Shown: positions 1-37,124 of the stretch, one piece after another | How the letters are laid out: each line of letters opens with the position of its first letter | Numbering within the stretch: position 1 is the stretch's first letter | Origin: a virus | Virus record (IMG/VR): IMGVR_UViG_3300049811_000810 | Location: 1 to 37,124 of that record | Reading direction: 5' to 3' (one strand) | DNA length: 37,124 nt | Made by a program: the position numbers and the translations under genes | The notes under the pieces: model-generated | The model's database searches: none | What the model saw: the letters and a program-made list of their open reading frames with translations, nothing else | Told to the model about the DNA's origin: nothing

Positions 1-183
1 ATGATTGACGACGAAGCGAAAGTCCTGCTGCGGGCGATCCTCGCGGAGCTGACCGTGGCCAACGAGATCGCGATGCACGACGTCCCGAAGCACATCCGCG
101 TGCACGCACCGGACGGCGGCGACCAGCTTCAGCCGCATCCACTGCGCGAGAAGGTCGAGCACATCAGGAGCATCATGTCGTGA
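1..183 (+). CDS. Small hypothetical phage protein
   Basis: This is a 60-residue reading frame beginning with ATG at the first base of the window, so a longer version with an upstream start cannot be excluded. It is acidic at the N terminus (MIDDEAKVLLRAILAELTV) and predicted mostly helical, with no cysteines or membrane segment. I do not recognise a family. Its stop (TGA 181-183) overlaps the GTG start of the next gene by four bases, which points to translational coupling within the early operon. The only basis for calling it real is this tight packing and same-strand placement with the following genes. Confidence 0.5.
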   Translation: MIDDEAKVLLRAILAELTVANEIAMHDVPKHIRVHAPDGGDQLQPHPLREKVEHIRSIMS

Positions 184-590
184 CGCAGACGACCGAACCC
201 TACACCTTGATCCGCGATCTGCTCGAACGCCCGAGGCTCTGTGACAGGCTGGGGCTCACGTTCACCCAGGGCGGTCGGCGCGTGGGATGCGCTGAGATTT
301 CCCACGACGACTCCCCTGATCCGAGTGGCAAGCGCCGCCGTCGATTCGAGAACTGGCTCCTCGGCAAGATGCAGACATGGGCCGACGCCAACGACGTGGT
401 CGTGGCGCGACGTCGCCTCGCGAACGGAACGATCCGTTTCTTTGCCCGCTGGCGCGATCCATGGCTGGAACAGGAATGGTGCAAGCGTCACTGCCTCCGA
501 ATCGTGGCACACCATGATTGGCCCTCGAGGCTGGAGCTGCTCCTCGATGTCCTTGACACGCCAGACGAGCAGGAGGAACTGGATGCGTAA
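180..590 (+). CDS. Hypothetical phage early protein (136 aa)
   Basis: Starts at GTG 180 inside a GTGA overlap with the preceding gene. The 136-residue product has a basic middle (SGKRRRRFENWLLGK, about residues 49-63), a tryptophan-rich stretch (FARWRDPWLEQEWCK) and an acidic C terminus. There is no signal peptide or membrane helix. I do not recognise the family. The basic and aromatic patches would be compatible with nucleic-acid or protein binding, but that is inference. The last 8 bases overlap the next gene's ATG, so it belongs to the same transcription unit. Confidence 0.6.
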   Translation: MTQTTEPYTLIRDLLERPRLCDRLGLTFTQGGRRVGCAEISHDDSPDPSGKRRRRFENWLLGKMQTWADANDVVVARRRLANGTIRFFARWRDPWLEQEWCKRHCLRIVAHHDWPSRLELLLDVLDTPDEQEELDA

Positions 591-1020
591 GCGTGTCGCG
601 ACACCGAGGGTGCTCCGCTCCTGGTCGCCGCGCTCGGTCGCCGACTGGCGCCGCGCCGTCGTCCCCTGCGTCTACATCGCCGGGCCCTACCGCGGCAGCG
701 AAGCTCAGGTCGCCGCGAACATCTGGTCCGCGCGGCTCGCCGCGATCTACGTCTGGACGCACGGCGGCCGCGCATTCACTCCGCACCTGAACACCGGGTT
801 GATGGGCGGAATCGTCGCAGACAACGACTTTCTGGTCGCGGATCTTCAGTGGCTCGCGAGCTGCGACGCGGTGCTCACGTGCGGAAATTGGGAGGACAGC
901 CAAGGCGCAGCCTTCGAGGTCCAGACCGCTCGCGAGCTGGGGCTGCCTGTGTTCCACGAGCAGAAGGCCTGCGGCGAGTGGATCATCGATCGGATCGCCA
1001 TGGGCGGAGGTGGGGCGTGA
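583..1020 (+). CDS. DUF4406 / nucleoside 2-deoxyribosyltransferase-like protein
   Basis: The 145-residue protein carries the core of the DUF4406 branch of the nucleoside deoxyribosyltransferase superfamily: a beta strand leading into AGPYRG (G34 region), a following helix, and a late acidic motif WEDSQGAAFEVQTA in which E104, D105 and E112 fall where the family keeps its acidic active-site and substrate residues. Members of this fold cleave or exchange N-glycosidic bonds of nucleotides; many phage versions are uncharacterised. The chosen ATG at 583 overlaps the previous gene by 8 bases; about 28 residues precede the core domain and may be non-conserved. It lies in an early-gene operon, where a nucleotide-pool or base-salvage role is plausible. 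Fold assignment is fairly secure, activity is inferred. Confidence 0.7.
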   Translation: MRKRVATPRVLRSWSPRSVADWRRAVVPCVYIAGPYRGSEAQVAANIWSARLAAIYVWTHGGRAFTPHLNTGLMGGIVADNDFLVADLQWLASCDAVLTCGNWEDSQGAAFEVQTARELGLPVFHEQKACGEWIIDRIAMGGGGA

Positions 1021-1340
1021 TGGAATTGATACTGGCGCTGATCGCGTTTGCTGCCAACGTCGCCGCGTGGGTGATCTTCAACCGCGCGAGAGCCCGCTAC
1101 GACAAGCAGATGGATCGACTTCGATTCGAGAATGAAGTGCTGTTGGAGAAGACGCGCTACAACCACGAACTGCGGTGGCTGGCGCAACGCCTGCACAGAA
1201 AGCTGTGCGCGTGCGCGTGCCGTTCGCCGCCCTATTGGTACGACGACGACGACGGAGGTCGTTTTTCGGTCTACGTCGGCCTCAGTGAACGCGAGCGCAC
1301 ACTGCTGTACGGGCCTAAGCGCCGGAGTGCCAATGCCTAA
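1020..1340 (+). CDS. Small membrane-anchored coiled-coil protein
   Basis: ATG at 1020 overlaps the previous stop (GTGATG). The 106-residue product begins with a hydrophobic helix (MELILALIAFAANVAAWVIF, residues 1-20) that would form one membrane anchor, followed by a charged helical stretch rich in R, K and E (about 21-62) likely to form a coiled coil in the cytoplasm. A short CACACR cluster (about residues 63-68) is followed by an acidic DDDD patch. No family is recognised. Topology resembles small phage inner-membrane proteins that act on host functions, but nothing in the sequence fixes a role. The stop at 1340 overlaps the next gene, so it is translated within the early operon. Confidence 0.55.
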   Translation: MELILALIAFAANVAAWVIFNRARARYDKQMDRLRFENEVLLEKTRYNHELRWLAQRLHRKLCACACRSPPYWYDDDDGGRFSVYVGLSERERTLLYGPKRRSANA

Positions 1341-2337
1341 GCCGCAAGGAATCGACTACGTCGCGTACCGGCCGCGGGACATCGAGGAGATGCTCCGCCA
1401 CCTGACTCCGACCGAGGAGGGCGTCTGGCATCGGCTCGTCCGGGTGCAGCTCCTTCGCGGCGGCGTGCCCGACAGCGAGGAGCTGCGGGAACGGCTCGTC
1501 CCTGGCTGCCGTGACGCGTGGGCGTCGCTGACGGTCGCGGTCGACGCGTCGACGCCGGCTCTGTTCACGCTGGGAAGCGACGGCGTCTGGCGTTCGCCCT
1601 GGGCATGCGCGGAAGGCGAGGCGGCGAGGAGCCGCGTCGAGCGGTCGAAGAGTCGCGCGACCGCCGGAGCGCACGCTCGATGGGGTGGACGGACAGCGAC
1701 GGCCGATGCCGAGGAGGCGTCGGGTCGGCTCACGATCGACGTCGAGCGGCTCCGCTACACGGCTGCCCACCGCGTGCCGCACGCATCGTTGCCGGATGCT
1801 TCAAGCATGCGAGGAGCATGCCTGGAGGATGCTTCAAGCATGCTTGCGCTGTGCCATTCAGAGAGAGAGAGAGAAAGAGAACAGCCAGCCAGTACAGCGC
1901 CCGGTGTCGCGTGCGCGGGCGCGCACGACGCCGACCGGCTGGAGCTGGCTGGGGCTGGCTGGCTGGCTGCGATGGAGCGGGGAGAGGACCCGCCGATCCC
2001 GTCGCTCGCGTTGCTGCACGAGAGCTGCAAGACCGCCCTGGCCCGCCTGCAGAACGCTTCGGGCGAAGTCGCGGGGTCGCACAAGTTCGCCGCAGCCGTC
2101 CGGCGGCGCATCGGATCGCTCGCGACGACGTTGCGCGAGCTGCGGGTCGTGCGTGACGACATCGTCCGCGACTGCATCCTGAACGCGCTCCGCCAGTGGC
2201 CGTGGGAATCGTTCAGCGAACGGCTCAAGCAGCTCCGAGCCGACGCGACGGCGCCCGGAAAGAGGAGCCCTGCGGGGGTGGTGGTGGCGACGCTCGGGCG
2301 CGGTGCTCGAGCGAAGCGGACCGCCGACACTGCGTGA
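1333..2337 (+). CDS. DUF1376-like phage replication initiator
   Basis: The 334-residue protein starts at ATG 1333 (MPKPQGIDYVAYRPRDIEEM), 8 bases inside the previous gene. Residues about 10-110 resemble the DUF1376 domain found in phage replication-initiation proteins: a Y-x-P-R-D-I opening, the helix HLTPTEEGVWHRLVRVQLLR, then a winged-helix-like segment ending in basic residues (SRVERSKSRATAGAHARW). The middle is a low-complexity linker whose DNA contains two copies of a 17-bp repeat with 6-bp inverted arms, and a pure-purine tract encoding SERERERE. The C-terminal part (from about residue 190) is helical and could bind a helicase or loader. Initiators of this kind commonly carry the origin inside their own gene, as lambda O does. 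Family call is moderate; the origin function is inference. Confidence 0.55.
   Translation: MPKPQGIDYVAYRPRDIEEMLRHLTPTEEGVWHRLVRVQLLRGGVPDSEELRERLVPGCRDAWASLTVAVDASTPALFTLGSDGVWRSPWACAEGEAARSRVERSKSRATAGAHARWGGRTATADAEEASGRLTIDVERLRYTAAHRVPHASLPDASSMRGACLEDASSMLALCHSEREREREQPASTAPGVACAGAHDADRLELAGAGWLAAMERGEDPPIPSLALLHESCKTALARLQNASGEVAGSHKFAAAVRRRIGSLATTLRELRVVRDDIVRDCILNALRQWPWESFSERLKQLRADATAPGKRSPAGVVVATLGRGARAKRTADTA
1794..1843. repeat. Iteron-like repeats, candidate replication origin
   Basis: Two identical copies of GGATGCTTCAAGCATGC begin at 1794 and 1827, exactly 33 bp (11 codons, about three helical turns) apart. Each contains inverted arms ATGCTT/AAGCAT around a single C, and the second extends into the perfect 12-bp palindrome CAAGCATGCTTG. 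Between them lies a partial match (GAGCATGCC). They sit in the linker-coding part of the replication-initiator gene, upstream of a purine-only tract (1860-1879). This is the arrangement of iterons in lambdoid O genes. Binding by the initiator is inferred. Confidence 0.45.
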
Positions 2338-2352
2338 CGAGGAGACGACCGA

Positions 2353-2706
2353 ATGCAGCAGCAGTTCGAAGCACAGAACCACATCGACCAGGAGGGGCGA
2401 CCGGCGGGCGGTTTCGTTCGAAGCGTGGGCCTCTCGATCGAGTGGCAGCGCGGTCCGCTCGGCCGCGGCCGGGAGCGGCTCGAGCCGAACGGAGCGTTCG
2501 TCGAGACGGTGATCGCCGCGGCGAAGCAGCGACTGGCGCACTTCCAGACGTCTCGATTCGCGTGCGACGAGAACCGCGACGCACGCAGCGGCGGGAACGG
2601 GAGGGGTTGGAGGGCACCCACTACGGACGTTGAGTTCGGATGCGCAGCGAGCGGACCCGAGGCGGTCGCATCGGGACGCGGCATGAACGGTGCAAACTTC
2701 GGCTGA
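2353..2706 (+). CDS. Tad1/Acb2-hairpin-like anti-defence gene, 3' end frameshifted (likely broken)
   Basis: ATG 2353 follows a good Shine-Dalgarno (GAGGAG). Residues about 20-80 match from memory the phage family annotated as Acb2/Tad1-domain proteins: VGLSIEWQRGPLGRG, then NGAFVETVIAAAKQRL, then HFQTSRFACDENRDA. In that family the helix is followed by a second helix and a conserved end of the form RTxxRExRGLEGTH. Here the frame instead continues into an unrelated, low-complexity tail (residues about 78-117). The missing end is present in the +1 frame at about 2576-2633, reading RTQRREREGLEGTHYGR and a stop. The sequence between (roughly a 13-residue helix) is gone. A small out-of-frame deletion is the simplest explanation. 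Tad1 and Acb2 sequester cyclic signalling molecules of Thoeris and CBASS defence. Family recall is moderate, the frame break is seen directly. Confidence 0.6.
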   Translation: MQQQFEAQNHIDQEGRPAGGFVRSVGLSIEWQRGPLGRGRERLEPNGAFVETVIAAAKQRLAHFQTSRFACDENRDARSGGNGRGWRAPTTDVEFGCAASGPEAVASGRGMNGANFG

Positions 2707-2739
2707 CAAAGTGAGCGTCGCTCGTGGACGGGCGGCGTC

Positions 2740-2777
2740 GGACCGGCGAAAACTAAGGCGGATAAAAAGGAAACCTC
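2740..2777 (+). promoter_or_regulatory. AT-rich leader and strong RBS before the late region
   Basis: In sequence that is otherwise about two-thirds G+C, bases 2748-2775 contain GAAAACTAAGG, GGATAAAAAGG and AAACC. GATAAA could act as a -10 element (no convincing -35 is present), and AAAAAGGA is a strong Shine-Dalgarno for the ATG at 2778. It may be the start of the packaging and head transcription unit. The ribosome-binding part is well supported, the promoter part is weak. Confidence 0.3.
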
Positions 2778-3131
2778 ATGGACGAAAACCACGCGGACGG
2801 ATTGGCGGCACTTCAGCGGGAAGCACAGGCGGCACAGGTGCGGTCGCTGCAGGCGGCACTGGGCGAGGGCGTCAAGCGGCTGCAGCCGGTGCACCCGATC
2901 ATCGTGCCGCAACTGAACGTCTGGCACCTCGGGATCGGACTGCGTGCGCATCTCGTCGCGCAAGCGCTCGGCGGCGTCGCGGCCGGCTTGGCGGGCGCCG
3001 GGATCGGTCCCGAGGACACTGCGGCGATCGATCGCGGCGTCGGACTCGCGTTCACGCTCGCGAATCGAACGGTGGATGGGATGCAGGCGCCGCCCGACGA
3101 AGGCGAACACACGGTCACGAACGACGACTGA
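2778..3131 (+). CDS. Hypothetical phage protein (117 aa)
   Basis: ATG 2778 is preceded by an AT-rich patch and a clear ribosome-binding sequence (AAAAAGGAAACC), one of the best in the window, so this start is secure. The 117-residue product is helical: a charged N-terminal helix (about 5-36), a short hydrophobic stretch around HPIIVPQLNVWHLGIGL (residues about 40-56), and an alanine/glycine-rich segment (about 63-80) followed by an acidic tail. I do not recognise a family. It sits between the damaged anti-defence gene and the winged-helix gene that precedes the packaging module. The strong translation signal and fresh AT-rich leader suggest it may open a transcription unit. Confidence 0.55.
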   Translation: MDENHADGLAALQREAQAAQVRSLQAALGEGVKRLQPVHPIIVPQLNVWHLGIGLRAHLVAQALGGVAAGLAGAGIGPEDTAAIDRGVGLAFTLANRTVDGMQAPPDEGEHTVTNDD

Positions 3132-3145
3132 CGCAAGGAGCGACC

Positions 3146-3457
3146 ATGACGCAGCCAGGGAGCGGCCGCAACCGGAAGCGATTGGTGGAGGCGTTTCGAG
3201 CCGTCGAGAAGCTCGCCCAGGAGGGCGTGCCGGGCACGGTGAACGACGTCGCACGCGAGCTCGGCGTCGACAGTGGCGTCGCGTCGCGTCTGGTCGAGGA
3301 GCTGATCGATCGGGGAGCGATCGAGCGGCAGCGGTTGTCGCGCGTCCTGCGGGTGGCTGCGCAGCAGACGCGCAGCGACGGCGCAGCGACGGCGCAGCAC
3401 CGGCGCAGCGGACCGTCCGCACCCGTTGCCACGGCCGGTCCTCCGCGCGCTCAATGA
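3146..3457 (+). CDS. Winged-helix DNA-binding protein
   Basis: Starts at ATG 3146 after AAGGAG, giving 103 residues. Residues about 10-70 form a winged helix: helix RLVEAFRAVEKLAQEG, the turn TVNDVARELGVDSGVASRLV as helix-turn-helix, then DRGAIERQRLSRVLRVA as the wing. The remaining 30 residues are low-complexity (repeated AAQ/GAA) and probably disordered. It is the last gene before the small terminase subunit and ends in or next to that gene's start, so it may regulate the packaging genes or assist DNA recognition during packaging. No operator was identified. The fold call is good, the role is inference. Confidence 0.6.
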   Translation: MTQPGSGRNRKRLVEAFRAVEKLAQEGVPGTVNDVARELGVDSGVASRLVEELIDRGAIERQRLSRVLRVAAQQTRSDGAATAQHRRSGPSAPVATAGPPRAQ

Positions 3458-3461
3458 GTGC

Positions 3462-3968
3462 GTGGCTGCGCGACGACGAAGCAAGGGCCTCTCTGCGAAC
3501 CGACGAGGCGGCCGACCCACCAAGTCGGCCGCCTCGAAGGTCGCGCGCCTGAAAGCGGAGTGGCTCGAAGCGTTCCGCGAGCGGGGCTGGAACGGTGCAT
3601 GCCGACTGGTCGGAATCTCGACCGCGACGCCTTCGAACTGGCGACGCTCGGACGCCCGGTTTGCGGCTGCCTGCGAGGCGGCGAAGGACGGCATCGCGGA
3701 TCTGATCGAGCGACGTCTCGACGACATCGCGCTCGGGCTCGCCGATGCCGACACGGTCACGAAGGGTGCGGTCACGGCCGCCGTGTTCCGGCTGAAGGCC
3801 TTGCGTCCCCAGGTCTATCGCGATCGGGTCTCGGCGGAGCTGAGCGGTCCGGGCGGAGGACCGATTCCGCACGCCGGCATCGGGCCCGGCGACGCGGAGC
3901 GGGCTCGTGAGCTGATCGCGCAGTGGGCCACGGGCGGCGGGACGGCTGCCGCCGGGAGACCAGCGTGA
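3462..3968 (+). CDS. terS: Terminase small subunit
   Basis: The product (168 residues from GTG 3462; 180 if the in-frame TTG at 3426 is used) has a basic glycine-rich start (GLSANRRGGRPTK), then the DNA-binding helix-turn-helix LEAFRERGWNGACRLVGIST/ATPSNWRRSDARF typical of small terminases. A helical oligomerisation region follows (EAAKDGIADLIERRLDDIALG), and then the frequent closing motif FRLKALRPQVYRDRVS. Small terminases bind pac or cos sites and hand DNA to the large subunit. The gene ends at 3968, immediately abutting the TTG start of terL, as expected. Neither candidate start has a good Shine-Dalgarno; GTG 3462 is preferred because it avoids a 32-base overlap. Recognition rests on motif order and position. 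Confidence 0.72.
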   Translation: MAARRRSKGLSANRRGGRPTKSAASKVARLKAEWLEAFRERGWNGACRLVGISTATPSNWRRSDARFAAACEAAKDGIADLIERRLDDIALGLADADTVTKGAVTAAVFRLKALRPQVYRDRVSAELSGPGGGPIPHAGIGPGDAERARELIAQWATGGGTAAAGRPA

Positions 3969-5774
3969 TTGGCTGCCGCGGCTCCATCCTCGCCGGACGT
4001 CGAACCGGACTGGACGTGGGATATCGCTCGGAATCTCGAGCGGCGTCGGTGGCTGACGGACGAAGCGACGCCGGCCCAGAAGGCCGACATGCGGGCGGCG
4101 TTCGCCGCGGACTCCGTTCTGTGGATGCGCATGACGTGCTGGACGTTTCGGCCGAAGGTCGTCGACCAGGAGGGCCGGGAGGTTCCGTCGAAGCAACGCT
4201 GGTGGCCGCTTCTCCCGTGGCCGTGCCAGGTGCGTGCGATCCGCACGGTCGAGGAGTGCATTGCGGCTGGCGTCGACGTCGTTGTCGACAAGAGCCGCGA
4301 TATGGGCGCGTCGTGGGTGATCGGCGTGGCGCTGATGGCGCACCGCTGGTTGTTCCAGCCGAACTTCCTCGCGCTTCTAGGGTCTCGCGTCGAGGACATG
4401 GTCGACAAGACCGGCGAGCCGGACTCCCTCTTCTGGAAGATCGACGCGATCATCGAGCAGCAGCCTCGGTGGCTGTTGCCGGCCGCGCCGGAGGCGCTGC
4501 GACCGGGCGGGAAGTACCGGCGCGATCGGCTTCTGGCGAATCCTGTGAACGGCTCGGTGATCTCGGGCCAAGCTGCGACGCCGGACTTTGGTCGCGCGGG
4601 CCGCAAGGACGTCGCGTTCTTCGACGAGCACGCGGCGATGGAGCATGGGCGGGCCGCCTGGGATTCGTGCGGCGATACGACGGCGTGCCGGATCTCATGC
4701 TCTACGCAGGTGATGACGCCCGGGTACTACTCGCAGCTCCTGAACGAAGGCCGCGAGCGAGGCGTGCCGCGTGTGGTCAGCCTGAAGTATCACGACCATC
4801 CGGAGAAGGGACGCGGCGCGGAGGAGCGGGTCGACAAGGACGGTTCGGTCACGGGCATTGCCGGCGAGCGGTTCATCTGGACGCCGTGGCTGCAGCAGCA
4901 GATCGACCGCGGGCGCGACCGAATCTCGCTGTCGCTGAACGTGTTCAACACGGCGGTCGCGGCCGGAGCGAACTTCTTCGCGACCGATCGCGTGTCGCGG
5001 GCGAAGCAGAAGCACGCGCGTCCTGCGCAGCGGGGCGAAGTCGTCCGCGGTCGCTGGGTTCCGCAGGAGCGGGGTCGGCTGCGGCTGTACGAGCCGCTGG
5101 TGCTCGACTCGAGCTGGTCGCGGTTCCGCACCTTCGCGTTCGGGATGGATCCGTCCTACGGCGTCGGGAGCGCGAACGCGTGCATCGTCGTCCTGGACGT
5201 CGAGAGCATGGAGCAGGTCGCGGAGTTTGTCGATCCGCACACCGGACCGACCGACCTCGCGCTCATCGCTGTGGCCATGGCGAGGGGCCCGTTCAAGGGA
5301 GCGCGGCTGCCGATGATCGCCTGGGAGCGGAACGGGCCCGGGGCCGGGCTTCAGCACGAGTTCGACCGAGCCGGCTACCGGGCGCTCTATCGCCAGCAGA
5401 CGTCGGGAACGCTGCACGACCACGCGACGCTGCGGGTCGGCTGGCAGTCGACGAAGCAGACGAAACGCGAGTTGCTCACGGACGTGGGTTCGGCGGTCAC
5501 GCAGGAACGTGCGAAGCCGCGGTCGGAGGAGCTGTTCGCCGAGATGCTCGGCTACGTCGTGATGGCCGACGGGTCGATCGATCTCGCGTCGAAGGCCGAC
5601 CTCACGACGGATGCGCGCGAGGCGCACGGCGACCGGGTGATCGCGCTCGGCTGCGCTCTGCTCGCGGCGGAAAGCGGATACGCGGAGCGACCGAAGGCGG
5701 AGAAGTACCCGGCCGGGAGCTACGGCGCCGTGACCGGGATGGACGAGCTCGAGGACGAGGACGAAACGAGGTGA
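3969..5774 (+). CDS. terL: Terminase large subunit (ATPase/nuclease)
   Basis: This is the packaging motor, 601 residues from TTG 3969 directly after the terS stop. The N-terminal ATPase has a deviant Walker A, DKSRDMGASW (K108), and a Walker B VAFFDEH (D219, E220). The C-terminal RNase H-like nuclease shows its first aspartate in FGMDPSYG (D394), a beta hairpin ACIVVLDVESMEQVAEF, and the last acidic motif in AHGDRVIALG (D555). Length and motif spacing are normal for large terminases. It cuts concatemeric or replicated DNA and pumps it through the portal into the procapsid. The TTG start has no strong Shine-Dalgarno, so translation is probably coupled to terS. The C terminus is acidic (ELEDEDE). 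Identification is secure. Confidence 0.93.
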   Translation: MAAAAPSSPDVEPDWTWDIARNLERRRWLTDEATPAQKADMRAAFAADSVLWMRMTCWTFRPKVVDQEGREVPSKQRWWPLLPWPCQVRAIRTVEECIAAGVDVVVDKSRDMGASWVIGVALMAHRWLFQPNFLALLGSRVEDMVDKTGEPDSLFWKIDAIIEQQPRWLLPAAPEALRPGGKYRRDRLLANPVNGSVISGQAATPDFGRAGRKDVAFFDEHAAMEHGRAAWDSCGDTTACRISCSTQVMTPGYYSQLLNEGRERGVPRVVSLKYHDHPEKGRGAEERVDKDGSVTGIAGERFIWTPWLQQQIDRGRDRISLSLNVFNTAVAAGANFFATDRVSRAKQKHARPAQRGEVVRGRWVPQERGRLRLYEPLVLDSSWSRFRTFAFGMDPSYGVGSANACIVVLDVESMEQVAEFVDPHTGPTDLALIAVAMARGPFKGARLPMIAWERNGPGAGLQHEFDRAGYRALYRQQTSGTLHDHATLRVGWQSTKQTKRELLTDVGSAVTQERAKPRSEELFAEMLGYVVMADGSIDLASKADLTTDAREAHGDRVIALGCALLAAESGYAERPKAEKYPAGSYGAVTGMDELEDEDETR

Positions 5775-5778
5775 TCGC

Positions 5779-6189
5779 ATGAGTCTCCTGCGCGTGTCGT
5801 GCCGGCAGTACATCCCCCTGGCGACGGTCCAGCGGATCGACTTCGACGGCGACGATCGCGCCGTCACGCTGCACCTGGTCGGCGGGGAGAAGCACCGCTC
5901 GGCGATCAGCGAGGACGTCGCGGCGATCCGTCGGCAGTGTCAGGAGCTGAGCATCGGCTCGACGGTGTTCGTTCCGCACTTGCCGCCGCTGCCGTGGGCC
6001 GAGCCGACGTTTGTTCGCGCGTCGTCGCTCGGTGCTCCGGAGGAGGAGCCTTCCACCGCGGCAGCGGCGGCGACTGCGGATCCGCCCGAAGCCGAGACGG
6101 GAACCGACACCGAGTCGGAACCCGAGGCGGGTACGGAAGCCGACGCCGAGACGAAGGCCGCACCGAAGGTCCGAAAGAGAGCGCGCTGA
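5779..6189 (+). CDS. Hypothetical protein with acidic disordered tail
   Basis: A 136-residue protein between terL and the portal gene, starting at ATG 5779 just after the terL stop. Residues 1-75 look like a compact beta-rich domain (LRVSCRQYIPLATVQRIDF, then a VTLHLVGG strand). The rest is an Ala/Pro/Glu/Thr linker (about 85-128) ending in a basic KVRKRAR. No known family is recognised. Its position suggests a role around packaging or head assembly, and the acidic-then-basic tail would suit an assembly chaperone, but this is only inference. Its stop overlaps the portal ATG (TGATG). Confidence 0.55.
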   Translation: MSLLRVSCRQYIPLATVQRIDFDGDDRAVTLHLVGGEKHRSAISEDVAAIRRQCQELSIGSTVFVPHLPPLPWAEPTFVRASSLGAPEEEPSTAAAAATADPPEAETGTDTESEPEAGTEADAETKAAPKVRKRAR

Positions 6190-7943
6190 TGCTGAGCACC
6201 ACACTGGTCGACCTGGTCGCCGAGATCGAAGCCGCCGAGAAGTTCCGTGACGAGCATCTCGAGCACTACCACCGCACCGTCAGCCGCTACGCCGGCAGTG
6301 CGTACCGCCGTTGGAGCGGGAACGGCCCGCGGGACCTCGCGAACTTCAGCTACGAGTACCTCTCGCTGATGCTGCCGAGGATCGCGTTCGATCGGCCGAC
6401 GGTCGCGATCAAGGCGGGCACGCTCGAGCAGGAAGCGGTCGCTACGCGACTGAAGCATGCGCTCGACCGATGGATGCGCATGGTGAAGTTCCGGTCGACC
6501 GCGCGGCGTCTGGCGACCGACATGCTGATCGGCGGCTACGGCGTCGGGCTCGTCGTCAGCGAGCCTCGGTACGGGCATCGCGACATCGACGACACTGCCC
6601 CGTACCTGCCGCGGGTCTATCGCCTCTCGCCAGGGACATTCTTCGCGGACCCAGCGGCGACGCATCCGGAGGAGTGGCGGTACGCGGGGCACGTCTGGAC
6701 GATCGATCTGGACGAGTTGCGGCGAAAGGCGGAGACCGACAAGACGTGGAACCGCGTCGCGATCGAAGGTCTGCAGTCGGAGCAAGGCATCGACGAGGTG
6801 CGCCGCGACGTGCTCGGCGACACCCGCGACATTCCGATCCGCCACCAGGTCGCGATCTACGAGCTGTGGATTCCGGAAGTGCATCCTGATCTTCTCGCCG
6901 ATCCTGCGACAGCCGCGGCTGCCGCGCGGGGCGAAGTGACCGGCACGATCTACACGCTCATCAAGGCGGGCGGCGACGGCACCGACGCGATCAAGGAGGG
7001 TTTCCTTCGCCAGCCGCAGCCGTTTCGGGGCCCGCGATCGGGCCCGTACGTGCAGATCGGCGTGTACGACGTCCCGGAGGACCCGTATCCGCTCAGTCCG
7101 CTGGTCGCGGTGCTGCCGCAGGTCGACGACTTCGAAGCCGCCCTCAACACGCAGCACCAGGGAGCCGTCGGCTACAAGCGGTTCGCCGCGATCGACGCAG
7201 CCAAAAAGACGCTCCAGCGCGACATCAAGAACATGGGCAGCGAGTACATCCTCTCCGTGGAGGGGCTCGCTCCCGGCGTGATCCAGATGCTCGAGGTCGG
7301 CGGCATCACGCAGCAGCAGCTTCTGCACACCAGCGTCCAGAAGGAGCGGCTCGACCGCACGAGCGGCATGAGCGACGCGCTCCGCGGCAACGTGTCCGGC
7401 GACGCGACGGCGACCGAAGTCCAGGTCGCCGAGGGAAGCGCCTCGATGCGGACGGCCGACGTGGGAAACCAGTTCACTGCGGCGATCGCCGACGTCCTCA
7501 CGCGCGTCGCCTGGCATCTCTGGCACGATGATCGCGTCGAGTTCCCGCTCGGACTCGAGGCCGCGCGAGCGCTCGGCGACACGAATCCGCTGTGGTCGAA
7601 GAACGTGCGTGCAGGCGAGTTCGACGACCTCGACCTCGAGATCGAGCCCTACAGCATGCAGCGCGTGAGCGCGGGCGTGCTGCAGGCGAGGGCGCTCCAG
7701 CTCTTCGAGATCATCGAGCGTTCGGCCGTCGGAATGGGGCAGGCTCCGAAGGCTCCGTGGTCGACGATCCTTTCGCTCATCGGGGGGATGCTCAACGTCC
7801 CGAACCTCCCGACGCTCGTCGGCGCGAGCAATCCGATGGCGTTCGCCGGATTCACCGGCACCCGCGGCGGCGGCCGCGACGCCGGCCCCGGTCCGACGTC
7901 GCCCGCAGGTGTTGCGGCCGCGGTCGCCAGGGGGGCCGGCTGA
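6189..7943 (+). CDS. Portal protein
   Basis: The 584-residue product begins at ATG 6189, overlapping the previous stop by one base. It has the layout of head-to-tail portal proteins: an N-terminal helical part with NFSYEYLSLMLPRIAFDRP, a central stretch with PYLPRVYRLSPGTFFADPAA (residues about 137-156), a stem/crown region with ALNTQHQGAVGYKRF, and a C-terminal helical part ending in a Gly/Ala/Arg-rich tail. Length fits podovirus and siphovirus portals (500-750 residues). The dodecameric portal forms the DNA channel at one capsid vertex and docks TerL and the tail. Its place between terL and the scaffold-like and capsid genes is canonical. The family is confidently portal; the sub-family was not determined. 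Confidence 0.85.
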   Translation: MLSTTLVDLVAEIEAAEKFRDEHLEHYHRTVSRYAGSAYRRWSGNGPRDLANFSYEYLSLMLPRIAFDRPTVAIKAGTLEQEAVATRLKHALDRWMRMVKFRSTARRLATDMLIGGYGVGLVVSEPRYGHRDIDDTAPYLPRVYRLSPGTFFADPAATHPEEWRYAGHVWTIDLDELRRKAETDKTWNRVAIEGLQSEQGIDEVRRDVLGDTRDIPIRHQVAIYELWIPEVHPDLLADPATAAAAARGEVTGTIYTLIKAGGDGTDAIKEGFLRQPQPFRGPRSGPYVQIGVYDVPEDPYPLSPLVAVLPQVDDFEAALNTQHQGAVGYKRFAAIDAAKKTLQRDIKNMGSEYILSVEGLAPGVIQMLEVGGITQQQLLHTSVQKERLDRTSGMSDALRGNVSGDATATEVQVAEGSASMRTADVGNQFTAAIADVLTRVAWHLWHDDRVEFPLGLEAARALGDTNPLWSKNVRAGEFDDLDLEIEPYSMQRVSAGVLQARALQLFEIIERSAVGMGQAPKAPWSTILSLIGGMLNVPNLPTLVGASNPMAFAGFTGTRGGGRDAGPGPTSPAGVAAAVARGAG

Positions 7944-8284
7944 TGCCGGTCTACGTCTTCGAAGAGGTCGTGCGCGAGTCGAAGCCCGGCACGAAGCGCA
8001 GCAGAAGCGCAGCGATTCCGCAGCGGAAGCGCATCGAGCGCGCGTACCCGATGGACAAAGCGCCCCGGATCGGCGAAACGATCGTCCACGACGGCAAGGT
8101 CTGGGTGCGCATCGCCGCACCGCTGCAGGTCGACGACGGATCGCATCGCACGTACCCGTACGTGTCTCGATCGCTCCCGAGGAACCTGAAGGGCTGCGGG
8201 ACGAACGCCCAGGGCATGCCGATCATCAGGAGCCGCAGCCACGAAGCGGACGTGGCTGCCCGTCACAATCTCGTGCGAGATTGA
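7943..8284 (+). CDS. Small hypothetical protein, FmdB-like start without cysteines
   Basis: ATG 7943 overlaps the portal stop (TGATG). The 113-residue product opens with MPVYVFEEV, resembling the opening strand of FmdB-type zinc-ribbon proteins that phages often encode at this locus. However, the expected CxxC pairs are absent, with only one cysteine in the protein. The middle carries IERAYPMDKAPRIGETIVHD and the C terminus GMPIIRSRSHEADVAARHN, a helix that often ends such phage proteins. The function of the phage family is unknown; zinc binding is unlikely here. The gene lies in the head operon between portal and scaffold-like genes. Confidence 0.5.
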   Translation: MPVYVFEEVVRESKPGTKRSRSAAIPQRKRIERAYPMDKAPRIGETIVHDGKVWVRIAAPLQVDDGSHRTYPYVSRSLPRNLKGCGTNAQGMPIIRSRSHEADVAARHNLVRD

Positions 8285-8287
8285 CCC

Positions 8288-9283
8288 ATGCCCCGAGACG
8301 GCGAGGACCAGCCCCAGGACGAGCTCGAATCGACCGCATCGACGGTCGCGGACCCCGCGTCGACGCAGGTGGCAGGCACCACCGACGTCGACACGACGGA
8401 CGGCGACGAACCGACGGCGGACGGAATCGAGGCCTTCTGGCGGCAGTTCGAGGGCGAGCGGGACGAAGCGCCCGCATCCGCGGCGCGACAGGCAGATGCA
8501 CAGCCGGCAACCGACGCCGACGCGACGACCGACGCCCCGGCCAGGGGCGAAGGATCCGGCGCGTCCGACGACGAGCGGTGGGTGCGTGCGCTCAAGCGCG
8601 ACAACGTGCCGGAGTCCGTGATCGCTGCGATCCGCAAGGACAACCCCCAGGAGTTCGCTCGCTGGGGAGCCAAGGCGGCGAAGCGACAGGCGGACGTGGA
8701 TGCGTTCCAGAATCAACCCAAGCCCACGAAGGGCGCGCAGGACGAACCCTCCCGAGCCGACGCTCCGATCGCCGACGGCGATCCGGCAGCGTCGCCGACG
8801 GTCGAGGACGGTCCGCTCGCGGCTCGGCTCGGGGCGGAGGGCGCCAAGGAGCTGGCGGCACTGATCGAGCGGACCAAGCAATCGGTCCGCGAAGACGTGC
8901 TCCGCGAGCAGCAGGCGCTCGAGCTGCAACGGCAGAGCGACGCGGTCGTGCACGCTGTGCGCACCGCGTACGGGGACAAGGCTCCCTCGGCGGAGGCGAT
9001 CGTCAGTCGCGCCGCGGCTCTCGGACGAAAGAACCCAGGCACGTTCAGCTCGCTCGACGAGCTGTTCCGAGCAGCCGCGGCGGAAATCGCCGGGCCGATT
9101 CCTCAGCCTCGCACGGTCGTCGGCGCACAGCCGACGCGACCGACCGCGTCGACCACGACGCGAACGGCCGCCGCATCGCGCGAAGAGGAGATCGACGACG
9201 CCGACGCAGCGTTCGACCTGCTTTCGCAGGGTCGCACCGCGGTCGACGTGAGCACGGAACTCTTGCGGCGACGACGCGCGTAA
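8288..9283 (+). CDS. Scaffold-like head assembly protein
   Basis: A 331-residue acidic protein located exactly between portal and major capsid genes, the usual place of the scaffold. The first ~95 residues are an Asp/Thr/Ala-rich disordered region. They are followed by a short folded helix pair (DDERWVRALKRDNVPESVIAAIRKDNP written in two helices, about 98-120), another acidic linker, and a long helix from about 175 to 225 (EGAKELAALIERTKQSVRED onward) likely to form a coiled coil. The C terminus is basic (ELLRRRRA), as scaffold proteins need to contact capsid subunits. No protease motif is seen. Role is inferred from position and architecture, since scaffolds are poorly conserved. Confidence 0.65.
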   Translation: MPRDGEDQPQDELESTASTVADPASTQVAGTTDVDTTDGDEPTADGIEAFWRQFEGERDEAPASAARQADAQPATDADATTDAPARGEGSGASDDERWVRALKRDNVPESVIAAIRKDNPQEFARWGAKAAKRQADVDAFQNQPKPTKGAQDEPSRADAPIADGDPAASPTVEDGPLAARLGAEGAKELAALIERTKQSVREDVLREQQALELQRQSDAVVHAVRTAYGDKAPSAEAIVSRAAALGRKNPGTFSSLDELFRAAAAEIAGPIPQPRTVVGAQPTRPTASTTTRTAAASREEEIDDADAAFDLLSQGRTAVDVSTELLRRRRA

Positions 9284-9301
9284 CCCAGATAGGACCGGGC
9301 C

Positions 9302-10609
9302 ATGCCCGCACTCCCGACGTTCCAGGACTACATGGCGGCCACCGGCCCCGTGTTCCTCACCAATCCCAAGCAGGTCATCAACGAAGTCCAGAAGCGGAAC
9401 TACATCCTGTCGCGGCTGATGAAGTCCAACAACATGAAGGACCTCGTCCAGGGCGGCAACAAAATTAAGGACACCATCCTCGTCGGAACGAGCGGCAGCT
9501 ACCGCCACTACGTTCCCGGCAGCCCGGTGAGCTACCAGCGGCGCGACGTCACCCGGACGATCGAAGTCGACTGGCGCTTCTCGATGGCCTCGATGGTCTG
9601 GAGCGAGCACGAGATCGAGCTGAACATCGGCGACAACCCGTCGCTCGACCAGGCGAAGGTCGCGTACAAGAACCTCAAGCGCATCAAGGAACAGGACCTC
9701 TGGACCGAGATGCTGAACGGGTTCGAGAACGACCTCTGGGCGACGCCCAACGCGGCGCTGATGGAGGACGCCTCCGGCACCGATCCGTACTCGCTCCCCA
9801 CGCACATCACCGAGATCGACTTTTTCCCGGCGTCGGTCGGTGAATGGCGCGGCCGACTTCCGATCGGCTTCTCGACCTTGATGGGTCAGAGCCCGGACGT
9901 CGTTCCGGAGTGGTCGAACCAGGTCGTGCTGTACGACAAGAACCGTGCGCTCACGGCGCTGAACGACGCGCCGGCCACCGTGGTGACGTCGGCGAACGCG
10001 ATCCACGCGAACGGCGCATCGAGCGCGAACCGCGAAGTGCACTCGCTCTTCCGCGCGTTCGACGACATGTTCCTGCGGTGCGGCTACCAGGCGCCCGACA
10101 CGCAGCAGGAGTACTTCACGCAGCAGGACCTCAACCAGCAGCTCATCATCACGAGCCGCGCCGGGCAGAACGACTACCGGGCGGCGCTGCGGGCTGCCAA
10201 CGACCGGCTGGTCTCCGCCCAGGACGCCGCGTACGGATCGCCGAGCTACTCGGGCATTCCCGTCCGCTACGCGTCGAACCTCGATACGGCCGCGATCTAT
10301 CCGCGGCAGGCGTCGGGTGCAGCGGTCGCCGACACGCTCACTGCGCGCAACGGCATCGCGCAGAGCGCCTGCGACAACTCCGGCACCGAGTTCGGCACGG
10401 ACACCGTCGACAAGGGCGCACGCTACTACTGGGTGCCGGCTCAGTTCTTCCGCCCGGTGATCCACGCACGGCGCTACATGAAGGTGCACAAGCCGCTCAA
10501 CTCGAAGGAACAGCCCTTCGACTGGGCGCAGAACGTTGACTGCTGGTGGAACTTGTTCTGCCGCAGCCGTCGTCGGTGCGGCATCATCGCGCCGATGCGC
10601 ACGACCTGA
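9302..10609 (+). CDS. Major capsid protein
   Basis: The 435-residue product starts at ATG 9302 after AGATAGGACC. It has features of tailed-phage capsid proteins: an N-terminal arm (PALPTFQDYMAATGPVFLTN), then GNKIKDTILVGTSGSYRHYV and the extended-loop-like segment SPVSYQRRDVTRTIEVDWRF. These are followed by a long helix with KNLKRIKEQDLWTEML (the spine-like helix) and a late beta-rich stretch with GIPVRYASNLDTAAIYP. Position directly after the scaffold-like gene and before a decoration-like gene supports the call, as does its freedom from low-complexity sequence. HK97 fold is assumed for tailed phages. The last residues (FCRSRRRCGIIAPMRTT) are basic and may be a tail extension. A strong hairpin follows the stop. 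Confidence 0.82.
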   Translation: MPALPTFQDYMAATGPVFLTNPKQVINEVQKRNYILSRLMKSNNMKDLVQGGNKIKDTILVGTSGSYRHYVPGSPVSYQRRDVTRTIEVDWRFSMASMVWSEHEIELNIGDNPSLDQAKVAYKNLKRIKEQDLWTEMLNGFENDLWATPNAALMEDASGTDPYSLPTHITEIDFFPASVGEWRGRLPIGFSTLMGQSPDVVPEWSNQVVLYDKNRALTALNDAPATVVTSANAIHANGASSANREVHSLFRAFDDMFLRCGYQAPDTQQEYFTQQDLNQQLIITSRAGQNDYRAALRAANDRLVSAQDAAYGSPSYSGIPVRYASNLDTAAIYPRQASGAAVADTLTARNGIAQSACDNSGTEFGTDTVDKGARYYWVPAQFFRPVIHARRYMKVHKPLNSKEQPFDWAQNVDCWWNLFCRSRRRCGIIAPMRTT

Positions 10610-10632
10610 TCGCGTTCCGTCTACCCCCTTTC

Positions 10633-10666
10633 GGCGCGGGTCGGCCGCACGAAGCCGACCGGCGCC
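10633..10666 (+). terminator. Strong GC hairpin after the capsid gene
   Basis: Bases 10633-10645 and 10654-10666 pair over 13 positions with a single G-G mismatch (10638/10661) around the 8-base loop CGCACGAA. No T-run follows, so it is either an atypical terminator or a processing/stability hairpin that keeps capsid mRNA abundant. A second small hairpin (GCCCC/GGGGC, 10686-10699) lies just before the next gene. Structure is read directly, function is inferred. Confidence 0.45.
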
Positions 10667-10716
10667 CCCCCAAACACATCGCTCCGCCCCGGGCGGGGCT
10701 CTTCGGGAGCATTCCC

Positions 10717-11217
10717 ATGTTCGGACTCATTCAGGGCCCCGGCGTGCAGCCGCACGAGATCAAGGGGCTTCTCCGCAATACGTACGGTGCCACGCTCAAC
10801 GTCGGCGACCTCGTCCAGCTCGACTGGGCGCAGGCCGGCTCCGGCTTCTTGCCGGGCGGCGACACGTCGCCGTGGTCCTGCTGCACGCTCGCAGCGACGA
10901 CGAACACCTCGAACATGACGGTCTACGGCATCGTCCTCGAGACGATCGCCGCGAACCAGCGAGGCATGGTCGGCATCAACGGGTTCTTCCGCGGGCGCGT
11001 GTCGCGGACGACCAACAACGGCGGCAGCATCATCGTCAACAAGGCGAACACCGTCCTGTGCGTCGGCACGGACGCCGCGGTCCTCGGCCGCATGCGGCCG
11101 TACGCGGCGACGTCGCCGGTCGTCGGCCGTTGGGCGGACGCCGACCAGGGCGCAGCCACCACCGAAGTGTTCGGCTGGGTGTACTTCAACGGGCTGGTGC
11201 AGGCGTCGGGCATCTGA
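10717..11217 (+). CDS. Capsid decoration-like protein
   Basis: A 166-residue product from ATG 10717, the first gene after the major capsid protein. The sequence is beta-rich and glycine/threonine-rich: TYGATLNVGDLVQLDW, VYGIVLETIAANQRGMVGIN, VSRTTNNGGSIIVNKANTVL, with no signal peptide or membrane helix. This pattern (a domain handling phrases such as NVGDLVQLD and GMVGINGFFRG) resembles small capsid cement or decoration proteins that phages encode directly after the capsid gene. It is flanked on both sides by strong RNA hairpins, which would fit separate, high-level expression. No specific family was recognised; the role follows from position and composition. Confidence 0.5.
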   Translation: MFGLIQGPGVQPHEIKGLLRNTYGATLNVGDLVQLDWAQAGSGFLPGGDTSPWSCCTLAATTNTSNMTVYGIVLETIAANQRGMVGINGFFRGRVSRTTNNGGSIIVNKANTVLCVGTDAAVLGRMRPYAATSPVVGRWADADQGAATTEVFGWVYFNGLVQASGI

Positions 11218-11236
11218 TTCCTCTGATTGGCAACAG

Positions 11237-11270
11237 CCGGGGCGGGCGTCACGGACGGCGCCCGCCCCGG
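11237..11270 (+). terminator. Perfect 12-bp hairpin after the decoration-like gene
   Basis: CCGGGGCGGGCG (11237-11248) and its exact reverse complement (11259-11270) enclose a 10-base loop. This is an extremely stable stem, 16 bases upstream of the next ATG, with no T-run after it. It could terminate most transcripts from the capsid genes or protect their 3' ends. Similar hairpins follow several other genes of this prophage. Confidence 0.45.
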
Positions 11271-11286
11271 AGTTGGGACTTCCGCC

Positions 11287-12339
11287 ATGACCCTCACCGT
11301 CGATCAAGCAAAGCGGCACATCACGAGCGCGATCGGCGGCACGCCGTCGCTCGAAGCCGGCCAAACGGTCGACGGACGCCTGATCGAGATCCTGAATCAG
11401 GCGGGGCAAAGGCTCTTCAGCCGCGATTGGTCGTTCCGAGACGTCGCGTCGACGACACTGAACACGGTCGCCGGGCAGAACTTCGTCGCTCTTCCGGCGG
11501 GCGTCGCGGAAGTGAGCGAGCTGTACTGGGTGTCGCGCGGCCAACCGATCGAGCTGACGACGCGTGAGCACATGGACGCCCTCCGGGTGCATTCGTCGGC
11601 CGACTGGTCGAGCGGGTCGATGTTTGGGTGCGTGTCCTGGACGGCACCGACGGACGGCTCCGCCGCGCCGTCCGCACGCATCGAGCTGTGGCCGACTCCG
11701 GCCGCGAGCGAGACGGGTGCGATCCTGCTGCGGTATCGCTCGCAGTGGCCTGTGCTGTCGGACGCGACGGCCGGCACGCACGTGCTTCCGATCCCCGACT
11801 ACGTCGAGACGCTGTTCATTCAGTACGCGCGCGTCATCGCGCAGGCCTACGAGGACGACGACTGGGAGGCGCGGCTCGCGCAGTGCGACACGGGCCCGAC
11901 CTTCCAGCTCGCGATGGCGCGCGACAACCAGAACCAGAGAACCCCCGGGAGGTGGGCCGCGCATGCGGCCACGTTTCCGGAGTCGCTTCCCCCGAGCGGG
12001 CCCAGTTCAATACTGACGAGCGGAAACGCCGGCTCGGTCCGCTGGCGAGGGCCGTTCATCGGCGGCGACGTCTACGCGAGCGGCGACATTGTGAGTCTCG
12101 ACGGCCGATCGTGGATCGCTGCGTCGGACCCCGGCGAGGCGATCCCTCCGGCAACCCCGTGGCAGCTCCTCGCGGATCGTGGTCGCGACGGGCAAGACGG
12201 CCCCTCGATTCCGCTGATGGACGTCGCGTCGCAGGCGGATCTCCTCGCACTCAGCTCATCGCTCAACGTGTTCACTGGCGCCCTCTTCGCGGATGGCGGC
12301 TACTTGTTCTCCGGTGTCGACGGAGGGGCCAAGGCGTGA
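11287..12339 (+). CDS. Head-tail adaptor with C-terminal carbohydrate-binding-like extension
   Basis: Starts at ATG 11287. Residues 1 to about 225 resemble phage adaptor (head-completion) proteins of podoviruses: helices with RLIEILNQAGQRLFSRDWSF, then a beta part with FVALPAGVAEVSELYW and IELTTREHMDALR, and a final helix DYVETLFIQYARVIAQAYE. Such adaptors form the ring beneath the portal. From about residue 248 the protein adds a module like chitin-binding CBM5/12 domains (VRWRGPFIGGDVYASGDIV, DGRSWIAASD, PATPWQLLADRG), then a GRDGQDG collagen-like turn and a helical tail. The module is often seen in phage fibres, not adaptors, so this looks like a fusion. Adaptor call is moderate to good. 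Confidence 0.65.
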   Translation: MTLTVDQAKRHITSAIGGTPSLEAGQTVDGRLIEILNQAGQRLFSRDWSFRDVASTTLNTVAGQNFVALPAGVAEVSELYWVSRGQPIELTTREHMDALRVHSSADWSSGSMFGCVSWTAPTDGSAAPSARIELWPTPAASETGAILLRYRSQWPVLSDATAGTHVLPIPDYVETLFIQYARVIAQAYEDDDWEARLAQCDTGPTFQLAMARDNQNQRTPGRWAAHAATFPESLPPSGPSSILTSGNAGSVRWRGPFIGGDVYASGDIVSLDGRSWIAASDPGEAIPPATPWQLLADRGRDGQDGPSIPLMDVASQADLLALSSSLNVFTGALFADGGYLFSGVDGGAKA

Positions 12340-13343
12340 ACATCACGAGCTACGTGCCCGCGACCGACGACCTGTACCTCTACGGGGCAGGGAATTCCGG
12401 CTTCCCGATTGGCTGGAATCCGTCGCATGCGCTGTACCCGTTTCGTGAGTCGCTTCAATGGATCGGCGTCGCGGCACGGCAGGTGGCCGTCGGACCCGAT
12501 GCGTTCGACTACCTCGATGGCGACTTCGGCGTGCCGCCGGAACCGCCCGGCGGCACGCCGCTCGCGCAGCTCCCCAATTGGTTCACCCCGCGGTACCCGA
12601 GCCTGTCGTTCGTGTCGCCGCGGCTGGCTGTCGGCGCGATGCACTTCTGGTTCTCGTTGCAGATCAACCGCGTTCGGCCGACGGTGAACGACCTCTGGTC
12701 CCTGCCGCCCCTGCGTTGGCTCACTGCCGACGGCACGCTCGTGTCGAGAGCGAATGCCGACTTCCTCGGCCCGTACAACCAGCTCGCCGGTGGCGTGCAG
12801 GTCGCTCCGCCGGATGCGGGCGTCTGCGAATATCAGGGGGCTCTTCCGGCGGTCGGATGCTCCCTCCCGGCGTTCTCGATCGAGGAGCCTCTGGATCGAA
12901 TCTCCATCGACGATCTCGATCTGTGGATCATCGAGAGGCAGGGTCGCGCGATCCGCGGCACGATCACCGAGATCCGCCGCATGCAGTATGCGAGCGGCGC
13001 GACGGCGTCGCCGATCGCACGTGGTCGGGAGTTTGCGATCACCAACGAACGCGTCACCGGGGTCTACGTGGGCGACTCTGGAGCGGCCGTCGTCGCGATC
13101 AAGGACGGCACGGTGCATCTGGTGTCGCATGCGTTTCAGGGCTGGGCGATCGGAACGACGCAGGCGATCGACACGCGCATCTATGCGGCCGGTCGCGTCC
13201 TCCCCGACCGAAGCTGGTTCGTCGGCGACCGTGCGTGGCCAGTGAACGGCCGTCAGTGGCAGAACGACTACACGGTGGCGCGACGATCGTCGATGGTCGC
13301 GGTGGGCGACGATTTTCGCGCGGCTGCGCGGAGGTTTGTCTGA
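12336..13343 (+). CDS. Tail protein with trypsin-like serine protease signature
   Basis: GTG 12336 overlaps the adaptor stop (GTGA). The 335-residue product has an ordered set of motifs like chymotrypsin-fold peptidases: SFVSPRLAVGAMHFWF, placing H103 where S1 proteases have the catalytic histidine (SPRxxxxAxH is a common phage variant); ISIDDLDLWII with D192/D193/D195 as candidates for the aspartate; and VYVGDSGAAVVAIKDG, with S248 in the hallmark GDSG motif, followed by the strand TVHLVSHAF. Some marine and environmental phages have structural proteins with this layout. It lies between adaptor and fibre genes, so it is probably virion-associated and could process host surface or virion proteins. 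Activity is not proven; the N-terminal ~90 residues are unassigned. Confidence 0.55.
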   Translation: MNITSYVPATDDLYLYGAGNSGFPIGWNPSHALYPFRESLQWIGVAARQVAVGPDAFDYLDGDFGVPPEPPGGTPLAQLPNWFTPRYPSLSFVSPRLAVGAMHFWFSLQINRVRPTVNDLWSLPPLRWLTADGTLVSRANADFLGPYNQLAGGVQVAPPDAGVCEYQGALPAVGCSLPAFSIEEPLDRISIDDLDLWIIERQGRAIRGTITEIRRMQYASGATASPIARGREFAITNERVTGVYVGDSGAAVVAIKDGTVHLVSHAFQGWAIGTTQAIDTRIYAAGRVLPDRSWFVGDRAWPVNGRQWQNDYTVARRSSMVAVGDDFRAAARRFV

Positions 13344-15106
13344 TGCCCGCGATCATCGGCCCAATCCGTCCTGCTCGGCCGCTGGATCTGCTCGGCGAGG
13401 CCGTTCCAGAAACGGGACTCGAGGGCGAGCTCGTCGAGAACACTCGCTACGGTGCACTCGGTCTGCGCACGATGTTCGTGCCTCTCGGGACGGACCGCGT
13501 TCGTCGGATCGGTGAGCATTGGCCGACGACGCTGCACACGTCGATCACGACGCTCGACCTCGGCGACAACTCGAACGTGCAGCAGGTCATCGGTGGGACC
13601 GGCGGCACGGTGCGCTTCCCGCTTGACGGGCAGGTGGGGCGGACGTTCTGGATCGACAATGTGTCGAGCGGATCGGTCGACCTTCGAGCACGCGGACCTT
13701 CCTCGAGCGTGAGCATCGGCACGCTCGCGGCAGGCCGCATCGCGCTCGTCGTTCGGCGCGACGGGACGCTCGACGGCACGCACGCGGCGTGGCACGTCGT
13801 CTACAACTCGGGCGCGTCGGGCGGCGGCGCAGTGTCCTCGGTCAACGGGCAGACGGGCGCTGTCGTCCTGGCTGCGACGCACATCGGATGCACGCCTCCG
13901 GTCGTCGATCCGGCGGCGACCACGGTGCAGCTCGCGATCAACGCGATCGACTCTGCGAAGCCCAACAAGGTGCAGAGCATTGCGCCATTGCACGGCATCA
14001 CGCTGAATGGCGACACGATCCCGGTGCAGCTCGGATCGCTGGCGATCGTCGGGCTTGCGGACGGCGGCATCGGCGCCTCAAAGCTCGCTGGCGGCATCGG
14101 AACAGGGCTTCTCGGTGGGGACATCACGGCTGCGGGACGAGCGCTGCTCGACGACGCGGACGCCGCGGCTCAGCGGGCCACGCTCGGGCTCGGGACGGCG
14201 GCGGTCGAGCCTGTGGCGACGTTCGCTCTTTCCTCGCACACGCACACGATCGCCAACGTGACGGGCCTGCAGGCCGCACTCGACCAGGTCGTCGGCAACG
14301 AGGTCCGTTTCCTCGCGAACGGCTGCGTGCAGCTCGATCTGTTCAGCCACTTCCTCACGACGTTGACGACGACCGGCGGCGACGTGAACGGGCTGTTCCA
14401 GCGCACCGCGAACGGCGGAGCGGTGGGACTGCTCGCGGCGACCGACGCGGCGACGTTCTCCGACCGCATGATCGGCGTGTATTCGACGCGCGTCGGCACG
14501 ACGTCGAACAACACCGGCCAGGTCGCTGTCACCGGGCACACCGATCTGCTCAACGGCATTCCGACGCCTGCGCTCGGCCAGAGCACGCGGTATCGCAAGC
14601 AGATGTATTTCCGCTGCGTCAGCCCGCCCGCGGGTTCGCAGCATCAGTTCTGGTTGCTCGGCTTCCTTGGCTCGGCGACCGGCGTTCCGTCGAATGGGAT
14701 CTACTTCGAGTTCAGGTTCGACGGCGCGACGAACGACACGCAATGGCATCTCGTGAGCCGCAAGGACGGCGTGCAGGTGAGGCGCGCGCTCGCGGGCACG
14801 TCGGCGCCGACGGACGGCCAGTACGTGTTCCTCTCGCTCGACGTCGAGCGAGCAACGTCCGGCGACGTGACGCTGCGGTGGCAGGTGAACGGATCCAGCG
14901 GCACGTACACGATCTTGAACGCGGATCTCACGACGGAGCGCATCCCGTTCGATGCGACGCTCGGCGCCGCGGGCGACACGTTCGGCTACGGCTGGTTCTT
15001 GTCAAAGGCCGGGACGGCGCACGCCGTCTCCGGCGGAATCTTGGCCGACTGGTATCGACTTCAACTGGTGCGCCCGGTGGCGCCCGACTACTCCCCCACG
15101 TTCTGA
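13343..15106 (+). CDS. Tail fibre protein with lectin-like C terminus
   Basis: The 587-residue product (ATG 13343, overlapping the previous stop) shows fibre hallmarks. Residues about 20-150 are a beta-rich N-terminal module with TTLDLGDNSNVQQVIGGTGG. Next comes the widespread fibre motif SSVNGQTGAVVL (about 166-177). A repeat-type segment follows with ALLDDADAAAQRATLGLGT and LSSHTHTIANVTGLQAALDQ, found in phage fibre stalks. From about residue 330 the C terminus is beta-sandwich-like (QFWLLGFLG, GIYFEFRFDG, QWHLVSRKDGVQV, GDVTLRWQVNG), suggesting a concanavalin-like receptor-binding head. It would recognise the host surface. No chaperone gene follows directly. High confidence as fibre, low for the exact receptor. 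Confidence 0.75.
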   Translation: MPAIIGPIRPARPLDLLGEAVPETGLEGELVENTRYGALGLRTMFVPLGTDRVRRIGEHWPTTLHTSITTLDLGDNSNVQQVIGGTGGTVRFPLDGQVGRTFWIDNVSSGSVDLRARGPSSSVSIGTLAAGRIALVVRRDGTLDGTHAAWHVVYNSGASGGGAVSSVNGQTGAVVLAATHIGCTPPVVDPAATTVQLAINAIDSAKPNKVQSIAPLHGITLNGDTIPVQLGSLAIVGLADGGIGASKLAGGIGTGLLGGDITAAGRALLDDADAAAQRATLGLGTAAVEPVATFALSSHTHTIANVTGLQAALDQVVGNEVRFLANGCVQLDLFSHFLTTLTTTGGDVNGLFQRTANGGAVGLLAATDAATFSDRMIGVYSTRVGTTSNNTGQVAVTGHTDLLNGIPTPALGQSTRYRKQMYFRCVSPPAGSQHQFWLLGFLGSATGVPSNGIYFEFRFDGATNDTQWHLVSRKDGVQVRRALAGTSAPTDGQYVFLSLDVERATSGDVTLRWQVNGSSGTYTILNADLTTERIPFDATLGAAGDTFGYGWFLSKAGTAHAVSGGILADWYRLQLVRPVAPDYSPTF

Positions 15107-15121
15107 TCTGGAGACTTCATC

Positions 15122-15556
15122 ATGCTGAACATCCCGCTCCGTCGCGTCGTGCTTCTCACCGCCGCATACCTTGCCGCGCTCGCCGCGATCTTCTCGGTCG
15201 CGATCGCCGCTCCTCAGGTCGACGTCGGCAACGCTCGTCTGTTCGTCGAGGTGAAGACGACCACCCCCTATCCGCTGACCGCGACCGTGCTCGGGTCTGC
15301 GTCCGGCGCGACCATCCGAACGAACGGGATCACCGTCGACGCCTCTGCCGCATCCGGCGAATGGGTGTTCACGGCGACCGGAACGGACACCGCGCCGACC
15401 ATCGCGACGCTCACCGGCCGCTACCTCCCTCCAGGCGGAGCCGGCGCGTTTGAGCGCTCGATCACGCTCACGATCCAACCGGGCGAGACGGTCACTGTGA
15501 GCGGGCGCCAAGGACCGCCGCCGACGCCGTCCAAGACCGCCGCAGCGCCGGGCTGA
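15122..15556 (+). CDS. Exported or membrane-anchored small protein
   Basis: ATG 15122 is preceded by GGAGACTTC, a good ribosome-binding site. The N terminus (basic LRR, then VVLLTAAYLAALAAIFSVA, residues about 9-28) is a signal peptide or membrane anchor with a possible AIAAP cleavage site. The mature part (about 31-128) is beta-rich and Thr/Gly-rich, resembling an immunoglobulin-like or secreted structural domain, ending in a Pro/Ala-rich tail. No family recognised. Its position after the fibre and before the membrane/lipoprotein pair suggests a part in lysis or surface modification, but this cannot be shown. The following 56 bases carry no gene. Confidence 0.5.
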   Translation: MLNIPLRRVVLLTAAYLAALAAIFSVAIAAPQVDVGNARLFVEVKTTTPYPLTATVLGSASGATIRTNGITVDASAASGEWVFTATGTDTAPTIATLTGRYLPPGGAGAFERSITLTIQPGETVTVSGRQGPPPTPSKTAAAPG

Positions 15557-15612
15557 GTGTTCAACCGATCGGCCGTCCCCTGTCACTTCCCCCCCTCTCC
15601 GCGGAGTCTGCC

Positions 15613-16047
15613 ATGCGTCTCCCGTCCTTCCTCGGTCACATGCTCGCGCCAGGCGCGGCTGCGCCCCGCCCCTCGCTCGCGATGTTCGCTGGGCACGTCG
15701 ATCGTGCGCCGACGCCCGACGCCGAGCGACCTTCGGTCGTCGGCGGGTTGCCGACCCCGACCGGCAACGGCGGAGACGGCGTCACGGTCCGCATCCCGCA
15801 GATTTGGTTCGTTCTGGGCTTGATGGTGCTGATGCAGGGCGGCGGCACGTTCTTCTCCGCGCAGTCCGCGGCGTCGACGTCCTCCGCGGCACGCGGCGTC
15901 GAAAAGGTCCTGTCGGACCTCCGCGACGACGTGGCCGGTCTCCGCGACGACGTCGCAAGTCTTTCGACGCAGGTGAAGCGGTTGTCGGAGCGCGTCACCC
16001 TGCTCGAAGCGCACGAAGCACCCGATGCGGAAAGGAATCGCCGATGA
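15613..16047 (+). CDS. Membrane coiled-coil protein, candidate inner-membrane spanin or XhlA-like
   Basis: A 144-residue protein from ATG 15613 (preceded by GCGGAG). About 60 polar N-terminal residues (low-complexity, Pro/Gly-rich) lead to one membrane helix (IPQIWFVLGLMVLMQGGGTF, residues about 61-80). A long heptad-like coil follows (VLSDLRDDVAGLRDDVASLS and TQVKRLSERVTLLEA, about 98-135). One membrane helix plus a coiled coil, coupled by an ATGA overlap to a lipoprotein gene, matches two-component spanin (Rz/Rz1) organisation; an XhlA-like haemolysin/holin accessory is the alternative. The 60-residue N-terminal part is unusually long for an i-spanin. Role is inference from topology and neighbours. 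Confidence 0.45.
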   Translation: MRLPSFLGHMLAPGAAAPRPSLAMFAGHVDRAPTPDAERPSVVGGLPTPTGNGGDGVTVRIPQIWFVLGLMVLMQGGGTFFSAQSAASTSSAARGVEKVLSDLRDDVAGLRDDVASLSTQVKRLSERVTLLEAHEAPDAERNRR

Positions 16048-16505
16048 AGCTCCTCGCCCTTGTGCTCGCGTTCCTGCTGGCTCTCGCATGCCTCGTGGCC
16101 GGCGGCGGCTGTGCCGCGGTCGACTCGCCGACGCAGCGCTGGGCGATCGCTCGACAATCGCTCACGACGGTGCAGGACACGGTCCTGCCGCTCCACGCGG
16201 CCGGCGCCGTCTCCGACGACGAACTCCTCCGGATCGACGTGATCGTGCAGACCGCGCGCCGGGCGCTCGCGGTCGCCGAATCGCAGCTCCCGGACGGTGG
16301 AACGACCTTCGACCAGTGGTTGGCGATCGCTCGAGGCGGACTCGACGCGCTCGCCGACATCGAGCGGCGACGCATCGAGTCGATGCGCGACGCAGGAGAC
16401 GAATCTCATGGAGATCGCAGCAGTGATCGCGGCGGTGCAGGCGGCGACGGAACTCGTCCGGGGCGGCATGCGGCTCATCGAGTCGAGCCGTGCGGTGTCG
16501 GCTGA
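16044..16505 (+). CDS. Lipoprotein, candidate outer-membrane spanin
   Basis: ATG 16044 overlaps the previous stop (ATGA). The N terminus is a lipoprotein signal: charged K, hydrophobic LLALVLAFLLALACLVAGGGC with a lipobox-like AGGGC, so C23 would be lipidated. The rest up to about residue 120 is helical (TVQDTVLPLHAAGAVSDDEL; a helix with RRALAVAESQL). The last 34 residues (SHGDRSSDRGGAGG and onward) are encoded in a region overlapping the next gene and are low-complexity, suggesting that an ancestral stop near 16400 was lost. Taken with the upstream membrane coiled-coil gene it could be an o-spanin, which would link inner and outer membranes at lysis. Lipoprotein call is good, spanin role is inferred. 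Confidence 0.55.
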   Translation: MKLLALVLAFLLALACLVAGGGCAAVDSPTQRWAIARQSLTTVQDTVLPLHAAGAVSDDELLRIDVIVQTARRALAVAESQLPDGGTTFDQWLAIARGGLDALADIERRRIESMRDAGDESHGDRSSDRGGAGGDGTRPGRHAAHRVEPCGVG

Positions 16506-16611
16506 AGAACTCGAGGCACTGCGCCGCAACATCAAGGCCGCCGCCGACGCAAGCGACAACCGCTGGGACGAGCGCATCGCGATCGTCCGTGAACGACAGG
16601 TACCGCCATGA
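16408..16611 (+). CDS. Small helical phage protein (67 aa)
   Basis: A 67-residue product from ATG 16408, well placed after a Shine-Dalgarno (CAGGAGAC, 8-10 bases upstream), overlapping the 3' part of the lipoprotein gene by 98 bases in another frame. It is almost entirely helical and amphipathic: MEIAAVIAAVQAATELVRGG, then SAEELEALRRNIKAAADASD. Proteins of this size and character are common in phage lysis or tail regions but have no assigned function. Its stop overlaps the collar-fibre ATG (ATGA). The start is better supported than the lipoprotein's terminal extension in the same stretch, which argues that this frame is the real coding one there. Confidence 0.5.
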   Translation: MEIAAVIAAVQAATELVRGGMRLIESSRAVSAEELEALRRNIKAAADASDNRWDERIAIVRERQVPP

Positions 16612-17507
16612 CCACCACCATCCAGACGAGACGCGACACGACCGCAGCGTGGACCTCGGCGAACCCGACGCTGCCTGACGGCCAGCTCGGGCTCGAACGC
16701 ACGACCCCGCCGGGAGTGCGTCTGAAAGCCGGCGACGGCACGACGCCGTGGAACAGTCTCGGCTACCTCTGTCCGCCGCTCGTGAATCCGACCGGCGGCG
16801 GCAACAACTACGCGCCGATCGACGGTCCGGCGTTCACCACGGCGCTGTCCTCCGCCGGACCGGCGATCTTCGGTTCGACGGTGTCCATCGTCGGTGCGCT
16901 GACGCTCTCGGGCGGCGGAACGACGACCGACACGGCGCTCGGTGGAGCCGCAGGAACGATCGCGAACAAGCGGTATGCCGACGGCGCGACGCCGATCGGC
17001 ACGGTGCATTTGTGGGCGGGACCGCACGGTTCGGTCCCGCCCACATCGTCCGGCGTCGAGTGGCTGGTGTGCAACGGCCAGGCGGTGAGCCGAACGACCT
17101 ACGCGGCGCTCTTCGCGCTCGTCGGCAGTCTGTACGGGCCCGGCGACGGGGTCACGACGTTCAACCTCCCTGACCTCCGCGCACGGGTGCCCGTCGGCAA
17201 CTCCGACGCGGGCCTCGGCGGGCCGGCGCTCGGTGCAGGGCTGACGGCGCGACCGCTCGCGGCGACCGGCGGTGCGGAGACGCACACGCTGACGGTCGCC
17301 GAGATGCCTGCGCACCGCCACACGTTCAACAGCCAGAACACCGCAGCGGCGGCGGGGGGCGGCTACGCGCTCGCAAACGTCAACGCGGGCGCTGGCACGA
17401 ACCTCACGGGCTTTGCGCCCGGTGCGATCAACGAAACCGGCGGCGGCGGCGCGCACGCCAACTTGCAGCCGTTCCTCGCCCTCAACTACATCATTCGCGC
17501 ACGCTGA
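16608..17507 (+). CDS. Tail fibre protein with Mtd-type N-terminal and phage tail collar domains
   Basis: The 299-residue product (ATG 16608) begins with a short beta domain like the major tropism determinant N-terminal domain (QTRRDTTAAWTSANPTLPDG, then VRLKAGDGTTPWNSLGYL, residues 1-52). A phage tail collar domain follows at about 128-200 (GVEWLVCNGQAVSRTTYAAL, TTFNLPDLRARVPVG). After that comes the usual companion of that domain, ETHTLTVAEMPAHRH (about 220-240), and the closing GGGAHANLQPFLALNYIIRA. Collar-domain proteins assemble at fibre or baseplate tips. It is a distinct second fibre type next to the 587-residue fibre gene. No reverse transcriptase or variable repeat was seen nearby, so no diversification system. 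Identification is firm. Confidence 0.85.
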   Translation: MTTTIQTRRDTTAAWTSANPTLPDGQLGLERTTPPGVRLKAGDGTTPWNSLGYLCPPLVNPTGGGNNYAPIDGPAFTTALSSAGPAIFGSTVSIVGALTLSGGGTTTDTALGGAAGTIANKRYADGATPIGTVHLWAGPHGSVPPTSSGVEWLVCNGQAVSRTTYAALFALVGSLYGPGDGVTTFNLPDLRARVPVGNSDAGLGGPALGAGLTARPLAATGGAETHTLTVAEMPAHRHTFNSQNTAAAAGGGYALANVNAGAGTNLTGFAPGAINETGGGGAHANLQPFLALNYIIRAR

Positions 17508-17515
17508 ACGCCTCG

Positions 17516-19837
17516 ATGCCGTATCAGCCGATCCAACTTCCGCTCCGCGGCTACACCGAACAGAACGCGTTCTCGCGCGTGCCGGAGGGGTTCACGCCGA
17601 GCGCTCTGAATGTGCTTCCGCACTGCCCGTTCACGGGGCGGCAGCGGATCGCTGTGCGCCCTGGCGTGAACGCTCGCTACGACTTCGGCGGCGAGACGCC
17701 ACCGATCATTCAGCACATCGGGACGTACTCGATCTATGTCTCGGGCGTGCTCGAGGAAATGCTCCTCATCGTCGCGGGCGGGCTTGTGTACACCCTCCGC
17801 ACCACGGAGCTGACGCCGGTTCTCGCATCCGGACAGGGCTCGCCGCTCCTCTCGACGACTGGGATTGTCGAAGGTGTGCAGTTCCGCGACTACTACTACC
17901 TCGTCGACGGAACCAACTACGTCCGCGTGCAGCTCCCGCTCACGACGCCGGCGGCGTCGGTCTGGACGGCGCCCGCGAGCATTGCGGCGAGCGGCCAAAC
18001 AGCGCGGCTGATTGCACGGTTCGGGGCACGGCTGGTCCTCGGCGGCGTGCGGACGATCCCGAACAACTGGTGGATGTCGAAGATTGACGACCCGAACGAC
18101 TGGACGCCAACCGCGCTTCAGCCGGAAGACGCGATCACGGGCGACACGTCCGGGCGGTACGGCCAGCTCGGCGAACCGTTGACGGCGATCGTGCCGTTCG
18201 GCGAGCGAGGATTGCTCTTCGGCACGACCGCGAGCATGACCTATCTGACGAGCGACCCCGCGTTCGGCGACGCCCGCATGGTCGAAATGAGCCGCACGGT
18301 CGGCATCGTCGGACCGCGTGCGTGGTGTCACGGCCCGGAAAAGACGACGTTCGTCCTCGGCTCCGACGGTCTGTACTTGCTCAACCCGAACACCTTCGCG
18401 GTGGATCGTGCCTCGAGGCTGACGGCTGGGCGGCTGGACACGGCGTTCCTCCGGCTCGACTTCGGCTCCGCGTTCGCGGCGTTCGCGGCGGGCGGCGGAA
18501 CGACGGCGAGCGCAGCCGGCGGCACGTCGTCTTCGACGACGACCGAGGACGCGGTGACGACGACGTTCGGCGTCGGCGTCGGCGGCAACCCGGCGGAAGT
18601 GCTGGGTGAAGGCGGGCTCGCATTCGCCGAAGATCCGACGCAGTTCGGCGAGGGATACGACCCGACGCAGGGGCCGCCCGATCCGGACCCGCAACAGCCT
18701 CCGCCGCAGACGACGGACCCGAACGCCCCCCTCGTGGATGCGGCGCTCGTGTTCGACGTCGAGCGGCAAGCGTGCTGGGTGTGGCTCCTGACGCGAGCGA
18801 GCCCGTCGTCGAGCCTCCACTACGTCTATCACCTGCCGACCGACTCGATCTGGCCGATCCGGCTCTACGACCCCATGCAGCCAGGTCCCGTCTCCGTGAC
18901 GGCGATTCCTGCGACGCGGCAGCGGCGTGGGCGGATCCTCCTCGGCTCGCAGTTCGGCCGGATCTCCGAAGTCGCACGCGACGTCGTCACGTCGATCGAC
19001 GGCTGGGTGGTCGGCGCGATGGATCAGATCCCGACCGAGTTTCAGCAAGCGGCGCGGATCCGAGCGCACGTCGCGCTCGGGCCGATCGAAGCGCCCGCAC
19101 CGGCGGACGTGTTCCTCCGGGACGTCCGCGTGCAGCTCGGCGACGACCGCTACGTGCCGCCGCCCGAGCTCGATGCGACGCAGGAGCCTCCGCGGATCGT
19201 GGCGTCGCTCGGCGACACCGCGCAGTCCGCGATCGGGCTTGCTGCGGAGACGGTCAACTTCTTCCAGTTGCCGTCGCAGGAAGCGATCGTCGACCAGGGC
19301 AACGCGGCAAGCGTGCCGAGTTCGTTCGTCGACTCGGGCGGCGCGTCGGCGTCGTCGGTCGACCGGCTCGACGAGCGGATCGCGCAGCGTCCGTTCGGCA
19401 CGTACACGTCGGCGAACCAGTTCCTCGCGCTCACCGAGCGGGTGTACACCGGGCCGACGCCGTGGCAGTTGCTCTACGACGCGGTGCAATCGCGGTGGGA
19501 AATCACGCACCCGACGACCGGGCAGGAATACGTGCAGCAGACCAGCGGCGGGGTACCAGTTCTTCCCAGCGACCCGAGTTCGTACCGGTCGGTGTTCGAA
19601 GTGACGGGCGGCGTCGCGAACGGCGACTACGCGTCGGTGTCGGGCTCTTCGATGCCGTCCGGGTTGCTCCGCGACGTCGGCATCCTCGGTGTCGGCCGGA
19701 ACAGCGGACGGCGATGCCGCATCCGGGCCGGCGCGATCTACCTGTCGCTGACGAGCACGGGGTTTCCGTTCTCGATTGAGAACGTTTCGGCGCTCGTCGA
19801 CGTGGTCGGACCCGATCGAGGCACCAACAGGGAGTAG
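17516..19837 (+). CDS. Beta-propeller-like tail protein (P22 gp10-type hub)
   Basis: A 773-residue protein starting at ATG 17516. The N-terminal ~260 residues are repeat-like beta structure with blades such as IQHIGTYSIYVSG, MLLIVAGGLVYTLR, VQFRDYYYLVDGTNYV and RLIARFGARLVLGG, consistent with a propeller that stabilises packaged DNA in podovirus tails (family level inference). Next comes a Gly/Thr/Pro-rich linker with TTTEDAVTTTFGVGVG (about 325-400), then another propeller-like part (ALVFDVERQACWVW, IWPIRLYDP, RRGRILLGSQFGRISEVARD) and a C-terminal Ig-like or lectin-like region. Length and position after adaptor and fibre genes fit the tail hub of P22-like phages. Fold call is fair, exact homology not established. 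Confidence 0.6.
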   Translation: MPYQPIQLPLRGYTEQNAFSRVPEGFTPSALNVLPHCPFTGRQRIAVRPGVNARYDFGGETPPIIQHIGTYSIYVSGVLEEMLLIVAGGLVYTLRTTELTPVLASGQGSPLLSTTGIVEGVQFRDYYYLVDGTNYVRVQLPLTTPAASVWTAPASIAASGQTARLIARFGARLVLGGVRTIPNNWWMSKIDDPNDWTPTALQPEDAITGDTSGRYGQLGEPLTAIVPFGERGLLFGTTASMTYLTSDPAFGDARMVEMSRTVGIVGPRAWCHGPEKTTFVLGSDGLYLLNPNTFAVDRASRLTAGRLDTAFLRLDFGSAFAAFAAGGGTTASAAGGTSSSTTTEDAVTTTFGVGVGGNPAEVLGEGGLAFAEDPTQFGEGYDPTQGPPDPDPQQPPPQTTDPNAPLVDAALVFDVERQACWVWLLTRASPSSSLHYVYHLPTDSIWPIRLYDPMQPGPVSVTAIPATRQRRGRILLGSQFGRISEVARDVVTSIDGWVVGAMDQIPTEFQQAARIRAHVALGPIEAPAPADVFLRDVRVQLGDDRYVPPPELDATQEPPRIVASLGDTAQSAIGLAAETVNFFQLPSQEAIVDQGNAASVPSSFVDSGGASASSVDRLDERIAQRPFGTYTSANQFLALTERVYTGPTPWQLLYDAVQSRWEITHPTTGQEYVQQTSGGVPVLPSDPSSYRSVFEVTGGVANGDYASVSGSSMPSGLLRDVGILGVGRNSGRRCRIRAGAIYLSLTSTGFPFSIENVSALVDVVGPDRGTNRE

Positions 19838-19840
19838 GCG

Positions 19841-20611
19841 ATGTTCGGCGATCTCTTCGGACAGGACACGAGTCGACGCAATCGCGCGCTCAGCGCCATG
19901 CAGGAGCGCATCGGCACCGATTTCGAGCGGCTGCGCGCCGAAGTTGGAGCGGGCTACGACGCGCTGCGGCAAGCGTTCCTGTCCGAGCGCTCCGCGACGA
20001 TGGATCTCCTCCGCAGCGAGTACGACTCGCTCCTCTCCGACTACGACGAGCGCTACCGCGCGATGCGCCGCGACTTCGACTCCGGCATGGAGGCGGCGAT
20101 CGGCGAGTACCGCACCGGCCGCGACTCGACGCTCGCGCTGATCGAGCAGGACACGGACGCGGCTGCCGCCCGCCGGACCGCGGCGAACGCGTTCACCGGG
20201 GTCGGCCAAACGTCCTTCGGAGCGGACCAGGTCGACGCGATCCGCCGGCAGGGAGCGCTGCAGCGTGGAGCGGTCCTGGAGCAGTACGGCGCCGGACTGG
20301 CGTCGCTCCTCGGCGACGCCGCCCGCGGTCGCGCGAGCCTGGACGGCAACGCGCTCTCGGCGGCGGCGGCGATCCGCGGCGAGCGTGCACGGGGCGTGTC
20401 GGATGCGTTCGTGCGGTTCGGCTCCGGAGCGCTCGGAGCGCAGGAGGCGGGGCTCCAGATGCGGACCGGCATCCGCCGGGATGCGCTCGACCGGATCTAC
20501 CAGACGGAGCGCGACCGGATCGGCGAGATGCGGAGCGGCACTCTCGGTTCCGCGCTCCTCGGCGGAGCGATCGGAGCGGTTGGCAACATGCTCGGGGGCG
20601 GCGGCGGGTAA
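19841..20611 (+). CDS. Helical ejection (internal virion) protein
   Basis: A 256-residue product from ATG 19841, three bases after the propeller gene. It is dominated by helices: SAMQERIGTDFERLRAEVGA, then EYDSLLSDYDERYRAMRRDF (a coiled coil), an Ala-rich centre, and EGLQ-like repeats. The C terminus is a glycine-zipper (GSALLGGAIGAVGNMLGGGG, about 235-255) that could insert into membranes. Such a helical body with a membrane-active tail is typical of podovirus DNA ejection proteins (P22 gp7/gp16/gp20 and T7 gp14-gp16 analogues). It sits in a run of three similar genes before the giant polyvalent protein. Role is inferred from position and composition. Confidence 0.55.
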   Translation: MFGDLFGQDTSRRNRALSAMQERIGTDFERLRAEVGAGYDALRQAFLSERSATMDLLRSEYDSLLSDYDERYRAMRRDFDSGMEAAIGEYRTGRDSTLALIEQDTDAAAARRTAANAFTGVGQTSFGADQVDAIRRQGALQRGAVLEQYGAGLASLLGDAARGRASLDGNALSAAAAIRGERARGVSDAFVRFGSGALGAQEAGLQMRTGIRRDALDRIYQTERDRIGEMRSGTLGSALLGGAIGAVGNMLGGGGG

Positions 20612-20637
20612 GGGCTACAGGGCTTTGGAGGTGCACG

Positions 20638-21285
20638 ATGTCCAGGGGCAGTCTTTCGGGTTCGACGATCGGGCAGGACTTTCTCAACGGCATCGCGGCC
20701 GGGCTGCGCGAGTCGGACGATCCGGGCACCCGGGCGTTCGGCTCGGGCATCGCCGGCGGAATGCAGTTCGGCAACGAACGCCGCTCCCGCATGCTCGAGG
20801 TCGAGCAACGGGGCAAGGTGCTCGACCAGCTTCTCGAGCGTGCGCCCGAGCAACTCCGCATCCGAATCGAGGAAGCGCGACAACTCGGCCGCGTCGACGC
20901 TGATCTGCGCATCGAGCTCGAGCGGGTGCTCGGCGACATGGACACGGCACGCGCGGCGGAGCGAGCGATCATCGAACGCCGCGAGGACGTCGCACGTGCC
21001 CGCGAGCTTTCCGACGTCGCGGTCGAGAGCGAGCGGAAGCGGCGACGAATGCACCGCGAGGAGGACAAGTCGGACGCGGAGTACGACCGCCGCAACTTCC
21101 GCTCGGCGGATCTTTCCGGGATCGCCGCCGGGTTGAAGCAGACGCCGACGCGGACGGCTCGGCGGCCGAGCGCGTCGGAGCCGCTCCTCGGCGGCCTCGC
21201 GTCGCGGTTCAGTTCGTTCGGACGCGCCGCGACCGATCCGCTCGGGTCGATCGCCGCCGCGCTCCGGAAGGGAGCGATGCAGTGA
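20638..21285 (+). CDS. Helical ejection-type protein (215 aa)
   Basis: Starts at ATG 20638 after GGAGGTGCACG, a strong Shine-Dalgarno. The N terminus (about 1-45) is Gly/Ser/Asp-rich (SGSTIGQDFLNGIAAGLRES). A long charged helix then spans about 48-140 with heptads (LEVEQRGKVLDQLLERAPEQ, RIRIEEARQLGRVDADLRIE). Then comes a basic stretch RKRRRMHREEDKS, and the C terminus is Arg/Ala-rich and basic (TRTARRPSASE). It has no transmembrane helix, only a short hydrophobic GIAAGL. Position between two other helical ejection-type genes suggests an internal core protein of the virion. Confidence 0.5.
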   Translation: MSRGSLSGSTIGQDFLNGIAAGLRESDDPGTRAFGSGIAGGMQFGNERRSRMLEVEQRGKVLDQLLERAPEQLRIRIEEARQLGRVDADLRIELERVLGDMDTARAAERAIIERREDVARARELSDVAVESERKRRRMHREEDKSDAEYDRRNFRSADLSGIAAGLKQTPTRTARRPSASEPLLGGLASRFSSFGRAATDPLGSIAAALRKGAMQ

Positions 21286-22730
21286 GCAGACTTCAAGGGG
21301 CTGATCTTCTCGACGTGGACGGCGGCCAGCCGCTCGCAGGGATCGTGGCGGGGCTCACCCCCGAGGCGAGGTCCCGCGTGCCGCAGCTCGCATCGACGCC
21401 GCCGAGCACGACGCCGGCGGCGGACGCTCCGATCCCGAGCATGGCGGCGCCCGGTGCAGTCCGCCGGGGATTCGGCGCCCTCGCCGAGTTCATCGAGAAG
21501 TCGGGCGACGCGGTGCGGCACCTCTTCGACCCGTCGACCGAGATCGTCGGCGACGAGCCGGTCGATGAACGGACCGTGTTCCGGGGGCTGGCGGACGGCG
21601 ACTTCCGCGGACTCGAGGCGCTGGAGTTCGGTGCGGTCGACGGCCGCCCGGCGGTTGCGTTCACCGACTCGCGCGGCGAGCGGCAAGTCATCCCGCTGTC
21701 GGAACCACAGTGGATGGCCGCCCTCGAGCACCGCACGCGCGGACGCGAGCGGTTCGAGCTGATGGCACAGGAGCAGATGCTCCGCGAGCGCGTCGTCGGC
21801 GAAGTCGAGGCGACGCTCGGCATGATGCAGGGGCAGGTTCCGGATGGGCTCGCGAGGGCGCTCCGGATGCAGGCGAGGATCGATCCCGAGCGGGCGCTCC
21901 AGTCGCTCGCCCAGGTCGGCACGTCGCTCGGTCGCGACGGCGGCCGCAGCCTCGCGACGCGGGCGACGGCGGAAGTGCAGAGCGTTCGGCGCACGCAGAT
22001 TCTGCGGCAGCTTCTCGGCCAGGAAGAGTCGGTCGAAGTGCGGATGGACGCGCAGGACTTCGAAGGATTGTCGCCGGCCGCTCGTGCTGCGATGCAGCGG
22101 GCCCAGGCGTTGAGCGGTCGTCCGGCGACCAAGCGCACGACCCGCCGCGTCGGCGGGCTCGTGAACGACTACGACCAGGTCATGCAGCGTGCGTTCGAGC
22201 CGACCGCCACCGCGGCCGACCGGCTGCGGGCGTTCGACCTGCAGGCCCTCCCGACCCTCGTCGTCGATCCTTCGCTCACGAAGGCGTTCGACGGGCCCGT
22301 CGGGTTCTTCGACGTCTTCGTCGGCCGCGACGACGGGAGCGACGCGGGTCCGACGCAGACGCTCATGCGGCTTGCCGCCGCCGGGCAGGTCGGGCCGCGC
22401 GTGCCCGAGCCCGCCGACATCAACGCACGCACCGTGCAGGAGTACGCGGCCGATCTGCACCAGTGGTCGATGGACGTCCTCGGACACGAGCCGAGCGATC
22501 CGACTGCGGTCCTCGAGAGCGTGGTGCGGGCGCTCGCGCGACGCGGCCGGATTCCGACGTCGACCGTGCTCGACGCGTTCGCTCCAGCTCCGGCCGAACC
22601 GCAGGCTCCGCCCCCGTCACGATCGACGGCGACGAGTTCCGCCGCGGTCGAGACGGCAACCAACTCCACGGAGCAGCTTTCGCCCGCCCGATCGCTCATG
22701 CGGTCGTATCTGCAGGGAGGTCGGCCGTGA
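21282..22730 (+). CDS. Ejection-type internal virion protein (482 aa)
   Basis: GTG 21282 overlaps the preceding stop (GTGA). The 482-residue product is mostly helical, with an N-terminal disordered region (about 30-55, Pro/Ala/Ser-rich) and a folded helical centre (GFGALAEFIEKSGDAVRHLF). Next comes a long coil with TRGRERFELMAQEQMLRERV, then a region repeating GLSPAARAAMQRAQAL and an Asp/Ala-rich tail (TNSTEQLSPARSLMRSYLQG). No enzymatic motif was found. It is immediately followed, again by a GTGA overlap, by the giant polyvalent protein, with which it probably forms the ejected core. No family was recognised; the assignment is by position and architecture only. Confidence 0.5.
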   Translation: MSRLQGADLLDVDGGQPLAGIVAGLTPEARSRVPQLASTPPSTTPAADAPIPSMAAPGAVRRGFGALAEFIEKSGDAVRHLFDPSTEIVGDEPVDERTVFRGLADGDFRGLEALEFGAVDGRPAVAFTDSRGERQVIPLSEPQWMAALEHRTRGRERFELMAQEQMLRERVVGEVEATLGMMQGQVPDGLARALRMQARIDPERALQSLAQVGTSLGRDGGRSLATRATAEVQSVRRTQILRQLLGQEESVEVRMDAQDFEGLSPAARAAMQRAQALSGRPATKRTTRRVGGLVNDYDQVMQRAFEPTATAADRLRAFDLQALPTLVVDPSLTKAFDGPVGFFDVFVGRDDGSDAGPTQTLMRLAAAGQVGPRVPEPADINARTVQEYAADLHQWSMDVLGHEPSDPTAVLESVVRALARRGRIPTSTVLDAFAPAPAEPQAPPPSRSTATSSAAVETATNSTEQLSPARSLMRSYLQGGRP

Positions 22731-25700
22731 GCCGAATGGACGTCCTCGCCGTTCCGTCGACGTTGCCGGGCGGACTCCGCTCGTCGCCGTTCCGTCTGCA
22801 GCCCGATCCAAAGGTGTTCGCCGAGGAGGCGCGACTCGCCGGCGTGCCCGAGGCGGAGATTGTCGACCGCTACTTCACCTTCGAACGCGAACGCTGGCTA
22901 CCCGAAATGCGGTCGGTGTGGGCCGAGGAAGTGAAGGCGACCTACGGCGAGGTCGACGAGGACCGCATCGACGCGATGTTCCTCGACTTCATGGAGGGAC
23001 GGCCGCTCGTCGCTCCCGACGACCAGGACGGCTGGCTCGTCCGTGAAGTGAAGGACCTCGCAGACGGTGCGCTCACGAGCGCCGGGCGACTGGTCGCGGA
23101 CGGCGTCGCCGGTCTCGGCATGGTCGCGCTCGACAACGTCGTCGGTCGCTGGCTGGGCTCGAAGTTCGACTGGGCGGGCGTCGACCCCGACGAAGAGACG
23201 GCGCTCTATCAGCGCATGGCGCTCGTGCAGCAGCTCCGCGAGCAGTTCGGCGTCGCCGACGACCCGCGCAGCCGGGCGAGCGGCGTCGGTTCCTTCCTCG
23301 GCGAGGCGGCGACGAACACCGGTGCGTCCGCCGGCATGATCGTGGGCGGTCCGATTGCCCTCACGGCCGGACTCGCGATGTTCGGCGGCACGGGCGCGAC
23401 GAGCGCGGGAGACGATCTCGACCGGTTCACGGCGCGTCGGCGCGACCTCGAGCGGGCGATGGGGCTCGCGACGACGGAGCTGCCGGGCGGCACGCAGCGT
23501 GCGGCGAACCGCATGGTCGCCGGCGGCATCGAAGCCGGCGCGGAGTTCCTCGACACGGTGCTCACGCGCGGCATCTTCGGCCTCGGCTCGCTCGGCAAGG
23601 CCGCGAGCCGCAAGGCTGCGCAGGCCGTCCTCGGCGACGTCGCGAAGGGGCTCGCGAAGGAATCCGCTGAGGAGCTGGTCGCGGCGACTGCGAAGCAAGG
23701 AGCGAAGGCCGCGCCCGGTCTGATCGCGTCCGCCTGGTCGAAGCTCACCGCTGCAGCCGCAGCCGAAGGCGTGTCCGGCATGGCGACGCGTGCGATCCGG
23801 AGCGGCGTCACGGAGGGAGCCGAAGAAGCGGTTACTGCGGCCGTGCAAGGTGCCTCGAAGCTCGCACAGGGCTACGACCCGACCTACACGCTGTCCGACG
23901 TCCTGTCGGAGACCGGACGGGCGGCGGTCGTCGGCGGAGCGCAGGCGGTGGTCGGCGCTCCGGTGTTCGAGTTCCTTCGATCACGGGCGGTGCGTCGAGC
24001 CACGCGCGAGATGGAAGCCGAGCTGCGGCCGGCGCTCGACGATGCGGCAGCCATGGACGAAGTCTCCGCCGAAGAGGCGCTCGTCGAGCGGGACCGCCAG
24101 ACGGTGCTCACGGCAGACGGACCCGATGCCCTGCGCGCGGACCTTGCCGCGATGCTCGCCGGCGACTCGACGCAGACGGCCGTCGCGGTCGATCGCGCGT
24201 CGTTCATCCGGGACGTCGGTCCCGAGGAACGCGAACTGATGGAGCGGCACGCGATCGACGTCCGCTGGGATCCGCGGACGGACGTCGCGTACCTCTTCCC
24301 GGCGACCGACGGTGCGGCCGCGGCCGCGGTCGAGTCGGCGATCAAGGACGGCGACGGCGCGCGGCTCCTCGGCTACGCCGGGTCGGACTCGCTTGGCGAT
24401 GAGATCACGGGCGGCGTCGTCTTCCGCGACAACCTCGGCCGACCGATCCGGGTCTGGCCGACGACCGAAGCGAATCGCCGCGACGTGCTGGCCGCGGCGG
24501 GGTTGTACGCCCGAGCGACGGGACTGGAGGCGGCTCCGGCGGATCGAGCAGGGTTCGACGCCGCACGGAAGGGCGCGGCCCTGGTGGCACGCTCTGGACG
24601 GGGCGCTCGACGCCCGCAACCGGTCGAGGATCGACCGGTCGACCCGTTGCGGACCGCTCGTGCGGAGCGAAACGTCCTCACGCGACTGCGCACGCGGGCG
24701 GAAGGGATGCTGCGTGCGCGGCAGTCGCGGACGGGCGAGGCGGTCGAAGGCGTCGTCGTCGAACGCGTCGCGGACGACCTCCTGCCCAACTCGCAGCGGG
24801 CGATGGTCGAACGCTGGCGCGGGCTCGGAAAGGACGTCGTCGTCCTCACCGGGAAGGCGAACGTGCGGTCCGCGACCGGCAAGTCGCGCGAGATCGACCT
24901 TCCGCTGGATGGGTGGTTCGATCCGGAGACCCCGAACACCCTCTACCTCGCGACCGACCGGAACGGCCGGTTCACGGGTCGGAGCATGATGGCGACGCTC
25001 TGGCATGAGGCCATGCACGCGCTGCAGCGAGGCGAGCCGGGCGCGCGCCGATACGCCCGCCAGCTCGCGGCGGTCGATCCAGCGACGAGCCTGCGGGCTG
25101 CGAGCCAGTACCTCGAGCAAGGTGGATCGGCGCCCGAACTCCTGATCGGGACGCCGGCGCCACGACCGGCAGCGGTCGAAACACCAGGGCGAGCACCGCG
25201 TCGGGCACCGGCTCGGATCGCCGGGACGGCCGACACGTATGCGGTCGAAGGCGCGCCGACACTCGCATCGATTGTTCGTCCGCCGGCGGCGGTGAACCCG
25301 GCCGCCGCTCGACGGCGTCCGGACGCAGCCACACGGCTTGCGGCGATCGAGGAAGTGCCGCAGGCGACGACGCAGGCGCTCGAGTCGGCGACCGTCCGCC
25401 GAGCGGTCGAGGCGGTGAGCGCGACGCCCGCCGAGCGGCAGGCCCGCCGGATGTGGAGTCGGTTCGTCGATCACGTCGCGTATCGGCTGACGCGGCTCGG
25501 GTTCCGCGGCCGGATCGCGCAGCAGCTTCTCGCCGAGATCGAACAGCGGGCGCGAGGCGTCGCCGATGCCGAACTCGAGCTCGTCCGCGTCGTCGCCGAT
25601 CGAGCGGCCGCTCGTGCCGCGGCGACCGAGGAGACGGTTCGCGCAGCGAGCGAGGCCGCACGATCCTTCACGACGGCCGCTGTGCCTCGCCAGAGGGCGA

Positions 25701-28700
25701 TCCCCCTCGCAGAGGGGCCGACGTCCTCCCCCGATCTTCCGATCGCTCCTGAGTCCGCTGCCGGCCCCACGTCGGCGACGGAGTCGATTCCGCTTGCGAA
25801 CCCTGGCACGTCGACGGTCGACGAGTATCCTGTCGCCGATGAGCAAACCGACGCCCCAACCGAAGCGACCGACGGATCCGACGGCGGAGCGGGAGCAGAT
25901 GCAGGCGATCGAGCGGCGGATGCGGGCGGACCTCGCTCGACCCGCCTCGGACGCGCCACGGCTCTCCGCCTTGCGTCCGGCGGCGTCCTCGAAGCCCGCT
26001 ACGCCGCCATCGAAGCCGACGAGCTGATCCCGTCGCACGACGCGCGACGCAACTTCGCCCGCAATCCCGACGGCGACCTGAACGAACGCCCCTACGACGA
26101 TCCGGTCGAAGGCCGCGCCTCGCGCGAGACCGTCGAGCGGATCGCTTCGAATCCCGATCCCGAGCTGCTGACGACGGACACGCCGACGCCTGTCGACGGG
26201 CCGCCCGTCGTGAGCCCTTCGGGCGTCGTCTACGGCGGCAACGCCCGCACCATGGCGGTGCAGCTCGCCTACAGCCGCGACGGTGCACAGGCGGACCGGC
26301 TCCGTGAGGGCATGCAGGCCGCCGCCGCGAAGTTCGGACTGTCGGTCGAAGGCCTCGCGCAGCCGCTCATCGTCCGCGTCGTCGGCGACACCTACGCGCC
26401 GGGCGAACTGAGCCGGATCCTGAACGAGAGCCTCACGACCGGCAAGTCGACGGCGACGGAAGCAGTGAGTCGAGCGAACAAGCTGACATCGCGAACGGCC
26501 GCGACGATCGGACGGCTCCTCAACCCGGCGAACGGCGAGAGTCCAAGCCTTCGAGAAGTCCTAGCCGACCCGGATGCTGCCGCCACCATGGTTCGCGCAT
26601 TCGTCGCCGACGGCGTCTGGAGCGAACAGGACCTGCCTCGGTTCACCGAGGGACGCAGCTTCCGCCTGAACGACGAGGGCAAGCTCGTCATCGAGCGGAC
26701 GCTCCTAGCGACGATCATCGACGATCCATCGGTTCTGTCTCGGACGACGCCATCCGTTCGGAGGGCGCTGATGGGTGCGCTGCCCGATCTTCTGCGGGCA
26801 ATCCAAGCGGACGGCGGTCGCGGAGAACGCGTCAGGACCGTGCTGAGGACTGCGGCCGAGGCGTTCGGTCCGTGGAAGTCTTCGGGCGACACGTTGCTGG
26901 ACCACTTCCGCGACCAGCAGTCGATGACGCCGCCGCCCGGCTTCGGCGATGGGGCGGTCATGGCGGTGGTCGGAGCGCTCGATGCGTTGAGTCCAAGGCA
27001 GTTTCGGGGTCGCTCGGCCGACCTGGTAGACCTCCTCGGTCTTGACCGAAGTGATGGTCCGATGCTCGGGTTTGACGGCGGCATACAGCTTGAGCCCCTC
27101 GACGCAGACGAATCTCTGCGACGCGCGTTCAGGCTGGAGGACGAGCGGCCGTCTCCCGCGCCAGAACAGCCTCCTCCACCGGGCGGAACAAGCCCGCAAT
27201 TGCCGGACCCGCCACTGTCGCCTCGGCCGCTTGCACCGACGCCGACCGACGATGCGGGATCAACGGTCGAGACGCCGACGCCGGAGCTCCCGCAACGGCC
27301 GGTGGACGTTGGCTCGCAGCTTCTGGCGGATGAAATGCAGCAGCAATCAGGTGCCGACGACGATGCGCCGCTTCCGCGTGGCGAGCCGATCGACGGCCTG
27401 GCGAGCATTCGTCGTTTTCTTTTCCAGAACGCGGCCGGGCTGCGTGACGCGATCGAGCAGGACCGTGTGAAGTGGCGCGGGGCGCATGTCTGGATCGAAC
27501 GCACGGTCGTCGACAGCTTCGCGGAGCTGCGACGCATGCAGAGCGCACTCGAACGGACGATTGGCAAGACTTTGCCCGACGCATTCAATCCGTACCTCCA
27601 GCAACGCCTGCTTCGCGGCCGGCTGGGCGCGCTGCAGAAGGAGCTGGAGCGGCAGTACATGGAGCGGTTGCAGGCGCTTCCCGACCTCGGCCTGTCCGCG
27701 GAGATGCTGAGCAACTACCTCTACGCGCGCCATGCGCCCGAGCGGAACGCGTACATCGCGAAGATCAACCCCGGACTGACCGACGGCTCGGGCATGAGCG
27801 ACGTGGAGGCGTCGGCCATCATGGCGAGCTTCGCGTCGAAGGGGCTTCTGCCGCGGTTGGAGGCGGAGGCGGCTCGCTGGGACGCGTACCTCAGGCAGCA
27901 CCTCGAAATGCGGCGACAGACGGGCCTGACGCCCGAGGATGTCTACCAGAGGCTGGTGCACACCTACAAGCACTACGTGCCGCTCCGCGGTCTGGCAAGC
28001 GACCACACCGAGGACGAGTCCGACCCGATGCGCGAGGGGTACCGCCTGGGGCGCGGAATGCCGAAGGCGCTCGGTCGCACGTCGAAAGCCCAGAACATCC
28101 TCGCGCAGATTGCTTCGGTGCACGAGGACACGTTGCGCCGCGTCGAGCGCAACAAGGTGTGGAACCACATGCTGCGATTGTCGCGGGCGTACCTCGACGA
28201 CGAGGGCATCGTCTCGATCGTGCGTCCGACCCGCCGCGTGGTCGTCAACGGCAAGGTGCAGGAGCAGCTCGATCCGATGTGGAAGGACAACCCCAATCAC
28301 GTCGGGGTCTTCACGGATAGGGCGTTCGTGCACGACGGCCATCAATACGCGAAGGGCGACTTGGTCATCATGCGTTTGGACAGCCGGGCGCTCGCTGCTG
28401 CGATCCGCGACGTGCCCGATCCGAACGTCTTCATGCGCGTGCTGGGAGTCATCAACAGCGTCCGCCGATTCGTGAACACGGGCCCGGGAAATCCGCCGTT
28501 CGCGATCGTGAATGCCGTGCGCGACTTCGGGCACGCAAACCTGCGCAACTACGCGATCTACGGAGGCCGGGTCGCGCTCGAAGCGGATCGCCGCTACCTG
28601 CCGTCGTTCTGGAACGTCCTGACCGACTCCGCCAAGGACCGGCGGCCCTCTGGCTGGTACGGCAAGTTCGTCGCTGCGGGCGGGGAGACCCTGCACTGGC

Positions 28701-30049
28701 GGGAGTCGGGCCTGAAGGAACGGTCCCGCGACTTCGAAAAGATGCAGCGGGCGATCGCGGGCGGATCGTGGGAGACGGCGAAGGCGGCGCTCCGCACCGC
28801 GTGGAACCACTACGAATCCGTGTTCCGTGCCGCCGAACTGGCCAATCGCGTCGCGTTGTTCGCGACGTTGTCGGAGCGGGGCTGGACCCCGGCGCAGGCC
28901 GCGCTTGCGGCACGCGAGGTCACGGTCGACTTCGGATTGATGGGCGACGCCGGGTTCGTCCTCAACACCCTCTACCTCTACTCGAACGCCGCCATCCAAG
29001 GCATGCGGTCGGTGCATCAGGCGACGCAGACGACGCGCGGAAAAATCACGTTGCCGGGGCTGGTGGCGGCCGGGTTCTTGTCGGCCGTGCTCGCCCGGGC
29101 GCTCGGCGGCGACGACGAGGAGACCGGCATGGCCCGCTGGGATCTCCTGCGCGGGAACGAGAAGGCGACGAACCTGTACCTGCCCGCCCTCAACGGCTCC
29201 ATGGTGTCGATCCCGATGCCGTTCGGCTTCAATCTGCCGTTCTACATCGGGACGACCATGCACGACGTTTGGTCGGGCGAGCTCGACCCCGGCGAAGCGA
29301 TGGCGAGCGTGTTCGTGGCGACGATGGACTTCGTCAACGCACTGGGGGGTTCGAACGTCGGTCAGAACCCGGTGTCGGCGCTCGCTCCGTCCGAGCTTCG
29401 GCCGCTCGTCGAGCTTGCGATGAACGCCGACTATGCGGGTCGCCCGATCAGCCCGGGCGCATCGCCGTTCGAGTCGACGCCGTTGCCGCGCAGCCAGGAG
29501 ATGTTCGACGGCACGTCGCAGTGGTCGGCGGACTTCGCGCAGTGGCTGAACGAAGCCACGGGCGGCAACGACATCGATGCCGGGTTCCTCGACTTCAGTC
29601 CGAACCAGATCGAGTACGTCATCGGCTACTACCTTGGCGGCTTCGGTCGTTTCGTGAAGCGAAGCATCGACTTTGCCGGCGGCGCGCAGCCGCGGACGGC
29701 AGGCAACGCCCCGATCGTCGGTCGATTCATCGAGGACGGCTCGCGCGACGACCGCCGCGTGCACGAGCGCTATCGCGGCATCCGAGACGGCGTTGTTCGA
29801 GTCGAACGCGCGCTCAAGCATCCGGACCCGGCATTCATCGACCGTTATCTCGACGATAACCAAGACGCGGTCGCGTTGTTTGAGATGGTCCGCGACGCGG
29901 AGCGCTTGCTGCGCGACATGAAGCAGGTGCAGCGGTCCACGGACGACCAGGGCATCAAGGCGGAGCTTCAGGCCGGGGCCGCCTTGGTTCGGGCCGAAGT
30001 GGTCCGGGCGGCGCGGGAGGTCGAGCGGTTAGGTGCGGCCACCGACTGA
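22727..30049 (+). CDS. Giant polyvalent virion protein (zincin, DdrB-ParB-like and LPD38-like regions)
   Basis: A 2440-residue protein from GTG 22727 (GTGA overlap; ATG 22736 is the alternative). Residues about 110-230 hold hydrophobic helices (GASAGMIVGGPIALTAGLAM), and TEGAEEAVTAAVQGASKL (near 365) is a phrase common in such proteins. A zinc-protease motif LWHEAMHALQ occurs at H760-E761-H764, preceded by a strand. After a Pro/Glu/Ala linker, about 1090-1230 resembles the DdrB-type ParB/sulfiredoxin fold (VEADELIPSH-like start, PPVVSPSGVVYGGNARTMAV). About 1900-1945 contains GVINSVRRFVNTG and NPPFAIVNAVRDFGHANLRN, typical of the LPD38 domain of large polyvalent proteins. Another hydrophobic helix follows (LPGLVAAGFLSAVLARALGG, near 2110). 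Such proteins are packaged and ejected to defend or take over the cell. Domain identity is recognised by pattern; activities are inferred. Confidence 0.78.
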   Translation: MSRMDVLAVPSTLPGGLRSSPFRLQPDPKVFAEEARLAGVPEAEIVDRYFTFERERWLPEMRSVWAEEVKATYGEVDEDRIDAMFLDFMEGRPLVAPDDQDGWLVREVKDLADGALTSAGRLVADGVAGLGMVALDNVVGRWLGSKFDWAGVDPDEETALYQRMALVQQLREQFGVADDPRSRASGVGSFLGEAATNTGASAGMIVGGPIALTAGLAMFGGTGATSAGDDLDRFTARRRDLERAMGLATTELPGGTQRAANRMVAGGIEAGAEFLDTVLTRGIFGLGSLGKAASRKAAQAVLGDVAKGLAKESAEELVAATAKQGAKAAPGLIASAWSKLTAAAAAEGVSGMATRAIRSGVTEGAEEAVTAAVQGASKLAQGYDPTYTLSDVLSETGRAAVVGGAQAVVGAPVFEFLRSRAVRRATREMEAELRPALDDAAAMDEVSAEEALVERDRQTVLTADGPDALRADLAAMLAGDSTQTAVAVDRASFIRDVGPEERELMERHAIDVRWDPRTDVAYLFPATDGAAAAAVESAIKDGDGARLLGYAGSDSLGDEITGGVVFRDNLGRPIRVWPTTEANRRDVLAAAGLYARATGLEAAPADRAGFDAARKGAALVARSGRGARRPQPVEDRPVDPLRTARAERNVLTRLRTRAEGMLRARQSRTGEAVEGVVVERVADDLLPNSQRAMVERWRGLGKDVVVLTGKANVRSATGKSREIDLPLDGWFDPETPNTLYLATDRNGRFTGRSMMATLWHEAMHALQRGEPGARRYARQLAAVDPATSLRAASQYLEQGGSAPELLIGTPAPRPAAVETPGRAPRRAPARIAGTADTYAVEGAPTLASIVRPPAAVNPAAARRRPDAATRLAAIEEVPQATTQALESATVRRAVEAVSATPAERQARRMWSRFVDHVAYRLTRLGFRGRIAQQLLAEIEQRARGVADAELELVRVVADRAAARAAATEETVRAASEAARSFTTAAVPRQRAIPLAEGPTSSPDLPIAPESAAGPTSATESIPLANPGTSTVDEYPVADEQTDAPTEATDGSDGGAGADAGDRAADAGGPRSTRLGRATALRLASGGVLEARYAAIEADELIPSHDARRNFARNPDGDLNERPYDDPVEGRASRETVERIASNPDPELLTTDTPTPVDGPPVVSPSGVVYGGNARTMAVQLAYSRDGAQADRLREGMQAAAAKFGLSVEGLAQPLIVRVVGDTYAPGELSRILNESLTTGKSTATEAVSRANKLTSRTAATIGRLLNPANGESPSLREVLADPDAAATMVRAFVADGVWSEQDLPRFTEGRSFRLNDEGKLVIERTLLATIIDDPSVLSRTTPSVRRALMGALPDLLRAIQADGGRGERVRTVLRTAAEAFGPWKSSGDTLLDHFRDQQSMTPPPGFGDGAVMAVVGALDALSPRQFRGRSADLVDLLGLDRSDGPMLGFDGGIQLEPLDADESLRRAFRLEDERPSPAPEQPPPPGGTSPQLPDPPLSPRPLAPTPTDDAGSTVETPTPELPQRPVDVGSQLLADEMQQQSGADDDAPLPRGEPIDGLASIRRFLFQNAAGLRDAIEQDRVKWRGAHVWIERTVVDSFAELRRMQSALERTIGKTLPDAFNPYLQQRLLRGRLGALQKELERQYMERLQALPDLGLSAEMLSNYLYARHAPERNAYIAKINPGLTDGSGMSDVEASAIMASFASKGLLPRLEAEAARWDAYLRQHLEMRRQTGLTPEDVYQRLVHTYKHYVPLRGLASDHTEDESDPMREGYRLGRGMPKALGRTSKAQNILAQIASVHEDTLRRVERNKVWNHMLRLSRAYLDDEGIVSIVRPTRRVVVNGKVQEQLDPMWKDNPNHVGVFTDRAFVHDGHQYAKGDLVIMRLDSRALAAAIRDVPDPNVFMRVLGVINSVRRFVNTGPGNPPFAIVNAVRDFGHANLRNYAIYGGRVALEADRRYLPSFWNVLTDSAKDRRPSGWYGKFVAAGGETLHWRESGLKERSRDFEKMQRAIAGGSWETAKAALRTAWNHYESVFRAAELANRVALFATLSERGWTPAQAALAAREVTVDFGLMGDAGFVLNTLYLYSNAAIQGMRSVHQATQTTRGKITLPGLVAAGFLSAVLARALGGDDEETGMARWDLLRGNEKATNLYLPALNGSMVSIPMPFGFNLPFYIGTTMHDVWSGELDPGEAMASVFVATMDFVNALGGSNVGQNPVSALAPSELRPLVELAMNADYAGRPISPGASPFESTPLPRSQEMFDGTSQWSADFAQWLNEATGGNDIDAGFLDFSPNQIEYVIGYYLGGFGRFVKRSIDFAGGAQPRTAGNAPIVGRFIEDGSRDDRRVHERYRGIRDGVVRVERALKHPDPAFIDRYLDDNQDAVALFEMVRDAERLLRDMKQVQRSTDDQGIKAELQAGAALVRAEVVRAAREVERLGAATD

Positions 30050-30110
30050 GCGAACTCGGTCCGAACAGGTTCCGTACTGGAATCGCCCCTCTGCGGCGCT
30101 GTCGCCAACT

Positions 30111-30128
30111 TGTGTACAGTTGTCCACA
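30111..30128 (+). promoter_or_regulatory. Inverted repeat upstream of the toxin-antitoxin genes
   Basis: TGTGTACA (30111-30118) and TGTCCACA (30121-30128) form an inverted repeat matching at 7 of 8 positions with a 2-base spacer. It lies 44 bases before the GTG start of the antitoxin, where an autoregulating antitoxin would bind. TTGTCCACA also differs by one base from the DnaA box TTATCCACA, but a single near-match is weak evidence. No clear promoter hexamers were found. The other 100 or so bases of the intergenic stretch (30050-30171) show nothing further. Confidence 0.35.
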
Positions 30129-30171
30129 GACGTCTTCATTGGGAGACACTGGATTGGCCGAGGAGAGAGGC

Positions 30172-30864
30172 GTGCAGCAACAGGGGCTTGGACCCAACTT
30201 CTCGTGGGGTGCGTACACACCGGCGCAGGTCTCTGCCCTCGCGGGCGTCGAGTCGCCAGCCAAGGTGCGGCGGTGGCTCCTCGGCGACACGATGGGACAG
30301 GCCGCGTTGGAGGCCTTCTACGGCACTGAATCAGGCGTCCTGTCGTTCATCGATCTCATTCAGATTGTCGCGTTGCAACGGATCCGAAAGCACCGCGACG
30401 TGCCGCTTCCAAGGCTGCGGGACGCGATGCGGCGGGCCAAGGAGGAGTACGGGATCGACTTCGCGCTTGCGCGTCGGCACCGGCTCCTCAAGTTCGGCCG
30501 CGAGCTCGTGCTGGAACTGGGCGAAGAAACAAAGCAGTTCGTGCAGCTCACTGGGCGGCACCGAGCCAACTTGTTGATTCCAAAGGTGGTCGAGCCGATC
30601 CTCAAGCAGGTCGCCTACGACCCGAGAGACGGGCGAGCTTCTCGCTGGATGCCGATGCGCGGAGCTGGCTGCGCCGTGGTGCTCAGCCCCGAGTTCAACA
30701 TGGGCGCGCCGGTGGTCTCGCCCGGCAACGTCGGCGTGCAGGCCTTGTGCGACGTGGCGGAAGGCGAGGGCTCTCCGTTGCGCGCCGCGGTGATGTTCGG
30801 CGTCGGCGTCGAAGAGGTGCGTCTCGCGGTGCGCTTCAGGAACAGGATTGGGAAAGCCGCGTGA
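30172..30864 (+). CDS. vapB: VapB45-like antitoxin (DUF433)
   Basis: GTG 30172 is chosen because AGGAG lies about 6 bases upstream; an earlier in-frame GTG at 30112 lacks one. The 230-residue product has a helix-turn-helix at its start (AYTPAQVSALAGVESPAKVRRWL, residues about 13-35, written in two parts), then LSFIDLIQIVALQRI and RKHRDVPLPRLRDAM, as in VapB45-type antitoxins. A C-terminal DUF433 segment follows (VVLSPEFNMGAPVVSPGNVG, then VEEVRLAVRFRN). The family neutralises a PIN-like toxin and usually represses its own operon through the DNA-binding domain. It is coupled to the toxin by a GTGA overlap. It is also an addiction module for the prophage. Confidence is good. Confidence 0.75.
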   Translation: MQQQGLGPNFSWGAYTPAQVSALAGVESPAKVRRWLLGDTMGQAALEAFYGTESGVLSFIDLIQIVALQRIRKHRDVPLPRLRDAMRRAKEEYGIDFALARRHRLLKFGRELVLELGEETKQFVQLTGRHRANLLIPKVVEPILKQVAYDPRDGRASRWMPMRGAGCAVVLSPEFNMGAPVVSPGNVGVQALCDVAEGEGSPLRAAVMFGVGVEEVRLAVRFRNRIGKAA

Positions 30865-31319
30865 AAGTCGTGTTCGACGAGAACTTCTCGCCGCGGGGCG
30901 TTGAGCACCTGCGCGGCCTGAACAGTTCGTTTCTGCGGACTCCGTTGGAGATCACCTACCTGCCCGAGCTGCTCCGCGAGTTGGGCCACGGGGACGGTCG
31001 CGGCGTGCGCGACGAGACGTGGGGGCCGATTGTTCAGCGGCTCGATCGAGCAGTCGTGGTGACGTTTGATCATGGGCGTGGGCGCGACGCATCGCTCGGC
31101 AAGCCGCTCCCGATCGTCCTGCCGCAGTGCGGCGTGACTGGATTTTGGTTGCCGTCGACGCTGTGCCAGCGGCCAGTGTTGGAGAAAGTCGTGGTCGCGG
31201 CGGCGCTCTTGCCGCTGATCGAGACGACGGCGGAGAAGCAACCCGCAGGGACGCGGTTTCGCGTCACCCGCGAGACGACGATTGCATTGAAGCTGTGGCC
31301 GATGAAGCCCGAGAGCTGA
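30861..31319 (+). CDS. vapC: VapC45-like PIN-fold toxin
   Basis: The 152-residue product starts at GTG 30861, overlapping the antitoxin stop. It opens with the classic MKVVFDENFSPRGVEHLR, with D6 as the first metal-binding acid of the PIN-like fold, and continues with DETWGPIVQRLDRAVVVTFD, providing the second acidic set before the GRGRD turn. PIN-like toxins cut RNA. The gene order antitoxin then toxin with tight coupling is normal for VapBC45. It lies just downstream of the virion genes and is the last plus-strand gene before two minus-strand genes. The pair could stabilise the lysogen or block superinfecting phages. Confidence 0.75.
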   Translation: MKVVFDENFSPRGVEHLRGLNSSFLRTPLEITYLPELLRELGHGDGRGVRDETWGPIVQRLDRAVVVTFDHGRGRDASLGKPLPIVLPQCGVTGFWLPSTLCQRPVLEKVVVAAALLPLIETTAEKQPAGTRFRVTRETTIALKLWPMKPES

Positions 31320-31337
31320 CGTCGGTGCGGGATCGGC

Positions 31338-31970
31338 TCACAGGATGCGCTGCGACGAGGGCGCCGCCCGGGCGACAGGCGGAAAGTCCGTGTCGACATT
31401 GGCCAGCTTGGATGCCGGCAAGCCGTTTGGCTGCGCCGGTGGCGCTGGTGCAGTCTGCTCCACGTGGGTAGATGCGGAAGCGATGGCGGGCCGGGTACGT
31501 TCGTGTGGCCGTGGCGTCTGCGGTGATGCCGCCCCCCGAGCACACTCCGCTTGCTCCGCGGCGATGGCCAGCTCGATCATCAGAATGTCGTGCCGAGCCA
31601 TGGCTCGCGCCAAAGCACGCAGCCTGGGGTCTTTCCGACGGGCGGGAACAACGACTGAGATCGCCTTGAGAATGATGACGGAGACGAACGGAGAGCCCCA
31701 CAAGGCCGCGAGCCCGGTCGTGATCGGCGTGAACCACCGCGTCGTCAAGCCCGAGGCGATCACGAGCACGATGAACGCGACGGCAAGCACCAACAGCGGC
31801 AGATCGAACTGCACAAGCGTCGTGTTGTCGTCGACGCCGCTGACCGTCGTGTAGCGTGTTTTGGCTGCATCGATCAAACGCCAGACGATGGCGATCCCAA
31901 GGCACCACCAGAAAAGCGGCGTCGGAAACAGTTGCTCCCAAGGCACGGCTGTGCGGCTCCTTCGCGTCAT
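31338..31970 (-). CDS. Multi-pass membrane protein of the lysogenic region
   Basis: Reads right to left from ATG at 31970-31968 (an alternative start at 32102 would only add a basic, Arg-rich leader, MGRRRRGRHRAGRLR). The 210-residue product has hydrophobic stretches at about 15-34 (PTPLFWWCLGIAIVWRLI), 58-80 (LPLLVLAVAFIVLVIASGLT), and 85-110 (FTPITTGLAALWGSPF; VSVIILKAISVVV). After these comes a basic, then Ala/Pro-rich soluble tail (from about 120). No family recognised. It is transcribed with the upstream small RHH-like gene away from the switch region and converges on the toxin gene (18 bases apart). Membrane proteins expressed from the prophage immunity side are frequent superinfection-exclusion or lysogenic-conversion factors; this is inference. 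Confidence 0.55.
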   Translation of the reverse strand: MTRRSRTAVPWEQLFPTPLFWWCLGIAIVWRLIDAAKTRYTTVSGVDDNTTLVQFDLPLLVLAVAFIVLVIASGLTTRWFTPITTGLAALWGSPFVSVIILKAISVVVPARRKDPRLRALARAMARHDILMIELAIAAEQAECARGAASPQTPRPHERTRPAIASASTHVEQTAPAPPAQPNGLPASKLANVDTDFPPVARAAPSSQRIL

Positions 31971-32055
31971 TGTGCCCGCCGTCGTCGTCGGTCGGCGGGG
32001 CCGGTTCGGCGATCGGCGACACCGCGTCGCCGGTCGAGGCTCTTCAGAATCGCAA

Positions 32056-32379
32056 CTACGAAGCCGCCCGGCGCGATGACGGCCGCGACGTCGGCGTCCC
32101 ATCGACCGGGCTCGACTTCCCCTCCGCGGCGGATGCCGCGGGGGCCTCCTGCTTTTCCGGTTTCCAGTCTCGGGCGATCGCCTCGCGCACTTTGGCGAAC
32201 CACTGCATGCGCTGGTCGTGCGTCAACGACTGGAGCACCATCCATCCCGCGAGGGCGACAGTGTTCTGGTCGTAGCCGTTCGCTTCGCACCACGCTTCAA
32301 ACGGCTGGCGAGCCGTGTTGAAGGTGAAGCACTTCTGTGGCGATCGGGTCGAGGTTTGGACCGGTTTGCCTGCTGGCAT
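32056..32379 (-). CDS. Small RHH-like protein, minus-strand side of the switch
   Basis: Starts at ATG 32379-32377 and codes for 107 residues. Residues about 16-55 resemble the ribbon-helix-helix of Arc/CopG regulators: a strand KCFTFNTA, helix ARQPFEAWCEANGY, then a second helix from DQNTVALAGWMVLQSLT, followed by HDQRMQWFAKVREAIARDW. The C-terminal 30 residues are low-complexity (PAASAAEGKSSPVDG). The start codon lies inside a 15-base inverted repeat (32378-32392), which could be its operator. It faces a second RHH gene across a shared regulatory region. DNA binding is inferred from a weak pattern match, so moderate to low confidence. Confidence 0.5.
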   Translation of the reverse strand: MPAGKPVQTSTRSPQKCFTFNTARQPFEAWCEANGYDQNTVALAGWMVLQSLTHDQRMQWFAKVREAIARDWKPEKQEAPAASAAEGKSSPVDGTPTSRPSSRRAAS

Positions 32380-32392
32380 AGGTGCAACCTAT
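32378..32392. promoter_or_regulatory. Inverted repeat at the minus-strand start codon
   Basis: ATAGGT and ACCTAT flank the 3-base centre GCA, directly overlapping the translation start of the minus-strand RHH-like gene. On the minus strand this also provides AGGT in the region just before the ATG. Such a symmetric site could be an operator bound by a dimeric repressor, or could fold the mRNA start into a hairpin. Seen directly, function inferred. Confidence 0.4.
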
Positions 32393-32427
32393 CCACGCTC
32401 TAACTGTCTCGCAAACAACGACTTAGG

Positions 32428-32488
32428 CACTGCAATCATTTGCGCCACTGCAATTTCACGAATGGGTATTGACAACTGCAATGCAGTG
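32428..32488. promoter_or_regulatory. Operator array: repeated CACTGCAAT half-sites
   Basis: CACTGCAAT occurs at 32428-32436 and 32446-32454 (18 bp apart, about 1.7 helical turns), and again as ACTGCAAT at 32475-32482. A fourth, inverted half-site is ATGCAGTG at 32481-32488, giving the near-palindrome ACTGCAATGCAGT. The last two sites sit in the spacer of the plus-strand promoter, so a protein bound there would block it. The array lies between two divergent RHH-like genes. It reads like a phage operator, the repressor being one or both neighbouring proteins. Confidence 0.55.
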
Positions 32489-32496
32489 GCTACAGT
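32469..32496 (+). promoter_or_regulatory. Sigma70-type promoter with a near-leaderless transcript
   Basis: Perfect -35 TTGACA at 32469-32474, a 16-base spacer, and -10 TACAGT at 32491-32496 (4 of 6 consensus). Transcription starting 6-9 bases after the -10 would begin at about 32502-32505, at or a few bases before the ATG at 32505, leaving no room for a Shine-Dalgarno. The spacer holds an ACTGC-AAT-GCAGT inverted repeat. Strength of the hexamers is direct; leaderless start is inference. Confidence 0.6.
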
Positions 32497-32504
32497 GATT
32501 CATC

Positions 32505-32795
32505 ATGCTGCCGACCACAACGGTGACGGTGTCAGTCCCCGACGCCGAATGCTTTCGGAGCCTCAGCAGGCGCCTTCGCGTGCCGCACCATCAGTTGTTC
32601 GGTGGCGTCGTTCGGTACTTCTCGCAGCTCAGCCATGAGCAGCAGGAGTGCGAGCTGGGGCTTCGCATCGCGGCGTCGCCGTCCGTGAACGACACCCGAC
32701 AGCATGCGCCGCGCACGGGTGCAAAGCAACCCCGAAGGCGGGCGAAATCCTCCCGAACAGCCCCCACCCACGAGGCTCGCTCGTCGTCCCGTTGA
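32505..32795 (+). CDS. Ribbon-helix-helix regulator (Arc/CopG type), leaderless
   Basis: ATG 32505, 9 bases after the -10 element, gives 96 residues. The first ~45 form a ribbon-helix-helix: a strand TTTVTVSVP, helix DAECFRSLSRRLR, then helix PHHQLFGGVVRYFSQLS, like Arc, Mnt or CopG proteins that bind DNA as dimers through the strand. The remaining half is Arg/Thr/Ser-rich and probably disordered. It faces the minus-strand RHH-like gene, with a repeat array between them. A terminator hairpin with a T-run overlaps its 3' end, so it is probably expressed alone. The likely role is a repressor or anti-repressor in the lysogeny switch. Fold call is reasonable, role is inference. Confidence 0.6.
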   Translation: MLPTTTVTVSVPDAECFRSLSRRLRVPHHQLFGGVVRYFSQLSHEQQECELGLRIAASPSVNDTRQHAPRTGAKQPRRRAKSSRTAPTHEARSSSR

Positions 32796-32812
32796 CGGCG
32801 GGCGGACTTTTT
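32783..32812 (+). terminator. Rho-independent terminator after the RHH gene
   Basis: Stem GTC...CCCG (32783-32791) pairs with CGGG...GAC (32799-32807) with a two-base internal mismatch, loop 32792-32798, and TTTTT follows at 32808-32812. It overlaps the RHH stop codon (32793-32795) and would end the short transcript from the upstream promoter, keeping the regulator separate from the next genes. Confidence 0.55.
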
Positions 32813-32838
32813 CCTGATTCCAACTCGAAAGGACACGC

Positions 32839-33027
32839 ATGGATCGCGTACTCGGACTCCTCGGATCGTTCTGCCTCGGCGGGCTGTATGGGCTCGCGAC
32901 GGCGCCCGCGCTCGTGCTCATGGGGTTGAGCTGGACCGCGGCAGTCATCGTTCTGGCGGCGTTCACCGCGATCGTGTGGTCGATCCCGTCGCTCCCTCCG
33001 ATGCGGGGTGTCGCGTGCCGTCGCTGA
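32839..33027 (+). CDS. Small two-helix membrane protein
   Basis: ATG 32839 has GAAAGGAC six bases upstream, a good site. The 62-residue protein has two hydrophobic helices (GLLGSFCLGGLYGLATAPAL, about 6-25, and SWTAAVIVLAAFTAIVWSI, about 31-49), a short turn between them and a basic end (RGVACRR). It could be a small inner-membrane protein or holin-like, but no family is recognised. The next gene starts inside its last 13 bases, so the two are translationally coupled. It follows the terminator, so a promoter must lie in 32813-32838 or transcription reads through; none is evident. Confidence 0.5.
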   Translation: MDRVLGLLGSFCLGGLYGLATAPALVLMGLSWTAAVIVLAAFTAIVWSIPSLPPMRGVACRR

Positions 33028-33263
33028 CCGTCACGGTCTATCCGGGCGAGGTGTTGCAGCTCGATCTGCCGGGCGGCGACGTCGCGGTCATCGCACCCGA
33101 TCTCGAGCACCGGACGCGCATCGCGATCGTTGCCCCGCTCTCGGTGCGCGTGACGCACCCCGAGCTCGAGGCGTGCGCGGCCGCCGATCGGCTGGTCGAG
33201 CGGCGGGCGAAGATCCAGCGTCGTCTGGCCGCAAAGGCGGAGCGGACGCCAGCGCCCGCATGA
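33015..33263 (+). CDS. CsrA-like RNA-binding regulator
   Basis: GTG 33015 overlaps the upstream membrane protein. The 82-residue product has the CsrA layout: strand LTVTVYPGEVLQL (in place of the usual LTRKVGESIVI), strand GGDVAVIAPDL, then RTRIAIVAPLSVRVTHPELE, matching the family pattern R-I-G-I-x-A-P-x-x-V-x-V-x-R-x-E-L. A basic C-terminal helix follows (VERRAKIQRRLAAKAER). CsrA binds GGA-containing mRNA leaders. The critical arginine of the last strand (R44 in E. coli) appears as histidine or proline here, so binding may be altered. Start by coupling; no Shine-Dalgarno. Identification is moderate, and phage versions are rarely noted. Confidence 0.6.
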   Translation: MPSLTVTVYPGEVLQLDLPGGDVAVIAPDLEHRTRIAIVAPLSVRVTHPELEACAAADRLVERRAKIQRRLAAKAERTPAPA

Positions 33264-33317
33264 ACGGAACACTCCTTCGCTGCCTGGGCGGTCGCTCCGC
33301 CGCCCGGGCGGCTTTTT
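33264..33317 (+). terminator. CGGAACACTC motif followed by hairpin and T-run
   Basis: Just after the stop, CGGAACACTCCTTCGCTGC (33266-33284) leads into the stem GCCTGGGCGG (33282-33291) pairing with CCGCCCGGGC (33300-33309), one G-T pair, loop 33292-33299, and TTTTT at 33313-33317. A closely related motif follows the next gene (33827 on). It is a good intrinsic terminator separating the CsrA-like gene from the following gene. Confidence 0.6.
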
Positions 33318-33343
33318 CTCGCGGAGCGGACTGGAGAGCACGC

Positions 33344-33826
33344 ATGAACGAGACGACTGAAGCACCGACCGAACCTGCGACCGACGCCCCGAGCGGGGTC
33401 GAGACGACCGACGAGTCGACGATCGACTTTGACGATCTGTCGAGCGAGGACCAGACCGCGATCGCGAATCTGCCGCTGCCGTCGACGCGGTTTGCCGATC
33501 CGTGCCGGATCGTCATGGTGCACGGCGTCGGCGTGGGGCCGCGTCCGGGGATCGTGATTCATGGTTCGCATGCGATTCCGAAGTCTTCCGAGTCCGCACG
33601 CGTCCCGATCTTCGTGGACGCAGCCGTGCAACTGCACAGCGTCGTCGACGCTGAGTACATGATCGCGTCGGGCATCAGCGCTCCAGTGAAGACGGCGTGC
33701 GACCTTCCGCTCTTCGAGCCGCTCACGTCGGTGGAGCGTGCATCGGTCCAGAAGGTGTGGGTGCAGTGGGCCGAGTGGCCTCATCCGGTCCCGTTCTCCG
33801 CGCACCACATCGACCGCCCGAGCTGA
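33344..33826 (+). CDS. Hypothetical acidic protein (160 aa)
   Basis: ATG 33344 is preceded by GGAGAGCACG. The first ~35 residues are disordered and acidic (TEAPTEPATDAPSGVETTDE, then STIDFDDLSSEDQ). The rest forms a small alpha/beta domain with RIVMVHGVGVGPRPGIVIHG, then a hydrophobic VPIFVDAAVQLHSVVDAEYM, and closing QWAEWPHPVPFSAHHID. GVGVGPRPG is glycine-rich but does not match a nucleotide-binding loop I know. No family recognised. It lies in the short operon of small regulatory genes before the excisionase, flanked by hairpins on both sides. Confidence 0.5.
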   Translation: MNETTEAPTEPATDAPSGVETTDESTIDFDDLSSEDQTAIANLPLPSTRFADPCRIVMVHGVGVGPRPGIVIHGSHAIPKSSESARVPIFVDAAVQLHSVVDAEYMIASGISAPVKTACDLPLFEPLTSVERASVQKVWVQWAEWPHPVPFSAHHIDRPS

Positions 33827-33954
33827 CGGAACACTCTCTTTTGCTGCGCCGGTTCGCCGACGGGCGGGCCGGCGCCTTCCTCCTTGCACGGTGGGGATGG
33901 GGGCGGCGTCGTGCCGCCGCTCCCGTCCTCACCCAACCACTACACCGGTCCCGC
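33827..33954 (+). promoter_or_regulatory. Hairpin-rich spacer before the excisionase gene
   Basis: This 128-base spacer contains no gene. It starts with CGGAACACTCTCTTTTGCTGC, cognate to the motif at 33266. A nested hairpin follows (GCGCCGG 33846-33852 with CCGGCGC 33869-33875, inner CGCC/GGCG) and then CTTCCTCCTT. A second hairpin is GGCGGC (33902-33907) and GCCGCC (33913-33918) with loop GTCGT. No T-run of note. It may stop or slow transcription between the accessory genes and xis-int. No clear promoter for the excisionase is visible. Confidence 0.35.
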
Positions 33955-34206
33955 ATGGACGCAGAGCGACCACCTACGCCCACCGCACCGACCATCGCCC
34001 CTGTCGCCGTGGGCGCGGCCGAGGCTGCGGCGATGCTCGGCATCAGCCGTTCGACGTTCTACGTCCTGCTGAAGTCCAAGCGGCTGCCGGCTCCACGCAT
34101 CGCGTGCGGTCGGCTGCGCCGCTGGTCGGTTGCCGACATCGCGCGGGTCGCGGCCGAAGGACTCGAGGACCCGCCGGACGTGCGTCGCAGGAAGGCGCGA
34201 GCATGA
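33955..34206 (+). CDS. xis: Excisionase / AlpA-like helix-turn-helix protein
   Basis: ATG 33955 gives 83 residues. A Pro/Thr-rich leader precedes the MerR/AlpA-type helix-turn-helix VGAAEAAAMLGISRSTFYVL, followed by KSKRLPAPRIACGRLRRWSV, the strand-turn typical of phage excisionases and AlpA proteins, and a helix AADIARVAAEG-like end. The C terminus is basic (RRRKARA). Such proteins bend DNA at att sites and favour excision. It is immediately followed, through an ATGA overlap, by the integrase gene, exactly the arrangement expected. Family call is good, role from context. Confidence 0.75.
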   Translation: MDAERPPTPTAPTIAPVAVGAAEAAAMLGISRSTFYVLLKSKRLPAPRIACGRLRRWSVADIARVAAEGLEDPPDVRRRKARA

Positions 34207-37124
34207 AGCGCCAGCCGAAGGAAGCGGCGACGCGCGTCGGCCAGGGCCGCGGCTCGATCTGGCGCCAGAAGGGCCGATCCGTCTACATGGCGTGGGATTA
34301 CCGCGACGGGCGGTGGGGCCGCTACTCGACGAGGATGCGTGACCAGAAGGCTGCGCAGCGCGTGGCCGACGACTGGCTCAGGCAGGGCGAAGCTCGCGAA
34401 GCCGGCGGGCTCCCATTCGACGACCACGCCCGACGCCCGCTCGCCGAGCACATCGACGCGTTCGAGGAGCACATGCGCACGCTGCCGCGTCCACGGACGG
34501 AACGGCATCTGGTGCGGCTCTTCGCCACGATTCGGTGGGCGGCGCGGGTAGCCAAGTGGACTCGAGTGCAGCACATCACCGCGCCATCGGTGCAGGCGCT
34601 CCTCGCGCAGCGCAGGAGCGAGGGCAATTCCCCGGCGACCGTGAACCGCGACTGCGCGTATCTCCAGCGATTCTCTCGGTGGCTGTTCCTCTTCGACCGG
34701 CTCCCGCTCGATCCGCTGAAGACCATGGTGAAGGCGAACGAAGAGCTGAGCAGGACCTATCGGCGTCGAGCGTTCACGCCGGACGAGCTGCAAGCGATCT
34801 ACCGGGCGGCGCTCGCGAGCCCGCGCAAGTTCGGCGGCATGACCGGCGAGGATCGGTGCATGGCTTATATGTTCGCCGCGTCGACGGGGTTCAGGCGTGC
34901 GGAGTGCGCGTCGCTGACGCCGCGTTCGTTCCGGTTCGACGCGCTGCAGCCCCACGTGCACCTTGCGGCGAGCGCGTCGAAGAACGGCAAGGCGGCGGCT
35001 CAACCTCTGCCGGCGTGGCTGGTCGAGCGGCTGCGCCCGTGGCTGGCGCGGAAAGACCCGGACGCGCCGCTGTGGCCGCTTCTCTCGGGGACTGCGGAGA
35101 CGCGGATTCCATGGCGGGACTACGCCGCGGCCGGCATCGCGAAGCTCACGCACGACGGCAAGGCGGACTTTCACTGCCTGCGGCACACCTTCGGCACGTC
35201 GCTCGCGAAGGCGGGCGTGCTCCCGCAGGTCGCGCAGCGGCTGATGCGTCACTCGAGCATCAACATCACCATGCAGTTCTACACCCACATGAGCCAGGCG
35301 GACATGGCGGCCGGCGTCGGGCTTCTCGAACACCGTCTCGGGGTGCCCGACGTGCCGGAAAATCGACCACACCGCTGCACCAGTGCTGCAACAATCGACG
35401 GACCGCAGCAGACGTCGGCGGACGATGAAGGCGACGAGGGCGGGTCGTTGGCGGTGCTGCCGACGCCCGAATCGCCCGGAGATTCGGGCGGTCGCGGACC
35501 ATCGCAGACGACGGCGGACACAAGCCCGGAGGGGTCGCGTGGGGCGTCCTCCGCCGACTACCATGCGTCCCTTCCGCCGCCCGGACCCCGACGAGGGGCC
35601 TTGGTGAAGCGGAGGCCGTCGGGTGTTCACCCCTCGCCTTGGGGACCCGCCGAAGATCGACGACGACCTACGAGATCCGCCATGACCGCCGCACCAGCCG
35701 CCACCGCTCAGCCCTCCTCGGCCTCCACCTTCGCCACGTGTCCGGTCGTCGAGGCTGCGATCGCGTCGATCCTGAAGGAGCTCAGGACCCGGCAGGCATC
35801 GATCACCGGTGCCCGACCGCCGGTCGGCGACGCGAAGGCGACGCTCGACGACTGGCTGCGTCGGTCGGCAGAGGTGAAGGGGCGTCCTGCGCTCTACCCC
35901 TACGTCGGCAGCGGCTTCGGCAACGGCCCGCTCGTCGAACTCCTGGACGGCAGCGTCAAGTGGGACCTGATCAACGGGATCGGCGTCCACATGTTCGGGC
36001 ACGGAGATCCTGCGATGGTCGAAGCGAACCTCCGCTCCGCTCTCGCGGACACGGTCATGCAGGGGAACCTCCAGTTCAACGCGGACTCGATCGAGTTCGC
36101 CGAACTCCTCGTCGCAGAGGCCGCCCGAAGCTCGAAGCTCGCGTACTGCTTCACCACGAATTCCGGCTGCATGGCGAACGAGTCGGCCCTCAAGGTCTGC
36201 CAGCAGAAGACGAACGCAGCTCCGCGCGTCATCGCGTTCGCGGACTGCTTCATGGGACGCTCGACGACGATGGCGCAGATCGGCGACGGGCCCGCCTACC
36301 GCGTCGGCGTCCCGTTGAACGTGCTCGTCGACTACATGCCGTTCTACGACCCCGATCTCGGGCAGCGCTCGATCGACATGGCGGTCTGGCACCTGAAGCA
36401 GATGATCCAGCGCTATCCGAAGCAGCACTCGTGCTTCGTGATGGAACTCGTGCAGGGAGAAGGCGGCTTCAACACGGCACCGCGCGAGTTCTTCCTGCCG
36501 CTCATGCAGCTCTGCCGCGAGCACGGCATCCCGGTCTGGGACGACGAAGTGCAGACCTTCGGCCGAACCACTTCGATGTTCGCCTTCGAGGCGCTCGGCC
36601 TCGGCGAGTACATCGACGTCGTCACGATCGGCAAGATGAGTCAGGCGTGCGCCGTCCTCTACACGAAGGACATGAACCCGAAGCCCGGCCTCCTGAGCGG
36701 CACCTTCCAGGCGAGCGGATCAGCGATCGCCGTCGGACTCGCCGCCCTCACCCGGCTCAGGGACGGCGGCTACTACGGTCCGGACGGCAGGATCGCGAAG
36801 CTCCAGAAGGCCTGGCGCGACCACGCGAACGCCTTCGTCGCCCGGCATCCCGAGTGGTTCCCCCCGGTGCGCACCTCGATGGGCGGACGCATGACCCACG
36901 TCGTCTCCGGTTCGGGCGGCATGATGCGGCTCACGCCGTTCGGAGGCGACAAGGACAAGATCATGAAGCTTCTGCACCGTCTCTTCGCGGACGGCGTGAT
37001 CGCGTTCTATTGCGGACACGATCCCTACCACCTGCGGCTCCTGCCCCCGGTCGGCGTGATGCAGCCCGAGCACTTCGGGCCGGTCTTCGAGATCTTCGAG
37101 AAGAGCTTCGCGGCCGTCGCCTGA
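34203..37124 (+). CDS. int: Tyrosine recombinase (integrase) in one open frame with a class III aminotransferase
   Basis: ATG 34203 overlaps the excisionase stop. The integrase part (about residues 1-383) has a glycine/arginine-rich arm-binding N terminus (GQGRGSIWRQKGRSVYMAWD), a SAM-like core-binding domain (about 85-170) and a complete catalytic set: R231 in STGFRRAEC, the HCLRHT box (H324, R327), H350 in LMRHSSINIT and Y360 in QFYTHM. The frame then has no stop: a low-complexity linker (about 390-493) leads to M494, where the aminotransferase begins. The 973-residue frame could be one fused protein, but two proteins with an in-frame start at 35682 are more likely. The integrase's own stop was probably lost when it joined host DNA. 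Integrase identity is very secure. Confidence 0.88.
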   Translation: MKRQPKEAATRVGQGRGSIWRQKGRSVYMAWDYRDGRWGRYSTRMRDQKAAQRVADDWLRQGEAREAGGLPFDDHARRPLAEHIDAFEEHMRTLPRPRTERHLVRLFATIRWAARVAKWTRVQHITAPSVQALLAQRRSEGNSPATVNRDCAYLQRFSRWLFLFDRLPLDPLKTMVKANEELSRTYRRRAFTPDELQAIYRAALASPRKFGGMTGEDRCMAYMFAASTGFRRAECASLTPRSFRFDALQPHVHLAASASKNGKAAAQPLPAWLVERLRPWLARKDPDAPLWPLLSGTAETRIPWRDYAAAGIAKLTHDGKADFHCLRHTFGTSLAKAGVLPQVAQRLMRHSSINITMQFYTHMSQADMAAGVGLLEHRLGVPDVPENRPHRCTSAATIDGPQQTSADDEGDEGGSLAVLPTPESPGDSGGRGPSQTTADTSPEGSRGASSADYHASLPPPGPRRGALVKRRPSGVHPSPWGPAEDRRRPTRSAMTAAPAATAQPSSASTFATCPVVEAAIASILKELRTRQASITGARPPVGDAKATLDDWLRRSAEVKGRPALYPYVGSGFGNGPLVELLDGSVKWDLINGIGVHMFGHGDPAMVEANLRSALADTVMQGNLQFNADSIEFAELLVAEAARSSKLAYCFTTNSGCMANESALKVCQQKTNAAPRVIAFADCFMGRSTTMAQIGDGPAYRVGVPLNVLVDYMPFYDPDLGQRSIDMAVWHLKQMIQRYPKQHSCFVMELVQGEGGFNTAPREFFLPLMQLCREHGIPVWDDEVQTFGRTTSMFAFEALGLGEYIDVVTIGKMSQACAVLYTKDMNPKPGLLSGTFQASGSAIAVGLAALTRLRDGGYYGPDGRIAKLQKAWRDHANAFVARHPEWFPPVRTSMGGRMTHVVSGSGGMMRLTPFGGDKDKIMKLLHRLFADGVIAFYCGHDPYHLRLLPPVGVMQPEHFGPVFEIFEKSFAAVA
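35340..35681 (+). other. Prophage/host junction region (attR expected here)
   Basis: Between the last integrase motif and the aminotransferase start the reading frame stays open but encodes Pro/Ser/Gly/Arg-rich, non-conserved sequence. A perfect 10-bp hairpin (CGCCCGAATC at 35464-35473, GATTCGGGCG at 35481-35490, loop GCCCGGA) and small CCCC/GGGG hairpins (35583-35600 and 35630-35644) are present. No tRNA was recognised on either strand. Because the left end is outside the window, no direct repeat can be tested, so the crossover position is unknown. Confidence 0.3.
35682..37124 (+). CDS. Class III (PLP-dependent) aminotransferase, likely host gene
   Basis: From ATG 35682 (480 residues) the sequence is a fold-type I aminotransferase: INGIGVHMFGHGDPAMVEAN near the start of the core, FTTNSGCMANESALKVCQQK (phosphate cradle, about 160-185), VMELVQGEGGFN, the PLP-ring aspartate in VWDDEVQTFGR (D288), and Schiff-base lysine K318 in TIGKM. 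GTFQASGSAIAVGLAALTRL follows. The usual DEVQTGFGRTG reads DEVQTFGRTTS here, so substrate cannot be told from the motif. Relatives transfer amino groups from ornithine, lysine or gamma-aminobutyrate-like amines to 2-oxoglutarate. The start is judged by similarity; the weak CGAGATCCGCC before it is a poor Shine-Dalgarno. The frame is continuous with the integrase. Enzyme class is secure, substrate unknown. Confidence 0.85.
   Translation: MTAAPAATAQPSSASTFATCPVVEAAIASILKELRTRQASITGARPPVGDAKATLDDWLRRSAEVKGRPALYPYVGSGFGNGPLVELLDGSVKWDLINGIGVHMFGHGDPAMVEANLRSALADTVMQGNLQFNADSIEFAELLVAEAARSSKLAYCFTTNSGCMANESALKVCQQKTNAAPRVIAFADCFMGRSTTMAQIGDGPAYRVGVPLNVLVDYMPFYDPDLGQRSIDMAVWHLKQMIQRYPKQHSCFVMELVQGEGGFNTAPREFFLPLMQLCREHGIPVWDDEVQTFGRTTSMFAFEALGLGEYIDVVTIGKMSQACAVLYTKDMNPKPGLLSGTFQASGSAIAVGLAALTRLRDGGYYGPDGRIAKLQKAWRDHANAFVARHPEWFPPVRTSMGGRMTHVVSGSGGMMRLTPFGGDKDKIMKLLHRLFADGVIAFYCGHDPYHLRLLPPVGVMQPEHFGPVFEIFEKSFAAVA

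Follow-up and report, generated by a model that had tools for sequence, protein, structure and literature searches.

Two small genes that diverge from a short gap beside a phage integrase raise the question of whether a lysogeny switch can be built from ribbon-helix-helix (RHH) proteins. An earlier note on this DNA had read the pair as a possible Arc/Mnt-like switch of this kind. The window, by which we mean the whole stretch of DNA that was analysed, comprises 37,124 bases (GC 68%) of IMG/VR record IMGVR_UViG_3300049811_000810 and is a portion of an integrated phage in a Phycisphaerae (planctomycete) genome. On its left, all on the plus strand, lie the genes for the terminase small subunit (3426-3968), the terminase large subunit (3969-5774), a portal/adaptor (5799-7943) and a coat protein (9302-10609; a weak PHROG match, but 39-48% identical to its counterpart in closer relatives), followed by a tail-collar protein (16608-17507) and a 2779-residue protein (21710-30049). 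The final 850 residues of the latter match huge phage proteins whose annotation carries no function (phrog_14770, E 1.7e-92), and a nucleoside 2-deoxyribosyltransferase-like protein is encoded at 241-1020 (plus strand; phrog_355, E 2e-18).

The right end of the prophage carries an excisionase-like HTH_17 protein gene (xis, 33955-34206, plus strand; phrog_66, E 6e-9) and a tyrosine integrase gene (34203-35681, plus strand; phrog_1, E 1e-40), which abuts a host class III aminotransferase gene (35682-37124, plus strand). From 35728 to the window end the DNA is ~82% identical to the aminotransferase gene in two Phycisphaerae genomes, which identifies the host as a member of this class and places the prophage end near 35.7 kb. 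The integrase frame continues into the host gene without meeting a stop codon (34203-37124, plus strand); an integrase-aminotransferase fusion is thus possible in the lysogen. When the phage is free, the integrase would end according to the sequence on the other side of attP. The linkage to an integrase that marks a phage lysogeny switch was found here, with xis, int and the host aminotransferase gene all downstream of the divergent pair.

The pair itself consists of P1, a putative small regulator of 107 aa (32056-32379, minus strand), and P2, a small basic protein of 96 aa (32505-32795, plus strand). Both open reading frames are present as the earlier note had placed them, diverging from a gap of 125 bp, and both have a coding-like third position, with GC by codon position of 0.59/0.57/0.81 for P1 and 0.64/0.58/0.77 for P2.

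The gap carries a cluster of repeats. Two exact copies of CACTGCAAT lie at 32428-32436 and 32446-32454 (plus strand), the second 18 bp after the first. The third of the direct copies previously counted is AACTGCAAT (32474-32482, plus strand), with one mismatch, and the reported inverted copy is indeed present as CACTGCATT (32480-32488, minus strand), again with one mismatch and overlapping copy 3. Together, copy 3 and the inverted copy form one 13-bp palindrome, ACTGC-AAT-GCAGT (32475-32487). Their position within a TTGACA promoter was borne out: the P2 promoter, TTGACA-16-TACAGT (32469-32496, plus strand), has its -35 box at 32469-32474 and its -10 box at 32491-32496, so that copy 3 begins at the final base of the -35 box and the palindrome occupies most of the 16-bp spacer. 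This is the sole sigma-70-like site in 30800-34300, with 10 of 12 matches, whereas shuffled sequences gave 0.2 +/- 0.5 such sites. P2 transcription is expected to start at about 32503, ~7 bases downstream of the -10 box; this would put the 5' end of the mRNA at the P2 ATG, and the message is therefore probably leaderless. No ribosome-binding site is visible ahead of this ATG.

How far such an array departs from chance was assessed with 1000 dinucleotide shuffles of the 125-bp gap. An exact duplicated 9-mer arose in 52 of the 1000, and a 9-mer with at least four copies on either strand, allowing up to one mismatch, in 3 (~0.3%), the statistic having been picked after the array had been seen. 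The CACTGCAAT array is thus more than chance, if not overwhelmingly so, and its location in a promoter spacer adds weight. A search of IMG/VR with the DNA pattern returned 24 contigs, nearly all of them nine-base tandem repeats, and no relative.

A second candidate site lies at the other edge of the gap. The inverted repeat noticed earlier on the minus-strand start codon is a perfect palindrome, ATAGGT-GCA-ACCTAT (32378-32392), covering the P1 start codon and ribosome-binding site. It is separate from and unrelated to the CACTGCAAT repeats, and is unique in the window at up to three mismatches (expected about 0.1). As RNA, it is predicted to fold into a hairpin across the P1 ribosome site, and so the palindrome may act either on DNA, as an operator, or on RNA, by hiding the ribosome-binding site. 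Control of P1 by CsrA binding to this start-codon hairpin was also considered and set aside, its support consisting of the hairpin and of an unproven CsrA likeness in a nearby gene product.

Are the two proteins RHH proteins? Neither falls into a known family; searches of Pfam, PHROG, NCBIfam and the PDB gave no significant RHH-family match for either, and a fold search of the PDB with both low-confidence models gave nothing meaningful, so that the RHH identity previously proposed for both was confirmed by neither sequence nor fold. The single-sequence AlphaFold2 models are of low confidence (pLDDT 58.7 for P1 and 53.4 for P2); in both, three helices are arranged in the same way behind an alternating stretch at the N terminus, with no strand assigned. 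In each protein the pattern is RHH-like: an alternating stretch (KCFTFN in P1, TTVTVSV in P2) that could be the RHH strand is followed by predicted helices at residues 24-33, 38-51 and 54-71 in P1 and at 14-24, 28-40 and 44-56 in P2, which sit where an RHH protein with a third helix would put them. We regard P1 as likely and P2 as plausibly an RHH protein, and these features weakly support the RHH reading overall.

Relatives of both proteins were sought in IMG/VR, phage records, 397 Phycisphaerae-class genomes and 50 terminase-related phages. For P1 the sole convincing homologue, among Phycisphaerae-class hits that were otherwise nearly all chance, is a protein of another Phycisphaerae genome (L103), whose score against P1 exceeded all 2000 of 2000 shuffles. 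Judged from these sequence comparisons, P1 belongs to a real family (P1/L103). L103 has no relative in IMG/VR, and its gene shares a short contig with a ParB-like gene (identified by eye) and other small genes. The first 46 residues of a weaker P1 relative, L229, touch the PHROG 'Arc-like repressor' profile (E 0.017); the L229 gene (L229:1495-1749, equivalent to L297:7905-8162) is solitary on a Phycisphaerae chromosome, with no obvious prophage around it. P2 found no homologue in any of these collections, and it resembles the P1 family no more than shuffles do (317/2000). P1 and P2 could not be established as paralogues: only 15 of 1000 shuffles equalled or bettered their local alignment, but that score came in part from low-complexity tails, and the cores were unsupportive. 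Homology to Arc and Mnt was not detectable either, by hhalign or by shuffle test; hhalign gave P of 0.09 and 0.36, no better than a Cro control (0.13) or shuffles.

The neighbouring genes suggest how the pair is transcribed. Downstream of P1, and likely co-transcribed with it, is an ORF with weak coding bias (31338-31970, minus strand) for a putative membrane protein of ~210 aa with two predicted TM stretches, which has no Pfam, PHROG or PADLOC match. On the other side, an intrinsic terminator overlies the P2 stop codon (32777-32812, plus strand; -22.3 kcal/mol, z -2.7). Beyond it come a 62-aa peptide with two hydrophobic stretches (32839-33027, plus strand) and an 82-aa protein (33015-33263, plus strand) whose CsrA/RsmN likeness is unproven, its best PDB sequence matches being RsmF/RsmN at E of only about 1; a second strong terminator-like hairpin follows at 33279-33318. 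Because of these two hairpins, P2 is likely transcribed as a single gene (monocistronic), uncoupled from xis and int.

From this arrangement a working model can be outlined. We infer two small DNA-binding proteins, most likely RHH dimers, that are transcribed away from each other, and one of which, P1 or P2, would recognise CACTGCAAT as a half-site. Occupancy of the ACTGC-AAT-GCAGT pair between the -35 and -10 boxes would turn the P2 promoter off, the two upstream direct CACTGCAAT copies would provide cooperative loading, and P1 would be controlled separately through the ATAGGTGCAACCTAT palindrome that covers its start. Mutual or auto-repression could then yield two states, with either the P1 operon or P2 on, and the membrane protein of the P1 operon would perhaps serve in superinfection exclusion.

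This layout can be compared with known systems. In the P22 record itself, the immI region reads sieA (minus), mnt (minus), a 90-bp gap, arc (plus) and ant (plus); the window reads two-TM membrane protein (minus), P1 (minus), a 125-bp gap and P2 (plus). Both thus have two small divergent regulator genes flanking a short gap, with a membrane-protein gene on the minus side. Unlike immI, however, this locus shows no ant gene after P2, which is closed by a terminator of its own, and the repeats differ in kind. The Arc/Mnt-like switch proposed earlier holds as a divergent two-regulator region beside xis and int with a P22-like layout, but neither Arc/Mnt homology nor an Ant-like gene goes with it. 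In P22, Mnt represses arc and ant, Arc represses mnt, and immI modulates the primary C2/Cro switch (PMC11016777); since the P22 RHH pair is secondary to C2/Cro, the analogy argues against inferring a master switch here. In the archaeal virus SSV1, the small RHH protein F55 maintains lysogeny by acting on tandem repeats located in early promoters as well as in the promoter of its own gene (PMC5569661, PMC9608457). The window is similar in having a small viral regulator, putatively RHH, with repeats in or near a promoter, but F55 is one protein acting on several target promoters of archaeal type, whereas the window has two divergent genes and one repeat cluster. By analogy, then, the layout appears P22-like and the repeat logic F55-like, and P22 mnt/arc and SSV1 F55 are precedents for RHH-based switches. 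The region also resembles lambda CI/Cro in its divergent genes, its candidate operators overlapping a promoter and a probable leaderless mRNA on one side, but differs in that no CI/Cro HTH protein is encoded at the P1/P2 locus.

Related phages bear on how much of the prophage the window covers. IMG/VR contains many terminase relatives with 40-49% identity, and these share structural genes with the window. P1 and P2 are absent from the 50 terminase-related phage records, a distant integrase match occurs in only one such record, and a tyrosine integrase was found in only 2 of the 36 relatives searched (L126-L175 set), many of these records being fragments. Since the relatives share the structural genes mostly without integrase, P1 or P2, the lysogeny module looks like an add-on in the lineage of the window phage. 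Among integrase relatives in 151 genomes, a matching xis lies on the same stretch in two, and none has P1 or P2 alongside. In three relatives (G413, G415 and G417), more than 15 kb separates the tail genes from the terminase genes or precedes the terminase. The window, by contrast, begins at the edge of its contig and has 3.4 kb ahead of its terminase genes; the prophage early region, left of the window, is therefore probably missing from the record. The earlier remark that no CI- or Cro-type repressor is visible is literally right, yet just upstream of the terminase small subunit lies a gene with a good ribosome-binding site for a 103-aa winged-HTH protein, MarR/IclR-like (3146-3457, plus strand; MarR_2 E 1e-5, narrowly missing the Pfam cut-off), which is absent from the related phages searched. 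Other regulators thus cannot be taken to be absent, and with this gene present and the early region probably missing, a switch of RHH proteins only cannot be concluded.

We put at even chances the reading that the P1/P2 locus is the divergent regulatory region of the prophage's lysogeny module, a small-repressor switch. The stronger version, in which two RHH-type proteins of an undescribed family, with the CACTGCAAT array and the palindrome, alone form the master lysis-lysogeny switch without CI or Cro, is unlikely. Of the competing explanations, the one that deserves most weight, at roughly half the standing of the small-repressor switch, is a secondary immunity region like P22 immI, in which the pair would control an accessory function (the membrane exclusion protein, the CsrA-like protein or an unseen antirepressor) and a classical repressor elsewhere would run lysogeny. 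The locus lies away from the packaging side and adjoins a membrane-protein gene, as does P22 sieA-mnt-arc; P22 immI is itself a non-essential, secondary immunity region acting on immC (PMC11016777). The winged-HTH gene and the probable loss of the left part of the prophage, where the three relatives hold their long intervals, point the same way, but no antirepressor family was recognised among the scanned ORFs and a terminator closes P2.

Two further explanations are each improbable. The proximity of xis and int, 1.1 kb downstream on the same strand, would suit local control of integration and excision, in which P1 and P2 regulate xis-int and not the lytic programme; two strong terminators nevertheless separate P2 from xis, and related xis-int pairs come without P1/P2-type genes. 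The other is a toxin-antitoxin module or plasmid-type partition locus, with an RHH antitoxin or centromere-binding protein on the repeat array; direct repeats with an RHH protein on them are the usual arrangement for ParD/CcdA-like antitoxins and for partition proteins of the ParG/ParR/omega type. No toxin, ParA or ParM family, however, turned up among 60 ORFs scanned from outside the main structural genes, PADLOC gave no hit, and P2 appears monocistronic. It is more doubtful still that these are unrelated small phage genes with a promoter, the repeat being partly chance and the RHH look coincidental. The lack of a P2 family match and the post hoc nature of the array statistic would fit such a view, but the coding bias of both ORFs, the P1 homologue, the overlap of promoter and repeats and the palindrome all speak against it.

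We conclude that the locus is probably a divergent regulatory region of the immunity type, whose two proteins make an unusual and mostly orphan pair. In the literature we found no phage of Phycisphaerae whose lysogeny control has been characterised. Should P1 and P2 maintain the prophage, they would be a bacterial parallel to what F55 does in SSV1, and two RHH proteins could make the divergent core that is normally built from CI and Cro. With a secondary role, too, the locus would add to planctomycete mobile DNA a family of small regulators (P1/L103) yet to be characterised.
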